Below, in pieces: positions 1-63,811 of a stretch of 63,811 bases of DNA. The position numbers and the translations under genes are program-made. The stretch is taken from positions 1 through 63,811 of IMG/VR virus record IMGVR_UViG_3300045135_000802. One strand, written 5' to 3'. The DNA comes from a virus. The notes beneath the pieces were generated by a model. That model was not told where the DNA came from. It searched no databases and saw only the letters and a program-made list of their open reading frames with translations. How positions within the stretch are numbered: position 1 is the first letter of the stretch; each line of letters starts with the position of its first letter.

Positions 1-74
1 TAAGCGATGAAGTATCTTTTGATGATGACGACGATAATCTGTCGTTCTTTGAGTCACTAGCAGAAGAAAATTGA
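1..74 (+). CDS. C-terminal end of a rightward gene (partial)
   Basis: Only the last 23 codons of a rightward reading frame lie inside the window, ending at TGA 72-74. The visible tail is strongly acidic, with five consecutive Asp residues followed by LSFFESLAEEN. It is followed within 25 bases by a good intrinsic terminator, which supports it being a real gene end. It converges on the leftward tape measure gene. No family can be assigned from so short a piece. Confidence 0.55.
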   Translation, partial: SDEVSFDDDDDNLSFFESLAEEN

Positions 75-96
75 TGCCACCTTCTAGCTAAGTTTT

Positions 97-123
97 GGGG
101 AGCCTTGCGCTCCCCTTTTTTTT
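97..123 (+). terminator. Rho-independent terminator
   Basis: A perfect 7-bp stem, GGGGAGC (97-103) with GCTCCCC (109-115), encloses a 5-nt loop and is followed by eight T residues. The U-tract is only on the rightward transcript, so it ends the gene that finishes at 74. Read leftward, the hairpin is preceded by A residues and not followed by U, so it is a poor terminator for the convergent tape measure gene. Confidence 0.85.
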
Positions 124-2170
124 ATCTGAATCTGCCGCCATACTTGGCCATCGCTTCACTCGCCGAAGATTGTATCCTAGAAGCAGAGATAGGAACGATA
201 GTCTGAGAACTATTGTTAACTGTTGTAGAGCTATTAACATTAGTTGGAGAGCTGTTAATGTAATTCTTAGCTCCCTCAATCTTATTATTAATGTAGTTAG
301 AAGCATTAGATACGAGTCCGCCAGTAACACCGCCTGAAGTTGTAGGCTGAGGCGAAACGTCGATAGCAGCTGGACCAGATAGAGCAGCCTGTAGTTGAGT
401 GATGCGTTGAACTGCTACGTTGTATTCAATGTCGCTAGAAGCAAGACCTTTAATCTTAATCTCTCTACCTTTATCATCATAAGTAACACCGCCAGCGATA
501 GCAAGTTCAATCTTAGGAGCATTAACCTGTAACGCTTCGCCAATCTTTCTCATCTTATCGTGAATCATATTAGAATCAACTGAAGCAAAGTTACCAACGC
601 TCTTAATAAAGTTTCCTAAGAAGTCTCCAACTTTACCGATAGCATCGTACTTAGAAGCATCCATTGTTTCAAATGGCTTCAGCATATCAATGATCTTGTG
701 AACGATAGTCTTTTCGGGTTTAGCATCATCACCGCCAAACATCCAGTTCCAAGCACTCTTAACTGTATCTCCAATAGCACTAGCGATACCAGCGATACCA
801 TTAGAGCCTAAGAAAAGCATCATGGCTGGACCAAGAGCTGCGATAGCAGGAACAAGTTTAAGAACGTTTGAGGCATCTACGTCATTAAATGCGTTAAGAC
901 CTGTAGCAAGGTTAACAAGCATCTTCTTCATATTAGAACCATCAACGCCAAATACGCCCAAGAGCTCAGTTACCGAAGCAAACGCACCAATGAAACCAGC
1001 GATACCTAAACCGATAGCAGTCATACCTGTTATTGCCGCACCCTTCGCTCCAGGAACAAATCCGAATAGAGCGCCAACGCCAAGCAATGAACCAAAGGCA
1101 ATCATACTCTCGCCACTGAAAGCATTCAAACCTTCAGCAAGATTAGTGAGTAGTGACTTAACGTTTGATCCGTCTCCAATCGAGAATGCGCCACCTAACG
1201 TTAGAGCTGATAGGAAACCGCCAATACCTAAACCGATAGCACCCATACCAAGTACGGCACGACCTTTAGTGCGCATACCTGTAACAGCGCCAAATAGCAT
1301 ACCGCCAGCTAGCAATCCACCAAGAGCGTATAGACCTCTATCGTCAAATGCTTTAAGACCTTCGGCTAAGTTTACCATCTGGTTCTTAATGAACGTTCCG
1401 TCAGCATTAAAGAAAGAAGCTGTAGCATCGCCTATAGCTAGACCGCCAAAGAAGCCACCTAAGCCAAGACCAACAGCTGCCATACCTAAACCGCCACCGA
1501 TCGCTTTACCGATACCGCCAACAGCCCCGAAGAGCATTCCTGTACCTAATAGAGCGCCCATAGCGATAAGACCTTGATTATCGAAGGCAGATAGACCTTC
1601 AGCAAGGTTAACAAGCATAGACTTAAGGTTTGACCCATTACCGAACTTGGACATGATAGCTTCAGCGCCAGCCATACCCATAAAGAAACCGCCCAAGCCG
1701 ATACCGACCGCAGCGATGCCTCCTAGGATACCGCCAAGACCGCCTAAGCTAAATTTGCTCTTAGACTTTTCAGATTTAGTAACGACTGGTTCAGGAGCAG
1801 CACCCTCTTCACGGTTCTTTTCACGACGATCTTCTTCTTTTTTAATCGCATCGCCTTTAAGAACGCTAAGGGTTTCTGAGTTGATTGTGTAGATATCGCT
1901 TAGAACGCCTTTGATGTCGATAAGAGTTCCGCTAAGATCAGCAGACTTATCCTCTTTCTTCTCAATGTTGGCTTCTTCTTTTTCTACTTTAGAGAAGAGC
2001 GTAGCAAAGTCTAGGATAGATGAATGTATCCCTTTAAGTTCTGCTTGAACCCCAGTAAGATTTACCTCTAGATTATTGTTAATAGTCTCATTGCCGCTCT
2101 GTACGACCGACATGAGCGCTTCAACACTTCTAGCACTTGTAACGACTGGGGGTAACTTTTTCTTTGCCAT
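122..2170 (-). CDS. Putative tail tape measure protein
   Basis: This 682-residue protein probably fills the tail tube lumen and sets tail length. Residues 1-135 are charged and helix-prone. Residues about 150-460 form four imperfect repeats of roughly 75 residues, each a hydrophobic Gly-rich segment (GLGLGGFF type) followed by a conserved NLAEGLxAF motif and an LLGxGxLFG motif. The C-terminal 200 residues are polar and Ser/Asn-rich. Hydrophobic repeats are usual in tape measure proteins. Context is the main support: it lies directly downstream of a gp26/gp51-like chaperone pair, as lambda H follows G/GT. Its ATG overlaps the stop of the gp51-like gene (TAATG), so translation is probably coupled. 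It would be the functional counterpart of T4 gp29 (590 residues), but I see no clear sequence match to gp29. Confidence 0.65.
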   Translation of the reverse strand: MAKKKLPPVVTSARSVEALMSVVQSGNETINNNLEVNLTGVQAELKGIHSSILDFATLFSKVEKEEANIEKKEDKSADLSGTLIDIKGVLSDIYTINSETLSVLKGDAIKKEEDRREKNREEGAAPEPVVTKSEKSKSKFSLGGLGGILGGIAAVGIGLGGFFMGMAGAEAIMSKFGNGSNLKSMLVNLAEGLSAFDNQGLIAMGALLGTGMLFGAVGGIGKAIGGGLGMAAVGLGLGGFFGGLAIGDATASFFNADGTFIKNQMVNLAEGLKAFDDRGLYALGGLLAGGMLFGAVTGMRTKGRAVLGMGAIGLGIGGFLSALTLGGAFSIGDGSNVKSLLTNLAEGLNAFSGESMIAFGSLLGVGALFGFVPGAKGAAITGMTAIGLGIAGFIGAFASVTELLGVFGVDGSNMKKMLVNLATGLNAFNDVDASNVLKLVPAIAALGPAMMLFLGSNGIAGIASAIGDTVKSAWNWMFGGDDAKPEKTIVHKIIDMLKPFETMDASKYDAIGKVGDFLGNFIKSVGNFASVDSNMIHDKMRKIGEALQVNAPKIELAIAGGVTYDDKGREIKIKGLASSDIEYNVAVQRITQLQAALSGPAAIDVSPQPTTSGGVTGGLVSNASNYINNKIEGAKNYINSSPTNVNSSTTVNNSSQTIVPISASRIQSSASEAMAKYGGRFR

Positions 2171-2340
2171 TAGCCTTTCTGCTTCATTCGTTCTTCTTGT
2201 TCTTCTAAATGATTCTTAAGCAACATCACATATATGTCTCGCTCGAATGGAATCATATTTTCCAGCTCGCTTAAACTATATTTATGATGCTGCATCATAG
2301 CAAAGTTTAGTTGATACATATTACCTAACGTATCATGCAT
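2170..2340 (-). CDS. gp51-like baseplate hub/tail assembly protein (56 aa)
   Basis: This 56-residue frame starts with an ATG that overlaps the stop of the gp26-like gene (TGATG) and ends in a TAATG overlap with the tape measure gene. The sequence contains SLSELENMIPFERDIYV followed by a charged helical tail, a pattern I associate with small gp51-type hub assembly proteins of T4-like phages. It lies in the -1 frame relative to the upstream gene with no stop between it and a T7 slippery run, so it may also be made as a C-terminal extension of the gp26-like protein (see 2352-2358). Being tightly sandwiched by coupling overlaps argues that it is translated. The gp51 assignment rests on motif and position rather than on an alignment. 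Confidence 0.65.
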   Translation of the reverse strand: MHDTLGNMYQLNFAMMQHHKYSLSELENMIPFERDIYVMLLKNHLEEQEERMKQKG

Positions 2341-3050
2341 CAAACTAAGGTAAAAAAACTTTGTAGCCCTTCAATAGTTACTGAGTCTTTTTCTTTACAC
2401 TTCTTACATGTCCAATCAATAGTGTACGATAGTTTAGGAATAGCTGATAGGAACTCGCCCATTCTACTAAACTGAGACTGGTCAAGCCCTTCAATCCATT
2501 CGATCATTTCTTCATCTGTAAAGTCGCTGTATACACTTTCAGAATCAAATACGTAATCAATACAAGCCGCAACCATCTTCATCATGGCTGTAGAGTCCTG
2601 TAGATTCAGTCCTCTTACGTCACTGATTGTAGGGTACTTCATAACTACGCCTATCTCATCAGTAATCATAATCTTCTTATCAACGTCTCCACCAACAACG
2701 GTAACGGCATCAATTGGAATCGATACATCAGTCTTATGATCACAAGGATTATTATCGTCTGTGTGACCAACCTTAACTTCAATAACTTCGCCTATTGACT
2801 TAGCACGTAGCTGAAGGAATAGGTGTTCAATATCGAATGTCGCCAGTTTAGATACATCAACCTTTTCGGTGAGTATACAGCTGTTCAATAGATTTACGAT
2901 AGACGATTCAATTTCAGTTTCGTCTTTACCTTCCATCGCCATAAGGAGAATCTTTTCTTCCTTAACCAAGAATGGGCGGTAACTAATAAGTTGACCCGTT
3001 GACGGGATCTTTGTTGTATACTCAGGTGTTGATATAGATGGTAAAGCCAT
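2340..3050 (-). CDS. 26: gp26-like baseplate hub / tail assembly chaperone
   Basis: The 236-residue product matches the T4 gp26-type base plate protein family. It has the family's opening pattern, MALPSIST..Y....PSTGQ followed by YRPFLVKEEKILLMAMEG, and ends in a Cys-x-x-Cys segment (WTCKKCKEK) that could bind a metal. T4 gp26 is 208 residues long and is needed for hub assembly. I chose ATG 3050 because GGAG lies 6 nt upstream of it; the upstream in-frame TTG at 3062 would precede its own ribosome site. The gene ends with a TGATG overlap to the gp51-like ORF and has a T7 slippery run four codons before its stop. Together with the tape measure gene, the arrangement suggests a chaperone like lambda G/GT; that functional analogy is inference. 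Confidence 0.85.
   Translation of the reverse strand: MALPSISTPEYTTKIPSTGQLISYRPFLVKEEKILLMAMEGKDETEIESSIVNLLNSCILTEKVDVSKLATFDIEHLFLQLRAKSIGEVIEVKVGHTDDNNPCDHKTDVSIPIDAVTVVGGDVDKKIMITDEIGVVMKYPTISDVRGLNLQDSTAMMKMVAACIDYVFDSESVYSDFTDEEMIEWIEGLDQSQFSRMGEFLSAIPKLSYTIDWTCKKCKEKDSVTIEGLQSFFTLV
2352..2358 (-). promoter_or_regulatory. Candidate -1 programmed frameshift slippery site T_TTT_TTT
   Basis: On the minus strand the gp26-like frame reads AGT TTT TTT ACC, giving a heptamer of the form X_XXY_YYZ. Slipping back by one base continues as TAC CTT AGT TTG ATG, directly in frame with the gp51-like ORF and without a stop. An internal Shine-Dalgarno-like AGGG lies at 2370-2367, 8 nt upstream, similar in type and spacing to the stimulator of E. 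coli dnaX. Downstream, 2348-2339 can pair imperfectly (one bulge) with 2315-2307. The predicted fusion would be about 293 residues. Confidence 0.55.
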
Positions 3051-3065
3051 AATAATCTCCAATCA

Positions 3066-3932
3066 TTACAATCCAATGTAAGAAAATACCTTTTTCTTAA
3101 GAGGGTTTAAATTAAACTGTGCGCCAGCTCCCGGAGCTGATGATATAGTTCCAAATCCAGGAATACGAACAGACCCAGCAATACCACCCTTTCCAATTTT
3201 GAAAGAGAAGGCTGAACCCAATCCTGGCTGATCTTGTCTATAGAATACGCTCTTGTAGTTTCTAAATGCGAACGATACACTCATTCTAGCAATACTATCG
3301 TCAGACCAGCTCATTGATACAGGCGACATGATGATAGGATATGCTTCTTGTAGTGTATATATTGATTGTAGAGAACCATCAGAACCGTATTGTCTAATAA
3401 TTACACTTCCGGTATAGTCGTCAAAGTATCTTGGATTATATTGACTCTGACTATATCCGTAGAAATCTTGTTGTGTGCTACCTGCCTCAAACGCACCCGT
3501 CTGAATCATAGAGTTTTGCCACTCTTCAAAGTATTGCTTCTCACGCATATCTTCTGATAGAATAAACGTCATAGCAGATTCAGAATACATCTGACCATAA
3601 GGGATCTTATTGATTGGACCATAGTTACTAAAGCGATGTTCCATAGTCATTAAACTACGACCAGGAAGTTCAGCTGAGTCAGTACGGCACATCAGTTCCC
3701 TAGCATCAAACGAAGTCAGAGTAGCTGGCGGAACGATCTGTACTTCAAAGTGAGCTGTCTTAGCAACGCCACTCTTGTTAATAGAAGCTACAATGTTCTG
3801 CGGGTTAAACCCATTACGTTCAGCAGATGGAGAGTTTTGTCTCAATCCTAACGCTTCGTTTATTTTGCCTGTGATGATCTCGCTAGCAGCATCCCTAGCC
3901 ATCCCCACCAATTGATCTTTAATTGACGCCAT
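3066..3932 (-). CDS. 54: gp54-like baseplate tail tube initiator
   Basis: The 288-residue protein resembles T4 gp54 (320 residues), the protein at the baseplate/tube boundary on which gp19 tube subunits polymerise. The core from about residue 55 onward has the tube-protein features HFEVQIVPP, the LMCRTDSAELPGR loop and a late MSPVSMSWSDDSIARMSVSFAFR strand pair typical of the gp19/gp48/gp54 fold. The last 50 residues are Gly/Ser/Ala-rich. The ATG at 3932 forms a TAATG overlap with the upstream gene and has AAGGG about 10 nt before it, so this start is preferred over one 9 codons upstream. It lies on the opposite strand from gp48, its usual partner. Confidence 0.75.
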   Translation of the reverse strand: MASIKDQLVGMARDAASEIITGKINEALGLRQNSPSAERNGFNPQNIVASINKSGVAKTAHFEVQIVPPATLTSFDARELMCRTDSAELPGRSLMTMEHRFSNYGPINKIPYGQMYSESAMTFILSEDMREKQYFEEWQNSMIQTGAFEAGSTQQDFYGYSQSQYNPRYFDDYTGSVIIRQYGSDGSLQSIYTLQEAYPIIMSPVSMSWSDDSIARMSVSFAFRNYKSVFYRQDQPGLGSAFSFKIGKGGIAGSVRIPGFGTISSAPGAGAQFNLNPLKKKVFSYIGL

Positions 3933-4522
3933 TAGATTTTTGCCCTTGAATCTGCCCAAACTTGATCAGCGCTTGCTTTAGCAAATCGTTGTGTTGGTAG
4001 CATTAGAGCGATATCCCATTCAGTTGGATGAATCATAATATACTGAGACTGAACGTGACTCGCTAGATAATGTTTAAATGTTGGCTTAAAGTACTTGTAA
4101 CGACTCGCATGTTTTAGTACACTATATGTAAAAGCAATACGAGTTGAATCATCATACCTTCTATTCGTTTTAATACTGTATAGAGCATCCATAAGTTTAG
4201 CTCTAAGTTTGATAGGCAGATAGTGAAGGTTCAAGCCATAGAACCCACCAGGAGCGTTATCAACTACAAAGATCAACGGGAACTTATCGTAATATGGTAG
4301 AGTCTGTTTCCCTTTAGGATCATATCTAAAGTGATACATCTTTCCAATTTCAATGCTTGATACGAGCTTCGTTGAGTCGGCTAGCATCTTGTTTGGAGTT
4401 ACTCTAGACTTGCCTACATCTTTAGATAGATCCCTGAACCACTTACGTGCGGCAGCATTCCTAGCAGGTAACTGCCCAGAACGGATGCCTTTTAATAGAA
4501 TTTCGTCGAATACTTGTGCCAT
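3932..4522 (-). CDS. Conserved phage protein of unknown function
   Basis: The 196-residue product is basic and soluble, with no signal peptide or membrane segment. It contains a distinctive central block, GKMYHFRYDPKGKQTLPYYD, then PLIFVVDNAPGGFYGLNLHYLP. I recognise a GLNLHYLP-type block as recurrent in T4-like phages but cannot attach a function. It sits between the gp4 nuclease and the gp54 tube initiator, so a role in virion assembly is likely by context. The start is an ATG with AAGG 5 nt upstream; the stop overlaps the next start (TAATG). A TATAAATA element lies just upstream. Confidence 0.8.
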   Translation of the reverse strand: MAQVFDEILLKGIRSGQLPARNAAARKWFRDLSKDVGKSRVTPNKMLADSTKLVSSIEIGKMYHFRYDPKGKQTLPYYDKFPLIFVVDNAPGGFYGLNLHYLPIKLRAKLMDALYSIKTNRRYDDSTRIAFTYSVLKHASRYKYFKPTFKHYLASHVQSQYIMIHPTEWDIALMLPTQRFAKASADQVWADSRAKI

Positions 4523-4527
4523 ATACC

Positions 4528-4965
4528 TTATTTATACTTCTTTCCAAAAAGATGTTCTTCAGTAATGACCTGAAATTTCCAATTTCTATCAGCGCAGAAT
4601 TCTATAGCAGCTTCCCACTTTGCCTGATTGATTCCCCAAGTCTTTACTTCGTTTAAATACTTCTTAGTGATCCTGCTTTTCTTAGCAGGCGGTTTAGATT
4701 GAGACGCTGGTTTGACTTCAAAAACAACGATGTCGCCATTCGTTGTCTTTACAATAAAGTCGGGAAAGTATCTATGTCTCTTTCCATCTATTGGAGAACG
4801 ATAGGGTATAGCAAACTCTTCGCTTCCCCACCAGAGAATATCAGGGTTCTTGTCGAAATAAGACATACACTGTAATTCCCAAGAGCTCCTATAGGTTATC
4901 TTGGTTGGATCTCCCTTATATTTCTCAGGGAACTTTGGTTTATATTTACCTTGATGGAACTTCAT
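4528..4965 (-). CDS. 4: gp4-like head completion nuclease
   Basis: The 145-residue product matches the T4 gp4 head-completion family (150 residues in T4), which acts on filled heads before tail joining. It has a PD-(D/E)xK nuclease signature: Glu30 in YRSSWE, Asp69 in HRYFPDF and Glu83-x-Lys85 in VVFEVKP. The block ILWWGSEEFAIPYRSP is also typical of the family. The frame is open further upstream, but that extension runs through the divergent promoter region and into the gp48 gene, and homology starts at MKFHQGKYKP, so ATG 4965 is chosen. No strong ribosome site is visible before it. Confidence 0.85.
   Translation of the reverse strand: MKFHQGKYKPKFPEKYKGDPTKITYRSSWELQCMSYFDKNPDILWWGSEEFAIPYRSPIDGKRHRYFPDFIVKTTNGDIVVFEVKPASQSKPPAKKSRITKKYLNEVKTWGINQAKWEAAIEFCADRNWKFQVITEEHLFGKKYK
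4529..4536 (-). promoter_or_regulatory. Candidate T4-type late promoter (leftward)
   Basis: The minus strand carries an exact TATAAATA immediately before the ATG at 4522. It overlaps the last codons and stop of the gp4 gene, so the match could be an accident of coding. If used, transcription would begin at or next to the ATG, giving an almost leaderless message that loses part of its AAGG ribosome site. Confidence 0.3.
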
Positions 4966-4987
4966 AGAGATTAGGTGTTCTCGGGTG

Positions 4988-4995
4988 TATAAATA
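4988..4995 (+). promoter_or_regulatory. T4-type late promoter for the baseplate block
   Basis: An exact TATAAATA lies in the 61-base divergent gap between the gp4 nuclease and gp48, 31 nt before the gp48 ATG. In T4 this octamer is the whole late promoter, recognised by the gp55 sigma factor with gp33 and the gp45 clamp. It is non-coding here, oriented towards the baseplate genes, and leaves room for a leader with an AGGG ribosome site. Confidence 0.75.
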
Positions 4996-5008
4996 GTTGA
5001 AAATACAC

Positions 5009-5016
5009 ATTATATA
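5009..5016 (-). promoter_or_regulatory. Possible leftward -10 element
   Basis: The minus strand reads TATATAAT in the divergent gap, about 45 nt before the gp4 ATG. It could be a -10 element for the leftward tail block. No good -35 hexamer is visible, and it is not an exact late octamer. Confidence 0.25.
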
Positions 5017-5026
5017 GGGTATCCTA

Positions 5027-6184
5027 ATGGCATTTCTAGATAAGATCGCTTCGAGCGTCGTCAATAATATCGGGAAAGAGATAACAAGAAACAGCGGTAT
5101 TAACTTCCAAATTGGCGAAGGCGGTCTTTCTGTGTCTGGTGCGTTGAACAACGTCATTCAGAAGAAGATGAAATATCAGAATATCAACTCCCCAATTAAA
5201 GAACTGTATGAACCTAATGGCGGTAAGACGTATCAGCCAATCGTTTATCCTTCAGATCTAGATAACGATCACTACATTATGTTTCATATTATGAAGCGCA
5301 AGCGTCCGGGAATCAACTCTGCTCCGACTGATAGAGCTATTAGGACTCTTGTTCTACCTGTACCAATGAACCTTCAAACAGCTTACGGTGTAAACTATGA
5401 GAACCGTGGTATGGGTATCCTTGGCGGTATGGCTTCTGGTCAGCTTGGCGTAAACAACGTTGTTCAGGCAGGACAGTCTTTATATGATGCGGCTAAAGCA
5501 AAAGCAGCTGATCTAGCAGGGGTTGTAACAAACAACGTATCAGATAGCTGGATAACTCAAAACCCAGGAACCTCTAATATGCTCGGGTTGAGTAGTGGCG
5601 GTCTTACTGATGCTAACAAGCATGCGGGTAATCAAGCGCTCGCTGTTGGGGCTGGCGTTGGGGCTACGGCAATCGGTGCGGCAGTTGGTGGCGCTGTTGG
5701 TGGTATCCTAACAGCTGGCGCTCTTGGTATTCAGAACATCGGTGCTGGTATTATGTCTTCAGCTGGTAAGGCAATCAACCCACACATGGCTGTACTGTTC
5801 AAGGATGTCGGCTTCCGTAACTTCTCATTCGCTTATAAGTTGGTTGCTCGAAATCAAGAAGAGTCTGATTCTATTAAAGAGATGATCTCGCTTCTAAAAT
5901 ATCACATGCACCCTGCTCTTGAAGACGGCACATTAACGTTTGGTTACCCAGAAGAGTTTGAGATTGAGTTCTCTAGAACTATCTCTCCATATCTATTTAA
6001 GATTCATAAGTCTGTATTGACAGGAATTAGCGTAAACTACAACGGTGAGAATATGCCGTTGTTCTTTGAAGATACTCAAGCGCCCGTATCAATCGAACTT
6101 ACGATGAACTTCCAAGAAACGAAGATCCTTACAAAAGAAGATTTCAGGGAATCTGGTTCTGCTGGAAAAGAGGGTAACGCATAA
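5027..6184 (+). CDS. 48: gp48-like baseplate tail tube cap
   Basis: The 385-residue protein resembles T4 gp48 (364 residues), which caps the baseplate hub and joins it to the tube. The C-terminal half carries the recognisable block KDVGFRNFSFAYKLVARNQ, then a conserved ISLLKYHMHP and a strand-rich end. The N-terminal half has HYIMFHIMKRKRP and a strand reading LVLPVPMN. Between them, at about residues 125-245, is a Gly/Ala-rich hydrophobic stretch. The gene is the first of the rightward block, 31 nt after a late promoter, with AGGG as probable ribosome site. Its stop overlaps the gp53 start region (TAATG). Confidence 0.85.
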   Translation: MAFLDKIASSVVNNIGKEITRNSGINFQIGEGGLSVSGALNNVIQKKMKYQNINSPIKELYEPNGGKTYQPIVYPSDLDNDHYIMFHIMKRKRPGINSAPTDRAIRTLVLPVPMNLQTAYGVNYENRGMGILGGMASGQLGVNNVVQAGQSLYDAAKAKAADLAGVVTNNVSDSWITQNPGTSNMLGLSSGGLTDANKHAGNQALAVGAGVGATAIGAAVGGAVGGILTAGALGIQNIGAGIMSSAGKAINPHMAVLFKDVGFRNFSFAYKLVARNQEESDSIKEMISLLKYHMHPALEDGTLTFGYPEEFEIEFSRTISPYLFKIHKSVLTGISVNYNGENMPLFFEDTQAPVSIELTMNFQETKILTKEDFRESGSAGKEGNA

Positions 6185-6759
6185 TGTCTATCTATTTCTC
6201 ATACTTCCCTCTAGTAGCGCATGACCTTACAAACGAAGGTAAGAACGTTCTTTTAACGAATATCATGAGAAGGTTTAAAGTTAAATCTTCTGTTAAAGAT
6301 AACACCTCTGTATATTACGACTATGATATTCAAGCAGGAGATCGTCCAGATACAATCGCTGAGAAGTATTACGGAAGCTCATCGTTGGCTTGGATCGTTA
6401 TTCACTACAATGATATAATCGATCCGTTCTATGGTTGGCCACTATTTGATCCTGACTTCTCAGAATACATTCGAACAAAATACGGTTCTATCTCAGCATC
6501 TCAAAGTACGGTATATGAATACCGTCAGATTCTTCAGGAAAAACAAACGTTGGTTGACGGAACGATTATCCCTGAAAAATACCTTGTTGTCGATCAGACT
6601 ACATATAATGGATTGACTGAACTTGAAAGAGTGGCGGTTACTTACTGGGATTATGAGATCGAAGAAAACGAAAAGAAAAGAAAGATTAAAATCCTAGATA
6701 AGAAATATGTTCCTCAGTTGAGAGCTGAAGTAGAAAAAGTCCTTAGGAATAATGTATAA
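6184..6759 (+). CDS. 53: gp53-like baseplate wedge protein
   Basis: The 191-residue protein matches T4 gp53 (196 residues), which clamps neighbouring wedges together in the baseplate. The N-terminus has the family pattern MSIYFSYFPLV and a NIMRRFKV segment. The middle part, YDYDIQAGDRPDTIAEKYYG followed by LAWIVIHYNDIIDPFYGWPL, is a LysM-like fold with the gp53-specific wedge-binding region. The C-terminus is charged and helical. It overlaps both neighbours by TAATG, which fits one translationally coupled baseplate operon. Confidence 0.92.
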   Translation: MSIYFSYFPLVAHDLTNEGKNVLLTNIMRRFKVKSSVKDNTSVYYDYDIQAGDRPDTIAEKYYGSSSLAWIVIHYNDIIDPFYGWPLFDPDFSEYIRTKYGSISASQSTVYEYRQILQEKQTLVDGTIIPEKYLVVDQTTYNGLTELERVAVTYWDYEIEENEKKRKIKILDKKYVPQLRAEVEKVLRNNV

Positions 6760-8120
6760 TGGCTGGTAGCGGTATTGATCAGGGTTTCCGTAAACCAGGA
6801 GACGTAGAAATTGAGAGTGCTGTAATAGTAACTTCTTCTGGAGAGTTGCTTGACATTTCTCAGATCACTATGGAGCTGAACGTCTATCAGAGTATCTTTG
6901 ATCATTATATGTACTGCGATGCGCTGATTGAAGACTCTATGGGTATACTAGACTCATTGGGTGGCGGTTTTACGGGCGGTGAGCTTCTGTTCCTATCATT
7001 CAAGAACCGTGAAGAGACAAACGAATTTGAGTTCCGCAAGAATGTATTTCGTATTTATGATGTAACTGATCGAAACCGTGTACAAGAATCACGAGAGATT
7101 TACAACTTTGCTTGTATTAGTGCTGAGGCATATCAAGCAGCACCTGTTAAAGTTAAGAAAGCTCTTGGTGGTACTAGCGGTTCTCCTGTAAGCGATATGG
7201 TTAAGTCTATATTCAACGAGTATATCTTTAATGGAGATATGAAGTCTATTCATAGCGGTATATCTTCAGCTCTTAAAACGTCACTGAATAAAAAGAATGA
7301 GTTTGATCCAACTGACGGTAATCAGAAGTTCGTTATCCCTCACCTAGATGTAAATGATACAATCGACTTCCTATGCGATGAGGCTGACTCAGAAGATCAT
7401 ATTCCATATTATCTGTTCTTTGAAAACTCAGAAGGGTTTAAGTTTAAGAATCTATCAACCCTAGTTAAGCAAGAGCCTATCGGCGAATGGTTCTATCTGT
7501 TTAACAACATATCTAAAGAAGGTTTGGCAGGAACGACTCAAGACGACCCTTATAAGATTATGGCATACCGTGTAGTTGAAACATCTGATATGCTATCAAA
7601 GCTCTATAAAGGTATGCTGAAGTCTAGAACTCTTAATCTAGATATGATGAAAAAGAAAGTTACTGAAAAGAAATACACTTATGATAAGTTCTATGGTAAG
7701 TTTGAAAAGCTCGGTGAAGGTAAACTTGCCGGAACGCTTACAGAAGAAACCGATCCAGTAATTAATCTAATTACATCTAGAACTGGACATGATACGGATA
7801 AGTTGTTCTCAGAAGAGAAACATTTACCTAAGAAAATAAATGAAACACTAGGTGTCAAAGAAGCTTACTCTAAGTCTATCTTCAATACTATAGTAGAAGT
7901 TACACTACACGGTAACTCAGAGTTCAAAGCAGGCGATACAATCAATTTAAAATTCCCGATTTCAACTGATACTGACAAAGATAAGCTTGGAGACGGGACT
8001 GATAAATACCTCACAGGCAAATACTTAATCACCAAAGTCCGCCATAAAATTACAGGTGCTACAACAGGCGATACGTTCGTATCTGTTTTAGAATGCTGTA
8101 AAGACGGCAAGTCATTGTAG
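6759..8120 (+). CDS. 27: gp27-like baseplate hub protein
   Basis: The 453-residue protein is a gp27-type hub subunit (391 residues in T4), which forms the trimeric ring between the tail tube and the gp5 spike. The first 100 residues hold the hub tube-like domain, with IESAVIVTSSGELLDIS and VYQSIFDHYMYCDALIEDS. A second part has VNDTIDFLCDEADSED. The last 100 residues (VEVTLHGNSEFKAGDTINL through a GKYLITKVRHKI strand) form the closing beta domain seen in gp27/gpD proteins. It starts in the gp53 stop (TAATG) and is followed by the small ORF and gp5, the expected partner order. Confidence 0.85.
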   Translation: MAGSGIDQGFRKPGDVEIESAVIVTSSGELLDISQITMELNVYQSIFDHYMYCDALIEDSMGILDSLGGGFTGGELLFLSFKNREETNEFEFRKNVFRIYDVTDRNRVQESREIYNFACISAEAYQAAPVKVKKALGGTSGSPVSDMVKSIFNEYIFNGDMKSIHSGISSALKTSLNKKNEFDPTDGNQKFVIPHLDVNDTIDFLCDEADSEDHIPYYLFFENSEGFKFKNLSTLVKQEPIGEWFYLFNNISKEGLAGTTQDDPYKIMAYRVVETSDMLSKLYKGMLKSRTLNLDMMKKKVTEKKYTYDKFYGKFEKLGEGKLAGTLTEETDPVINLITSRTGHDTDKLFSEEKHLPKKINETLGVKEAYSKSIFNTIVEVTLHGNSEFKAGDTINLKFPISTDTDKDKLGDGTDKYLTGKYLITKVRHKITGATTGDTFVSVLECCKDGKSL

Positions 8121-8129
8121 GAGATATAA

Positions 8130-8294
8130 ATGGCACTTCCAAACAAAAACGCTAAACCAAAGAAAAAAGAGTTCCTTCAAGAAGTAGTTGAACCAGAGAT
8201 TCAAGTACCGACTGAACCTGAAATGCTTCAGGAAATCTTTGAAGGCGAATCTGAAGAAGAACAGACTACAGAAAACTTTAATACTGGTTACTAA
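8130..8294 (+). CDS. Small acidic protein between gp27 and gp5 (54 aa)
   Basis: This short gene encodes 54 residues with a Lys-rich start (KNAKPKKKEF) and a very acidic remainder (FEGESEEEQ). It has a strong AGGAG ribosome site lying across the gp27 stop codon, 6 nt before its ATG, and its stop overlaps the gp5 ATG (TAATG). Those signals make translation likely. There is no recognisable domain. Position between hub and spike genes suggests a role in hub/spike assembly, but this is inference. Confidence 0.6.
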   Translation: MALPNKNAKPKKKEFLQEVVEPEIQVPTEPEMLQEIFEGESEEEQTTENFNTGY

Positions 8295-9388
8295 TGCGTA
8301 ATTTCATCGGCAGAAGCGGCTTCACTTGGTTTGTAGGTGTAGTCGAGGATAGAAACGATCCAGTTAAAATGGGTCGTGTAAGAGTCCGTGCGTATGGTTG
8401 GCACACTGAAGATAAAGTGGAACTTCCAACTGACGCTCTGCCGTGGGCGATCGTTTCTAACGGTATCGATTCAGCATCGGTAAGTGGGTATGGACATTCT
8501 CCAACAGGAATGTTTGAAGGTACTTGGGTGTTCGGTTTCTTCATGGATGGTGAGCGAGCTCAAGAGCCTGTAGTCTTTGGAACTATTCCAGGATTACCTT
8601 CTGAAAAACCTAATGCCGATAAAGGGTTCTTTGATCCAAACGAAGTGTATCCAAAGTACACTGACGAACCTGACGTAAACCGTAGAGCGGTCGCTAACCC
8701 AGACAATCCACATGATATAGTTAAAGCGAAAGAAGATGCTCAATCTAAAGGTATCGCTAGAGCTTTAGGTGGACCAAGCTGGGATGAATATGCTTTTACT
8801 GTAGAAAGTACATATCCATACAATCACGTATACGAATCTGAATCTGGACATATGGTCGAGTTTGACGATACCGAAGGTAAAGAACGTATACATGAATATC
8901 ATAAGTCTGGAACGTTCTATGAGATCGATCCTGACGGAAATAAATCTACTCGAATAGTTGGTGATGAGTATGAAGTTACAATCAAAGATAAGAACGTTTA
9001 TATTAAAGGCAGCTGTAACATCACCATTGATACAAATGCTAGCTTATATGTAAAAGGTAATCTAGACGTTCAGGTTGACGGTAATTACACTCAATACACT
9101 AAAGGCAACTACATCAACAAAGTTGACGGTAGAATGGATATCGTATCAGCTGGAGAGATTTCTAGGCAGTCAGGTTCTCATATACTAGATAATGCCCCAA
9201 GAATAGATTTCAACCCAGCAAGCGGAGCTCCTTCAGTTTCTTACTCGCCTTCTTCAGCGGCAGCCGAGTCTGAAAAGTCTAAAGAGAATGCTCAATCAAC
9301 TGTTAACGATCTAGGATCAAACCCTGATCTAGTAGCAAGCCTAACACCGGAAGAGCAAGCAGCTCTTGCTAGAGTACAGAGTAACTAA
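8294..9388 (+). CDS. 5: gp5-like spike protein lacking the lysozyme domain
   Basis: The 364-residue protein is a gp5/VgrG-type central spike. The N-terminal OB-fold (residues about 10-100) shows FVGVVEDRNDPVKMGRVRVR and a conserved LPWAIVSN. A VgrG-like segment follows (NHVYESESGHMVEFDDTEG, then the YHKSGTFYEIDPDG motif), and residues about 225-300 are short alternating strands (VKGNLDVQVDGNYTQ) that fit a triple-stranded beta-helix. T4 gp5 has 575 residues and carries a muramidase between OB-fold and helix; that domain is absent here. The C-terminus is a Ser/Glu-rich tail. The tip is probably completed by the PAAR protein at 13103. Confidence 0.85.
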   Translation: MRNFIGRSGFTWFVGVVEDRNDPVKMGRVRVRAYGWHTEDKVELPTDALPWAIVSNGIDSASVSGYGHSPTGMFEGTWVFGFFMDGERAQEPVVFGTIPGLPSEKPNADKGFFDPNEVYPKYTDEPDVNRRAVANPDNPHDIVKAKEDAQSKGIARALGGPSWDEYAFTVESTYPYNHVYESESGHMVEFDDTEGKERIHEYHKSGTFYEIDPDGNKSTRIVGDEYEVTIKDKNVYIKGSCNITIDTNASLYVKGNLDVQVDGNYTQYTKGNYINKVDGRMDIVSAGEISRQSGSHILDNAPRIDFNPASGAPSVSYSPSSAAAESEKSKENAQSTVNDLGSNPDLVASLTPEEQAALARVQSN

Positions 9389-12300
9389 TGGCTGATGATT
9401 TAACGAAGCTCAAGGAAGCCATAGCTCTCCTTGATGCCCAAAATACAACGACAACTACGGTTGTTGAGACTGGTACTGTTGCTACAACGACCATTCAACA
9501 ACCTAAAATAGATTTCGCAGCAGCGTTAAAGTCGTTGGGTATCAACTCGGCTTCCGATCTTGTTTCTGCTACTCAATATAAAGCTGATATGACAGCGATC
9601 GACGTTCGCTTTACTGACGTCTATGCTAGAATTGACGATTTGATGAGAAAGTGGGATGCTGATTATGCTAAACAAGATATGTTTCAGCTCGCCCTTGCTA
9701 ATACCAACTTGGCTATCGCTACGTTACAGCAAGAACTTTACTCTACAAATACAGACATTCGAGAGGTTATAAACGATAATCTAGCGAATACAAACCTATA
9801 CATAGCGAATGTAGCAGTGAGTGCGGGTGAGGTATCTAATGCTTATCTACAAAGTACGTTCACTACAAATAATGCTTTCCAGTCAGCGCTAGCGAATACG
9901 AATCAGTACATTGCTTACGTTTCGGCTAATGCGGGCGAAGTATCTAATGCGTATCTGACCGCAACGTTTACAACTAATACAGCGTTTCAGTCTGTTGTAT
10001 CTAATACTAACTTGGCGATTGCTGATCGTATTCAGGTCGCTAACTCAGCTACGAATATCACGTCAGCGATTGACGGACTAATCGATAGTGCTCCAGCTAC
10101 ACTCGATACATTAAATGAACTAGCAGCAGCGCTGGCTGACGATGCTAACTTCGCTTCAACCGTAACATCGGCTCTAGCAAGTAAAGCAAGTAATGCGGCA
10201 TTCCAGTCAGCGTTGGCTAACACTAATTCTTACATAGCGACTAAAGCCGACTCGACAACTGTAGAACTTAATCTAGCGAATACAAACGCATATATCGCTA
10301 CGGTTGCTGGCGCTGATGCTTCTAATCTCGCTAACACTAATGCTTGGATTCAGTCTAATCTAGCTAATACGAATGCTTACATAGCGACTAAGGCTGACTC
10401 TACAACGGTTGCGTCAAACCTAGCGAATACCAATGCTTACATAGCGACTAAGGCAGATAGCTCTACAGTTGAAAGCTACCTAGCGAATACAAACGCATAC
10501 ATAGCGACTAAAGCCGACTCGACAACTGTAGCACTAAACCTTGCTAATACTAATTCTTACATTGCTTCGGTTGCTGGAGAAGTGGCGTCTAATCTAGCTA
10601 ACACTAATTCTTACATAGCGACTAAAGCCGACTCGACAACTGTAGCACTAAACCTTGCTAATACTAATTCTTACATTGCTTCGGTTGCTGGAGAAGTGGC
10701 GTCTAATCTAGCTAACACTAATTCTTACATAGCAACTAAAGCGGATAGCTCAGTCGTAGAGAGTTACTTAGCTAACACTAATGCATACATAGCATCTTCA
10801 ATCAATACAAACAACCTAGCTCTAGCAAATACGAATGCTTGGGTTGCTAATACGGAAGCATGGGTAAATGCTAATCTCGCTAATACCAATGCTTGGATTG
10901 CTACTAAAGCAGATAGCTCAACTGTTGAAGGATACCTTGCTAACACTAATGCTTACATAGCGACTAAAGCTGACACATCTACTCTGACTTCTCAGTATGT
11001 ATCTAATACAACCTTCCAGCTATTTGTTGCTAACACTAACGCTTATATTGCTGACGTTGCGGTAAATGCTGGCGAGGTTTCTAACACTTACTTACAATCT
11101 TTGGTTGCTAATACCAATGCTTGGATATACGGTGTAGACACTAGAGAAAGATTGGCGTTGGCGAATACAAACGCAGCTATCGCAGATCGTATTCAGGTTG
11201 CTAACTCAGCTTCAAATATATCTACAGCAATCTCTAACCTAGTTGATACAGCGCCAGCTACGCTCGATACATTGAATGAACTAGCGGCAGCTCTAGGCGA
11301 TGATGCTAACTTCGCTTCAACCGTAACATTGGCTCTAGCAACTAAAGCATCTAACACTTATGTAAATACATTACTTGCGAATACGAATGCTTACATAGCA
11401 ACGAAAGCCAATACAAATATGATCTTCAGCGGTTCGTATTCTGATCTTACTAGCAAACCTAACCTTGGACAGTATCTACAAGTATCAAACTTTAATGTTA
11501 TCTTAGCAAATACAAACGCATATATCGCTACTAAAGCGAATACTAATATGATCTTCAGTGGTTCGTATGCTGATCTTACAAACAAACCTAATCTAAATCA
11601 ATACCTTCAGGTTGCTAATGCGAGCTCTACATACGCTACAACATCTACTGTTAAAGGATACCTAGCAAATACAAACTCTTATATTGCTACTAAACTAAAC
11701 TCTTCAGCGTACACTACCGCCGATGTTCAGTCTAAAGCAGCATTGGCTAATACTAACAGCTACATAGCGACTAAACTAAACTCTTCAGCGTACACCACCG
11801 CCGATGTTCAGTCTAAAGCAGCATTGGCTAATACTAACAGCTACATAGCGACTAAACTAAACTCTTCAGCGTACACCACCGCTGATGTTCAGGCTAAAGC
11901 AGCATTGGCTAATACAAACTCTTATATTGCTACTAAACTGAATTCATCATCATACACCACCGCTGACGTTCGGGCTAAAGCGGCTCTAGCAAATACAAAC
12001 TCTTATATTGCTACTAAACTGAATTCGTCATCGTATACAACAGCTGATGTTCAGGCTAAAGCAGCTCTAGCAAATACAAACTCTTATATTGCTACTAAAC
12101 TGAATTCGTCATCGTATACAACAGCTGATGTTCAGGCTAAAGCAGCTCTAGCAAATACAAACAGCTGGATTGCTACGAAGGCTGATGCTAGTTCTATATT
12201 CAGTGGTGATTATGATGACCTAAGTAATAAGCCAAACCTTGGACAGTATCTACAGGTTTCAAACGCTAACATTACTCTAGCAAATACAAATGCTTACATA

Positions 12301-12486
12301 GCAGCGGTTGAAGCTTCAGCTGGCGGTGGCGGTGTTGACGCTAACACTGTACTTGATCTCATTGATTCTAGACTTTACTCTAGAACTATTGGAGATATTG
12401 TTGGTTCCGATGGAATGGTTGGACAGGTTCTTATCAGCTATGGCGATGGAACTTCTTACTGGGGCTGGGCGAATACAGCGGTCTAA
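9388..12486 (+). CDS. Repeat-rich fibre protein (LANTNAYIATKAD type)
   Basis: The 1032-residue protein consists mostly of short repeats around LANTNxYIA, with about twenty-seven residues per unit near the end, and two copies of a block reading TLDTLNELAAALxDDANFAS that is common in phage tail fibres. The regular polar and hydrophobic spacing suggests a long trimeric stalk. The first 100 residues are unique and may anchor it to the baseplate. The C-terminus (LDLIDSRLYSRTIGDIVGSDG onward) resembles internal VLELGDIVGTDG segments of the fibre at 42964, with which it shares most of its repeats. It starts in the gp5 stop, inside the baseplate operon, so it is probably a baseplate-attached short fibre. 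The receptor is unknown. Confidence 0.75.
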   Translation: MADDLTKLKEAIALLDAQNTTTTTVVETGTVATTTIQQPKIDFAAALKSLGINSASDLVSATQYKADMTAIDVRFTDVYARIDDLMRKWDADYAKQDMFQLALANTNLAIATLQQELYSTNTDIREVINDNLANTNLYIANVAVSAGEVSNAYLQSTFTTNNAFQSALANTNQYIAYVSANAGEVSNAYLTATFTTNTAFQSVVSNTNLAIADRIQVANSATNITSAIDGLIDSAPATLDTLNELAAALADDANFASTVTSALASKASNAAFQSALANTNSYIATKADSTTVELNLANTNAYIATVAGADASNLANTNAWIQSNLANTNAYIATKADSTTVASNLANTNAYIATKADSSTVESYLANTNAYIATKADSTTVALNLANTNSYIASVAGEVASNLANTNSYIATKADSTTVALNLANTNSYIASVAGEVASNLANTNSYIATKADSSVVESYLANTNAYIASSINTNNLALANTNAWVANTEAWVNANLANTNAWIATKADSSTVEGYLANTNAYIATKADTSTLTSQYVSNTTFQLFVANTNAYIADVAVNAGEVSNTYLQSLVANTNAWIYGVDTRERLALANTNAAIADRIQVANSASNISTAISNLVDTAPATLDTLNELAAALGDDANFASTVTLALATKASNTYVNTLLANTNAYIATKANTNMIFSGSYSDLTSKPNLGQYLQVSNFNVILANTNAYIATKANTNMIFSGSYADLTNKPNLNQYLQVANASSTYATTSTVKGYLANTNSYIATKLNSSAYTTADVQSKAALANTNSYIATKLNSSAYTTADVQSKAALANTNSYIATKLNSSAYTTADVQAKAALANTNSYIATKLNSSSYTTADVRAKAALANTNSYIATKLNSSSYTTADVQAKAALANTNSYIATKLNSSSYTTADVQAKAALANTNSWIATKADASSIFSGDYDDLSNKPNLGQYLQVSNANITLANTNAYIAAVEASAGGGGVDANTVLDLIDSRLYSRTIGDIVGSDGMVGQVLISYGDGTSYWGWANTAV
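10500..10727 (+). repeat. 114-bp near-perfect tandem duplication
   Basis: Two adjacent 114-bp units inside the fibre gene are almost identical at DNA level; for example GCACTAAACC recurs at 10531 and 10645. Each unit encodes 38 residues. Neighbouring repeats have the same protein pattern but more divergent DNA, so this is probably a recent duplication. Confidence 0.8.
11689..12174 (+). repeat. 81-bp tandem repeats, six units
   Basis: Six consecutive 81-bp units each encode 27 residues of the form TKLNSSxYTTADVQxK plus AALANTNSYIA. The same position of the unit recurs at 11701, 11782, 11863, 11944, 12025 and 12106. The first three units, and separately the last two, are nearly identical in DNA, which fits unequal recombination or slippage. 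Confidence 0.9.
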
Positions 12487-12489
12487 TTT

Positions 12490-12930
12490 ATGGCTATACA
12501 AATAACACCAACAGTACTCCCTGCTGCTAAAAGGGACACTGACGTATCGTATGATATATCGATTACACCAACAGCTGGAGAAGAGATATATTCTATAACG
12601 ATTACAAAGAACTTTGACGATCATGGTATTGATACGTTTGGTTCTTCTATCTACGGCAGATATGTAAATCAATTTAGAGATAGCATTACTTATGTAAGCA
12701 AAGGTTCTAGCGATTTACTTGAAGATCCTGAAACGGTTATTGGTACAGGGAATATGCCGTTTGGAAAAGATGTAATTGGATTTGTTTGCGATACAACGAA
12801 AGAAAGTAATGTAACATATACTGTAACAGTTACGCATGACTCTGGAACTGAAACTGCTACAATAACACAAAAAGTGAATAACGATTTTGATGGTTATATT
12901 AAATGGTTGAAGGATTATTTAGCGTCTTAA
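12490..12930 (+). CDS. Ig-like virion protein of unknown function
   Basis: The 146-residue product is rich in beta-strand patterns, including VSYDISITPTAGEEIYSITIT and SNVTYTVTVTHDSGTE near the end, which look like an immunoglobulin-type sandwich. There is no signal peptide. It starts three bases after the fibre stop and lies within the coupled baseplate operon, so it is probably a small structural or fibre-associated protein. I do not recognise a named family. Confidence 0.65.
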   Translation: MAIQITPTVLPAAKRDTDVSYDISITPTAGEEIYSITITKNFDDHGIDTFGSSIYGRYVNQFRDSITYVSKGSSDLLEDPETVIGTGNMPFGKDVIGFVCDTTKESNVTYTVTVTHDSGTETATITQKVNNDFDGYIKWLKDYLAS

Positions 12931-13103
12931 TAGACGGTGAGGTTCATACATTTATACACTTTGACGATATCCCGTTAGAGTTTGAGAACCTTATATCCTT
13001 TGAACCTAAATTTCCTGAACCGCCACATACTGATGAGGAGCATGAAGTCATTCATCGTATTGGGGATCTACTAAAAGAATTAATGAAACGGGAGACGAAA
13101 TAA
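12903..13103 (+). CDS. Small conserved protein (66 aa)
   Basis: The 66-residue product overlaps the end of the Ig-like gene by 28 bases and ends in a TAATG overlap with the PAAR gene. It contains DDIPLEFENLISFEPKFPEP and then PPHTDEEHEVIHRI, a Pro/His/Glu-rich pattern I have seen in conserved small proteins near gp25 in T4-like phages, without a known function. No better start than ATG 12903 is visible. It may be a small assembly factor for the spike tip or wedge, which is inference from position only. Confidence 0.6.
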   Translation: MVEGLFSVLIDGEVHTFIHFDDIPLEFENLISFEPKFPEPPHTDEEHEVIHRIGDLLKELMKRETK

Positions 13104-13393
13104 TGCCAGCCGCAACTCGAATAGGTGACGCAGACGTTACTCATTGTTCTGGAATGGTTAGAGCCGCAGGTTCTGGAAATGTATTTGTAAATAGTATTCC
13201 TTGGTCAAGACAAGGGGATCCTAATACAACGCATCTGCTTCCTGGATCACCGTGTCCACCTCACTCGGCTTCGATTGCTTCAGGCTCTGGTTCAGTGTTT
13301 GTAAACGATAAAGGTGCTGGAAGAGTTGGAGATGCTATCAGCGGATGTACTTCTGTTGCTGCTGGCTCTGGTGATGTGTACGCTGGCGACTAA
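13103..13393 (+). CDS. 5.4: PAAR spike-tip protein (gp5.4-like)
   Basis: The 96-residue product is a PAAR-repeat protein, the size of T4 gp5.4 (97 residues), which caps the gp5 needle and forms the membrane-piercing point. The chain begins MPAATRIGDADVTHCSG, has repeated SGNVFVN / SGSVFVND strands and ends with a second GRVGD..SGCTSVAAGSGDVY repeat. His and Cys residues (TH-C, PCPPH, GC) are placed as expected for metal binding at the tip. It follows the small ORF by TAATG overlap. Confidence 0.93.
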   Translation: MPAATRIGDADVTHCSGMVRAAGSGNVFVNSIPWSRQGDPNTTHLLPGSPCPPHSASIASGSGSVFVNDKGAGRVGDAISGCTSVAAGSGDVYAGD

Positions 13394-13482
13394 ATAGGTT
13401 AAGAACTGAATAATCTTAATTTGGCTTAAAGCGGACATTATTGATTATACTTGAATGTTAATTGAAAGTAAAGGACTTTTTT

Positions 13483-13656
13483 ATGGAATTACACGATTCT
13501 TTAGTAAATTTATTTGAAACATACGCTTTTGAGAGCGATAAGTTCAAAGAAGGAAATGCCTCAGCTGGAACAAGAGCACGAAAAGCTCTTGCTGAAATAT
13601 CTAAACTATGTAAAGAACGAAGAGCTGAGATACAAACTATTAAAAACGGAAAATAA
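13483..13656 (+). CDS. Histone H1-like (Hc1-type) protein
   Basis: The 57-residue product resembles the N-terminal helical domain of the Hc1 histone H1-like family, with the signature GNASAGTRARKALAEISKL followed by KERRAEIQ. It lacks the long Lys/Ala-rich DNA-binding tail of chlamydial Hc1. The ATG at 13483 has AAAGGA 7 nt upstream; an in-frame TTG at 13462 lies before that ribosome site and is not preferred. It follows an 89-base gap after PAAR and sits just before gp25. It may bind DNA or serve as a small virion or assembly protein; the sequence does not decide. Confidence 0.7.
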   Translation: MELHDSLVNLFETYAFESDKFKEGNASAGTRARKALAEISKLCKERRAEIQTIKNGK

Positions 13657-13660
13657 ATAA

Positions 13661-14056
13661 ATGGCACAACCTAAGAAAGATATCTTTAGCGACTTGGATC
13701 TAGCGTTTATACCGCATCCAGCTACAAGTCAGGTTGTGCGTAAGAGAGATAGAGACGCTGTGAAACAATCAGTTAAGTCTCTAATTTTGACGAACTATTA
13801 TGAGCGACCTTTTAAATCTGATATTGGCTGTTCTATTCGTCAGCATCTTTTCGAATTGTTCACTCCTGCTACTAAGCAGAATATGGAAAGAGCTATTCGT
13901 GAAGTCATCAAAAACTACGAACCAAGAGCTGAAATCATAGACGTGTTCGTGGAAGACTACCCCGAAAGAAACGCATTAACGGCATCACTTGCCTTTATGG
14001 TTAAGAACGACCCCACGCCTGTTGTTCTTGATCTATTACTAGAAAGAGTACGATAA
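13661..14056 (+). CDS. 25: gp25-like baseplate wedge protein
   Basis: The 131-residue product matches T4 gp25 (132 residues), the wedge protein with a gp25-like lysozyme fold that starts sheath assembly together with gp6 and gp53. Family features are IFSDLDLAFIPHP near the start, AVKQSVKSLILTNYYERPF, then DIGCSIRQHLFELF and a conserved Glu-rich end. Start is ATG 13661, four bases after the Hc1-like stop; the gp6 ATG follows its stop directly. Confidence 0.95.
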   Translation: MAQPKKDIFSDLDLAFIPHPATSQVVRKRDRDAVKQSVKSLILTNYYERPFKSDIGCSIRQHLFELFTPATKQNMERAIREVIKNYEPRAEIIDVFVEDYPERNALTASLAFMVKNDPTPVVLDLLLERVR

Positions 14057-15826
14057 ATGGCAGCCAATACATATCTACAAGCAACGGAGCTAGACTTCAA
14101 CGGTATCCGTGAGAACCTTAAAACATATTTAAGATCTCAAGATAACCTTAAAGACTTCGATTATGAAGGCTCTGTGATGTCTGTATTGTTAGATCTTCTA
14201 GCATACAATACGCATTACAACGGATACTATGCTAACATGCTTGCGAACGAAATGTTCCTTGATACGGCTCAACAGCGTGATTCAGTTGTATCAAGAGCAA
14301 AAGAGTTAGGATACACTCCAACTTCAGCATCGGGTGCGGTAGCAGCAATCACTATGAGCTTCACCGATGTTCCTTCAACGGTTGCTCAATTAACGATTCC
14401 AAAGTACTCTAAATTTAAGACTGTAATTGACGATACGACTTACAACTTCGTAACAACTGAAGCAACTACGGTATTGAATAATGGCGGAACGTTTGAGAAG
14501 CAGATTAGCATTAAAGAAGGAACGAAGCTTACGCATCGATTTGTTGTAGACTCTAGTAATCCTACACGATACGTTCTTCCTAATGCTCAGGTTGACGTAT
14601 CAAGCATCGTAGTTACAGTTCAGAATTCATTGGTTGACGATACTACAGTCGAATATACAAGAGCGACTAACATCAATCAGATCTACTCTACTTCTAAGAT
14701 ATACTTTGTTGAAGAAGCATACGACGAGAAGTATGAGATTGTATTCGGTAAAGGGGCTCTTGGTCTAGCACCTAAGAACGGCAACATTGTAATTGTAGAT
14801 TACATTGTATGTAACGGCGACGAAGCGAACGGAGCTAAGTCTTTTGAGTCTACTTCTCAGTATACAGCTGGCGGTCAATCTATTACAGCTTCGGTTAAGT
14901 CAGTTGACGTTACGGCTCTTGGCGGTCGCTTCGCTGAAACTATAGACTCAATCAAGTTTAATGCGCCAAGGAACTATCAAACTCAGAACCGTTGCGTTAT
15001 TGATAACGACTATGAGCGAATCATTCTTTCTGAGAATGCGGATATTCAATCGGTTGTTGCTTATGGTGGTGAGAATGCCATTGTTCCGACGTTCGGTAAA
15101 GTGTTCATTGGTCTTAAACCGTTTGGCGAGCAATATCTAACGTATAATAGAAAGAATGAAATCAAAGCTTCTATTCAAGATAGAACGCCTCTTGGTATTG
15201 ATCCTGTTATCGTTGACCCTGAATACACTTACGTTCTTGTGAATATCAATACATATTACGATAGAACATCTTCAACAGCTACACTAGGCGAAATTGAACT
15301 GGCGGTAAGAGAAGCGATTACTGATTTCTCTACTAATCAGTTAGAACGTTTTGGTAATCGTTTGAGATACTCACGTTTCGTTCGTGCCCTAGATAATATT
15401 ACTGTTGGAAGTATTCTTAACAACGATGCATCGGTACGCATTCAAAAACGTTTCGTTCCTGATATCAACGTTCCTCAGAAGCTTGAGCTCTACTTCAGCA
15501 ACACGCTAAGAGCAGGTACGATTACTTCTACAGAATTTACATACAAAGGGTTCTCTTGTTTCTTTGATGATGACGGTGAAGGTTCGATTGGTATCTTCCG
15601 TTACAATAATGAGAAACAGAAAATCTATGTAGATACTGGCGTTGGTACAGTTGATTATGATGCTGGTCTAGTTACCGTTGAAGCATTTAAACCTTCGGCT
15701 TACTCTGATATTCAGATGAAAGTAACGGCTATTCCTGATCGATTTGATGTTACCCCAGTAAGAGAGCAAGTTCTGGTAATGGATCAGAATGACGCTACAA
15801 TTCAAATTATATCTGAGTACACCTAA
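14057..15826 (+). CDS. 6: gp6-like baseplate wedge protein (Baseplate J family)
   Basis: The 589-residue protein corresponds to T4 gp6 (660 residues), which forms the inner ring and dodecameric core of the baseplate wedge. The N-terminal helical part shows ELDFNGIRENLKTYLRS and the typical VLLDLLAYNTHYNGYYANM, followed by FLDTAQQRDSVVSRAKELGY, all hallmarks of gp6/gpJ proteins. The centre is strand-rich. The last third carries YERIILSENADIQSVVAYGG. It is flanked by gp25 and gp7, the usual order, with no gap. Confidence 0.95.
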   Translation: MAANTYLQATELDFNGIRENLKTYLRSQDNLKDFDYEGSVMSVLLDLLAYNTHYNGYYANMLANEMFLDTAQQRDSVVSRAKELGYTPTSASGAVAAITMSFTDVPSTVAQLTIPKYSKFKTVIDDTTYNFVTTEATTVLNNGGTFEKQISIKEGTKLTHRFVVDSSNPTRYVLPNAQVDVSSIVVTVQNSLVDDTTVEYTRATNINQIYSTSKIYFVEEAYDEKYEIVFGKGALGLAPKNGNIVIVDYIVCNGDEANGAKSFESTSQYTAGGQSITASVKSVDVTALGGRFAETIDSIKFNAPRNYQTQNRCVIDNDYERIILSENADIQSVVAYGGENAIVPTFGKVFIGLKPFGEQYLTYNRKNEIKASIQDRTPLGIDPVIVDPEYTYVLVNINTYYDRTSSTATLGEIELAVREAITDFSTNQLERFGNRLRYSRFVRALDNITVGSILNNDASVRIQKRFVPDINVPQKLELYFSNTLRAGTITSTEFTYKGFSCFFDDDGEGSIGIFRYNNEKQKIYVDTGVGTVDYDAGLVTVEAFKPSAYSDIQMKVTAIPDRFDVTPVREQVLVMDQNDATIQIISEYT

Positions 15827-18800
15827 TGGAATTTGTAGAGCGAATCTCTAATCTAGTAAAACGGCAGTTCCCCGAATTCTATCAAGAGGACGGGGAAAAC
15901 TTTATAGCGTTTATCACTGCTTACTATGAATACATGGAGCAGGAAGGTAAGGCTACAAGCGTTTTACGAAATCTAAAAAACTATAAGAATATAGATACGA
16001 CTCTTGATGAATATCTAGAGTATTTCAGACGTGATCTATTGCCTTCTGTTCCAACTGAAGCACTAGCTGATAAAGCATTGATGGCTAAGTACATCAAGAA
16101 CTTCAACCTTTCTAGAGGTACGCTTGCTTCATACAAACTCCTATTCCGTGCGCTTTACAACGAAGATATTGATGTAAGATACCCAGCAGACCAAATACTG
16201 AAGGTGTCTGATGGCGACTGGAGACTAGAGCGATACCTTGTAACTAGCTACGATTCTTTGACTTATAAGTTTATCGGTAAGACTATCAAAGGTGTGGACT
16301 CAGATGCCGAAGCTCTAGTTGAAGATATTGTTAGACGTAATGTTCGTGGTCGAGATCTAATGCAGATCATACTATCGAATATCCGTGGAACATTTAATAA
16401 CAACGAACCTATCCGTCTACTTACTGATACAAATTCGTCTGGCCATGCTCCTATAGTAGAAGCAGGTATCAACTCTATTCAGATTATATCTCCAGGAAGT
16501 AACTATGCTGCTGGCGACGTTGTAAGTCTTATCTCTGAACAGAACGGCGACTTTGGTAAGGTCGTTGTAACAGAAACTCAAGACTTGGGTGGTGTACTTA
16601 CATTCGAAATTAAGAATGGCGGTTCAGGTTACACCCCAACAATAGATGCGGTTTATGGTTCGACTGATGTTAAGTTTGTAGGTGGTGACGGCTCCGAACT
16701 TGCTACCTTTGTTATCAGTCGAGATGATATTGTAGATACGTTTGCTTTATCTGTAAACCTTAATATGTTCAGCTCAAATAACGTCTTTGGAGAGAATGCT
16801 CCTCTGATTGATGATGTTTGGGATAGAATCAATGATGACGGCACGGTAACAACAATAACAACCCGTGAAAACCGTTCTACATTGGGTTCAAACATTATCT
16901 GTAGCCCACGTTACGGATTTAAGGAAGCTGGTGAGACTACAACTAAAGCTGACTTCCATGATCATGCTAACGCTGTTATTAACGTAGCAAACAACACATA
17001 CGAACTTAGAATCGGTCAGTCTATTCATGGCGTATCTTCAGAGGCTAATGGTCAAGTAATTGCTATCGTTGATCCTACTCCTGGAGATGCTTGGGTACGT
17101 GTAAATACTTACGGTACATTCCAAGTAAACGAAGATCTTAAAGTCGGAAGTCTACTCAGCGGTAATACAGTTGGCAAGATCATAGAGTTTCAAGCGAACA
17201 CTATCGGCTATCATGTACTTGATATTGCGAACACTGATGGCGTTGAGATTACAGCAGGTTCTGAAGTTGTAGGCTCTACCCCATTTAACGATATCGACTC
17301 TGTAATCTATGAACCTAACTTCTCATTTGGTGTTATCAAAGACGTTCTTAGAGTACAGAATTACGCTTACGAATATAATGCTACATCAAATACGGTACTC
17401 AGCGGAACAATTACCGCAGCGGCTAATACAGTTACAGGTTCGGGTACTTCGTTCCTAACCGATTTCCAGAACGGCGATGTAATTAAAGTAGACGGATACC
17501 GTAAACGTGTGGCAGCTATTCACACAGATACCGAACTTATTACTGCGAGCGAGTTTGATCCAGCTATTACTTCAGCTTCAGCTTACGGAAGAGGCGGTAA
17601 GTATCGTTCTATTGTAACGACCCGTGTTGGCGCTAATAACTCAGCGAACAGCTTCGGTGTAGGCTCAGGTAGATACTCACAATTTAGATCTGGTCCGATG
17701 GGCGCATTCTATGAGAATGAAGGTCTACGTCTAGTTGGTTCTAGCTCTCCAATAGGTAACGTTGTTACATCAACTTCAAATACTATTATTGAGAATATGC
17801 ATACTCGCTTAAGAGATTCTCTAGTTTTTGAAGCATCGGTGTTTGGTACTATCGGTCAGCTTTCTCTAGTTGATGGCGGTACAAACTACACGGTTGCTCC
17901 TGAAGTTGTTGTTCGTGAACCCGATATCGCTTCGCTTGGTATCGGTGAATGTTGGATGACTCTTCAGACTGACGAGAACTACTGGGGAACAGGCGATCCA
18001 ACAGTAACTAAACTTGATACAAACGATAGGATTGTTCAGGTTGAAACTGGCGCTATTGGCGACGTTAAAGGTTCTTTGAACTCAGCTGTTGTAACTCAGA
18101 CGCAACATGCTAACGGTACATACGAAACTACTCTACGTCTATGGCAGAAGTTTGGACAGAAAGTTCCAGGAAACGTATACTTCATTGGTCCGAATCATTT
18201 GATTGGACAGACCTCAGAAGTTATATCTTCAGGTTCAGGTTCGTCTACAGTTACATACTACACGTATCAGGTAGGTCAAGAAACTATTCGCAGAACGAAT
18301 CCTCTATCGTTTAATGCTACGATTGAAGTGATGACTTCAGAATACATTCCTGGAGAAATTGATACTCGAACTAGATCTGCTGTAGGTACAGGTAAGATCA
18401 TTAGCGTTATTGATAATGGTGTTCTTGGTGAGAACGCTAACATCGAAGCATCGGTAGGTGCTGACGGTACTATCTCTAAAGTTAAGATGGTTGACTCTGG
18501 ATTCGCTTATCGTAATAACGAAGAAGTATTTGTTGAAGATCAAGGCGGCACAAACGCTAGAGTTAAACTGGGTCTTGGTGGCGTAGCGAACTCTGAAGGC
18601 TACTATGCTACAACTCGCTCTCAGATATCTACCGCTAGAGGTTACATTCACGATAACCATTACTACCAAGAGTTCAGCTACGAGATCGGTTCTCCAATTT
18701 CATTACAGCGTTATAAAGATATCGCTATGAAACTGGTTCACCCTTCTGGTCAGATTATGTTTGGTAAGTATCTTGCGCAGTCTAACGTAAACGTGGATAT

Positions 18801-19749
18801 TGTTGCTAATACAGTTCATACTAAACTTACAAGAGTGAATGGATTTGTTAACCTAGCTAAGACTAGAGCTTCGGGTTACATCAACCTAACAAATAATAGT
18901 GCGGATATTGTTGGTACAAGTACTGATCTTAGCAATGAGTTCTTAGGAAACCGTCACTACAAATACAGCGTTAGTCAGGCACTCGGCTATGCTAACGTTG
19001 CGAGCGGTTCTATTACTAGCAACTCGGTTGTTATTTATCGTGGCGGTAAGTACGTTTCTGCTCCTACGGTTACAATCAGTGCTCCTCAAACGTCTGGCGG
19101 TGTAACAGCTACGGCTACGGCAGTCATGAACGGCTCTGAGGTTGCTAATCTATCATTCACTAATACGGGTACAGGATACACTAACCCGCCTACAATTACA
19201 TTCTCGGTTGAAGATGTTATTACAGGCTCGGATGATTACAGTGCTAATCTATACATGGATACATCTAGCGAACATAATTACAATGTATTTAAGAACGGCA
19301 CGCTTCTATTAAAAGATACTGACTACACGGTAGATAGCAAAACTCAGATTACTCTTGCTACAGCTCCGGAGCAATCGGATATCGTTGATGTGTATGTTAA
19401 GGGCGATAAGATTTTGGTCGAATACGATCATGATAAATATCGTTTGGTAACGCTAAATCATATCGCCAACACCACTTCAGCTAACCTTGAGTTGGCTTGG
19501 AAACACGGTAACAAGCTTGGCGCTAACATTTACTTTAATAGAAACTGGGATCTTACTGCTACTTCATCGTCGTTTGGGGCTGGATCATTCAGCGATGGCG
19601 ATGTGATTACTATTAAGACTTCAGACGGTGCGCTATACAAAACTAAGATAAATAATGTTATAACTAACTTGACTGCCAACCTTGAGACAACTTGGGTTGG
19701 ACCAGATATCACTAACGGTATCGCTTACTACGAAACGGAAATTGAATAA
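15826..19749 (+). CDS. 7: gp7-like baseplate wedge protein
   Basis: The 1307-residue protein has the N-terminus of the gp7 wedge family as found in marine T4-like phages: VKRQFPEFYQEDGENFIAF followed by ITAYYEYMEQEGKA and a helical domain to about residue 130. T4 gp7 has 1032 residues. The rest is beta-rich and contains several copies of a GxGYT..P.V type module (GGSGYTPTID, GGTNYTVAPE, GGKYVSAPT, GTGYTNPPT) and one TGSGTSFLTDFQNGDVIKVD module that is also present in the large protein at 21544. These probably form stacked peripheral domains of the wedge. Position between gp6 and gp8 supports the call. Confidence 0.85.
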   Translation: MEFVERISNLVKRQFPEFYQEDGENFIAFITAYYEYMEQEGKATSVLRNLKNYKNIDTTLDEYLEYFRRDLLPSVPTEALADKALMAKYIKNFNLSRGTLASYKLLFRALYNEDIDVRYPADQILKVSDGDWRLERYLVTSYDSLTYKFIGKTIKGVDSDAEALVEDIVRRNVRGRDLMQIILSNIRGTFNNNEPIRLLTDTNSSGHAPIVEAGINSIQIISPGSNYAAGDVVSLISEQNGDFGKVVVTETQDLGGVLTFEIKNGGSGYTPTIDAVYGSTDVKFVGGDGSELATFVISRDDIVDTFALSVNLNMFSSNNVFGENAPLIDDVWDRINDDGTVTTITTRENRSTLGSNIICSPRYGFKEAGETTTKADFHDHANAVINVANNTYELRIGQSIHGVSSEANGQVIAIVDPTPGDAWVRVNTYGTFQVNEDLKVGSLLSGNTVGKIIEFQANTIGYHVLDIANTDGVEITAGSEVVGSTPFNDIDSVIYEPNFSFGVIKDVLRVQNYAYEYNATSNTVLSGTITAAANTVTGSGTSFLTDFQNGDVIKVDGYRKRVAAIHTDTELITASEFDPAITSASAYGRGGKYRSIVTTRVGANNSANSFGVGSGRYSQFRSGPMGAFYENEGLRLVGSSSPIGNVVTSTSNTIIENMHTRLRDSLVFEASVFGTIGQLSLVDGGTNYTVAPEVVVREPDIASLGIGECWMTLQTDENYWGTGDPTVTKLDTNDRIVQVETGAIGDVKGSLNSAVVTQTQHANGTYETTLRLWQKFGQKVPGNVYFIGPNHLIGQTSEVISSGSGSSTVTYYTYQVGQETIRRTNPLSFNATIEVMTSEYIPGEIDTRTRSAVGTGKIISVIDNGVLGENANIEASVGADGTISKVKMVDSGFAYRNNEEVFVEDQGGTNARVKLGLGGVANSEGYYATTRSQISTARGYIHDNHYYQEFSYEIGSPISLQRYKDIAMKLVHPSGQIMFGKYLAQSNVNVDIVANTVHTKLTRVNGFVNLAKTRASGYINLTNNSADIVGTSTDLSNEFLGNRHYKYSVSQALGYANVASGSITSNSVVIYRGGKYVSAPTVTISAPQTSGGVTATATAVMNGSEVANLSFTNTGTGYTNPPTITFSVEDVITGSDDYSANLYMDTSSEHNYNVFKNGTLLLKDTDYTVDSKTQITLATAPEQSDIVDVYVKGDKILVEYDHDKYRLVTLNHIANTTSANLELAWKHGNKLGANIYFNRNWDLTATSSSFGAGSFSDGDVITIKTSDGALYKTKINNVITNLTANLETTWVGPDITNGIAYYETEIE

Positions 19750-21533
19750 TGGGACTTTACAAATACGCAACTAAAGATTTGTCTATAACGAATGCGGAAG
19801 CATTTGTTGCTAAGGTAAATGCTTCTGGAGACGGGAGGGATAGTAAAAAATCAACTATCCTTTATGCCGTTCTAGGTAAGTCCACTCAGTGGCCAGATGA
19901 ACCTAATCCTGAAATGCCACCAGATAATGAGCAGTACCTTCACTACGAGATACAGCGTAATTTTATCGGAGGTAAAAAAGTCCAGCCTTCAGATGTATCT
20001 CACGTTGCTACTCGATACGATTGGACAAGCGGTACAACGTATGCTATGTATCGTGATACCGACGTTGACGTATACTACAAAAAATACTATGTTGTAACAG
20101 ATGAGAATAACGTATACAAATGCCTTTACAATAATAAAGATTCTGCTTCTACAGTTAAGCCAACTGGATACTCGCTAACGCCATTTACAACGTCTGACGG
20201 TTACATGTGGAAATATATGTACACTATTTCGTTGACTCAGGCTAGCAAGTTTATGACTCCGAATCATATTCCAGTTAAAACTGCTACTGAAGAAGATGGT
20301 TCAGCTGAAACCGAACGTCTACTACTTGTTCAGAATACAGCGGTAAACGGATCTATTCAGGTTATCGAAACGAATTCTCCAGGAACTAGTTACAGCCAAG
20401 TTGCTAACGGTATTGTAGAGTCTGGCGGTAAGTACACAGTCAAACTATCTTCGGTTGGCGCTAATCCGCCTTCTCCAGTTGATAACTTCTATAACGGTTG
20501 TAGCGTATATGTTATCAGCGGTACAGGTGCTGGTCAGCTAAGACGTGTTATTAACTATTCTGGTGCGACTAAAACTCTTACAGTTAATACAGCGTTTGCT
20601 TCGGTTTGTAACTCTGACTCACGTGTAATCGTATCCCCAACTGTAACAATTGTTGGTGACGGTAAAGGCGCACAGGCTTATGCTACTGTTAATGGTAGCA
20701 CGGGTGGCGTTGCTAATATCGCTATGCTCAGCGTGGGTTCAGGCTACACTAGAGCTAAAGCATACATTACAGCTAACGGTGTTCATGGTTACGGTGCTTC
20801 GGCTAACGTTGTTATCTCTCCTCTAGGCGGGCATGGCTCTAACCCTGTTCGTGAACTAGCGGCAGACCGTGTACTAGTAAACGTTCAGTTCAGCGGTCAA
20901 GAAGGTATCTCAGCTAACGGTAATGGCTACATTCCATCAAACACTGAGTTTAGAACTATCTCTCTACTAGCTGACCCTGTACTAAAAGTTGATGCTAACA
21001 ACAGCCACCGTTCGGTAGAACACGTTGCTAATACATCTAACTCTCCATCTACACTTAGATTTACAACTAGAGTCGTGACGTCATACAACGAAATGAACGA
21101 TGCGATTCCTGAGAATCCATTTACGGTTGGACAAGTAATTACAAACGCTAGGAATATCCTGCGTGCAAGAACAGGCGAACTTGAATTTGTTACCGAGCTA
21201 AGTCAAATCGCCAAAGATAATAACGCACTGAGTAATGCTCTTAGAGCGGCAAATGGTCAGATTGTATACTTAAGGAAAGATGAGACTGAATCAGATCCAT
21301 CGTTCTACACTTTGTATATAAATAACGTTAACAGCTATTCTGATTACGCTGCTTTCACCAAAGACGATGTTATTGTTAAGAGCACAAGCGAAACCCCTGT
21401 AGCGACTGTTGAGTCGATTAAAGGACCAGAAGCGAATACTTACTCAGGTGAAGTAATCTTCACAGAAAACGTTCAACCAGTACTACGAGATGTCGATCAA
21501 ATTGAAGACATCAAAGTGATCCTAGATTTCTAA
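19749..21533 (+). CDS. 8: gp8-like baseplate wedge protein
   Basis: The 594-residue product is a gp8-type wedge protein, much longer than T4 gp8 (334 residues). The N-terminal 170 residues carry the recognisable pattern STILYAVLGKSTQWPDEPNP, then YEIQRNFIGGKKV and SDGYMWKYMYTIS. The extra middle region includes GSGYTRAKAYI and SPGTSYSQV modules like those of the preceding gp7-like protein, suggesting a shared inserted domain. The C-terminal part (QVITNARNILRARTGELEFV) is helical then strand-rich. It overlaps the gp7 stop (TAATG) and ends the recognisable T4 wedge order. Confidence 0.88.
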   Translation: MGLYKYATKDLSITNAEAFVAKVNASGDGRDSKKSTILYAVLGKSTQWPDEPNPEMPPDNEQYLHYEIQRNFIGGKKVQPSDVSHVATRYDWTSGTTYAMYRDTDVDVYYKKYYVVTDENNVYKCLYNNKDSASTVKPTGYSLTPFTTSDGYMWKYMYTISLTQASKFMTPNHIPVKTATEEDGSAETERLLLVQNTAVNGSIQVIETNSPGTSYSQVANGIVESGGKYTVKLSSVGANPPSPVDNFYNGCSVYVISGTGAGQLRRVINYSGATKTLTVNTAFASVCNSDSRVIVSPTVTIVGDGKGAQAYATVNGSTGGVANIAMLSVGSGYTRAKAYITANGVHGYGASANVVISPLGGHGSNPVRELAADRVLVNVQFSGQEGISANGNGYIPSNTEFRTISLLADPVLKVDANNSHRSVEHVANTSNSPSTLRFTTRVVTSYNEMNDAIPENPFTVGQVITNARNILRARTGELEFVTELSQIAKDNNALSNALRAANGQIVYLRKDETESDPSFYTLYINNVNSYSDYAAFTKDDVIVKSTSETPVATVESIKGPEANTYSGEVIFTENVQPVLRDVDQIEDIKVILDF

Positions 21534-21543
21534 AGGAAACGAC

Positions 21544-24500
21544 ATGCCACTTGAAAGCAATCTGAACCAAAGCCCATACTTTGACGATTTTGACGAGGAT
21601 AAGAATTTTTATAGAATTCTATTCCGTCCTGGTAGAGCAGTTCAAGCACGAGAACTGACGCAGATCCAATCGATCCTACAGAATCAGGTAGATAAACTCG
21701 CCAACGAAGTGTTCGTTGACGGGACTATCGTTACTGGTGGCGGTCTAATTACAGATAAGACTAACTATGTTAAGTTGATGGATAAGGATGCTAATGGGCG
21801 AGTAATCCTTCTCAACGACTTCTATACTAGCAGTCAGATTGCTAACGCATATGTTGTTGGTCAGACTACAGGCATGGAAGGTAAACTGGTATCAGTAGTT
21901 GACGGTTCAGAAGCTGCTGCTCCAAATTACCTTACGTTCTACTGTCACTACACTAACTCTGGTTCTAACAATGCTACTAGAACGTTTGGTAACGGTGAAA
22001 CACTTCACTTCTACAATTCGTCTAATAACAACTTCATCTTTGCGGCAAATACTCTAGTATCTAACTCTACTGGTTTCGCTCTTAAAGCGAACATCGATAG
22101 CGGTACAGTTTACCACAAAGGTCATATGATCAAGCTTCAGCCGCAGAGCACTATCGTTGGTCGTTACACTACAGAGCCTTGGGCTCAGATTGGTCTTACA
22201 ACTGAAGAGTCTTTTATTAACTCTGACCAAGACTCAACTCTACTAGATAATGCTGCTGGCGCTACTAACTATGCTGCTCCTGGCGCTAACCGTCTTAAAA
22301 TCTATCCACGACTTACAGTTAAGCCATATGGCTATGCTAACAACGCTGGCTACTTCAACATCGCTACTGTAGAAGGCGGCTCTATCGTTACACGTGGTGG
22401 CGATACAATCCTTCCTGCCGTTGAAGATATGATGGCTAGACGTTCTTACGATACTAATGGCGACTATGTAACTGAACCATTTAACATTCGTATTCGTGAG
22501 CACCTCAAAAAAGAAAACAGTCTTGGTAAATACACTGAAGATGATGGCGGTGACTATCTAAAACTTGTTGCTGAAATTGAACGTGGTACAGCTTACGTAT
22601 CTGGTAAGAAAGTAGAGATTGCTGAATCTAAATTCATCAACTTCGATAAAGCGACTGATACCTCTACATTCAACGGTGTAGCTATCGGTCAGACTATCGG
22701 TAACTATGTTATCGCTGAAGAGTGTGTAGGTACTTGGGGTCTATCAGATTTCCAAGAAGTTGATCTATACGATTCATACCAGAAAGGTATCAGTCAGAAG
22801 AACCTTGGTCTACAACAAGCACGTGGTGTTAAAGTTGGTACAGCTAAGGTAAGAGGATTCCAGTGGGATTCTGGTTACATGGGTATGGCTGACGGTCGCT
22901 TCCGTATCTACCTATTTGATATTTCTATGAACAACGGCAAGTCTTTCCGTGATGTTCGTGGTATGCGCATCGAAGGTACAAACGGTACACGTTCTATGTG
23001 TGACCTTATCTCTGAACTAGACGGATACGTAAAGGTTCAGGAAACTAACCTTAACGCTCTTGTATTCCCTCTTGGACAGTTTGGTACTAAGTCTTTGACT
23101 GACCAACAGTTTGTTTACCGTACAGAAATTGATTCAGACTTTGGTACAACAGGTACAGCGACAATCGATCTACCTTCAGCGCATCCTGGCGGCACAGAAA
23201 ACCTACAGGATACTGGTAGCCCACTTACAAACCCTGACGAAAGAAACGTTATCATTGTATCACGTGCGTCAGTTAAGTCAGCTCCTCAGACTGGTTCTGT
23301 AACTTCAGCTTCAGGAACTTCTATTACTGGTAGCGGAACTCAGTTCCAGAGCGAATATAAGATTGGCGACTTCATCGAGCTTGATAATGGCGGAACGCTA
23401 ACCAATCACCGTATTACAGCGATCCCTAGCCATACGTCTATCACAGTAGCGAATACTATTACAAGCGCTGTGTCTGGATCAGTTCCTCACCGTGTTCTAT
23501 TCCCTACAGGTCACATCTTTGATATGACCCGTGACGGTGCGACTATTCAGTCTACAAGCTCTACTCAGTACGAACTAAACATCGGTGTCGCTAACCTAGA
23601 ATCTCAGTTTGCTTCTACCGTATACTTCAACGTTCTACGTACTGATGCGGTTCAGACTTCTAAAATCGTAAACAAAAATAGATACGTATACATTGATACA
23701 AGCACTCATAGTGCTGGCGCTTCTGGTCCATGGTCACTTGGTGTGCCTGACGTTTACAAGATCGAAGCAGTATATCAGGGAACTGACGAAACAGGAACTG
23801 ATGTAACTAAGAACTTTGAACTTGATGATGGTCAGAAAGACTCTTTCTACGATATCTCTAAACTTGTTAAGAAGTCTGATAGTACTCTAAGCACCACTAG
23901 TAAAGGTTTCCTAGTTAAGTTTAGCTACTTTACTCATAACCGCACAAACGGTATCGGCTACCTATCTGCTGATTCATACCCAATCGACGATAGATACACA
24001 GCTAACACTGATGCGGTTACAACTCAGGAAATCCCTATCTTCAGAAGCCCAACTACAAACCGTGAGTTTGATCTAAGGGATTCTGTAGACTTCCGTCCTA
24101 TTAAAGTTGCGGCTGTAACGCCAGCGACTACAGCTACGGTTACGTCTGGAATTACAAACCCAGGAACTTCAACAACGTATGACGTTCATGCTAGCGGTTC
24201 TTACATTCCTACTCCAGACGAGAACTTCCAAGCGGATATTGAGTTCTATCTTCCACGTAAAGACCGTATCGTAATTACTAAAGGCGGCTCAACGCAAATC
24301 GTTAAGGGTATTCCTGAAGTTCTACCTAGAACACCAGCGGATCTACCTGCTTCAATGACGTTGGCTATCCTAGACATTCCGCCATACCCATCACTATCGC
24401 CTTATGTATCTAAACAATACAAGCGTAGCAAGTATGCGGTTCGAATGACTCTAGAGAATAACCGTAGATACACAATGAAAGATCTACGTGCTATTGAGCA

Positions 24501-27354
24501 ACGTATTAACAACCTTGAATACTACTCAACAATGAACCTTCTAGAGTCAACTGCTAAGAACCAGCAGCTATTCAACTCTGATGGCGTTGATAGATTTAAG
24601 AATGGTCTATTCGTTGACCCAATGGTCAGCCATGCTCATGCTGATACTGCTAACCCTTACTACAAGGCAGCTATCGATAAGAATAATGGCTACATGAGAC
24701 CAGCATTCTTAAGAAGCGATGTAAAACTTAACTACGACGAAGCATCTTCAACAGGCGTTATTCAGAAGGGTAACATGTTGATGCTTGACTACGTTGATGA
24801 GAAGTTCTTGGATCAGCCTTATGCTTCTAAACTTCGTAACCCAGTACAGGAACTTATGTTCAACTGGCGTGGGCACGTTGATCTAGATCCACCAGCGGAC
24901 AACGGAACAAGTATTCAGACTGAACCTGAAATTCAGCTTGACTTCAACGGCTTCTACGAATCTATGGAACGTATTGCTCAGGAAGCAGGTATCCTAGATA
25001 AGATCGAATGGGGCGGTTGGAATCAGAACGGTAAAACAAGAACTAAGACTGGTACTCAGTTGACAATGTCTGCCGTTGAAGAAACTATTTCTTTCGGTAA
25101 CATGGTACAGAGCGTATCGGTACGTGACTTCATGCGTACTCGCCCAATTCGATTCACTGGTCAGCGTATGCGTCCTAATACGAGAGTATGGGCTTACTTC
25201 GACGACGAGAAAGTATTTGAATACTGTACTCCTTGTGATGAGAACTTCAACGAGATCGGTGCTGAAGGCGATGCGCTTTACACTGATGCTACAGGTACTT
25301 GTTACGGTATCTTCCGTATCCCTGAAGACGATAATCTGAAGTTCCGTATTGGTACCAAGCGTTTCGTTCTTATGGATATCAGCAACCCTGATACTCAGAA
25401 AGATCTAATCGGTACTTCTGCTCATGGCGACTACAGCAGCTTCCCGCTTGACGTAGTACAACGTGGTGCTTCGGTTAATATGACAGTGCCTCAGTTTGGT
25501 CAGAAAACATTTAATCAGACTCAGACACTTCATACTGTAGCCGATGGTGACCGTTCATGGTGGGATCCACTCGCTCAGTCGTTCACTGTAAACGTTTCTG
25601 GTAGCGTTGATGGTATCTTTGTTACCCGTGTAGATCTATACTTCGGTAATAAGGATAGCACGCTTCCAATTACTCTACAGATTCGTGAAGTAGAAAATGG
25701 TTTCCCAACTCAGACAATCGTTCCTAACGGTATCAAGACTCTGAAACCTGCTTCTATTGATGCGGATATGACTAAGCCAGTCAATACACCGTTCTTCTTC
25801 GATAGCCCTGTATTCCTAGAGAATAAGAAAGAATATGCTATCGTAGCAGTTCCTGGCGGTAACAGCGACCAGTACACTCTATGGGTTGCTCAGCTTGGCG
25901 GTATGGATATTGTTCGCCCTAATACGTTGATCAGTAAACAGACTGCTTCTGGCGTCTTGTTCTCTTCTTCAAACGATAGTACTTGGAACGCTATTCAAGA
26001 CGAAGATATGATGTTTGATATCTACCGTGCTCGATTCGACACTGGCGTAAATTCTGGCTCAGTTGTACTTAAGAACAACCCTGCTGAGTTCTTCAACGTT
26101 GATGAGATTGATGGCGGATTTAAAGTTGGCGAAACGGTACGTTCTGAATCTACTCTAACAATGGCGAACTCTGATAGTGTTCCTGTTGGTACGGTTCTAC
26201 GAAGCGAGTACTGTTACTTTGCTAACAACACTAATGGATTCAACTACACGCATCCAAACTTCGCTAACGGTGTTGTTCGTGAAATCGTTTCTAGCGGTTC
26301 AGGTTCGGTTATTGTCAAAGTTGATGCTATGGGTAACTTCCCTGTATCGTCATCTAACAATGCTAACCGTATCTACCTATCTGACGGAACGCATATCGGT
26401 ACAGCTAGTTCGTTTACAGCAGGTACAGCGACAGGTGAATGTTCGTTCTTCTACAACATCGCTGGTAAGCTTCACCTATTAGACGGTTCAGGTACATTCC
26501 CTGAAGGCGACTATGTAAGAGGTCAGAAGTCTGGTGCGTCAGCGGTAATCGGTTCTTACGATAACCTACCAATGAACACCGTTGTTCCTAAAGTTCCTGA
26601 GCTGTTGAGATTCAACACTTCTACGTCTTGGGAAGTTAGACCAACAACTTCAGGTCGTGTACTTGATAACTGGATGCCTGCTAGTCTAGGCGAAGAGAAT
26701 AACTTCTACGATAATGAGAAGTCAATCTTCACTAAGTCTAATGAACCATCTGGTCGTTCATTCAGCATGAGAGGTACTCTATCAACTAGCGACGATATGG
26801 TTTCTCCAATGATTGACCTATCAAGAGCTAATGCGATTGTCCTTGGTAACATTATCAACAACGATAGTGATGAAGAATGGAAGAACGTTGGTAACTCACG
26901 TGTTCGTTACATCAGTAAGAAAGTCACTCTAGCTGACGGAATGGATGCTGAAGATCTGAGCGTATTCATTGATGCTTACAAACCACGTGGTACTGAGGTT
27001 GAAGTGTTCGCTAGAATTCAACATGGCGAAGATGCTGAAGCATTTAATGATAAAGACTTCACGCCAATGACGCAGATCACGGCTTCGAATACTTACTCTA
27101 TCGGTACTGATGGCGCTGATATTAGAGAATTCCAGTTCGGCTTCTCAGCTAATACAAATGGACAAGGGTTCTTGACTTCAGCAAACAATCATGCACGCAT
27201 AAATACTGATGATAGCATTGTTTGGTACAGAGGAACTGACGGAGCTACTTACAGCGGTTACAAAACGTTCTCTATTAAGATCGTATTGACTGCTTCAAGC
27301 TCTGCACTTGTACCGTTTGTAGATGGATTAAGAGCGATAGCACTTCAGAAATAA
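21544..27354 (+). CDS. Very large DUF4815-type virion protein
   Basis: The 1936-residue product is one of the longest in the window. The first 500 residues match the pattern of DUF4815 proteins of T4-like marine phages: YFDDFDEDKNFYRILFRPGR, AVQARELTQIQSILQNQ and the VAEIERGTAYVSGKKVEI block. A central segment has SGTSITGSGTQFQSEYKIGD, similar to a gp7 module. Residues about 1350-1480 carry the PLAQSF and KEYAIVAVPGGNSDQYTLWV region, also typical. An AAGGAAACGAC leader gives a good ribosome site. It lies between gp8 and the long fibres, so it is probably a baseplate-to-fibre structural protein; no function has been established that I know of. Confidence 0.8.
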   Translation: MPLESNLNQSPYFDDFDEDKNFYRILFRPGRAVQARELTQIQSILQNQVDKLANEVFVDGTIVTGGGLITDKTNYVKLMDKDANGRVILLNDFYTSSQIANAYVVGQTTGMEGKLVSVVDGSEAAAPNYLTFYCHYTNSGSNNATRTFGNGETLHFYNSSNNNFIFAANTLVSNSTGFALKANIDSGTVYHKGHMIKLQPQSTIVGRYTTEPWAQIGLTTEESFINSDQDSTLLDNAAGATNYAAPGANRLKIYPRLTVKPYGYANNAGYFNIATVEGGSIVTRGGDTILPAVEDMMARRSYDTNGDYVTEPFNIRIREHLKKENSLGKYTEDDGGDYLKLVAEIERGTAYVSGKKVEIAESKFINFDKATDTSTFNGVAIGQTIGNYVIAEECVGTWGLSDFQEVDLYDSYQKGISQKNLGLQQARGVKVGTAKVRGFQWDSGYMGMADGRFRIYLFDISMNNGKSFRDVRGMRIEGTNGTRSMCDLISELDGYVKVQETNLNALVFPLGQFGTKSLTDQQFVYRTEIDSDFGTTGTATIDLPSAHPGGTENLQDTGSPLTNPDERNVIIVSRASVKSAPQTGSVTSASGTSITGSGTQFQSEYKIGDFIELDNGGTLTNHRITAIPSHTSITVANTITSAVSGSVPHRVLFPTGHIFDMTRDGATIQSTSSTQYELNIGVANLESQFASTVYFNVLRTDAVQTSKIVNKNRYVYIDTSTHSAGASGPWSLGVPDVYKIEAVYQGTDETGTDVTKNFELDDGQKDSFYDISKLVKKSDSTLSTTSKGFLVKFSYFTHNRTNGIGYLSADSYPIDDRYTANTDAVTTQEIPIFRSPTTNREFDLRDSVDFRPIKVAAVTPATTATVTSGITNPGTSTTYDVHASGSYIPTPDENFQADIEFYLPRKDRIVITKGGSTQIVKGIPEVLPRTPADLPASMTLAILDIPPYPSLSPYVSKQYKRSKYAVRMTLENNRRYTMKDLRAIEQRINNLEYYSTMNLLESTAKNQQLFNSDGVDRFKNGLFVDPMVSHAHADTANPYYKAAIDKNNGYMRPAFLRSDVKLNYDEASSTGVIQKGNMLMLDYVDEKFLDQPYASKLRNPVQELMFNWRGHVDLDPPADNGTSIQTEPEIQLDFNGFYESMERIAQEAGILDKIEWGGWNQNGKTRTKTGTQLTMSAVEETISFGNMVQSVSVRDFMRTRPIRFTGQRMRPNTRVWAYFDDEKVFEYCTPCDENFNEIGAEGDALYTDATGTCYGIFRIPEDDNLKFRIGTKRFVLMDISNPDTQKDLIGTSAHGDYSSFPLDVVQRGASVNMTVPQFGQKTFNQTQTLHTVADGDRSWWDPLAQSFTVNVSGSVDGIFVTRVDLYFGNKDSTLPITLQIREVENGFPTQTIVPNGIKTLKPASIDADMTKPVNTPFFFDSPVFLENKKEYAIVAVPGGNSDQYTLWVAQLGGMDIVRPNTLISKQTASGVLFSSSNDSTWNAIQDEDMMFDIYRARFDTGVNSGSVVLKNNPAEFFNVDEIDGGFKVGETVRSESTLTMANSDSVPVGTVLRSEYCYFANNTNGFNYTHPNFANGVVREIVSSGSGSVIVKVDAMGNFPVSSSNNANRIYLSDGTHIGTASSFTAGTATGECSFFYNIAGKLHLLDGSGTFPEGDYVRGQKSGASAVIGSYDNLPMNTVVPKVPELLRFNTSTSWEVRPTTSGRVLDNWMPASLGEENNFYDNEKSIFTKSNEPSGRSFSMRGTLSTSDDMVSPMIDLSRANAIVLGNIINNDSDEEWKNVGNSRVRYISKKVTLADGMDAEDLSVFIDAYKPRGTEVEVFARIQHGEDAEAFNDKDFTPMTQITASNTYSIGTDGADIREFQFGFSANTNGQGFLTSANNHARINTDDSIVWYRGTDGATYSGYKTFSIKIVLTASSSALVPFVDGLRAIALQK

Positions 27355-27566
27355 TGAACTATACTAAGATAAAAGAAGATGAGTCGTTTGTTAGGGACGA
27401 CTCAACCAACGCAATACTAAATGTTGATGTTGATTCTTTAACTAAATATCGTAAGCAACGTGAGAAAAGGGAAAAGATGAATGAAGACATCGAGAACCTT
27501 AAAGCGAAGATGGACACGATAGAGAATTTACTTCAGCAACTAGTAAACAGAGAAAATGACAAATGA
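27354..27566 (+). CDS. Small coiled-coil protein (70 aa)
   Basis: The 70-residue product has an N-terminal FVRDDSTNAILNVD segment and a charged heptad-like helix (KYRKQREKREKMNEDIEN, then KAKMDTIENLLQQL). A short protein of this kind regularly follows the DUF4815 gene in T4-like marine phages. It starts in the DUF4815 stop (TAATG) and overlaps the next fibre gene by ATGA, so all three are coupled. It could be a fibre assembly cofactor or a small virion protein. Confidence 0.75.
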   Translation: MNYTKIKEDESFVRDDSTNAILNVDVDSLTKYRKQREKREKMNEDIENLKAKMDTIENLLQQLVNRENDK

Positions 27567-30500
27567 GCGTAAGAATAGCCAATACCTCACTCAATAACAG
27601 CTTCAATAGTTGGAGACTTAACACTAACTATATGGCGACTGTTATTAGTAACAACGCAGTCACTGTTCGTGGAACAGGCGATACCGCACGTGGCGGCATG
27701 AGTAGAGGTTCGGGGCACGTTGAAGGTACGTTCACTGCTAACACTCTAAAGACGTTTGCTCTTGCGGGCGGTAACACATTAGTTCAAACTGATCTTTCGA
27801 TTATCTCTAATACAACTTTCAGCGGTGCTGACCTAACCGTATCGGCTAATGCGGTTTTCTCTGGTAACGTTGACTTTGATATTACAGGTGCTAATCGTTT
27901 ACACCTTGGCGGTATTGACCGTCTACGTCTATCTGGCGGGCAAAGAGGTCAGTTCCTAGTAATTGAAGATACTACAGGCGGTGCTGGTCCAAGTAGCGAT
28001 ACTCCTCAGTTCAGATACCTAACGCTGCGTGACATTACTGATCTATCTACAAACTCAGCTCACATTATTCTTTCATCTGCTAATAGCTCTTTCAGTGAAG
28101 ATAACGATTCACCTCATATCATCTTCGCTTCAGGTATTGGCGGAAGCAACCCAGCAGATAAAATTCACATCTTTGCGGCTGGCGACCCTGCTACTGGCGG
28201 CGACTCAGATCTATTCGTTAAGATGGCTGACTCAGCTGGTGACTCTAAATTTACAATCGCTACGGTAGCAAATGCTGCTGTAGCTACAATTTCATCTACA
28301 GGTGAGATTAGTACAGTCAATGACCTAAACGTTGATGGAACATCTTACCTTGAAGTCCTAGACGTAAATGATACTTCTCGCTTTGTTGGAACATCTACTT
28401 TCCATGGAACAGCGGTATTCAACGACGAAGTAACATTCAATAGTCTAGTTAAGCTGTATGGCGACGTTGAAGTAGGCGATGCGGCTGCTGACGTTCTAAA
28501 CGTAGAAGCGAGCTCATACCTAAACGGCAACACAACGTTGGGCGATGCTAACTCAGATATCCTATACGTTAATGCTGAAATTCGAGCTGACCTCACTCCA
28601 AACACAACCAACTCATTTACTCTAGGTAAATTAGATAAGAAATGGAAACGTGCTTGGATTGTTGAGGCAGACTTCGATAACCTAACGGTTCGTGAAAACT
28701 CTCGAATGAACAACACTTCGGTGACGTTCCTTACAGCTAATAGCACTGCTTCGCTTAACGATACAACGGTAACAACTCTACATGCTAACGGCAATGTTAC
28801 TCTAGGAAGTGCTCTTGAAGTTGCGGGTCTAACTGATCTACAGGGTAACGTTCGCCTTGGTAACGCTAACACAGATACGGTTCGTGTAACAGGTGAAATT
28901 GAAACGGCTATCGTTCCTTCAGCTAACGGACAGAACGATCTAGGTAAAGCATACAAGCAGTGGAACTTCTTATACACCAAGAATGCTAACGTAGCAACAA
29001 CGCTTGTCGTTGATGGCGATACTCGAATCAATACTCTTACAGCTACCTCTATTAGAGCTAACTCAGCTGTTGATATTCGTAACGATCTAAACGTTGATGG
29101 CGGTTCTACTCTAAATGAAGTAACTACAACAACGTTGACAGCTAACGGTGTAACAAACCTTAATAGCACGTTGACTGTTGGCGGTAGAACGTTCCTTACT
29201 AGAAAGCTAAACGTATCTGAAAAGACCACGTTGACTGACCTACATGCTAATGGCGCTCTTGATGTCGTAGGCTCTACGGCTCTTAACGGGTTGACGGTTA
29301 CTACGCTTTCTGCTAACAACACCGCTTCATTGAACGATGTTACTGTTACCACGCTTCAAGCCAATGGAACCAGTACTCTAAATGCTGTTAATGCTGCGTC
29401 TATTGCTGTAGACGGTGCGTCTGCGCTGAATGAGGTAACGGCAACGACCTTGACAGCAAACGGAACCTCGGCTCTTAACGGAGCTACAGTGACGACTCTT
29501 CATGCTAATGGAAACGTTACGCTGGGTGCGGCTCTACAGGTAGACGGTACTTCTAGTCTTCATGGAATAACAGGAACAACCCTACTAGCGAATGGCGCTG
29601 TTACTTTCAGATCTACTCTAGAAGTTGATGATCAGGCTCAGTTCGACGGTAATGTGATCCTTGGCGACAACTCTACGGATAAAATTACTGTTAAGGGTAA
29701 CTTCGCTAACCAATCGACTGACGGAACATCCGACTTCAACGGAACAGTTAATACTTACGGAACGTTGAACGTAAACGGCGATTCTAATATCGGCGACGCT
29801 GATACAGATACTGTAACAATTACAGCGACAATCGATAGCGATCTAATTCCTACATCTAACGTTACATACGATCTAGGTTCATCGACTAAAGCTTGGAAAG
29901 ACCTATACCTATCAGGTTCTAGTCTATACCTTGGCTCAGTTAAGTTTGCTGACGTATCTGGCGGTCTAGTTATTACTGATGGATCTTCAACTACAGTTGA
30001 CATTACAGCGGCTACAGTTAATGCTGAAGACCTTGTAGTTGACGGAACTTCAGCTCTTCACGGAACATCAACTACAACGCTACACGCTAACGGAGCAATC
30101 ACAGCTGACTCAACTCTAGCGGTTGACGGTACGTCTTCACTCAACGGTGTAACGGCTACTAGTCTTCACGCTAACGGAGCAATTACAGCCGATTCAACTC
30201 TAGCAGTTGACGGCACTTCTAGTTTGAATGGCGTTACAACGACCACCCTACATGCTAACACTAGCTTAAATGTAGACGGTACGACTACGCTCAACGGAAC
30301 TACAGTTACAACTCTTGCGGCTAACTTAGCATCAACGTTTGCTAATACGGTAGACGTGATTGGTGCCACAACACTTACATCTATTACAGCTTCTTCAAAC
30401 GCTGTATTCCAAGATGAGATTGTTGGTCAGGGTAATACAACTCTAAGCTACTTGACTGTTAACAACCTATCTTCTCTGAGCGATACCGATATCACTGGTC

Positions 30501-32119
30501 AGCTTACAGTTTCTGAAAACGTTGTAGTATCTGGTAACTTGTATGTTACAGGTTCGGTAACTACAATCAACACTGAAACGATTAAGCTTGCTGATAACAT
30601 CATCGTTCTTAATAGTAACTTGGGCGCATCTAGCCCAGCAACTCAGAACGCTGGCTTCACGGTAAACCGTGGATCTGATGGCGACAAACACGTTGTTTGG
30701 AACGAAACGACTGATAACTGGGATATTGAAGATACTAAAGTAACAGGCGATCTTACAGTAACAGGCGACACTTCAGTTGGCGGAAACCTAGATGTAATTG
30801 GCGGTGCTGATCATACTATCGGTAACGACTACACTGGAACAAACCCTAATACTGGCGTTGATTACACTGAGGCTGAGAAGCGAGCTCTATGGCAGGCTGG
30901 CGATATTGCTACACTTCATGTATATGCTAACACCGTATTCTACGATAAGATCGAAGTAGCAGCGCCAATCGTTTCTTCAGGTCCTGGTAAGTTCTCTCAG
31001 CTTACTATTACAGGAACTTCAGAGCTTAACGATAAGGTTACAATCCTTGATGATCTAGACGTATCTGGTCGTTCTACTCTAGCTGATGTTCATGCTAACG
31101 GAGCGTTTGATGTTGATGGTTCTTCAGCTCTACACGGGTTGACAGCGACTACAATCCAAGCAAACGGTACGATGACTGTTGTAGGTTCTTCTTACTTCAA
31201 CAACATTCATGCTACTAACATTCAAGCGAACGGTTCAATCAGTATCAACGGTGCTGAAACAACAACGTTAACAGCTTCTTCTACAGCTGAACTTCATGCG
31301 GTTACGACTACAACCCTATCAGCTAACGGAACAGCATCGCTTAACGATGTAACGTCTACAACTCTACACGCTAATAGCGACCTGACTGTAGATGGAGACT
31401 CAGCTCTTAATGGCTTGACCGTTACTACACTAACTGCTAATAGCACAGCCACTCTAAACGATGCTGAAGTTGTAACGCTTGGTGTAAGCGGAACGTCAGC
31501 TCTTAATGCTACAACAACAACTACTCTAAGAGCCAACTCGGCAGTTACATTTAACTCTACCTTAGGAGTTGCTGGTACAGCTTCTCTAAACGGCAATGCT
31601 ACTCTAGGTTCAGATAACTCTAAAGACCTAGCGGTGAATGCTAAGGTATCAACTAACCTAATCCCTAAAAAGACTACGGGCGAACTTGGACCAAACCTTG
31701 GTTCATCTTCTGATAACTGGGAAACTGTATACGCTAACAACGCTGTAATTGCTAACGAACTGAACGTTACTGGTCTAATTAAGTCTCAGTCAGGCATTCT
31801 AACTGCTCCTGAAAATATTACAGCGCAGTACAGTCAGACTACTCTTGACCTTCTAACGTCAGACAGTTTCCACGTAACTCTAACCGACAATACAGAGCTT
31901 GTTCTTGATAACATAGCAGATAAGATTGGCGGTTACGGAAGTATTGTATTAATCCAAGATAGTACAGGCGGTTGGGAAGTAACTTGGCCAAGTGAGTTTA
32001 AAACTCCACGTGGCGCTACAATTACCCAGTCAACAGGTGCTAGTACGATGGCTCTCTTATCGTACTACATAGTTGATACAGACGCAATTATTGTTAACTA
32101 TCTTGGTGACTTTCAGTGA
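27563..32119 (+). CDS. Long tail fibre with ALNG/TLHANG repeats
   Basis: The 1518-residue protein is built largely of 20-24-residue repeats of the form GTSALNGVTxTTLHANG, interrupted by VTYDLGSSTKAWKDLYLSG modules and one SVTTINTETIKLADNIIVLN segment that recurs in tail fibres of T4-like marine phages. The regular hydrophobic positions suggest a long trimeric beta-helix. Residues 1-170 form a non-repetitive N-terminal region with an RLHLGGIDRLRLSGGQRG block and probably attach to the preceding proteins. The C-terminal 80 residues (ITAQYSQTTLDLLTSDSF onward) look like a strand-rich cap. No endosialidase-type chaperone domain is fused; one is encoded separately at 37709. Confidence 0.8.
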   Translation: MSVRIANTSLNNSFNSWRLNTNYMATVISNNAVTVRGTGDTARGGMSRGSGHVEGTFTANTLKTFALAGGNTLVQTDLSIISNTTFSGADLTVSANAVFSGNVDFDITGANRLHLGGIDRLRLSGGQRGQFLVIEDTTGGAGPSSDTPQFRYLTLRDITDLSTNSAHIILSSANSSFSEDNDSPHIIFASGIGGSNPADKIHIFAAGDPATGGDSDLFVKMADSAGDSKFTIATVANAAVATISSTGEISTVNDLNVDGTSYLEVLDVNDTSRFVGTSTFHGTAVFNDEVTFNSLVKLYGDVEVGDAAADVLNVEASSYLNGNTTLGDANSDILYVNAEIRADLTPNTTNSFTLGKLDKKWKRAWIVEADFDNLTVRENSRMNNTSVTFLTANSTASLNDTTVTTLHANGNVTLGSALEVAGLTDLQGNVRLGNANTDTVRVTGEIETAIVPSANGQNDLGKAYKQWNFLYTKNANVATTLVVDGDTRINTLTATSIRANSAVDIRNDLNVDGGSTLNEVTTTTLTANGVTNLNSTLTVGGRTFLTRKLNVSEKTTLTDLHANGALDVVGSTALNGLTVTTLSANNTASLNDVTVTTLQANGTSTLNAVNAASIAVDGASALNEVTATTLTANGTSALNGATVTTLHANGNVTLGAALQVDGTSSLHGITGTTLLANGAVTFRSTLEVDDQAQFDGNVILGDNSTDKITVKGNFANQSTDGTSDFNGTVNTYGTLNVNGDSNIGDADTDTVTITATIDSDLIPTSNVTYDLGSSTKAWKDLYLSGSSLYLGSVKFADVSGGLVITDGSSTTVDITAATVNAEDLVVDGTSALHGTSTTTLHANGAITADSTLAVDGTSSLNGVTATSLHANGAITADSTLAVDGTSSLNGVTTTTLHANTSLNVDGTTTLNGTTVTTLAANLASTFANTVDVIGATTLTSITASSNAVFQDEIVGQGNTTLSYLTVNNLSSLSDTDITGQLTVSENVVVSGNLYVTGSVTTINTETIKLADNIIVLNSNLGASSPATQNAGFTVNRGSDGDKHVVWNETTDNWDIEDTKVTGDLTVTGDTSVGGNLDVIGGADHTIGNDYTGTNPNTGVDYTEAEKRALWQAGDIATLHVYANTVFYDKIEVAAPIVSSGPGKFSQLTITGTSELNDKVTILDDLDVSGRSTLADVHANGAFDVDGSSALHGLTATTIQANGTMTVVGSSYFNNIHATNIQANGSISINGAETTTLTASSTAELHAVTTTTLSANGTASLNDVTSTTLHANSDLTVDGDSALNGLTVTTLTANSTATLNDAEVVTLGVSGTSALNATTTTTLRANSAVTFNSTLGVAGTASLNGNATLGSDNSKDLAVNAKVSTNLIPKKTTGELGPNLGSSSDNWETVYANNAVIANELNVTGLIKSQSGILTAPENITAQYSQTTLDLLTSDSFHVTLTDNTELVLDNIADKIGGYGSIVLIQDSTGGWEVTWPSEFKTPRGATITQSTGASTMALLSYYIVDTDAIIVNYLGDFQ

Positions 32120-34254
32120 CAATACCTCCGGCTCTTTGGGACATACCTGAGTGGTCTACCGAGTTTGAAACCTCGGATAACACTCAAACAGAATGGGAAA
32201 CTAGTCATGCTACTCAAACAGAGTGGCTGACTAGCTACACAACCATTACCGAGTTTACAACCTCAGCATTGACTCAGCGTGAGACTACGACTGAGTGGAA
32301 TACAACTCGCTCAACTGTTACAGAGTTCACAACCAACTACAGTACGATTACAGAATGGCCAACATACCGTTCTACGTACACGTATTTCCTAAGCTACTGG
32401 AACACAAGCACCTCTACTGTTACCGAATGGAATACAACTCAGGATACTGTTACTGAGTGGACAACCGTATTCAATACAATCACTGAGTTTACAACTGAGT
32501 GGACTACAAACTATTCTACAACGACTCAATACAATACAACCCGTTCTACGGTTACGGATTGGATGACTTATTGGGATGTTGAAACTTCTAAAGAGACCGA
32601 GTGGCAAACAAATTACCTAACAAACACCACCCGTGTTACGTCTAGGGATACAGAGACTCTTTGGGAAACGGATCAGACTACTACAACTGAGTGGACAACC
32701 TACTTTCAGACTTACTTCTTAACGAATGGTCATTATACGGAATGGGAAACTCAGAGATTTACTCTTTGGGATACTCACGTTGTAATCAGCACTCAGTATA
32801 CGTCTACTTGGGAAACTGATATTCTTACTGACGTAACAACCGAAACGTTGTATGAAACAACTACATCATGGATGACTTCGACTACAACAGAAACAAGCAG
32901 AACTACAACGTTTGCGACTAACGTTTCAACTGCTTGGCAGACGTTGATGTCGACGCATGTTACAACCGATTGGTCTACAGAATATACTACAGATACGATC
33001 TGGACAACTCAAACAGCCAGTATTACAGTCAAGCATACATCTTGGGATGTAACGACTGACTGGCTAACTGCTGTTCAGTTCTACGTTGAAGATGGTTATG
33101 TTGAACCTGAATATCTTGTAAGTACTTGGCTTGGAACAAGTAGAACCACTGTATACGAAACCGATACGGTTTATGCTACGTTGTGGACAACGCAAGTTCT
33201 AAGACAGACAAGTGTTCCTACAGTCTATGCTGTAAGCACGCTATGGAATACGACTTACGATACATCACGTGATACTCTAGTTGAAGTTTCTACTTCTACA
33301 ACTTGGTTGACGGAAACCTCATGGGAAGTTTCTAGATCGACTCAAGAGATAAGATCTACAGTAACGCAGAAAACTACAATATACAATACCAATACGACGA
33401 CTGAGTTCAATACTGAATACGATGCTATCGGTTCAGCGTATACGGTATGGGCGACTTCTCAGTACGAAGCAGATGCTGCGGCTCAGACATATACGTATTA
33501 CTTCACTTATGGAAACACGATAGTTCCAACGTACAGGATCACGTGGGAAGTAAACCACAACACCAACACGTTCATCTATAACACGTATAAGTGGACTGCT
33601 TACGCAGAGTTTAGAAATACTGTAACGGCAGCGATTACCGAAACGGCTCTAGATACAAATTACATTACCACTAGAGAAACATCTACTCTTTGGGAAACCT
33701 CTAGAGGCACAAGCACCGTTTGGACTACTGAGTGGGATACTTCTACTATCTGGAGTACAGTTGCTACAACTTCTTGGATTACTGGCTATCAGCGTCTGAC
33801 AGACTTCACTACAACTACAGAGTGGACAACTGAGCATATCACGATAACTGAGTTCACTACAGACTACCTAACGACTGATGTTGTACAGACAAACTTCTTA
33901 ACGCATTGGACAACTTCTACTGAGTTCTTGACTACTATGGTTAAGACAACAACTTGGCAGACAAGTGAAGAAACCTATCGTATTACAACTACAGAATGGA
34001 CAACTTCTACAGCTACAGTAACTGAGTGGTTGACTTACTACACCACTACAACCGAGTGGAATACAACTAGGTCTACAAGTACTGAGTTCGAAACTGTATG
34101 GCTAACGCATCTGTCTACTATAACTGAGTTCCTAACGAACTACACTACGAACACGGCTTACACAACCAACTATATAACTACAACAACTTGGGAAACTAAC
34201 CGTATCACTAACTGGTTTGAGACTTGGACTTATAATACATTGACTGGAACGTAA
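32116..34254 (+). CDS. Thr/Trp-rich decapeptide-repeat protein, probable fibre
   Basis: The 712-residue product is almost entirely low complexity. A ten-residue unit dominates, [W/F]-x-T-x-x-x-T-x-T-E, as in WLTSYTTITE or WNTTRSTVTE, with some units drifted in length, mostly in the middle. In the first 67 repeat residues 25 are Thr. I see no Cys and very few Gly. Regular aromatic and Thr positions suggest an extended beta-rod or solenoid. The start is a GTG that overlaps the previous fibre's stop (GTGA), without a visible ribosome site, so translation is probably coupled. I cannot assign a named family. The dense Thr makes it a conceivable O-glycosylation substrate for the enzymes encoded directly downstream, which is inference. 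Confidence 0.75.
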   Translation: MTIPPALWDIPEWSTEFETSDNTQTEWETSHATQTEWLTSYTTITEFTTSALTQRETTTEWNTTRSTVTEFTTNYSTITEWPTYRSTYTYFLSYWNTSTSTVTEWNTTQDTVTEWTTVFNTITEFTTEWTTNYSTTTQYNTTRSTVTDWMTYWDVETSKETEWQTNYLTNTTRVTSRDTETLWETDQTTTTEWTTYFQTYFLTNGHYTEWETQRFTLWDTHVVISTQYTSTWETDILTDVTTETLYETTTSWMTSTTTETSRTTTFATNVSTAWQTLMSTHVTTDWSTEYTTDTIWTTQTASITVKHTSWDVTTDWLTAVQFYVEDGYVEPEYLVSTWLGTSRTTVYETDTVYATLWTTQVLRQTSVPTVYAVSTLWNTTYDTSRDTLVEVSTSTTWLTETSWEVSRSTQEIRSTVTQKTTIYNTNTTTEFNTEYDAIGSAYTVWATSQYEADAAAQTYTYYFTYGNTIVPTYRITWEVNHNTNTFIYNTYKWTAYAEFRNTVTAAITETALDTNYITTRETSTLWETSRGTSTVWTTEWDTSTIWSTVATTSWITGYQRLTDFTTTTEWTTEHITITEFTTDYLTTDVVQTNFLTHWTTSTEFLTTMVKTTTWQTSEETYRITTTEWTTSTATVTEWLTYYTTTTEWNTTRSTSTEFETVWLTHLSTITEFLTNYTTNTAYTTNYITTTTWETNRITNWFETWTYNTLTGT

Positions 34255-34257
34255 AAT

Positions 34258-34803
34258 ATGAATCGTGAAGAAATGGTTTCGTTATATGAAGATTATTATG
34301 GAAAACGAAAAAAGAATAAGACGACCATAAACGACAGCGATGCTCTAATCATCGCTGGTATGGCTTGCGGAACCAAGTCAAAGTCTATCTTAGATTATGG
34401 TTGCGGTCACGGACTTCAGTATAAAAGAGACGGTCTTCATAAGAAAATGCGTATTGACTTGCGCAACGTTTTCCTATATGATATAGGTAATCCAAGACAC
34501 AATGTTTTGATTGATCATAATGTAGATGGTGTTATATGTACTGACGTTCTAGAACATATCCCTGAAGAATTCCTAGACGAAGCTCTAACCAATATCTTTA
34601 CTAAGGCAGACAAATTTGTTTACCTTACTATTCATTGCGGGCTCGCTAAGAAGGTTCTATCAAACGGACAAAATGCTCACTGTACTATTAAACACCCTAG
34701 AGAATGGAAACGTTTAATAAAAGAATACAATACAAAAGAGTTACCAGTCTACGTTAAATTCAATATACCAACTAATCCAGCGATGAACCCTCTTAATATA
34801 TGA
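34258..34803 (+). CDS. SAM-dependent methyltransferase (class I)
   Basis: The 181-residue product has class I methyltransferase motifs: motif I SILDYGCGHG near residue 45, and the DGVICTDVLEHIPEE motif (post-II/IV region) near residue 97. A later SNGQNAHCTIKHPREW segment is shared with the methyltransferase at 35519, so the two are paralogues. The substrate is unknown; its place in front of three glycosyltransferase-like genes suggests a sugar or glycoprotein. It begins three bases after the Thr-rich gene and overlaps the next gene by ATGA. Confidence 0.8.
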   Translation: MNREEMVSLYEDYYGKRKKNKTTINDSDALIIAGMACGTKSKSILDYGCGHGLQYKRDGLHKKMRIDLRNVFLYDIGNPRHNVLIDHNVDGVICTDVLEHIPEEFLDEALTNIFTKADKFVYLTIHCGLAKKVLSNGQNAHCTIKHPREWKRLIKEYNTKELPVYVKFNIPTNPAMNPLNI

Positions 34804-35519
34804 AAGAATTGAATCAGAATGCTATCGACGAACTATTTAAAGATAAAAGAGTAATATTAGTCGGTAACTCGGTAGAGCTAATGAACTTTAATTATGCGGA
34901 TTATATTGATTCGTTTGATGTTGTCGTTCGCTTCGGTAAAGCTATCTCCGCTGGAGAAAAAGAACAGAAGGCGATCGGCAAGAAGATTGATGTATGGGCT
35001 ACAGGTTCTTTCCGTGCGGCAATGATTCAGAATCAAAAGTACAAAGATCTAATTGAAAAGAATAATACAAATATACTATTCAATAGAGCTAGGATGGACT
35101 TTAAAAAGCGACTTGTAATGGAACCATACATCGACAAGATTGGATATGATATGTTTCAAGACGATGAAATTAGAGAGATATATTCACGATATGGCTTAAC
35201 TGATGACGCATCTACATCACGTCTATCTATCGGTACGATTACTACTATGTTTATGTGCGAGAAGGTTAAGAACTATAAGAGCTTAACGTTGCTTGGATTT
35301 GATCTGTTTAAAAAGAGTACCTCTAAACGTAGAAACAACTCGGCTCAAGACTCAACTAGCTGGCATCTACCTATCATCGGCTCTACTGATATCATTCACG
35401 ATCATGATTTAGAGAAGTCAATCATTAGACAATATGCGGAAGATGGATTGCTTGAATGGAATATCATCAGCGATCTTAAACCTACGTTAATCAATAATAC
35501 ATATTATGGCAACTTCTAA
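34800..35519 (+). CDS. Sialyltransferase-like glycosyltransferase (GT29 type)
   Basis: The 239-residue product resembles family GT29 sialyltransferases. A sialyl motif L-like region covers residues 18-46, with VILVGNS and YADYIDSFDVVVRFG. A motif S-like region lies around residues 138-170, with RLSIGTITTMFMCEK and then a LLGFDLF strand. A His-containing end (STDIIHDHDLEKS) may supply the late motif. GT29 enzymes normally transfer sialic acid from CMP-sialic acid; whether this one does is unknown, since viral and bacterial relatives may use other CMP- or nucleotide-activated sugars. There is no signal peptide, so it acts in the host cytoplasm. It overlaps the previous gene by ATGA and the next by TAATG. 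Confidence 0.7.
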   Translation: MKELNQNAIDELFKDKRVILVGNSVELMNFNYADYIDSFDVVVRFGKAISAGEKEQKAIGKKIDVWATGSFRAAMIQNQKYKDLIEKNNTNILFNRARMDFKKRLVMEPYIDKIGYDMFQDDEIREIYSRYGLTDDASTSRLSIGTITTMFMCEKVKNYKSLTLLGFDLFKKSTSKRRNNSAQDSTSWHLPIIGSTDIIHDHDLEKSIIRQYAEDGLLEWNIISDLKPTLINNTYYGNF

Positions 35520-36121
35520 TGTACGATAAAGAACTCGAACAATATTACATCGATCTATACAAACAAGTTCATACCGAGCCTCAGTATAATCCTAAGAATA
35601 AGATATATGGTTATGGCGATGGGAAAACTGTCTATGATAGATGGAAAGAGTTAAGATATACCTTTGATAAATGGGAAGTTTATAGTATACTAGACTTTGG
35701 TGCGGGTAAAGCTGCGCATCATAATAACCTTAATATGTATCAGAAACGATTTGGTATTACTGACGTTGATCTTTACGAACCTGCTATCGAAGAATATGCT
35801 GAGTTAAAAGATAGAACCTATGATGCTGTTGTTTGCGCTGACGTTATGGAACATATTCCTGAAGTAAACGTTGAGCATACTATACAACAGATTAATAGTA
35901 GAGCCGATAAGGTTGCGTTTTATATTGTGAGCGGTAATGAGTCTCAAACAATCTTGCCTAACGGTGAGAATGCTCATATAACACGTAAACCTAAATCATG
36001 GTGGAGTGAACGTATACTGAAGCATGCTAAGGGCGACTGTCAATACTACCTAATGATCACTTTTGGTAAGCGTGAATCGTTCTATCATCTTAATAGTGGC
36101 GCTCGACTGGAAGCAAATTAA
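35519..36121 (+). CDS. SAM-dependent methyltransferase, paralogue of the one at 34258
   Basis: The 200-residue product has motif I SILDFGAGKAAHH near residue 57, an acidic end of strand 2 (DVDLYEP), and DAVVCADVMEHIPE near residue 103. The NGENAHITRKPKSWW segment aligns with NGQNAHCTIKHPREW of the other methyltransferase. Motif I is less canonical here (GAGKA rather than GCGHG), so its activity is less certain. TAATG overlaps join it to both glycosyltransferase-like neighbours, which implies production in fixed proportion. Confidence 0.78.
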   Translation: MYDKELEQYYIDLYKQVHTEPQYNPKNKIYGYGDGKTVYDRWKELRYTFDKWEVYSILDFGAGKAAHHNNLNMYQKRFGITDVDLYEPAIEEYAELKDRTYDAVVCADVMEHIPEVNVEHTIQQINSRADKVAFYIVSGNESQTILPNGENAHITRKPKSWWSERILKHAKGDCQYYLMITFGKRESFYHLNSGARLEAN

Positions 36122-36792
36122 TGTATAATGTTGTAATCGGTTACGACCGAGCGAATAGAATCCCTGCTTATACTCTAGCAGACAGTATTATGGAACACTC
36201 AAGTGTTCCTATTAATTTTATATTCTTACATAGAAATACGTTGAATATGTATACACGGGAACGTAGTGTACATGATAGTACAGACTTCAGTAACTCTAGA
36301 TTCTTGGCGCCATTCCTTTCTGAATATAAAGGTTGGACATTATACCTAGATAATGATATGATCGTTAAAGATGATATTAAGAAGCTTTTTGATTATGTTG
36401 ATGACAAATATTCAGTAATGTGCGTGAAGCATAATCAAATAGTAGAGCGAGACACTAAGTTCTTTGGCGCTGAACAATATGAGTATCGTCTAAAGAACTG
36501 GTCTAGCGTAATGCTATTCAATAATGCTTACTGCGATATGCTTACTCCAGAGTATATAAATACAGCAAAAGGTTTAGACCTACATCAATTTAGATGGCTT
36601 GACTCTGAAGAACTCATAGGTGAACTTCCTCTTGAATGGAATTACCTTGTAGCGAATAAGAATCAAACCGATAAACCGCCTAAACTGATACATTATACAG
36701 AAGGCGGACCATACTTCAAAGAAACTAAAGACTGCGAATATGCTGATGATTGGCGTGAAGTGTATAAAAGAATTAATGACGTGAGGACATAG
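36121..36792 (+). CDS. GT8-like glycosyltransferase (GT-A fold)
   Basis: The 223-residue product looks like a small retaining GT-A transferase. It opens with NVVIGYDRANRIPAYTLADSI, typical of the nucleotide-sugar strand, followed by NSRFLAPFLSEYKGWTLYLD and a Asp77-Asn78-Asp79 (DxD) metal motif. Later come NWSSVMLFNN and a late LIHYTEGGPYF that resembles the acceptor and metal-binding His region of GT8 proteins. It is likely to add a hexose to a protein or glycan. No membrane segment is visible. It lies one base after the next enzyme's expected pair and is in the same tight operon. Confidence 0.75.
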   Translation: MYNVVIGYDRANRIPAYTLADSIMEHSSVPINFIFLHRNTLNMYTRERSVHDSTDFSNSRFLAPFLSEYKGWTLYLDNDMIVKDDIKKLFDYVDDKYSVMCVKHNQIVERDTKFFGAEQYEYRLKNWSSVMLFNNAYCDMLTPEYINTAKGLDLHQFRWLDSEELIGELPLEWNYLVANKNQTDKPPKLIHYTEGGPYFKETKDCEYADDWREVYKRINDVRT

Positions 36793-36793
36793 A

Positions 36794-37675
36794 ATGGATA
36801 TGTTTAACAAGAAGTCAATGAAAGAACGTATTGGCGATATTCAAAAGAATGATAGTCTTGGACATCTAAAAGAAGTAGAAAAGTATTGGCTAAGTTCGGT
36901 AAAGGCTCTACGAAAGAAAGGTGTAGAAACATCTTATGATGTAATGGCGAATGAGCTTCCTTACTTCAAAACATTTAATTACACTGAGTGGGCACACAGC
37001 TTTATCGTTCACCCTATGCAGCAGAAGCTTCGTGAAAAGCAGATAACTGATGCGTATAACGACAACGCTGATATTGAACTAGACTGGGCTGGATATTTTA
37101 GAGATAGAATCGAGAATAGAAAGTCAAACAAATACACTCATATTAAAGCTGATAAAGATCCAGAGTATCGTGAGAACATTGTAGTTCTTGTAGGTTCTAA
37201 TAAACTCAAAGATCGTATATGTTTGAATAAGTTGAAATGGATTCGAGATAAGTTTGACGATGACGTCTACTTTAAACCTCATCCACTTACAACCTATCAG
37301 CTTGTTGGTGAGCTTAAAGATTTATTTGGTAATGATAACGTTCTTGAACGTGATGCGGATATGTATGATTATTTGCTTCATGCGGATACGGTATGGGCAT
37401 CACATATGACTGAGTCCGCAGTGTATGCTATCTCTTTAGGTAAGGAGCTAGAGCCTGTAGACGTATACCAAAAGGTTCATATGGGGTCGTTCTACCATAT
37501 CAATCAGCATCTATTTGAGCAAGAGAATCCTAAAGAATGGCTTAACAGAACTCTTAATAGTCCTAAGTGTGGCGTGTTCAACCCAGAGGTTGATCCTAAC
37601 TGGAAACGTCGAATGGATGAATACCTAGAATACATTATGGAAGAGCGTGAAAAGTTCAAGGATAAATACATATAA
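36794..37675 (+). CDS. GT-B-like transferase with a KPHP motif
   Basis: The 293-residue product has a C-terminal half like capsule-type and polysialyl/CDP-glycerol transferases: an IVVLVGSNK strand, then VYFKPHPLTTYQL with Lys161-Pro-His-Pro164, and later TVWASHMTESAVYAISLGKE, which occupies the place of the nucleotide-binding Ser/Glu region. The N-terminal 110 residues are helical and do not resemble a domain I know. GAGGAC precedes the ATG by 6 nt. It is the last gene of the five-gene enzyme cluster, and its final codons contain the TATAAATA of the next unit. The family is uncertain; a nucleotide-sugar or nucleotide-polyol transferase is most likely. Confidence 0.6.
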   Translation: MDMFNKKSMKERIGDIQKNDSLGHLKEVEKYWLSSVKALRKKGVETSYDVMANELPYFKTFNYTEWAHSFIVHPMQQKLREKQITDAYNDNADIELDWAGYFRDRIENRKSNKYTHIKADKDPEYRENIVVLVGSNKLKDRICLNKLKWIRDKFDDDVYFKPHPLTTYQLVGELKDLFGNDNVLERDADMYDYLLHADTVWASHMTESAVYAISLGKELEPVDVYQKVHMGSFYHINQHLFEQENPKEWLNRTLNSPKCGVFNPEVDPNWKRRMDEYLEYIMEEREKFKDKYI

Positions 37676-37678
37676 ATA
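37671..37678 (+). promoter_or_regulatory. T4-type late promoter
   Basis: An exact TATAAATA overlaps the stop codon of the KPHP transferase gene and lies 31 nt before the ATG at 37709. The leader between contains an AGGATCGGA ribosome site. Position and spacing match the promoter at 4988-4995, so it probably drives the short-fibre block 37709-42088. Confidence 0.65.
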
Positions 37679-37708
37679 GTTTAACAAATTCCTAGCAGGA
37701 TCGGACAA

Positions 37709-38143
37709 ATGGGCACGGTTACATTAAGATCAAAGACAGCCTCAACTGGCGAGTATACTAAAAACGATGAGTTGACGCACGACGAAATGGATACAAACTG
37801 GACACTGATGATGCGCAAAGACATTGCGACAACAGCGACTCAGATTACAGTATCCGGCAACATTACGTCAAACTCAGATAAACGGTTGAAGTCTGACATT
37901 ACGACAATTTCAAATGCGGTTGATATCGTTAAGGCTCTAAGAGGCACGGCATATATCAAAGACGGAAAACCTGAGATTGGCGTAATTGCTCAAGAGATTG
38001 AAGTCGTTCTACCTCAAGTTGTATCTACGGCTGACGATGAAATGGGCACTAAGTCTGTTGCTTACGGTAACATCGTTGCGGTACTAATCGAAGCTATCAA
38101 AGAGTTGTCTGCTGAAGTAGAAGAACTGAAGAAGAATAAGTAA
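37709..38143 (+). CDS. Short fibre protein with peptidase S74 chaperone domain
   Basis: The 144-residue product ends in an intramolecular chaperone domain of the endosialidase (peptidase S74) type. The signature is TSNSDKRLKSDI, where Ser56 and Lys61 have the same five-residue spacing as the Ser/Lys dyad known from endosialidase. GVIAQEIEVVLPQVV and AVLIEAIKELSAEVEEL follow, as in the family. The N-terminal 50 residues (LTHDEMDTNWTLM) are a small fibre-type module. Normally this domain is fused to a long fibre that it trimerises before cutting itself off. Here almost nothing lies upstream of the cut, so it may be a tiny fibre or act on another fibre in trans. Confidence 0.85.
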   Translation: MGTVTLRSKTASTGEYTKNDELTHDEMDTNWTLMMRKDIATTATQITVSGNITSNSDKRLKSDITTISNAVDIVKALRGTAYIKDGKPEIGVIAQEIEVVLPQVVSTADDEMGTKSVAYGNIVAVLIEAIKELSAEVEELKKNK

Positions 38144-38157
38144 CTGAGGAAACACTA

Positions 38158-38493
38158 ATGGGCGCAAAGGCTAATATTGTTATCGATCAGGGTGCTGACT
38201 TCTCAACTACAGTTACGGTAGCAGACGATTCGGGTGCTGCTATAGATCTAACTGGATACACTGCTAGAGGGCAAATAAGAAAACATTACACCTCAGAAAC
38301 TGCTATTGACTTTACTATTAGTTTTGAATCTCCAAGATCAGATGGGCAGGTTACGCTGTCTTTAACCAACTCTCAAACGGGAGCTATGGAAGCTGGTCGC
38401 TTCGTTTATGACGCTGAAGTTATTTCGGCGAGCGGAATCGTTACTCGATTGGTTGAGGGTATTGCTACTGTAACTCCACAAGTAACAAGATAA
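38158..38493 (+). CDS. Ig-like small virion protein
   Basis: The 111-residue product is a beta-sandwich-type protein with IDQGADFSTTVTVADDSGAA, then IDLTGYTARGQIRKHYTS and a late EAGRFVYDAEVISASG. This pattern is common in small proteins near fibre genes of marine T4-like phages and resembles adaptor domains of baseplate receptor-binding proteins. AGGAA lies before the ATG. Its role is probably to link or decorate fibres. Confidence 0.7.
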   Translation: MGAKANIVIDQGADFSTTVTVADDSGAAIDLTGYTARGQIRKHYTSETAIDFTISFESPRSDGQVTLSLTNSQTGAMEAGRFVYDAEVISASGIVTRLVEGIATVTPQVTR

Positions 38494-38502
38494 GGAGCTA
38501 TC

Positions 38503-38739
38503 ATGGCTAACGGATTCAAAGTAACGATGACTCCTAAGAATCAGTCTATTACGCTGAAGAATACAACTATCTCTCAGTCTAGACTGGATCAACTAAATGA
38601 CGTTGTTGAAGAAGATGACGCTAAACTAAATGGTTCACTATTAGTTTATCAGGCATCAACGGATACTTACGTTCTTAGACGTGTATTAAACTACGACGCT
38701 ACAACAGACACCTACACATTTAATGGCGGAGGCTTCTAG
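38503..38739 (+). CDS. Small protein of unknown function (78 aa)
   Basis: The 78-residue product starts MANGFKVTMTPKNQSITL, has an acidic middle (DVVEEDDAKLNG) and ends with strands that read SLLVYQASTDTYVLRRVL. An AAGGAG ribosome site lies 5 nt before the ATG. Its stop overlaps the GTG of the next gene (TAGTG). Small size, beta content and position suggest a fibre-associated structural protein, but no family is recognised. Confidence 0.65.
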   Translation: MANGFKVTMTPKNQSITLKNTTISQSRLDQLNDVVEEDDAKLNGSLLVYQASTDTYVLRRVLNYDATTDTYTFNGGGF

Positions 38740-39143
38740 TGGCGGATATAGTATTTTCAATAAAGACCTCACAGAGTAATAACGCACCGCAATCCTTAGC
38801 GAATGGCGAGCTCGCTTATTCTTACTCTTCAAATAAACTCTTTATCGGTCAAACTGATACTGCTAACTCTACTACAACTGTAGAGTATATTGGCGGTAGA
38901 CTTCTTGTAGACAAGGTTGCTAACCTAGAAGCCGAAATTGCTAGAATGAGTATCGGCTCTCAAGCTTATGCTAACCTTACTATCAGCGGAACACTTAGAA
39001 TAGAGAATGCTCCAGATAATTCTGTACTGTTCAGCTCAACAAATGGCGTAATAGATTTCGCTACAGGTTCTTTAGGCAGAGTTCTACAAATTTCAAGTAA
39101 CGGTATGCCGAGCTTTGACGATCTAAATGGTGGTGACTTCTAA
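38739..39143 (+). CDS. Short fibre/adaptor protein with GELA module
   Basis: The 134-residue product has a SLANGELAYSYSSNKLFIGQ module near its start, the attachment-type module found at the head of the fibres at 39782 and 42246. A LEAEIARM helix and a short beta region (TISGTLRIENAPDNSVLFSS) follow. The start is GTG 38739, overlapping the upstream stop; translation is probably by re-initiation. It may be a short fibre whose N-terminal module binds the same baseplate site as the longer ones. Confidence 0.65.
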   Translation: MADIVFSIKTSQSNNAPQSLANGELAYSYSSNKLFIGQTDTANSTTTVEYIGGRLLVDKVANLEAEIARMSIGSQAYANLTISGTLRIENAPDNSVLFSSTNGVIDFATGSLGRVLQISSNGMPSFDDLNGGDF

Positions 39144-39145
39144 CT

Positions 39146-39757
39146 ATGAGAAAAAATACCGAAGAAATTGTAGGTATTTACGGTCAACAAATTAGTGACT
39201 TGAGTAAAACGGTCGTAGCTCTAAAGAGCAAGGTCAAATACCTAGAAGATGAATTAGCAGAAAGAGAAAGAGTTCCTGTTCCTAGAAGTGTTGTGCTTCA
39301 GATGATGAAGTATGAGCAACAGAAACGGAATATGATTGCCGAGTTTAAAAAGAGAGAACAGAAGCTTCTTGATGATATAGAGTATTATAAGCGGTATGTT
39401 CAGGAATCGGTTATTATAAATAAAGAAAACAAGGAAAAGCCAGTTAGAGATAGCGGTGTTTCTAAGTTGAGTGGCGGAACTGAGCGTGTTAAAAAGCCAG
39501 ATCCCGTCCCAGAAAGAAAGTCCTCTGGTATACCGAAGGGAGAAGCAAAAGCTGAGGTTACATCAAATAAGGTGAACTTCGGTACAGTAGCAGTTAAGAA
39601 GGTTGAAGAACCTACTGAACGTGGCGGTGGTATACCAAAGGGTTCTACTGGCGCAAGGTTTATAGCTGAACCTGAACCTCCTGTTGAAGAAATAACTACA
39701 ACAACAAAAAAACGAAGAAGAAGAAGATCCAAGAAATCGGGTTCGACGAATTCTTAA
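39146..39757 (+). CDS. Coiled-coil protein with basic C-terminus
   Basis: The 203-residue product has a long N-terminal coiled coil (residues about 5-90, for example ALKSKVKYLEDELAERE), a disordered Pro/Lys/Glu middle with two SGIPKG / GGGIPKG repeats, and a Lys/Arg-rich end (TTKKRRRRRSKKSG). The basic tail could bind nucleic acid or an acidic protein. I do not recognise a family. It lies between two fibre-type genes, so a fibre trimerisation or assembly role is possible. Confidence 0.65.
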   Translation: MRKNTEEIVGIYGQQISDLSKTVVALKSKVKYLEDELAERERVPVPRSVVLQMMKYEQQKRNMIAEFKKREQKLLDDIEYYKRYVQESVIINKENKEKPVRDSGVSKLSGGTERVKKPDPVPERKSSGIPKGEAKAEVTSNKVNFGTVAVKKVEEPTERGGGIPKGSTGARFIAEPEPPVEEITTTTKKRRRRRSKKSGSTNS

Positions 39758-39781
39758 TCCATTAGGAAAGGAGCTAGTTAA

Positions 39782-42088
39782 ATGGCATCTATAATTAAAA
39801 TAAAACGCAGTTCGACGCAAGGATCCGTCCCTAGTGGTCTTCAAGTCGGCGAACTGGCGGTCAACTTATTCGACCGCAAACTCTATGTAGGTAACAGCAC
39901 TGGCGTTACAGCTGTTGGCGGTGAAGACTTCCGTCTTACTACACAGGACAGCGATACAGGTGCTTATATTAAGCTCCTTGGCGAATCTGTCCTATCAACT
40001 AACAACATCCTACTTCGCTCTGGTACTGGTATCGCAGTAACAAGAGAAGGTAACGGTTCAATCTCGATCGCTGCGACTGGTGAATCAACGGCTACTGCTG
40101 CTGATGCTCTATCTACACCACGTCGAATTTCACTTGGCGGTGATGTTAGTGGTTGGGCTGACTTTGACGGTTCTGCTAACGTAACAATTACTGCTACTGT
40201 AGCTGACGACTCTCACGCTCACATTATTGCTAACGTTGACGGTCTACAAGCAGCTCTTGATGCTAAGGCAACTGAAGCTGATTCCCTAGCTAGACTTGCG
40301 AATACTAACAGCTACATCGCAACGAAACTAAACTCATCTACTGCTGCTTCTACTTATCAGACAATCGCTAATGAGCGTGCGGCACTAGCTAACACTAATG
40401 CTTACATTGCTACAGTTGATGCTAAAGTAGATTCAAACCTAGCGAACACTAACAGCTACATCGCAACTAAGATCAGCACGACTGACGCACAGAACGCTTT
40501 TGTAAACGTTTCTGGCGATACAATGACTGGTGCTCTTACTCTACACGACGATCCGTCACAGGCTCTACACGCTGCGACTAAACGTTACGTAGACGAACTT
40601 GCTCAAGGTATCTCTGCTAAACCTGCGGTTGTAGCGGCTACTACAGCTGACCTTTCTGGTACTTACGACAACGGTACAGCAGGCGTTGGCGCTACGTTAG
40701 ATCTTGGCGCTTCAGCTACTCTTACAATTGACGGTATCTCTAGCTGGTCTCAGTTCGATGGCGTCCTTGTTAAGAACCAGACCAACCCTGAAGAAAACGG
40801 TCGTTACTACGTTTCTCAGGTAGGTGATGCTGGTACAGCTTGGATCCTAACACGTTGTGGATTATGTGACGAAGCTTCAGAGATCCCTTCAGGTTACGTA
40901 TTCGTTCAGGAAGGTACAACTTACGCTGGAACAGGCTGGGTTGCTAACGTAGATAACCTTGGTACGTTCACTGTTGGTACTGATGACATCAACTGGATTC
41001 AGTTCTCTGGTGCTGGTACATACCTTGCTGGTCGTGACCTTGAGATTGACGGTACAACCTTCAATCTTGCTCAGACTATCACAGCAAACACTAGCGGTAA
41101 CGCTGCGACAGCAACTAAACTTGCTACAGCACGTACAATTACTCTTGGCGGCGACCTATCTGGTTCAGCTGGCTTTGATGGTTCTACTAACATTACCATT
41201 ACAGCGACTGTTGCTGACGATAGCCACAACCACGTTATCTCTAACGTTGATGGTCTACAAGACGCTCTTAACGCTAAGACTGATGAAGTTGACGCTCTAG
41301 CCCGTCTTGCTAACACTAACAGCTACATTGCTACTAAGCTTAACACTTCTACAGCGGCATCTACATACCAGACTATCGCTAACGAACAAGCTAACCTAGC
41401 AAATACAAATGCGTACATTGCATCTGTAGCGGCAACTGAGCTATCTCACCTTGCCAATACTAATGCTCGAATCGCTGCTGCTGAAACCAATATTGGTCAG
41501 AAACTAGGTGCTACTGCTACAGTAACATTGACTGGCGATATCACTGGTACAGCTTCGTTCTCAGGTAACACAGTATCTATCGCTACTACTTACAACAATG
41601 ATGTTGTACTTGGTACTGATACTTCTGGTAACTACGTTGCTGCTATCTCTGGTACAGCTAACGAAATCGAAGTTACTGGTTCAGGTTCTGAGACTGCTAC
41701 TGTTACAATCGGCTTGCCGAATGATGTAACTATCGGCAACGACCTAACAGTTACCAATGACCTACGTGTAAATGGCGATACAGTAATCGACGGAAACCTA
41801 ACAGTTGAAGGTGCTCTAACGTACATCTCAACTTCTACGGTATACGCCGATGACGGTATGTTCAAGCTCGCTGCGAACAACTCTGGCGATGCTGTTGATA
41901 CTGGTATCTACGCTAAGTACACTGATGGCGGAACAGCTAAGTATGCTGGTTACTTCCGTGATGCTACTGATGGCGTATTCAAGATCTACACAGGTGTTGA
42001 AGCAGAGCCAACTACTACAGTAGACACTACGGCTACTGGCTACACCCTTGGTCAGCTAGATGCTGTAATCGATGGTGGTACTTACTAA
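39782..42088 (+). CDS. Tail fibre with GELA head and YRVDxLAQG-type shaft
   Basis: The 768-residue product opens with IIKIKRSSTQGSVPSGLQVG, then ELAVNLFDRKLYVGNSTG, an attachment module shared with 42246. Two copies of a SLGGDVSGWADFDGSANVTI / ADDSHAHIIANVDGLQAAL block flank a central domain (TGALTLHDDPSQALHAATKR, then SAKPAVVAATTADLSGTY) that is widespread in phage tail fibres. LANTNSYIATK repeats connect these parts. The C-terminus includes VNGDTVIDGNLTVEGALTYI. AAAGGAGC precedes the ATG. It ends the 37709 unit, directly before a terminator. Confidence 0.8.
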   Translation: MASIIKIKRSSTQGSVPSGLQVGELAVNLFDRKLYVGNSTGVTAVGGEDFRLTTQDSDTGAYIKLLGESVLSTNNILLRSGTGIAVTREGNGSISIAATGESTATAADALSTPRRISLGGDVSGWADFDGSANVTITATVADDSHAHIIANVDGLQAALDAKATEADSLARLANTNSYIATKLNSSTAASTYQTIANERAALANTNAYIATVDAKVDSNLANTNSYIATKISTTDAQNAFVNVSGDTMTGALTLHDDPSQALHAATKRYVDELAQGISAKPAVVAATTADLSGTYDNGTAGVGATLDLGASATLTIDGISSWSQFDGVLVKNQTNPEENGRYYVSQVGDAGTAWILTRCGLCDEASEIPSGYVFVQEGTTYAGTGWVANVDNLGTFTVGTDDINWIQFSGAGTYLAGRDLEIDGTTFNLAQTITANTSGNAATATKLATARTITLGGDLSGSAGFDGSTNITITATVADDSHNHVISNVDGLQDALNAKTDEVDALARLANTNSYIATKLNTSTAASTYQTIANEQANLANTNAYIASVAATELSHLANTNARIAAAETNIGQKLGATATVTLTGDITGTASFSGNTVSIATTYNNDVVLGTDTSGNYVAAISGTANEIEVTGSGSETATVTIGLPNDVTIGNDLTVTNDLRVNGDTVIDGNLTVEGALTYISTSTVYADDGMFKLAANNSGDAVDTGIYAKYTDGGTAKYAGYFRDATDGVFKIYTGVEAEPTTTVDTTATGYTLGQLDAVIDGGTY

Positions 42089-42106
42089 TAAAGTAAGACG
42101 ATAAAA

Positions 42107-42131
42107 GAGGAGGCTTATGCCTCCTTTTTTT
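42107..42131 (+). terminator. Rho-independent terminator
   Basis: AGGAGG (42108-42113) pairs with CCTCCT (42121-42126), leaving a 7-nt loop, followed by a run of T. It lies 19 nt after the stop of the tail fibre gene and just before the next late promoter, so it separates two transcription units. Confidence 0.85.
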
Positions 42132-42152
42132 ATATTTGGAAGATAGAATTAA

Positions 42153-42160
42153 TATAAATA
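42153..42160 (+). promoter_or_regulatory. T4-type late promoter with long leader
   Basis: An exact, non-coding TATAAATA lies 22 nt after the terminator and 86 nt before the ATG at 42246. It is the clearest late promoter after 4988-4995 and should drive the second fibre block. Confidence 0.75.
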
Positions 42161-42180
42161 GATTTGAAAAAGAAGCGCAT

Positions 42181-42223
42181 CTCTACATAGAGGCTTCTAA
42201 TATAATAACGATCTATATAGATC
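42181..42223 (+). promoter_or_regulatory. Two dyads in the leader of the second fibre block
   Basis: The leader holds CTCTACATAGAG (42181-42192) and the perfect 14-base palindrome GATCTATATAGATC (42210-42223). They could fold as small hairpins in the mRNA or bind a dimeric protein. Nothing more can be said from sequence. Confidence 0.3.
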
Positions 42224-42245
42224 CTGAACAAAGAGAACCATACAT

Positions 42246-42953
42246 ATGGCATCGGTCGTTAAGATCAAGCGTTCATCCGTCTCAGGAAAACGCCCCACAA
42301 CATCAAATATAGAAACTGGCGAACTCGCCCTCAACCTCGCTGACGGAAGGCTCTTCTCCAGTAACGGAACGTCTGTATTTGAAGTCGGTGCTAATGTTCA
42401 TTCACTTCATGTAGGAACCGGAGGTGCTTCGTTTGGTAACGGTGCTTTCTCTATTCCTTCTTCTGATGGTTCTGCTGGTCAGGTTCTAACTACAGACGGC
42501 TCAGGTAACGTTACTTGGCAAGCTGTCGCTGCTGGAAGTCTAACAATCCAGCAAGCAAACTCTTCTGCTCCAACCGAAACCTACACCAATATAACAACCC
42601 TACAGTTTGACGAAGATAGCGGCTTTGACGTAACAAGCCCATCGTCAGGTGTTGCTAAGGTTGCGATGAACAGTACGTTCAAGTATTGGGAAGTAGACGG
42701 AGTACAACAACTTACTGCTGTTGGTCTAGATACTGTAAACTTTATTGCTGGTGATGGAATTACAATCACTGCTAACGGTTCAGCTAGTCCTCAGTCACTA
42801 ACGATTTCATCTACTGCTGCGGCTCCATCTAATAGTACTGGCTTCCCGTTCTTTAAGAGCGATGGTTCTCAAGACAATATACATAGTGATGGTGGAGCAT
42901 TCCCGTTCTTTTTGAGTAACGGGACGCAAGATAACATAGCAATTTCATTCTAA
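42246..42953 (+). CDS. Short fibre with GELA head
   Basis: The 235-residue product begins VVKIKRSSVSGKRPTTSNIE, then TGELALNLADGRLFSSNG, the same attachment module as the 39782 fibre. The middle has a DGSAGQVLTTDGSGNVTWQ motif common in fibres. The C-terminus holds two copies of a FPFFxSDGSQDNI unit, a short repeat not seen elsewhere in the window. It is the first gene behind the 42153 promoter; only a weak AGAGAA ribosome site is visible. Confidence 0.7.
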   Translation: MASVVKIKRSSVSGKRPTTSNIETGELALNLADGRLFSSNGTSVFEVGANVHSLHVGTGGASFGNGAFSIPSSDGSAGQVLTTDGSGNVTWQAVAAGSLTIQQANSSAPTETYTNITTLQFDEDSGFDVTSPSSGVAKVAMNSTFKYWEVDGVQQLTAVGLDTVNFIAGDGITITANGSASPQSLTISSTAAAPSNSTGFPFFKSDGSQDNIHSDGGAFPFFLSNGTQDNIAISF

Positions 42954-42963
42954 GGGATAAGGC

Positions 42964-45900
42964 ATGCCAGCTAATACAATTGTAATACCTATTAAGGCGA
43001 TATACACTAATGGAGATGTTACTGCTCTAGGCGAACTTAATCCTGGTGATAAGCTATCTTCAGACTTTATTAACCTCTCGAGCTACGTAGCAAACAGCGA
43101 GTTTCAGGCATTCATTGCTAACACTAACGCTTATATTGCTGACGTTGCGGTAAATGCGGGTGAGGTTTCTAACGCTTATCTTACGTCTACCTTTACAACC
43201 AATACAGATTTCCAAGCAGCTCTAGCGAATACAAACGCATATATTGCTTATGTTGCGGCTAATGCTGGCGAAGTATCTAATGCTTATCTGACTTCTACGT
43301 TTACAACTAACACGGCTTTCCAATCAGCTGTTACTAGTCTAAACCTATCTGTAGATGATCGTATGCAGGTGGCTAACGTTACAGCTGCTATCTCTACTGC
43401 TATCTCAGGTCTTGTAGACTCAGCGCCAGCTACGTTAGATACACTAAATGAACTTGCTGCGGCTCTTAACGACGACGCTAACTTTGCGTCAACTGTAACG
43501 ACTAGCCTAGCAGGAAAAGCATCTAACAGCTTTGTAACATCTACTTACACTACAAATACAGACTTCCAATCAGCATTGGCTAACACGAATGCTTGGATTG
43601 CTACTGTTGCTGCTACACCTAGCGGCTTGAGTAATAGTGAAGTTAATACTCTAATTGACGGTAAACTTCAAGTCCTAGAACTAGGTGATGTTGTAGGCAC
43701 TGACGGTAATCCTGGTCAAATCATCTTCTCTAACGGTGATGGTACTGGATACTGGGCTAACAACAACCCAGCTGTTGACCTAAGTGGCTATGTTGAAACA
43801 ACTACATTCAACTCGGCTCTTGCTAATACTAACAGCTATATTGGAACCAAGCTAGACTCTTCTTCATATACAACCGCTGACGTTCAGTCTAAGGCAGCTC
43901 TAGCTAATACAAACGCATACATCGCCACTAAGACTGATGATGCTACGGTACTTGCTACAAATACAGCGTTGAGAGTATTAATCGACGACCGCATGCAGGT
44001 TGCGAATGTAACTTCGGCTATCTCTACTGCTATTAGCAATTTGGTTGATACAGCGCCAGCTACATTAGATACACTAAACGAACTTGCCGCTGCGTTGGGC
44101 GATGATGCTAACTTTGCGTCAACCGTAACAACTAGTCTAGCAGGAAAAGCTTCTAACGCTGCCTTCCAGTCAGCTCTAGCGAATACCAATGCTTACATAG
44201 CGACTAAGGCTGACTCTACAACGGTTGCGTCAAACCTAGCAAATACCAATGCTTACATAGCGACTAAACTAGACTCGTCTACATATACAACTGCGGATGT
44301 TCAGTCTAAAGCAGCTCTAGCAAACACGAATGCTTACATTGCTACTAAGGCAGATAGCTCTACCGTTGAAAGCTACCTAGCAAATACAAACGCATACATC
44401 GCTTATGTTGCCGCTAATGCTGGCGAAGTTTCTAATGCTTATCTTACTTCTACGTTTACAACTAACACGGCTTTCCAGTCAGCTCTAGCGAATACAAATG
44501 CTTGGATTGCTACCGTTGCGGCTACGCCTTCAGGACTAAGTAACACAGAAGTTAATACGTTGATCGACGGAAAGCTTCAGGTTCTTGAGCTTGGCGACAT
44601 CGTAGGTACTGACGGCAATCCTGGACAGATCATTATATCAAACGGTGACGGCACTGGCTACTGGTCTAACAATACGCCAGCTGTTGATCTGAGCGGTTAC
44701 GTTGAAACAACTACATTCAATTCAGCTCTAGCGAACACTAACGCATATGTTGCAACTAAGGCTGACTCTACAACTGTAGCTTCTAACCTAGCAAATACTA
44801 ACGCTTACATTGCGACAAAGACTGATGATACGGTAGCACTAGCAACGAACACAGCTCTAAGGATCCTTGTAGACGACCGTATGCAGGTTGCTAACGTCAC
44901 TTCAGCTATCTCTACTGCTATTGCTAATCTAGTTGATACAGCACCTAGTACGTTAGACACGTTGAACGAACTAGCGGCAGCTCTAGGAGATGATGCTAAC
45001 TTCGCTTCTACAGTTACAACTAGCCTAGCAGGAAAAGCTTCTAACGCCGACTTCCAATCAGCGCTAGCGAATACAAATGCTTGGATTGCTACTGTTGCGG
45101 CTACACCTTCAGGTCTAAGTAATACCGAAGTCAACACTCTAATTGATGGTAAACTACAAGTACTTGAACTAGGGGATATCGTAGGATCTGATGGTAATCC
45201 TGGACAGATCATTATCTCTAACGGTGACGGCACTGGATACTGGGCTAACAACTCTAGTGGTGGCGGCACAGTCGATCTATCAGCAGTTGCTCAAAGTATC
45301 GTTCCTTCAGCTAACGTTACATACGATCTAGGTTCTTCGACTAACGCTTGGAGAGATCTATACCTATCAGGCAACACTGTATACCTAGCAGGTCAGGCGG
45401 CAATTACCGTAGACGGAACTGGATCTATAGTTCTTCCAGCTTCTACTAAGATTGGAACAGATACGCTTGGAGCATCTTACGCTTCTAATGCTGCGCTACA
45501 ATCAGCTATCGCTAACACTAACGCATACATCGCAACTAAGACTGATGATACGGTAGCACTAGCAACTAATACAGCGTTGAGACTACTAGTTGATGATCGT
45601 ATGCAGGTTGCGAATGTAACATCGGCTATCTCTACTGCTATTGCTAATCTAGTTGATACAGCGCCAGCGACTCTTGATACGTTAAATGAACTAGCGGCAG
45701 CTCTAGGAGATGATGCTAACTTCGCTTCTACGGTTACAACTAGCCTTGCGGGTAAAGTATCAAACACTGACTTCCAGTCAGCTCTAGCGAATACGAATGC
45801 TTATATCGCTTCTGCTACAGCGGCTTCGGGCAATGCTTCTATCACGGTAGCGAATAGCACACCTGTTTCTCCAGTAGAAGGTAACTTGTGGTTCGACAAC

Positions 45901-46194
45901 GATACTCTTAAGACCTACATATATGTATCATCCAACTGGGTACAGACTAACCCAACGCCAGATTCAACAGCTGGTATGGTTGAATATGAATACACCTCGG
46001 CAAATAACCAGACAACATACTCTGGAGTAGATAACTACAGCTCAACGTTGTCATATACACCAGGAAATATTCTAGTATTCATGAACGGTATTAAACTAGC
46101 AAGAGCCGACTACGTAGCAAACACAGGAACATCAGTTGTGTTGAGCAGCGCTGCGGCTGAAGATGATATTGTAGAAATAGTATCTTACAAGTAA
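42964..46194 (+). CDS. Long repeat fibre related to the 9388 fibre
   Basis: The 1076-residue product consists of LANTNAYIATKAD repeats, four copies of a block reading LDTLNELAAALGDDANFAST preceded by DDRMQVANV, and four VLELGDIVGTDGNPGQII segments, one of which drifts. These parts are shared with the fibre at 9388, but the ends differ: here the C-terminus is a VFMNGIKLARADYVANTGTS module that also occurs near the N-terminus of the 46207 protein. It also contains VTYDLGSSTNAWRDLYLSG. An AAGG-type site precedes the ATG. It is likely to be a long thin fibre. Confidence 0.78.
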   Translation: MPANTIVIPIKAIYTNGDVTALGELNPGDKLSSDFINLSSYVANSEFQAFIANTNAYIADVAVNAGEVSNAYLTSTFTTNTDFQAALANTNAYIAYVAANAGEVSNAYLTSTFTTNTAFQSAVTSLNLSVDDRMQVANVTAAISTAISGLVDSAPATLDTLNELAAALNDDANFASTVTTSLAGKASNSFVTSTYTTNTDFQSALANTNAWIATVAATPSGLSNSEVNTLIDGKLQVLELGDVVGTDGNPGQIIFSNGDGTGYWANNNPAVDLSGYVETTTFNSALANTNSYIGTKLDSSSYTTADVQSKAALANTNAYIATKTDDATVLATNTALRVLIDDRMQVANVTSAISTAISNLVDTAPATLDTLNELAAALGDDANFASTVTTSLAGKASNAAFQSALANTNAYIATKADSTTVASNLANTNAYIATKLDSSTYTTADVQSKAALANTNAYIATKADSSTVESYLANTNAYIAYVAANAGEVSNAYLTSTFTTNTAFQSALANTNAWIATVAATPSGLSNTEVNTLIDGKLQVLELGDIVGTDGNPGQIIISNGDGTGYWSNNTPAVDLSGYVETTTFNSALANTNAYVATKADSTTVASNLANTNAYIATKTDDTVALATNTALRILVDDRMQVANVTSAISTAIANLVDTAPSTLDTLNELAAALGDDANFASTVTTSLAGKASNADFQSALANTNAWIATVAATPSGLSNTEVNTLIDGKLQVLELGDIVGSDGNPGQIIISNGDGTGYWANNSSGGGTVDLSAVAQSIVPSANVTYDLGSSTNAWRDLYLSGNTVYLAGQAAITVDGTGSIVLPASTKIGTDTLGASYASNAALQSAIANTNAYIATKTDDTVALATNTALRLLVDDRMQVANVTSAISTAIANLVDTAPATLDTLNELAAALGDDANFASTVTTSLAGKVSNTDFQSALANTNAYIASATAASGNASITVANSTPVSPVEGNLWFDNDTLKTYIYVSSNWVQTNPTPDSTAGMVEYEYTSANNQTTYSGVDNYSSTLSYTPGNILVFMNGIKLARADYVANTGTSVVLSSAAAEDDIVEIVSYK

Positions 46195-46206
46195 TAGGAA
46201 CAAATT

Positions 46207-47649
46207 ATGGCAGTTATATTTCCTAGCAGTCCTGTAGATGGACAAACGTATACAGTAGGAGTTACGGTATATCGTTATTCATCTAGCAAAGGAGTTTGGA
46301 ACGCTCAAACAGTTTCAGCTAACTCTATCTATCTTCCAGGAGCTCTAGAAGGGTATGTGTACACTTCGTCTAACGGGCAGACGACTTTTAGTGGCGCTGA
46401 TAACTTTGGTAAGACTCTTTCTTACAATACCTCGGATAAGGTTCAAGTATATCTTAACGGTGTTAAGCTGATCGGTAATACCGACTATACAGCTACAAGC
46501 GGCTCTACGGTTGTTATGAGCGATGGGGTAGCAGCAAACGATGCTATTGATATTGTTACTATTCAGGCTGCTTCTTCAGGTTCTTCTAGCGGTGGTGGAT
46601 TATTGTGGGACGGGGTTACTAACTTCTATTCTAATACGACTCCAGCAGTAGATACCGATCCAACAGCTAACGGTGCGTTGTGGGTAGACTATACAACTGG
46701 TGCTATCTATATCTGTACAAACAATACGTCAGGAAACAATGTCTGGACAGTGACTAGTTCATTAGCAACTACGGTTGAACCGACGCCTCCTTGGTCGTTC
46801 CAAGGAAGCAATTATGGATATGTTTCTGGCGGTTATAGCGGAGGGTTTCTTACTAGCATCGACAAGTTTCCGTTCTCAACTGACGCTAACGCAACTGATG
46901 TTGGTGATATGACGGTTGCTAGATATTTCGCAGCAGGTCAATCATCAGCAGACTACGGATACACTTCTAGCGGCAATGCTTCCCCATTAACAAACGTCAT
47001 CGACAAGTTCCCATTTGCTAATGATGGTACCGGATCTGTTATCGGATACTTAACTGTTAGTAGACAGTACATAGCTGGTCAATCCTCTTCAGAATACGGT
47101 TACACTTCTGGCGGTTATCTTCCAGGATCCACAAACATCATCGATAAGTTTCCATTCTCAACTGACGCTAATGCTACAGATGTAGGTGATCTAACGGTTG
47201 CTAGATTTGGTCCAGCAGGACAATCATCTCCAGATTATGGATACTCTTCTGGCGGACATAACTCAAACGTCATCGACAAGTTCCCGTTCGCAACAGACGC
47301 TAATGCTACTGATGTAGGTGATCTAACGGTTGCTAGACGTTATTCAGCAGGACAATCATCTGAAACTTATGGATACGCTTCTGGTGGTACTGGTCCTGGC
47401 GGAGCTTTGTCTAACGTAATCGATAAGTTCCCATTTGCTACCGACGCTAACGCAACTGATGTAGGCGATCTAACGGTTGCTAGATCTTCTGCGGCAGGAC
47501 AATCGTCTACCGACTATGGTTACTCTTCTGGCAGTGATGGTGCGACGGCAAACATCATCGACAAGTTCCCATTCTCGTCTGATGCTAATGCTTCTGATGT
47601 TGGTGATCTAACGGTTGGTAGATATGCTGCAGCAGGGCAACAATACTAA
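46207..47649 (+). CDS. Six-bladed propeller fibre protein, copy 1
   Basis: The 480-residue product has three leader modules: FPSSPVDGQTYTVGVTVYRY at the start, a QVYLNGVKLIGNTDYTATSG module (about residues 80-115) and, after a Gly/Ser linker, a WDGVTNFYS...LWVDYTTGAIYIC module (about 137-185). The propeller follows from about residue 198 with six repeats and ends AGQQY. Blade 2 is the least regular (ANDGTGSVIGYL). Unlike the copies downstream, it has long N-terminal modules. AGGAAC is the probable ribosome site. Confidence 0.75.
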   Translation: MAVIFPSSPVDGQTYTVGVTVYRYSSSKGVWNAQTVSANSIYLPGALEGYVYTSSNGQTTFSGADNFGKTLSYNTSDKVQVYLNGVKLIGNTDYTATSGSTVVMSDGVAANDAIDIVTIQAASSGSSSGGGLLWDGVTNFYSNTTPAVDTDPTANGALWVDYTTGAIYICTNNTSGNNVWTVTSSLATTVEPTPPWSFQGSNYGYVSGGYSGGFLTSIDKFPFSTDANATDVGDMTVARYFAAGQSSADYGYTSSGNASPLTNVIDKFPFANDGTGSVIGYLTVSRQYIAGQSSSEYGYTSGGYLPGSTNIIDKFPFSTDANATDVGDLTVARFGPAGQSSPDYGYSSGGHNSNVIDKFPFATDANATDVGDLTVARRYSAGQSSETYGYASGGTGPGGALSNVIDKFPFATDANATDVGDLTVARSSAAGQSSTDYGYSSGSDGATANIIDKFPFSSDANASDVGDLTVGRYAAAGQQY

Positions 47650-47664
47650 TAAAAGGTTAAACAA

Positions 47665-48897
47665 ATGTCATACAGAAAAAGTAAAAATAGATTGATGAGT
47701 GACCTTTTTGGTAAGGCTGAACTCTTCTCATTCAGTAATACTTCAGCAACAGGAGTATCGTTCGACTCATCGATTGCTGGAGTAGCAACGTCTATCGATT
47801 CTGTTAGTAATAGCGTGTTTCAATCGTTTGTCTCAAATACCAACTTACAGATAGCTGGAATAAGTGGCGGGTTGGTATGGGATGGAGTTACTAACTTCTA
47901 TTCTAATACGACTCCGAGCGTTTCGGCGAACCCTACATCGAATGGCGGTTTGTGGGTAGACTACACAACTGGCGCTATCTATGTTTGTAGGGATAATAAG
48001 ACCGGAAATAACGTCTGGACAGCAACTATAGGCACAGCTAATACAGTTGCTCCAACTCAGCCAGTTCCACTATTTCCTGGCGAGAACTATGGATACGCTT
48101 CTGGCGGGCAGGGCTATGGCACTATCACTAATATAAATAAGTTTCCTTTTGCGTCAGACGCTAATGCTGTAAATATCGGGAACCTAACGAACAATATTAC
48201 GCCACGTAGGGGAACTGGAGCATCATCTGAAACTGAAGGGTTCCACGTAGGGAAATACCCTATTGTGGATAAATGGTCGTTTGCTTCTGACGGGAATGCT
48301 ACAAACGTAGGATCTTTTGGTATATATAGAGCGGCTGGACAATCTTCCATAGGGCAAGGTTACGGATACATGTCTGGGGGAGAACCCAATACGTCTAATG
48401 TTTCAAAATTTTCTTTTTCAACATATGCGAAGACAGCTGGAATCGCAACTCTTACTTCAGCAAGAGGGCAAGTTTGTGGACAATCAAGCAACTTTTATGG
48501 ATATACTTCTGGTGGCGGGAGCACGATAGATAAATTTCCATTCGTTAGCGAAGGAACTGCTTCGCTTGTAGGAAATCTATACACTTCTGCATACGAAGGC
48601 GGACCAAATTCATCTGCGACACACGGGTATGTAGCGGGTACAACACCGAAATCTACAACAATACATAAGTTCCCATTTGCTTCTGATAATAACGGGTCGT
48701 TTGTAGGAAACCTCACGGTTTCTAGGGGTTATAGCTTGGCTGGTGCATCGTCGACCGATTATGGGTATATATGTGGCGGATACCTCCCAACATACCACAA
48801 TGAAATTGATAAATTTTCGTTTGCCTCAGATGCCGACGCTACTGATGTCGGTAATCTAACGACTGCAGGTTACGGAATGGTAGGAAATCAATACTAA
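47665..48897 (+). CDS. Six-bladed propeller fibre protein, copy 2 (divergent)
   Basis: The 410-residue product starts MSYRKSKNRLMSDLFGKAEL, shared with the next gene, then carries the WDGVTNFYS/LWVDYTTGAIYVC module of copy 1. Its propeller is the most diverged of the family: blade 2 has lost the YGYxSGG turn (GFHVGKYPIVDKW), blade 3 reads FSFSTYAKTAGI, blade 5 has the unusual KSTTIHKFPFAS, and the end is VGNQY rather than AGQQY. AAAGG precedes the ATG. It may be an older copy under different selection. Confidence 0.72.
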   Translation: MSYRKSKNRLMSDLFGKAELFSFSNTSATGVSFDSSIAGVATSIDSVSNSVFQSFVSNTNLQIAGISGGLVWDGVTNFYSNTTPSVSANPTSNGGLWVDYTTGAIYVCRDNKTGNNVWTATIGTANTVAPTQPVPLFPGENYGYASGGQGYGTITNINKFPFASDANAVNIGNLTNNITPRRGTGASSETEGFHVGKYPIVDKWSFASDGNATNVGSFGIYRAAGQSSIGQGYGYMSGGEPNTSNVSKFSFSTYAKTAGIATLTSARGQVCGQSSNFYGYTSGGGSTIDKFPFVSEGTASLVGNLYTSAYEGGPNSSATHGYVAGTTPKSTTIHKFPFASDNNGSFVGNLTVSRGYSLAGASSTDYGYICGGYLPTYHNEIDKFSFASDADATDVGNLTTAGYGMVGNQY

Positions 48898-48912
48898 TAA
48901 AAGGTCAAACAA

Positions 48913-50130
48913 ATGTCATACAGAAAAAGTAAAGCGAGGCTATTGGGCGACCTTTTTGGTAAGGCGTCAATCTTTACATACAACTCAGCTTCAGCTCAAG
49001 AGATTACGATCGACTCAGAGAAAGCTGCTGTCGCTTCATCAAACGTTACGTCAACTACATTAGACTCTATATCTGAAGATATACTACCTTCAGCGAACAA
49101 TACGCATAGCCTTGGTAGTGTGGGTATGGTATGGAGAGATATGTATCTTGGTCCAGGATCTCTATACGTAAACGGAAAGAAAGTACTATCGGATGAGTCT
49201 GATACAATTACCCTAGCGACCGATACGAATCAAAGCCTAGCACTAACTACAACAGGTACAGGCGAAACTAATATAAACTCTAACTCTGGCATCAATATTA
49301 TTGCTACTGGGGCGGGTGACGTTACTTTACAAACGACTAGTGGTAATATTGAAGCTAGAGGAACGCTTCAGCTTCTTTCTGGTAAACGTATTACTGACAG
49401 CGCTGGAACAAAAGTTCAGTTCGGCGATTCTATCGAAATGAACGGAAATAAGATTATTGGGCTAGGAACTCCAACAGCAGATACTGATGCGGCAACTAAA
49501 GCTTATGTAGACGCTAACGGTGGCGGTGGCGGTTCAGTTGACCTATCTAATACCAACCTAGCGATCGACGACCGTATGCAGGTTGCTAACGTTGCTTCTG
49601 CGATTTCAACAGCCATTGCTAACCTAGTTGACACAGCTCCTTCTACACTAGACACGCTGAATGAACTCGCAGCTGCCTTAGGCGATGATGCTAACTTCTC
49701 GACAACTGTAGCAAACACTATAGCTACAAAATTAGATATAACTACTTTCCAAGCTGCGTTAGCAAATACGAATGCGTATATCGCTGCGTCTGCTAGTTCT
49801 GGTTCAGGAAGCTCGAGCTATGTAACGCTAACTCAGGAAGGAACACTCGAAACGCTTACAGGAACTGCTAGATGGTATGCTCCAAAATCAATTACTATAA
49901 GTAATATAACAGCAAGAGTAGATACAGCTTCTGCGGGAAGTTCCGTGAACTTAACAGTTCTTAAGAATGGAACGTCTGTAGCAACGATGAGTATATCAGC
50001 TGGCGGAGTGAAAGCTACAAATACAACTGGATTTTCGATGGTCGCCGATGACTATCTAACAATTAATGTTACTCAAGTTGGATCGTCTACCGCTGGTGAC
50101 ACGCTTAAAGTAACGTTCGAATATTCTTAA
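48913..50130 (+). CDS. Fibre with copy-2 head and a beta-sandwich tip
   Basis: The 405-residue product begins MSYRKSKARLLGDLFGKASI, nearly the head of the previous gene, but its remainder is different: a GMVWRDMYLGPGSLYVNGKK module, a GDVTLQTTSGNIEARGTLQL beta-shaft, KAYVDANGGGGGS, one TLDTLNELAAALGDDANF block, and a C-terminal beta-sandwich (TARWYAPKSITISNITARVD and VTQVGSSTAGDTLKVTFEYS) that is a common fibre tip. It shows that one adaptor can carry either a propeller or a different head. An AAAGG ribosome site lies upstream. Confidence 0.75.
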   Translation: MSYRKSKARLLGDLFGKASIFTYNSASAQEITIDSEKAAVASSNVTSTTLDSISEDILPSANNTHSLGSVGMVWRDMYLGPGSLYVNGKKVLSDESDTITLATDTNQSLALTTTGTGETNINSNSGINIIATGAGDVTLQTTSGNIEARGTLQLLSGKRITDSAGTKVQFGDSIEMNGNKIIGLGTPTADTDAATKAYVDANGGGGGSVDLSNTNLAIDDRMQVANVASAISTAIANLVDTAPSTLDTLNELAAALGDDANFSTTVANTIATKLDITTFQAALANTNAYIAASASSGSGSSSYVTLTQEGTLETLTGTARWYAPKSITISNITARVDTASAGSSVNLTVLKNGTSVATMSISAGGVKATNTTGFSMVADDYLTINVTQVGSSTAGDTLKVTFEYS

Positions 50131-50141
50131 GAGAGGAAGCC

Positions 50142-50414
50142 ATGGCGCTAACAAACACTAATGTACTAGCCGAAATTACTGAAAGATACAATTTAGATGA
50201 TACGATTGAATCCTCTATTACTGTATACAGATCAAAAACTGCTACATTTGATCAAATGGGTCCAGACTATCTATTGGGTGAAGGTTTCACTTTCGAAGGC
50301 ATAGAAATTAAAGGAACTATTGTCGATGCTCAAAAAGAGGTTGTAATTATTGGGGATCATACCCTAGTAGACGCTGATAGCGTTTGGACAGAATATAATC
50401 CAGAGATGTCATAA
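50142..50414 (+). CDS. Small protein of unknown function (90 aa)
   Basis: The 90-residue product has a TNTNVLAEITERYNLDD start and a strand-rich end (GIEIKGTIVDAQKEVVIIGD). A GAGAGGAAG ribosome site precedes the ATG, so translation is likely. There is no recognised domain. It sits between a fibre and the 50428 protein and could be its partner. Confidence 0.65.
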   Translation: MALTNTNVLAEITERYNLDDTIESSITVYRSKTATFDQMGPDYLLGEGFTFEGIEIKGTIVDAQKEVVIIGDHTLVDADSVWTEYNPEMS

Positions 50415-50427
50415 GGGGGGATAGACA

Positions 50428-51549
50428 ATGTACGCAAAATTAGTTTTAAGGTCTGATTTGAATTCTTATCAAACATCATATCAGGTTAAATATTTTTTAA
50501 ATGATATTATTGATGTTATACGTGGATCATATACACTAACAACTAGTCTACGTAGTAGCGTTTTCAATCGGGGAGCATCCGTAATTATACCTGACGCTAC
50601 AGACTCTTCTTATTATTCAGATGGAAGTGGGTCTGTTACAAGCAGTAATTCCTCTAGCCAATATTTGGCAGCTACAAAAACGCACCACGCAAACCCTAGT
50701 ATGAAGACAAGATATAATATATCATTCAGGTATAATTACGGGTTTAACGTTACTATGGGAAATTCAAATGGCGCAAACTCTTGGCCAAACGGATCAGTTC
50801 ATTATGCATTGGGCTACTCACCCTTCGGTACGGGGACCAGCAGCAGTTCGACATACGCTTTGCAATCTTGTAAAGAAGTTCATATAGTAGCGACCAAATA
50901 TAGTTTAGTAATTCAGATGATTGCTACAGACGGGAAATACTACACATTTGTTCTAAATGACCTAGATTATATTGAGGGGGTCGATGACTATAACTTTTCA
51001 TCGAATTCATATGTTGTTCCTCAGGTTGGAATAATGTCATATGCTAACAATATGGTTCCAACACAAGTAGCTACGACAGCTGGATTTGTTGTGTATAGAC
51101 CTCAATTTTCGAAAGGAGATGGAACATATTCAGCTTCATCTACTACGACTGATACAGCGGCCACTATGTATCATTGGAACCCTATGGTTTCGAGTTCTTA
51201 CACCTTGTCTCCATACCCATCGATATACCCGATCCCTTGTTCTGTTATTAGGGAAATAAATGGTACGGGAGGCGTTAAATCGTTCCCATTGATTCCAGTA
51301 ATGTATAATGGATCTGGTGGCGCTTGGAACTCTACTAAGGCTGATCCAAGACACGGAACTATGACTGGAATGTATCGAGTTTCAGATAATGCTGGTAATA
51401 CTGGAGATACTATAACAGTCGGCGGGGAAACGTACAGATTGTTTAAAATTCACAGGTCCGGAAATGGTACTGTTAACATCAACCAACCTGATGTAGACGA
51501 TGCTAGAGATGTTGCGGTTTACGCATTTAAAGAGATCGTAGGAGCATAA
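50428..51549 (+). CDS. Putative virion protein of unknown function
   Basis: The 373-residue product is Ser/Thr/Tyr-rich and beta-prone, with an N-terminal helix region (YFLNDIIDVIRGSYTL) and a C-terminal block MTGMYRVSDNAGNTGDTITV, then GGETYRLFKIHRSGN, which resembles C-termini of structural proteins in several tailed phages. GGGGGG before the ATG gives a strong ribosome site. Its base composition is similar to the neighbouring fibres. The lack of repeats distinguishes it from them. Confidence 0.65.
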   Translation: MYAKLVLRSDLNSYQTSYQVKYFLNDIIDVIRGSYTLTTSLRSSVFNRGASVIIPDATDSSYYSDGSGSVTSSNSSSQYLAATKTHHANPSMKTRYNISFRYNYGFNVTMGNSNGANSWPNGSVHYALGYSPFGTGTSSSSTYALQSCKEVHIVATKYSLVIQMIATDGKYYTFVLNDLDYIEGVDDYNFSSNSYVVPQVGIMSYANNMVPTQVATTAGFVVYRPQFSKGDGTYSASSTTTDTAATMYHWNPMVSSSYTLSPYPSIYPIPCSVIREINGTGGVKSFPLIPVMYNGSGGAWNSTKADPRHGTMTGMYRVSDNAGNTGDTITVGGETYRLFKIHRSGNGTVNINQPDVDDARDVAVYAFKEIVGA

Positions 51550-51550
51550 T

Positions 51551-51721
51551 ATGGCTGCTAAAGGAACTGGGTATCAGGCTGCTCAACCAACTCTAACAAA
51601 CCTTACAGGTAAGTTGGTTCGATTGGCGTATAAACCTCAAACATTAGATGCATTTGAAGCTACGAATTCTTCGTCTTCATCATCTTCTACGGCTAACCCT
51701 CAGAGATGGTCTGACACATAA
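51551..51721 (+). CDS. Small Ser-rich protein (56 aa)
   Basis: The 56-residue product starts one base after the 50428 stop: MAAKGTGYQAAQPTLTNLTG, then KLVRLAYKPQTLDAF, a run of seven Ser residues and QRWSDT. The reading frame is clean and closely spaced, but GGAG lies only inside the previous stop region. A small accessory or structural peptide is possible; no function can be named. Confidence 0.5.
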   Translation: MAAKGTGYQAAQPTLTNLTGKLVRLAYKPQTLDAFEATNSSSSSSSTANPQRWSDT

Positions 51722-51771
51722 TCAACCTAAATAAAGGCAAGTACATTATAATGACTTGGAGATAACACATA

Positions 51772-52734
51772 ATGACTACACAAACTCAAACTCAAACAAT
51801 CGCCAACACAGCACTTTCAACTGAGTTGGCTACTTATGAAAACGTTGTAAACAGCCTAGCGTTGATTACAGATAAAAACGAATTCCATGTTCCGGTTACT
51901 AAAGTATTTGGTGCCGGAACACTCGCTAAGACTGATTCGTTTGGCGGTCGTTCGCTTCAGGAGAATACTCAACTAGTTGATCAAGCTCTAACGAACACTA
52001 ACGAACTACAGAACATCTGGAACCGCAGTCACAGTCAGTGGGATTGGAAACATATCAACCTACATTATCATAGCAATTTCAAAAACGTTCGACAGATTGC
52101 TGCTGAAGTCAATCGTAAGAAACAAGCACTCGACGAAGCTAAGTGGAAGCATGTTCGTAACGAAATTGAAATTAAGAAAATTGAAGAAAAACTAAATAGT
52201 GGTGAACTTGATTACTGGGAAGAGGTTGATCTTAAGATCGATCTAGCTGAAAAGCGTGAACAGATGGCTTCAGGCTCAACGTATATCGAAGGTGCTATGA
52301 AAGATATTCTTTCGCTTAATGCCTTGTACGATGAGATGAAAGAACAATTTGAAGGGTTCACTGAAACAGATTTTGAACTTGAAGAATCGAAATCTCATCT
52401 GAAAAGAAGCTTGGTACAATGTATTCGTGATGTACGCCAGACTGGTTCTATTACCAAAGGCGAGCAAGAGTACCTAGAACAGATTGGCGTAAACCCTAGC
52501 AAGATGCTTGCTAAGATTCGTCAGTATGTTGAAGAAGAGCGCAAAGTGGATTCATGGGACACACGTATGCTTCATGAATTCGTAGATCATTGTACTAAAG
52601 AACTGATTGAGGTTCTACAAGTTGATAAAGTACGTATGGAACTAATGGGCTTCAACCCAGATCCGACAACTCTATTGGCTTACGATAAACCAGTTGCTTT
52701 AAAATTAGAACTTAAAGAAGAACAAGGGGAATAA
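51772..52734 (+). CDS. Conserved coiled-coil protein of unknown function
   Basis: The 320-residue product differs from its fibre neighbours: it is charged and helical, with a long coiled coil at about residues 110-220 (AAEVNRKKQALDEAKWKHVR and EKLNSGELDYWEEVDLKI), a Gln/Thr-rich start and a C-terminal MELMGFNPDPTTLLAYDKP. A GGAG site lies 9 nt before the ATG. The text HSQWDWKHINLHYHSNFKNV is unusual in its Trp/His content. It is preceded by a 50-base gap, so it may be separately expressed. I do not recognise the family; a structural or regulatory role are both possible. Confidence 0.65.
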   Translation: MTTQTQTQTIANTALSTELATYENVVNSLALITDKNEFHVPVTKVFGAGTLAKTDSFGGRSLQENTQLVDQALTNTNELQNIWNRSHSQWDWKHINLHYHSNFKNVRQIAAEVNRKKQALDEAKWKHVRNEIEIKKIEEKLNSGELDYWEEVDLKIDLAEKREQMASGSTYIEGAMKDILSLNALYDEMKEQFEGFTETDFELEESKSHLKRSLVQCIRDVRQTGSITKGEQEYLEQIGVNPSKMLAKIRQYVEEERKVDSWDTRMLHEFVDHCTKELIEVLQVDKVRMELMGFNPDPTTLLAYDKPVALKLELKEEQGE

Positions 52735-52735
52735 A

Positions 52736-53053
52736 ATGCCTATCGTAGAATACAAACTACACAAAGTCGGTAAGAACGCTTTAAGAGCTCCAGAGTGGGT
52801 TGATGATGGCGGCTACTGGCAGAACCCAGCAGACAACACTATGGTTGGTTGGGTTCCAGCTGAAGCAGACAGAGAATACTACGTTCCTGATACTGTATCT
52901 GAACTTACACGTGATCAGTTTATCACTCGTCTAACAACGATGCATGCGGCTAATGCATTCTCTCAGCCTTCTGAGGGCGGTGAACCTACAGATATGACTG
53001 AAGCTGAAGTTCAGACTATGGCTGGAGATTGGTACGATTCGTTCCACGCATAA
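52736..53053 (+). CDS. Small protein of unknown function (105 aa)
   Basis: The 105-residue product follows the coiled-coil gene after one base and contains YWQNPADNTMVGWVPAEADR and ELTRDQFITRLTTMHAANAF. The C-terminus is acidic (TEAEVQTMAGDWYDSFHA). It is probably co-expressed with the preceding gene. The last two codons and stop overlap a CATAAATA element. No domain is recognised. Confidence 0.65.
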   Translation: MPIVEYKLHKVGKNALRAPEWVDDGGYWQNPADNTMVGWVPAEADREYYVPDTVSELTRDQFITRLTTMHAANAFSQPSEGGEPTDMTEAEVQTMAGDWYDSFHA

Positions 53054-53056
53054 ATA
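53049..53056 (+). promoter_or_regulatory. Possible variant late promoter before the propeller array
   Basis: CATAAATA differs from the late octamer at one base and overlaps the stop of the preceding gene, 35 nt before the GTG at 53091. Its distance to the start is like that of the exact elements at 4988 and 37671. Confidence 0.35.
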
Positions 53057-53090
53057 TAATTAACAATAACTTATTCGAAGGGATCTAATC

Positions 53091-54227
53091 GTGCCTATAA
53101 ATTTATCCAATTTAAAAAGTATTCTAGACAGTCTACTAGAAGCTAATGCGGCTGTAGACTCCGTAGAAACGAATCGATTACAAGCCCTCTCGAATACGTT
53201 TGTTGATTTGCGTGGCGGACTAACGTACACAAGCAATACTCAGTTCCCTACTCCTGATGGGTCTAACGCTGGGTCTATTGTAGAAGATCTAAGTTCAAAT
53301 ACTTTCTACTTCTCTACAGGTAGCGAATGGAGAGTGTTTAATACTAGTAACACGATTGTTGATCAGACTGTTCCTTGGACATTCCAAGGAAGTAACTATG
53401 GGTATAGTTCTGGCGGCGAGCCAACTACAAACATAATCGACAAGTTCCCGTTTGCGGTTGATTCTAACGCTACTGACGTTGGAGATCTGTCGGTTGCTAG
53501 GCATTATTCAGCAGGTCAATCATCGGAAACTTACGGATATTCTTCTGGCGGTTATAATACTGCTGAGGTAAACATCATCGATAAGTTTCCGTTCGCAGTT
53601 GATGCTAACGCAACTGATGTTGGCGATCTAACGGTTGTTAGGTTTGGTTCTGCGGGTCAGTCGTCTACCGACTATGGTTATACTTCTGGTGGTGCGGTTC
53701 ACCCGTACACAAACACGATTGATAAGTTTCCTTTCGCTGCTGACGGTAATGCTACGGATGTTGGCGATCTAACGTTTTCGCCCTATGGCGTAGCGGGTCA
53801 ATCCTCTACCGAGTACGGTTATGCTGCTGGCGGACTTTTAGCCCCTGCAGTAAGCACTATTAATAAGTTTCCTTTCGCAACAGACGGTAATGCTACTTTT
53901 GTTGGGAACCTAACGGTTGCTAGGTATAAGCAAACTGGACAATCATCTTCAGACTATGGATATACTTCTGGAGGAGGAAATCCCGCAGCAACAAACATAA
54001 TCGATAAGTTCCCGTTTGCTTCTGATGCTAATGCGACTGATGTAGGTGATCTAACGGTTTCACGGTTTCAAATTGCTGGTCAATCGTCTACGGATTACGG
54101 ATACGCTTCTGGCGGGGCGCCAGCCTTAAACGTAATCGACAAGTTCTCGTTCTCAGCTGACGGTAATGCGACTGATGTAGGCGACCTAACAGTTGCTCGT
54201 CAGTCTGCAGCAGGACAACAATACTAA
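53091..54227 (+). CDS. Propeller fibre protein, array gene 1 (adaptor type a)
   Basis: The 378-residue product starts with GTG, with GAAGGGA 7 nt upstream. Adaptor type a covers residues 1-95: MPINLSNLKSILDSLLEANA, then GLTYTSNTQFPTPDGSNAGS and an FYFSTGSEWRVF end. Six repeats follow from about residue 97. Blade 4 is the most divergent (STINKFPFATDGNATFVGNL). Loops vary (GEPTTN, GYNTAEVN, GAVHPYTN, GLLAPAVS, GGNPAATN, GAPALN). It is the first gene behind the variant late element. Confidence 0.78.
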   Translation: MPINLSNLKSILDSLLEANAAVDSVETNRLQALSNTFVDLRGGLTYTSNTQFPTPDGSNAGSIVEDLSSNTFYFSTGSEWRVFNTSNTIVDQTVPWTFQGSNYGYSSGGEPTTNIIDKFPFAVDSNATDVGDLSVARHYSAGQSSETYGYSSGGYNTAEVNIIDKFPFAVDANATDVGDLTVVRFGSAGQSSTDYGYTSGGAVHPYTNTIDKFPFAADGNATDVGDLTFSPYGVAGQSSTEYGYAAGGLLAPAVSTINKFPFATDGNATFVGNLTVARYKQTGQSSSDYGYTSGGGNPAATNIIDKFPFASDANATDVGDLTVSRFQIAGQSSTDYGYASGGAPALNVIDKFSFSADGNATDVGDLTVARQSAAGQQY

Positions 54228-54236
54228 GGATTAAGA

Positions 54237-55388
54237 ATGGCTATTAATACTACACACATATTAACCGCTATCCAAAATATTGTTGGCTCGGCTAATACAG
54301 ATAATATTTCTACACAAACAATGATTGATCTTGTAAAAGCATCTAAGTCATTGTATGGCGGTTCAGTTCTAGAATCATATGCTAATACTTCGTTCTTTCC
54401 TACAGCGGAAAGCAGTCATAAGACACTAGCATTTGATGAGGCAACAAGAACTCTATACCTAAACGATTCAGGCGTATGGACAGCACTTGATGCTACCGTT
54501 CCTTCAGCTGCTGGCAGCAGTAGTTACACATTCCAAGGAAGCAACTATGGTTACTCTTCTGGCGGAAATCCAGGAACAAACGTTATTGATAAGTTCCCGT
54601 TCTCAGCTGATGCTAACGCATCTGATGTTGGTGATCTAACGGTTTCTAGATATCAATCAGCGGGTCAATCGTCATCTGATTACGGGTATACTTCTGGCGG
54701 AATACCAAGTCCAGGAGGCATAAACGAAATCGACAAGTTCCCGTTCTCAACTGATGCGAATGCTACTGATGTGGGCGATCTAACGGTAGGAAGAAGATTT
54801 ATGTCGGGACAATCCTCTTCCGAATATGGCTACACTTCTGGTGGATATTATCCCGCACAGTCAGATGTTATTGATAAGTTTCCGTTCTCAACTGATGCTA
54901 ATGCTACGGATGTAGGAAATCTAACGGTTGCAAAGGGGGTAACAGGAGGACAATCGTCTTCAGAATATGGTTATGTTTCTGGAACCGCTTGGCCATTTGG
55001 TACCGTAATTGAGAAATTTTCATTTTCAACTGACGTTGATGCTACTGATGTTGGTGATCTAACGGCAGCAAAGTGGAAGATGACTGGTCAGTCTTCTTCA
55101 GATTATGGCTACAACTCCGGAGGTGTTACAGATCCTGGAGTTTACCAGAACGTAATCGAAAAGTTTCCGTTCGCATCTGACGGAAATTCAGCTGATGTCG
55201 GTGATCTAACCGTTGCTAGAAATGCTCCAGCAGGTCAATCATCTACCGATTACGGTTATACTTCTGGCGGTTATTTGCCAGGAATCACGAACATAATCGA
55301 CAAGTTCTCGTTCTCATCTGATGGTAATGCTAGCGACGTAGGCGATCTAACGGCTTCTAGAAATTACGCAGTAGGACAACAATACTAA
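54237..55388 (+). CDS. Propeller fibre protein, array gene 2 (adaptor type b)
   Basis: The 383-residue product has adaptor type b: TTHILTAIQNIVGSANTDNI, SKSLYGGSVLESYANTSFFP and a LYLNDSGVWTAL end, then an Ala/Ser linker. Six repeats follow. Blade 4 is atypical, with SGTAWPFGTVIEKFSF in place of SGG. Adaptor b is shared closely with the next gene, suggesting a local duplication. The ATG is 10 nt after the stop of gene 1 with AAGGA between. Confidence 0.78.
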   Translation: MAINTTHILTAIQNIVGSANTDNISTQTMIDLVKASKSLYGGSVLESYANTSFFPTAESSHKTLAFDEATRTLYLNDSGVWTALDATVPSAAGSSSYTFQGSNYGYSSGGNPGTNVIDKFPFSADANASDVGDLTVSRYQSAGQSSSDYGYTSGGIPSPGGINEIDKFPFSTDANATDVGDLTVGRRFMSGQSSSEYGYTSGGYYPAQSDVIDKFPFSTDANATDVGNLTVAKGVTGGQSSSEYGYVSGTAWPFGTVIEKFSFSTDVDATDVGDLTAAKWKMTGQSSSDYGYNSGGVTDPGVYQNVIEKFPFASDGNSADVGDLTVARNAPAGQSSTDYGYTSGGYLPGITNIIDKFSFSSDGNASDVGDLTASRNYAVGQQY

Positions 55389-55400
55389 GGATAATAAGAA

Positions 55401-56558
55401 ATGGCAATAGATACTACACACATATTATCCGTTATTCAGAATATTGTTGGTGCGGCTAATAGTACTAATATTGATACGGAAGGATTAACAAATCTTCTTA
55501 AGTCTTCAAAACGACTATATGGCGGTGCTGTAATAGAGTCTTATGCTAACACAAGCGTATTCCCTACAGCAAACAGTACGGTTAAGACACTAGCATTTGA
55601 TGAGTCGACAAGAACTCTATATCTAAACGATTCAGGTGTATGGACTGCTGCTGGAGCTACAGTTCCTGATGCTGCTGCTGGCGGCAGTAGTTGGTCGTTC
55701 CAAGGAAGCAACTACGGTTACACTTCTGGTGGTTCAACCCCCTCCACTTCAAACGTCATCGACAAGTTCCCATTCTCAACAGACGCTAACGCAACTGATG
55801 TAGGTGATCTAATAAGTGTTTTGAGAAGGGGCGCAGGTCAATCATCTACTGAGTATGGTTATCAATCTGGTGGTGAATCTCCGGCTGATGCAACATCAAA
55901 TATAATCCAGAAGTTTGCTTTTGCAACTGACGGCAACGCAACCGATGTCGGTAATCTATCGGTCGGTAGACGTGAAACTACAGGGGCATCTTCTTCCGAT
56001 TCCGGTTACACTATTGGCGGTTATACCGGATTAAGATCAAACGTAATCGACAAGTTCCCGTTTGCTTCTGATGCTGATGCAACCGATGTCGGCGATTTAA
56101 CAGAAAATATGAGAATGTCCGCAGGGCAATCATCAACCGATTATGGATATTCTTCTGGTGGTAATAGCGATAGCACGAGCTATATGACCACAATACAAAA
56201 ATTCCCGTTCTCATCTGATGCTAATGCTACTGATGTTGGTGATCTGACGGCTGGTAGATATATGTCAGCAGGTCAATCATCAGCTGACTATGGGTATACT
56301 TCTGGTGGAGGATATCCAGCGGTAAATATAATAGACAAGTTTCCGTTTGCGGCAGATGGAAATGCAACAGATGTAGGTGATCTAACCGCTGGTAGATATA
56401 GCGTTGCAGGACAATCGTCTACGGATTACGGATATTCTTCTGGCGGCACTCCGATGACTAACGTCATCGACAAGTTCCCGTTTTCGTCTGACGCTAACGC
56501 AACTGATGTTGGTGATCTAACGGTCGCTAGATTTGGTCCAGCAGGACAACAATACTAA
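55401..56558 (+). CDS. Propeller fibre protein, array gene 3 (adaptor type b)
   Basis: The 385-residue product carries the second type b adaptor (TTHILSVIQNIVGAANSTNI through LYLNDSGVWTAAG) with a slightly longer Ala/Gly linker. Six repeats follow; blade 1 reads DLISVLRRGAGQ, blade 2 ends NIIQKFAFATDGN and blade 3 has YTIGGYTGLRSN. The adaptor is closer to gene 2 than the blades are, so adaptor and head appear to evolve independently. The ribosome site is AAGGA. Confidence 0.78.
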   Translation: MAIDTTHILSVIQNIVGAANSTNIDTEGLTNLLKSSKRLYGGAVIESYANTSVFPTANSTVKTLAFDESTRTLYLNDSGVWTAAGATVPDAAAGGSSWSFQGSNYGYTSGGSTPSTSNVIDKFPFSTDANATDVGDLISVLRRGAGQSSTEYGYQSGGESPADATSNIIQKFAFATDGNATDVGNLSVGRRETTGASSSDSGYTIGGYTGLRSNVIDKFPFASDADATDVGDLTENMRMSAGQSSTDYGYSSGGNSDSTSYMTTIQKFPFSSDANATDVGDLTAGRYMSAGQSSADYGYTSGGGYPAVNIIDKFPFAADGNATDVGDLTAGRYSVAGQSSTDYGYSSGGTPMTNVIDKFPFSSDANATDVGDLTVARFGPAGQQY

Positions 56559-56568
56559 GGATTAAACG

Positions 56569-57681
56569 ATGCCAGCTAATACAATAAACACAATAGCGTC
56601 ATTTACGGTAGATACAGATCCTTTTGAGATCCTACAGACGATTAAAACAGTAACGTCAACTGATGTTGCTAATAACATTTATGCTTATGCTAACACGTTG
56701 CCGACTGCTAACACGATTAATCTCGGAATGACTGCTTACGTTTACAATGACGGTCTTTACATCTGCGATGGAACTCAGTGGTATCCGTTGGCGAATACTT
56801 ATACGTATATCCCTCCTTCTTGGACGTTCCAAGGAAGTAACTACGGATATATTTCTGGCGGTTATCCGACATCAACAAAAACCGTCGATAAGTTCTCATT
56901 CTCAGCTGACGGTAACGCTACCGATGTTGGTGATCTAACGGTTGCTAGAAGTGATCTAGCAGGGCAATCGTCTACCGACTATGGCTACACTTCTGGGGGA
57001 ACAATATGGCCAAGCTACTACAATATCATCGATAAGTTCCCATTCTCAACTGATGCTAATGCTACAGATGTCGGCGATCTAACGGTTTCTAGATCTGGAC
57101 CAGCTGGACAATCTTCAATTGACTACGGCTACGCTTCTGGCGGTTATAACGGTTCAGCAACCTCAAACGTCATCGACAAGTTCCCCTTTTCTACTGACGC
57201 TAATGCTACTGACGTTGGTAATCTAACGGTTGCTAGGGCAAATCTGGCTGGTCAATCATCTACTGACTATGGCTACACTTCTGGCGGTAGCGCTCCAGGA
57301 GCTACAAACGTAATTGAAAAGTTTCCGTTTTCAACCGACGCTAATGCTACTGATGTAGGCGATCTAACGGCTGCTAGATATGCATTATCAGGTCAATCAT
57401 CTACTGACTACGGTTACACTTCTGGCGGTAATCCGCCATACTCAAACGTCATCGACAAGTTCCCATTCGCAGCCGACGCTAATGCTACAGATGTTGGGGA
57501 CCTAACATTAAATAAGGAAAGGTCGTCAGGTCAATCGTCTACTGACTACGGCTACACTTCTGGGGGAACTTTATTAAACGAAAACGTTATCGAAAAGTTC
57601 CCGTTTGCTACTGATGCTAATGCGACCGACGTTGGCGACCTAACAGCTAATAAATATGCCGCAGCAGGACAACAATACTAA
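56569..57681 (+). CDS. Propeller fibre protein, array gene 4 (adaptor type c)
   Basis: The 370-residue product has adaptor type c, with DPFEILQTIKTVTSTDVANN, IYAYANTLPTANTINLG and LYICDGTQWYPLA. The six repeats are among the most regular of the array, with variable loops such as GYPTSTKT, GTIWPSYYN and GYNGSATSN. Blade 5 ends DLTLNKERSSGQ. Its stop and leader (TAAGGATTAAACG) are the same as those of its neighbour. Confidence 0.78.
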   Translation: MPANTINTIASFTVDTDPFEILQTIKTVTSTDVANNIYAYANTLPTANTINLGMTAYVYNDGLYICDGTQWYPLANTYTYIPPSWTFQGSNYGYISGGYPTSTKTVDKFSFSADGNATDVGDLTVARSDLAGQSSTDYGYTSGGTIWPSYYNIIDKFPFSTDANATDVGDLTVSRSGPAGQSSIDYGYASGGYNGSATSNVIDKFPFSTDANATDVGNLTVARANLAGQSSTDYGYTSGGSAPGATNVIEKFPFSTDANATDVGDLTAARYALSGQSSTDYGYTSGGNPPYSNVIDKFPFAADANATDVGDLTLNKERSSGQSSTDYGYTSGGTLLNENVIEKFPFATDANATDVGDLTANKYAAAGQQY

Positions 57682-57691
57682 GGATTAAACG

Positions 57692-58843
57692 ATGCCTATT
57701 AATATATCAAATATAACAAGTATTCTAAATTCTAGTATTGAGTCTGCTAACACTTCTACAGATACACTAGAACTTATGAAGATGGCTTCTCTTGCTGATT
57801 CGTTGAATGAAGTTAGAGGTTCCTTAGTGTATTCTAGTAATACTGAGTTCCCCACACCAAGCATTACTAACGCTGGAGCTATCGTAAAAGACTCAAGTGC
57901 TAACACATTCTACTTCTCTACAGGTGAAGAGTGGAGAGTGTTTGGGTTGTATGAAGCACCTGCTTGGTCGTTTGGTGGAAGCAATTATGGATATACGTCT
58001 GGGGGTGTAGGTAGCGGTTATTTAAGTTCAATAGAGAAATTTTCTTTTTCGTCAGATGGAAACGCTACATCTGCGGGGTCTCTAACAGTAAACAATTCTT
58101 ATGCTGGATCAGGACACTCTTCTTCTACTTATGGATACGTTGCTGGGGGGCAAGCGCCCCCTTCGGTAAACGTAATACAGAAGTTTGAATTCGCTTCTGA
58201 TGGCGACACAACGGATGTCGGGGATTTGTTGTTTATAGTTCAACGTCAGGCAGGACAATCATCTTCAGACTATGGCTACACTTCTGGCGGTGCCCACCCT
58301 TTAAATAGTTTCGAAAACACTATACAAAAATTTTCTTTCTCGTCAGACGCTGACGCCGCTGATGTAGGTGACTTAACGGTTGGTAGATCCAACCCTGCCG
58401 GTCAATCATCTACTGACTATGGTTACACTTCCGGTGGACTAGAGCCTGCAACTTCAACTGTAATCGACAAGTTCCCATTTTCTACTGACGCTAATGCAAC
58501 TGACGTTGGCGATCTTTCCGCCACTAGAGCATACGCATCCGGACAATCATCTTCAGAATATGGTTACAATTCTGGAGGGCAGGTTAGCACCTCAAAAACA
58601 AACGTTATCGATAAGTTTTCTTTTGCAACGGATGCGAATGCTACTGATGTAGGTGATCTAACGGTTGTTAGAAAACAACCAGCAGGACAATCGTCTACGG
58701 ATTATGGTTACACTTCTGGAGGAGAACCGTCTCCAGTTTTATCTAATGTAATTGATAAGTTTCCGTTCGCATCTGACGCTAATGCTACTGATGTTGGCGA
58801 TCTAACAACTGCTAGATATGGCGCAACAGGACAACAATACTAA
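57692..58843 (+). CDS. Propeller fibre protein, array gene 5 (adaptor type a)
   Basis: The 383-residue product returns to adaptor type a (MPINISNITSILNSSIESAN, LVYSSNTEFPTPSITNAG, FYFSTGEEWRVF). Blades 1 and 2 are diverged (SLTVNNSYAGSGHSS; EFASDGDTTDVGDLLFIVQR), while blades 4 to 6 are regular. The first blade opens with WSFGGSNYGY rather than the usual WSFQGSNYGY, as in gene 6, pointing to exchange between these neighbours. Confidence 0.78.
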   Translation: MPINISNITSILNSSIESANTSTDTLELMKMASLADSLNEVRGSLVYSSNTEFPTPSITNAGAIVKDSSANTFYFSTGEEWRVFGLYEAPAWSFGGSNYGYTSGGVGSGYLSSIEKFSFSSDGNATSAGSLTVNNSYAGSGHSSSTYGYVAGGQAPPSVNVIQKFEFASDGDTTDVGDLLFIVQRQAGQSSSDYGYTSGGAHPLNSFENTIQKFSFSSDADAADVGDLTVGRSNPAGQSSTDYGYTSGGLEPATSTVIDKFPFSTDANATDVGDLSATRAYASGQSSSEYGYNSGGQVSTSKTNVIDKFSFATDANATDVGDLTVVRKQPAGQSSTDYGYTSGGEPSPVLSNVIDKFPFASDANATDVGDLTTARYGATGQQY

Positions 58844-58852
58844 GGATTAAAC

Positions 58853-59992
58853 ATGGCAGCTAATACACAAAACCTGATAACGACGGTATCCTCTATTGTT
58901 GGAACATATTCTGAAAGCACTAGTGTTGACGATATCCTTAGAGGAATTAAACTTGTAAACAAAGTAGATTCAGCAAACAACATCTATGCTTATGCTAATA
59001 CATTGCCTACTGCTAACAGCATAACCGTTGGTATGACTGCTTATGTAGATAACGATGGCTTGTATATTTGTGACGGAGCTCAGTGGTATCCGTTGGCGAA
59101 TACGTATACAGCACCTGCTTGGTCGTTTGGCGGAAGCAACTACGGTTACTCTTCTGGGGGTATGGCTCCACCATATTCAAACATCATTGATAAGTTTCCG
59201 TTCGCAACCGATGCGAATGCTACGGATGTCGGTGATCTAACGGTTGCTAGGCGTTACTTAACGGGGCAATCGTCTACCGTTTACGGTTACTCTTCTGGCG
59301 GTAATATCCCCCCAAACACAAACGTTATCGAAAAGTTCTCATTCTCAACTGATGGTAATTCTACTAGTGTTGGTACTCTAACGGTTGCTAGATATGGCGC
59401 AGCAGGTCAATCGTCAGCTGACTACGGATACAATTCTGGCGGATCTCCAACAACCCCAAGAACAATCGATAAGTTCCCGTTCGCATCTGATGGCGCTTCT
59501 ACTTATGTTGGCGATCAAACGGTTGTTAGAGTCTACATGGCAGGACAATCATCTTCAGAATACGGTTACACTTCTGGAGGATATAATCCCGCTACTACTC
59601 CAACATACTCAAACGTCATTGACAAATTCCCGTTCGCTGCTGATGCTAACTCAACTGGCGTTGGAGACCTAACGGTCGCCAGAAATAGCCCAGCAGGTCA
59701 ATCATCTTCAGATTACGGGTATTCTTCTGGTGGAACTGCTCCGCCATACTCAAACGTCATTGACAAATTCCCGTTCGCAACTGACGCTAATGCTACTGAT
59801 GTCGGTGATCTAACGGTTACTAGGCGTTACGTAACGGGTCAATCATCTACCGATTATGGATACTCTTCTGGTGGATACTTTCCGACCGGATACAACGTAA
59901 TCGACAAGTTCTCATTCTCGGCTGACGCTAATGCTACTGATGTCGGGGATCTAACGGTTGGTAGATATGGCGTAGCAGGACAACAGTACTAA
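58853..59992 (+). CDS. Propeller fibre protein, array gene 6 (adaptor type c)
   Basis: The 379-residue product has a type c adaptor like gene 4, with NNIYAYANTLPTANSITVGM and LYICDGAQWYPLA. Six repeats follow, with two loops (GMAPPYSN and GTAPPYSN) that are nearly equal in blades 1 and 5. Blade 3 has lost residues (SPTTPRTIDKF). Its stop is followed by TAAATAATGT rather than the common junction. Confidence 0.78.
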   Translation: MAANTQNLITTVSSIVGTYSESTSVDDILRGIKLVNKVDSANNIYAYANTLPTANSITVGMTAYVDNDGLYICDGAQWYPLANTYTAPAWSFGGSNYGYSSGGMAPPYSNIIDKFPFATDANATDVGDLTVARRYLTGQSSTVYGYSSGGNIPPNTNVIEKFSFSTDGNSTSVGTLTVARYGAAGQSSADYGYNSGGSPTTPRTIDKFPFASDGASTYVGDQTVVRVYMAGQSSSEYGYTSGGYNPATTPTYSNVIDKFPFAADANSTGVGDLTVARNSPAGQSSSDYGYSSGGTAPPYSNVIDKFPFATDANATDVGDLTVTRRYVTGQSSTDYGYSSGGYFPTGYNVIDKFSFSADANATDVGDLTVGRYGVAGQQY

Positions 59993-59999
59993 ATAATGT

Positions 60000-61115
60000 A
60001 TGCCGATAAGTTTATTAGATATACCATACATTGCTAACTCTAGATTCTACAGCTCGAATACACAAAATACTTCGGCTGTAGAACTAGCTCGCATATCCGC
60101 TCTACAGAACCTCACGTTAAACGTAAACTCTGGTCTAGTATATTCTAGTAATACCGACTTTCCAACCGCTGGTACTCATAACGCTGGACAGATAGCATAC
60201 TCTCAATCTGCTAATGCTTATCTTTACTCTACGGGTTCTTCGTGGGAAGCTGTTAATTTTGGATGGCAAATCCCTTGGACATTTCAAGGAAGCAACTACG
60301 GTTACACTTCTGGCGGGTATCCATCAACAAACATCATTGATAAGTTCTCATTCTCCGCTGACGGTAACGCAACTGATGTAGGCGATCTAACAGTTGCTAG
60401 ATTTAACGCAGCAGGGCAATCGTCAGCTGACTATGGTTACAGTTCTGGCGGTAGCCCGACTACGAACATCATTAATAAGTTCTCATTCTCAGCTGATGGT
60501 AATGCGACTGACGTAGGTGATCTAACGCTTGCTAGGTATAGACCAACAGGTCAATCGTCTTCTGAATATGGTTACACTTCTGGTGGTAGTCCAACTACGA
60601 ACATAATCGACAAGTTTCCATTCTCAACTGACGGTAATGCGTCTGATGTAGGTGATCTAACAGTTGCTAGAGTTGGTCCAGCAGGGCAATCGTCTACCGA
60701 CTATGGATACACTTCTGGCGGGTATCCAACAACAAACATCATCGACAAGTTCCCATTTGCGGCTGACGGTAACGCAACTGATGTCGGCGACCTAACAGTT
60801 TCTAGATATAACGTAACAGGACAATCATCTTCTGAATATGGGTATACTTCTGGCGGCTATACTGGATCAAACTCAAACATCATCGACAAGTTCCCGTTCG
60901 CAACTGACGCTAATGCTACTGACGTTGGTGATCTAACGGTTGCTAGGAGGTTATTAGCAGGTCAATCTTCTTCAGAATACGGTTACACTTCTGGCGGTTA
61001 TATTACAGGATCCACAAACATCATCGACAAGTTCTCATTCTCAGCTGATGGCAACGCAACTGATGTTGGTGATCTAACGGCTTCTAGATCAGGCGGTGCT
61101 GGGCAGCAGTACTAA
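60000..61115 (+). CDS. Propeller fibre protein, array gene 7 (adaptor type a-like)
   Basis: The 371-residue product starts seven bases after the stop of gene 6 with no close ribosome site; AGGA lies about 19 nt before the ATG, so re-initiation is likely. The adaptor is a diverged type a (LVYSSNTDFPTAGTHNAGQI, YLYSTGSSWEAV). The first four loops are short and alike (GYPSTN, GSPTTN, GSPTTN, GYPTTN), suggesting recent blade duplication or gene conversion inside the gene. Confidence 0.78.
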   Translation: MPISLLDIPYIANSRFYSSNTQNTSAVELARISALQNLTLNVNSGLVYSSNTDFPTAGTHNAGQIAYSQSANAYLYSTGSSWEAVNFGWQIPWTFQGSNYGYTSGGYPSTNIIDKFSFSADGNATDVGDLTVARFNAAGQSSADYGYSSGGSPTTNIINKFSFSADGNATDVGDLTLARYRPTGQSSSEYGYTSGGSPTTNIIDKFPFSTDGNASDVGDLTVARVGPAGQSSTDYGYTSGGYPTTNIIDKFPFAADGNATDVGDLTVSRYNVTGQSSSEYGYTSGGYTGSNSNIIDKFPFATDANATDVGDLTVARRLLAGQSSSEYGYTSGGYITGSTNIIDKFSFSADGNATDVGDLTASRSGGAGQQY

Positions 61116-61140
61116 ATAAAGTACGTAAAGGAAAAGAGTT

Positions 61141-61407
61141 ATGTCTGACGCTACTGTATTATTAGATGCTATACAACAAAAGATTGGGGAAGTGAGTTCT
61201 TCTACCGATACAGCAACGTTACATCTATTAGTAAGGGTAGCAACAATAGTTTGTCAAGGAACTACAATACAATTATATAATAACTCTACTGAGTTTCCAA
61301 GCACTATTTCAACAAATAAGTTAATTATTTTCAATAAAGATGATAAGAAACTTTACTTTAATTTCGGAGCTGACGGTTGGGTAGCAACTAACGCTACCGC
61401 ACCTTAA
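61141..61407 (+). CDS. Adaptor-only member of the propeller family (88 aa)
   Basis: The 88-residue product looks like a complete N-terminal adaptor without a propeller: a helical start (VLLDAIQQKIGEVSSSTDTA), QLYNNSTEFPSTISTNKLII and the closing KKLYFNFGADGWVATNATAP, which occupies the place of LYxxxGxxW in the full-length proteins. A TAAAGGAAAAG leader gives a good ribosome site. The stop TAATAA follows directly, so the head seems lost or never present. It could occupy adaptor sites without a head, or be a relic. Confidence 0.7.
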   Translation: MSDATVLLDAIQQKIGEVSSSTDTATLHLLVRVATIVCQGTTIQLYNNSTEFPSTISTNKLIIFNKDDKKLYFNFGADGWVATNATAP

Positions 61408-61414
61408 TAATATT

Positions 61415-62554
61415 ATGCCCACACCTCAAGAACTCGCAACTCAATTATTGAACGCTGCTAACAATGTAGCGATTATGGAAGCATGTTCTGATATTATTCA
61501 GTTCTATGCGATTGAGCGAAACTCTCCGACTACAGATACAACGTATTCTACGATCGGCAACCTTCCTACAGCTAACTCAAGCAATGAGGGGTTCGTAGCT
61601 TACGTTACAGGAGCAGCCTCGCTATTTGTTTCTACAGGAACCGATTGGTATGATATAAATGAAGTTCCTACAGAACCGATACCATTTCAAGGATCTACTT
61701 CAGGGTTTGCTACAGCGCATACCTATATTCAAGAATTCTCTTTTGCTTCTGACGGTAACGCTACTGACGTCGGAAACTTATCTTCAAGTCGAACTCAGGG
61801 TTCTGGGCAATCATCAGCCGACTACGGATACACCTCAGGCAGCTGGACTCCAGGAAACATCATAGATAAGTTCCCGTTTGTATCTGGAGGAACTGCAACT
61901 GACGTAGGCGACCTATCAGTATCTACAGCCTATGGCGCTGGACAATCTTCTATTACAAACGGTTATGGGTATTCTTCAGGCGGCAATTTGAATCCTGGAT
62001 ATAGTAGTGTAATCGATAAGTTCCCGTTTGCTGCCGATACAAATGCTTATGATAGTGGAGATTTGACAGCGGCAAGGTACGGGGGAATAGGGCAATCGTC
62101 TACCGAATACGGCTACACTTCTGGCGGATTTGGAACTCCTGTACACAATGTAATTGATAAGTTTCCGTTCTCAGCTGACGCTAATGCGACCGATGTTGGA
62201 GATTTGCTAGAGTACGCATATTGGGGTGCTGGCCAATCATCTACCGAGTATGGATACTCTTCTGGGGGAACTCCGCCATCATACAATTTTTATGTTACAA
62301 ATAGAATACAGAAATTCCCGTTTGCTTCAGATACAAATGCGGCACACGTAGGATATCTAACTCAAAGTAGAAGGCTTTCTGCGGGTCAATCGTCTACCGA
62401 TTATGGATACACTGCTGGCGGGCTCGGTTACGTAAATTATAGCCCAGTATATCTTAATATAATAGATAAATTCCCTTTCTCTTCTGATGCTTGGGCTTCT
62501 GATGTTGGGGATCTTGCGGCTGTTCAAATAGGTCTGGTTGGTCAACAGTACTAA
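61415..62554 (+). CDS. Propeller fibre protein, array gene 8 (adaptor type d)
   Basis: The 379-residue product is the last and most diverged array member. Its adaptor (PTPQELATQLLNAANNVAIM, IGNLPTANSSNEGFVAYV, LFVSTGTDWYDI) has only the second half in common with type c. Blade 1 reads GSTSGFATAHTYIQEFSFAS without YGYxSGG; blades 5 and 6 have long loops (GTPPSYNFYVTNR, GLGYVNYSPVYLN). It ends VGQQY. Its stop region, TAAATAAAGG, resembles that of gene 7. Confidence 0.77.
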   Translation: MPTPQELATQLLNAANNVAIMEACSDIIQFYAIERNSPTTDTTYSTIGNLPTANSSNEGFVAYVTGAASLFVSTGTDWYDINEVPTEPIPFQGSTSGFATAHTYIQEFSFASDGNATDVGNLSSSRTQGSGQSSADYGYTSGSWTPGNIIDKFPFVSGGTATDVGDLSVSTAYGAGQSSITNGYGYSSGGNLNPGYSSVIDKFPFAADTNAYDSGDLTAARYGGIGQSSTEYGYTSGGFGTPVHNVIDKFPFSADANATDVGDLLEYAYWGAGQSSTEYGYSSGGTPPSYNFYVTNRIQKFPFASDTNAAHVGYLTQSRRLSAGQSSTDYGYTAGGLGYVNYSPVYLNIIDKFPFSSDAWASDVGDLAAVQIGLVGQQY

Positions 62555-62587
62555 ATAAAGGTACAAAATATATTATGGAGTTATATT

Positions 62588-63418
62588 ATGAAACAGATAC
62601 ACTTCTGTAGCGGACTTCCTCGCTCAGGTTCTACCGTTCTTATGAACATCCTACAACAGAACCCTGAGCTATTCACTACAGCTACCGATCCTCTTCCCTT
62701 TATCCTTCATAAGAAGGTTCTTGTTCGCTCACGCTATAATGAACAAGTACAAGCCATGGATCAATATCAAGCTGATGCGGCTTACACAGGGCTTATTAGA
62801 GGAGCGGCTCAAGGTTGGTACGAAGGTCTAACAACTAAACCAAACGTTATATCTAAAGCACGCAACTGGGGCGACCTTCATCATCTATTCCCTGAGTCTA
62901 AGACTCTAGTTATCGTTCGTGATCTTAGAGATATTGTAGAGAGCTTTGATCGAGTTAATAGTAAGCTTGGCGCTATGAGTACATTAGGCGACGGAGACGT
63001 TCTTTATAACTCTATGCCTGTTGAGCAGAAATACTCTTATCATTTCCATTTCGATAACGCTCTAAAAGAAGCTCTCGAAAGAGAAGTTAAAAAATATATG
63101 TTGCTTTTTAAGCAAGATCGTAGTAAAATAAAATTTATACGTTACGAAGATCTCCTAAAAGACCCAGTTCAATCTCTAGATAATATCTATGACTTCCTTG
63201 GAATGGATCGCTTTGAACATGATCTAAATAATATACAACAGTCAGAAATGAAAGAGCATGATAATGCTTACTTTGCTGAAAAGACTGATCACAAAACAAA
63301 ACCTCAGTTAATGGGCTGGAAAGAACCTACTAGGATTCTTGGTGATGAGTTTCATGCGAACGTAGTTAGAGAACATGCTTGGTTTTATGAAGCTTTTTAT
63401 CCGGAGGTATTAAAGTGA
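62588..63418 (+). CDS. Sulfotransferase family protein
   Basis: The 276-residue product is a PAPS-dependent sulfotransferase. The 5'-phosphosulfate loop is GLPRSGSTVL at residues 9-18, and the 3'-phosphate motif is VIVRDLRDIVESFDRVNSKLG-like at residues 108-128 with Arg111 and Ser119. A KIKFIRYEDLLKDP motif and a C-terminal Trp-Lys-Glu-Pro complete the family pattern. It would transfer sulfate from PAPS to a hydroxyl of a sugar or protein; the acceptor is unknown. GGAG lies 9 nt before the ATG. It directly follows the propeller array and overlaps the oxygenase gene (GTGA). Confidence 0.85.
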   Translation: MKQIHFCSGLPRSGSTVLMNILQQNPELFTTATDPLPFILHKKVLVRSRYNEQVQAMDQYQADAAYTGLIRGAAQGWYEGLTTKPNVISKARNWGDLHHLFPESKTLVIVRDLRDIVESFDRVNSKLGAMSTLGDGDVLYNSMPVEQKYSYHFHFDNALKEALEREVKKYMLLFKQDRSKIKFIRYEDLLKDPVQSLDNIYDFLGMDRFEHDLNNIQQSEMKEHDNAYFAEKTDHKTKPQLMGWKEPTRILGDEFHANVVREHAWFYEAFYPEVLK

Positions 63419-63811
63419 ATCCTATAGCACAACAATTTGAAGATAAACGTTATGTATACCTACAAAACGTTTTGAGTAAAGAAGAGTGTGGCGCTATTAC
63501 AGCCCACCTTTTCAAACTGTACGAAAATGGAACATTAACTAAAGATGAGCAGTGTCCTTTATCTGATAGTATCTATGATGATGTTATTCTTAATAGTGTA
63601 CTACAGCGACTAGAAAAACCTCTATCAGATGCGCTTGGCGTAAATCTAAAATCAGCTTACTGCTATGCTCGTATCTACCGTCCGGGAGAAGTTCTAGAAT
63701 GGCATTGGGATCGCCCTGCTTGTGAGATCTCAGGTACGATGACCCTAGGATTTGATCCGGAGTCTCGTGTTTGGCCAATCTTTATGGGTCAACATAAAGA
63801 AGATAGAGTAG
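63415..63811 (+). CDS. 2OG-Fe(II) oxygenase (partial, 3' end outside window)
   Basis: A GTG start at 63415 with GGAGG 9 nt upstream opens a frame that runs past the window end; 132 codons are visible. The segment YARIYRPGEVLEWHWDRPAC contains the His97-x-Asp99 iron-binding motif, and CEISGTMTLGFD follows as in prolyl 4-hydroxylase-like phage enzymes. The distal His and the 2OG-binding Arg would lie beyond the window. It overlaps the sulfotransferase stop by four bases, so the two are probably made together. Its substrate is unknown; hydroxylation of a protein side chain or nucleobase are both possible. Confidence 0.8.
   Translation, partial: MNPIAQQFEDKRYVYLQNVLSKEECGAITAHLFKLYENGTLTKDEQCPLSDSIYDDVILNSVLQRLEKPLSDALGVNLKSAYCYARIYRPGEVLEWHWDRPACEISGTMTLGFDPESRVWPIFMGQHKEDRV

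What the first reader, a model, noticed from the sequence alone, without database searches (positions are those of the whole stretch)
53091..62554. Tandem array of eight predicted six-bladed propeller adhesins, plus two outlying copies
Counting repeats by eye gives exactly six in every member (53091, 54237, 55401, 56569, 57692, 58853, 60000, 61415, and the two at 46207 and 47665), about sixty blades in total. Framework residues (YGYxSGG, IDKFPF, DANATDVGDL, AGQSS) are constant while two loops per blade vary in sequence and length. A fixed blade number with variable loops suggests closed propellers whose loops bind different surface ligands. A phage carrying ten different heads at once, or exchanging them, would be unusual. 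Kelch-type propellers are known binding folds; their use as a multi-copy phage adhesin bank is inference.
Basis: partly seen in the sequence, partly recalled or inferred. Interest (0 to 1): 0.9.

Follow-up and report, generated by a model that had tools for sequence, protein, structure and literature searches.

The report
Bank of swappable phage propeller heads
A T4-like phage carries ten genes that each end in a six-bladed Kelch propeller whose variable loops all sit on one face, and near-identical phages carry different propellers on the same stubs, which looks like a swappable bank of host-recognition heads (binding itself is not yet shown).

Summary
Ten ORFs each have exactly six ~47-residue repeats (60 in all), an invariant framework and variable loops. 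AlphaFold2 with 116 relatives gives a confident closed propeller (pLDDT 93, pTM 0.92) that matches solved Kelch domains (Z about 34-35). Variability sits in the BC and DA loops, the ligand-binding face of Keap1.

The family is large and poorly described: phrog_19111 'unknown function', with at least 301 relatives in IMG/VR. In a sister family, proteins have 12, 18, 24 or 30 repeats, and a linker follows every sixth one, which shows from sequence that the unit is a ring of six.

Between two phage contigs 96-99% identical in the flanking genes, five of seven propeller genes keep a similar anchor (81-99%) but carry a propeller only 58-69% identical, with synonymous sites diverged too: head replacement by recombination. 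The window also holds a headless anchor gene.

A Sulfotransfer_3 gene directly follows the array here and abuts propeller genes in about 35 other contigs, across both families.

Best reading: a bank of tail-fibre heads on conserved anchors, exchanged as cassettes. Virion location and ligand binding are inferred. Phages with many receptor-binding proteins are known; a Kelch-head bank built this way was not found described.

The parts
46207..47649 (+). Propeller protein: anchor with a tail-fibre domain + six-bladed Kelch propeller
   Evidence: Six repeats; anchor 41% identical over 115 aa to the C-terminus of tail fibre 42964-46194, E 2e-17
47665..48897 (+). Propeller protein, most divergent blades; its propeller (48052-48894) is the one modelled
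   Evidence: AF2 pLDDT 93.3, pTM 0.92; N-terminus shared with fibre-like 48913 (41%, E 2e-15)
53091..54227 (+). Array gene 1 (GTG start), anchor + six-bladed propeller
54237..55388 (+). Array gene 2, anchor + six-bladed propeller
55401..56558 (+). Array gene 3, anchor + six-bladed propeller
56569..57681 (+). Array gene 4, anchor + six-bladed propeller
57692..58843 (+). Array gene 5, anchor + six-bladed propeller
58853..59992 (+). Array gene 6, anchor + six-bladed propeller
60000..61115 (+). Array gene 7, anchor + six-bladed propeller
61141..61407 (+). Headless anchor: 88 aa that ends where a propeller would begin
   Evidence: phmmer E 2e-11 to the anchor of 55401 and 5e-11 to that of 54237 (10-sequence set); E 6e-11 to a propeller protein in L029; sequence
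61415..62554 (+). Array gene 8, anchor + six-bladed propeller (first blade divergent)
62588..63418 (+). Sulfotransferase (PF13469), directly downstream of the array
   Evidence: Pfam 2.9e-16; abuts propeller genes in many other contigs of both families
42964..46194 (+). Long tail fibre protein upstream; its C-terminal domain is shared with the anchor of 46207
   Evidence: PHROG tail families, best 3.6e-57
48913..50130 (+). Fibre-like protein with the same N-terminus as propeller protein 47665 but another C-terminus
   Evidence: PHROG tail protein 4.4e-19
5027..21533 (+). T4-like baseplate and hub genes that identify the phage as T4-like
   Evidence: PHROGs baseplate tube cap, hub/lysozyme and wedge subunits, E down to 4.5e-153; closest isolates for the wedge protein: Methylophilales Melnitz and Pelagibacter HTVC008M phages at 36-40%

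Best explanation
The ten genes encode tail-fibre-type adhesins. A short N-terminal anchor of about 90-200 residues docks on the fibre or baseplate, and a C-terminal six-bladed Kelch propeller presents twelve variable loops (one BC and one DA loop per blade) on a single face. That face binds host surface structures, most likely glycans or outer-membrane proteins. The opposite face and the core are held constant. New specificities arise mainly by recombination that replaces the whole propeller domain on a resident anchor, so that sister phages differ in which heads they carry. SHOWN: repeat number, fold prediction, one-sided variability, conserved anchors with replaced heads, shared domains with tail fibres, linkage to a sulfotransferase. 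INFERRED: presence in the virion, ligand binding, simultaneous display of all heads, function of the sulfotransferase (most likely modification of the host surface or of the heads).
For: Six repeats in all ten, in 178 of 191 distinct relatives, and multiples of six with linkers after every sixth repeat in the sister family. AF2 pLDDT 93.3, pTM 0.92, 24 strands. Foldseek E 7.6e-15 and TM 0.85 to designed Kelch SAKe6AC, E about 3e-14 to Keap1; VIA Z 35.1 to 7ona and 34.0 to Keap1 1zgk. The profile finds SAKe6FR (5.6e-14) and KLHL12 (2e-10) by sequence alone. Mean entropy BC 2.98 and DA 2.89 against CD 1.43 and strands 0.87-1.65 bits; BC and DA loops form the Keap1 substrate face (PMC4668279). 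L033 versus L071: flanking genes 96-99% (one short gene 99.6%), five propeller genes with anchors 81-99% but heads 58-69%, two with both conserved; at unchanged residues 40-53% of codons differ in swapped heads against 2-8% in flanking genes and the unswapped head. Over all sampled genes, 7 pairs share the anchor but not the head, none the reverse. Headless anchor at 61141. Anchors share domains with tail-fibre proteins. A Kelch protein (CBB_552) was found by mass spectrometry in the virion of phage CBB (PMC5259590).
Against: No proteomics or ligand data for this family. The CBB virion protein is only a fold relative. Anchors are diverse and most have no assigned family, so docking is inferred. 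The best swap example is one pair of contigs from metagenomes; chimeric assembly of a single contig cannot be wholly excluded, although the same pattern occurs in other pairs. No donor of a swapped head was found. Late-promoter-like matches are not above chance, so expression is unresolved.
Confidence: 0.72

Rival explanations
1. The propellers are virion proteins but not receptor binders: they are decoration or spacer domains (for example whisker-like surface appendages) whose loops vary without selection for binding.
For: Phage CBB has Kelch proteins and tail whiskers, one of the proteins being in the virion, though the whisker gene is unknown (PMC5259590). Single copies would suffice for spacers, and some relatives are strings of rings.
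Against: Neutral drift does not explain variability on one face only, nor repeated head replacement while anchors and flanks stay constant.
Confidence: 0.13
2. The propellers act inside or outside the infected cell rather than in the virion, for example as protein-binding adaptors or secreted decoys, as in eukaryotic and poxviral Kelch proteins.
For: Kelch domains are commonly protein-binding adaptors; nothing tested places these proteins in the virion.
Against: The genes lie between tail-fibre genes in a T4-like tail region and share anchor domains with fibre proteins. In the pelagimyophages described in PMC7029224 the hypervariable host-recognition cluster lies in the structural region.
Confidence: 0.1
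3. The copies are a silent reservoir: only one or a few heads are displayed, and the rest feed new sequence to the expressed one by recombination.
For: Head replacement by recombination is seen between phages; blades within one gene are hardly more alike than blades of different genes (0.726 against 0.708), as expected if blades or heads are shuffled.
Against: All ten genes have full ORFs with their own anchors and start codons, 7-13 bases apart in most of the array; silent cassettes usually lack the constant part. No privileged expression site is visible.
Confidence: 0.08
4. The diversity is made by a diversity-generating retroelement.
For: Hypervariable positions in phage receptor-binding proteins are often retroelement targets (PMC10743442).
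Against: No reverse transcriptase in the window or in nine other records with propeller genes, six of them over 140 kb; BC loops vary in length, and whole heads with diverged synonymous sites are replaced.
Confidence: 0.03

Closest known systems
Kelch six-bladed propellers (Keap1, KLHL12; designed SAKe proteins)
   Same: Fold, blade number, strand order, closure by a C-terminal A strand, double glycine after strand B, variable loops on the BC/DA face
   Different: No Trp in strand D and no BTB/Cul3 partners; much lower sequence diversity in the framework; tandem gene bank in a phage
Kelch proteins of jumbo phage CBB (CBB_550, 552, 554)
   Same: Several Kelch propellers in one contractile-tailed phage; one is a virion protein
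   Different: Distant (best fold match TM 0.64, 14% identity); no array of near-identical frameworks or anchor/head swapping reported in the passages read
Multi-receptor-binding-protein phages (phiKp24, RaK2, phiK64-1)
   Same: Many alternative heads on anchors in one phage, conserved N-terminus and variable C-terminus
   Different: Their heads are trimeric beta-helix depolymerases with enzyme activity; here the heads are Kelch rings with no enzyme site assigned
Host-recognition cluster of pelagimyophages and cyanomyophages; metaviromic islands
   Same: Hypervariable fibre region in marine T4-like phages, with surface-modifying enzymes nearby
   Different: 'Kelch' does not occur in the two papers searched; the enzymes described are glycosyltransferases rather than an adjoining sulfotransferase
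phrog_19111 (unknown function) and Synechococcus phage S-SKS1 repeat proteins
   Same: Homologous repeats (E 4e-31 to the PHROG; about 28% to S-SKS1), adjoining sulfotransferase in S-SKS1
   Different: S-SKS1 proteins carry two rings per polypeptide and are only annotated as hypothetical or not at all

Membership tests
Kelch six-bladed beta-propeller | Six four-stranded blades in a closed ring | tested here: met
   AF2 (24 strands, pLDDT 93); VIA Z 33-35 over about 260 residues; multiples of six in the sister family
Kelch six-bladed beta-propeller | Kelch sequence signature (GG after strand B; aromatic in C; Trp in D) | tested here: inconclusive
   GG and aromatic strand C present, Trp absent; single window proteins miss Pfam Kelch models, but the profile matches Kelch chains at 2e-10, and 31 of 116 relatives match PF24681 and 27 match Kelch_3 at E 0.1 or better
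Phage tail-fibre / receptor-binding protein | Located in the tail-fibre region, with domains shared with fibre proteins | tested here: met
Phage tail-fibre / receptor-binding protein | Conserved N-terminal anchor with a variable C-terminal recognition domain | tested here: met
Phage tail-fibre / receptor-binding protein | Present in the virion and binds a host receptor | not testable with these tools
   Needs proteomics and binding assays
Diversity-generating retroelement target | Linked reverse transcriptase and template/variable repeats | tested here: not met
   No RVT_1 match in ten records; records are fragments, so this is strong only for the larger ones
phrog_19111 | Profile match over several repeats | tested here: met
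   E 4.4e-31 to 5e-11 for the six window proteins scanned

The most novel reading that the evidence does not exclude
A repertoire-like recognition system: a phage keeps 6-13 Kelch rings, each a 12-loop binding surface on a constant scaffold, exchanges whole rings as cassettes on fixed anchors (leaving headless stubs in between), and pairs them with a dedicated sulfotransferase that sulfates either the heads or the host receptor. The gene linkage is kept in both the one-ring and the many-ring family.
Probability: 0.3. Interest if true: 0.82.

Novelty: new variant of a known kind. Interest (0 to 1): 0.68.

Why it matters
It gives a fold, a binding face and an exchange unit to a large, unannotated family of tail-region proteins in aquatic T4-like phages, whose host-recognition regions are known to be hypervariable but mostly unexplained. 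It makes a direct prediction (which 12 loops set specificity; which junction recombines) and offers a lead on the unexplained sulfotransferases of phages. The scaffold resembles protein engineers' designed Kelch rings, but nature has already varied its loops on a large scale.

Tried and rejected
AF2 with the ten paralogues only failed (pLDDT 42.6); the near-identical repeats gave no usable signal until 116 diverse relatives were aligned. tblastn of a window propeller (60000) against isolated phages found nothing at 1e-5; divergent window members found S-SKS1 and AG-345. Pfam hits to Erf4, DUF4907, DUF6502 and THDPS_M are low-complexity noise with no passing stretch or partial matches. Tyrosine sulfation of the [DE]YGY motif by the adjoining sulfotransferase: the acidic residue before Tyr is common in the window (0.69) but near zero in most other arrays with the enzyme, so a simple DY/EY-motif version is not supported. 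Retroelement: no reverse transcriptase. Late-promoter control: TATAAATA matches 8 against 5.35 expected, not significant. Sigma-70 and terminator scans were below shuffles. Gene conversion homogenising the framework DNA: rejected, since framework codons are mixed (12,284 synonymous against 10,605 nonsynonymous codon differences). Reverse chimeras (same head on different anchors) were looked for and not found. The one five-blade case (L006 against six in near-identical L007/L021) may be assembly collapse or a real deletion; not resolved.
Full report
CHECK OF THE OBSERVATION. Cutting them at the GY..G motif gives six repeats in each, 60 in all (one blade with YGYTSSG had to be added to the motif). 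Repeats are 41-51 residues long. Over the 60 window blades, framework positions are near-invariant. The BC loop (after YGYxSGG) is 2-13 residues long with 59 of 60 sequences distinct, and three residues of the DA loop (after TVAR) have 3.1-3.45 bits of entropy. Length varies mainly in the BC loop.

FOLD. A first AF2 run with only the ten paralogues failed (pLDDT 42.6). With 116 diverse relatives (A4) the propeller of protein 47665 was predicted with pLDDT 93.3 and pTM 0.92, and 24 strands. Foldseek ranks designed and natural six-bladed Kelch domains first (7ona E 7.6e-15, TM 0.85; KLHL12 and Keap1 about 2e-14 to 3e-14). VIA-align gives Z 35.1 to 7ona and 34.0 to Keap1. A sequence profile alone also finds Kelch chains (SAKe6FR 5.6e-14, KLHL12 2e-10). 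So this is a Kelch propeller, though it lacks the classical Trp and single window proteins miss the Pfam Kelch models. Only one of the ten heads was modelled; the rest follow by homology and register.

THE NUMBER SIX. In IMG/VR, 301 stretches encode relatives; the best 80 gave 68 loci. Of 191 distinct complete ORFs, 178 show exactly six repeats; most exceptions are divergent proteins in which blades were missed. A sister family, reached through Synechococcus phage S-SKS1, has 12, 18, 24 or 30 repeats per protein: 85 of 91 distinct complete ORFs with at least six repeats have a multiple of six. Every one of 102 boundaries after a sixth repeat carries a linker of at least 8 residues, against 13 of 935 other boundaries. 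This is independent sequence evidence that the unit is a closed ring of six, strung as beads in the sister family and single in the window's family.

WHERE IT VARIES. On an alignment of 96 propellers, mean entropy is 2.98 bits in BC loops and 2.89 in DA loops, against 1.43 in CD loops and 0.87-1.65 in strands. The short AB turn is intermediate (2.44). BC+DA against CD+AB gives a Mann-Whitney p of 1e-14, with the caution that positions and sequences are not independent. In Keap1 the substrate pocket is made by exactly the DA and BC loops of one face (PMC4668279).

HOW IT CHANGES. Contigs L033 and L071 are near-identical outside the propellers: the sulfotransferase is 96.6% identical, the next genes 95.9-98.9%, and a short gene inside the array 99.6%. 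Among seven aligned propeller genes, two are conserved throughout. Five have anchors at 81-99% identity but propellers at 58-69%, with the break at or near the start of the propeller. In four of the five for which codons were compared, 40-53% of codons differ at unchanged residues in the swapped heads, against 2-8% in flanking genes and in the unswapped head, so the heads were replaced by recombination and not re-mutated in place. Over all sampled genes, seven pairs share the anchor but not the head and none the reverse. In L012 against L045 the flanking genes are mostly 87-94% identical (lowest 75%) but most propellers only about 66-70%. In the window, ORF 61141-61407 is an anchor without a head. 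Blades in one gene are hardly more alike (0.726) than blades of different genes (0.708), and framework codons are mixed, so constancy is kept at the protein level.

SURROUNDINGS. The window carries T4-like baseplate genes, with the closest isolates for the wedge protein being Methylophilales and Pelagibacter phages at 36-40%. The array lies beyond tail-fibre genes. The anchor of 46207 shares a 115-residue domain with the end of fibre 42964, and the N-terminus of 47665 is shared with fibre-like 48913. A Sulfotransfer_3 protein follows the array by 34 bases. A homologue abuts a propeller gene in about 19 further contigs of the same family, in S-SKS1, and in about 16 contigs of the sister family, often with 4 bases between stop codon and open frame. 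These loci were fetched by propeller similarity, so presence within the stretch is conditioned; the tight adjacency is not. The role of phage sulfotransferases is stated to be unclear in the literature read (PMC10580990). Fourteen records searched hold 6-13 propeller matches each.

MECHANISM. The simplest reading is a bank of host-recognition heads: constant anchor, constant ring, twelve variable loops on one face, head exchange by recombination at the anchor boundary. Virion location rests on gene context, shared fibre domains, and one distant Kelch protein proven in a virion (CBB_552, PMC5259590). Whether all ten heads are mounted at once is open; the genes are closely packed in one direction, and promoter scans were not informative. 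The sulfotransferase may modify host surface polysaccharide (to spare progeny or exclude rivals, as proposed for glycosyltransferases in PMC7029224) or the heads themselves; a plain acidic-Tyr motif is not kept across arrays.

NOVELTY. Phages with many alternative receptor-binding proteins are known (phiKp24 has fourteen, PMC9700779), as are hypervariable fibre islands in marine phages (PMC3909814, PMC7029224) and occasional Kelch proteins in phages (PMC5259590; P-HM2 in PMC3037559). I found no description of Kelch-ring head banks, the multiples-of-six architecture, head swapping on fixed anchors, or the sulfotransferase link, within the limits of an open-access library. I therefore call it a new variant of a known kind.

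Noticed in passing
window 62588-63418; L001, L009, L033, L041, L047, L055, L063, L067, L069, L137, L140, L154 and others: Sulfotransferase gene abuts propeller genes in both propeller families, a lead on the unexplained sulfotransferases of aquatic phages.
   Followed up: partly
window 61141-61407: Anchor-only ORF without propeller inside the array.
   Followed up: yes
L069 (HQ633071.1) 1657-3416 and 4343-6192: In the S-SKS1 record two double-ring propeller genes are each split across overlapping frames (9+3 and 3+9 repeats) and some are not annotated; sequencing error or pseudogenes.
   Followed up: partly
L207 3265-8187: Single ORF with 30 repeats, that is five predicted propeller rings in a row with linkers of 23-27 residues.
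   Followed up: no
L006 1857-2894 versus L021 11186-12370: Five blades against six in otherwise nearly identical contigs; assembly collapse or a real blade deletion.
   Followed up: no
L212-L217 (MAGs labelled Gammaproteobacteria and Proteobacteria, incl. Glaciecola): Propeller relatives in contigs binned into bacterial MAGs; possible host hints, or binned phage contigs.
   Followed up: no
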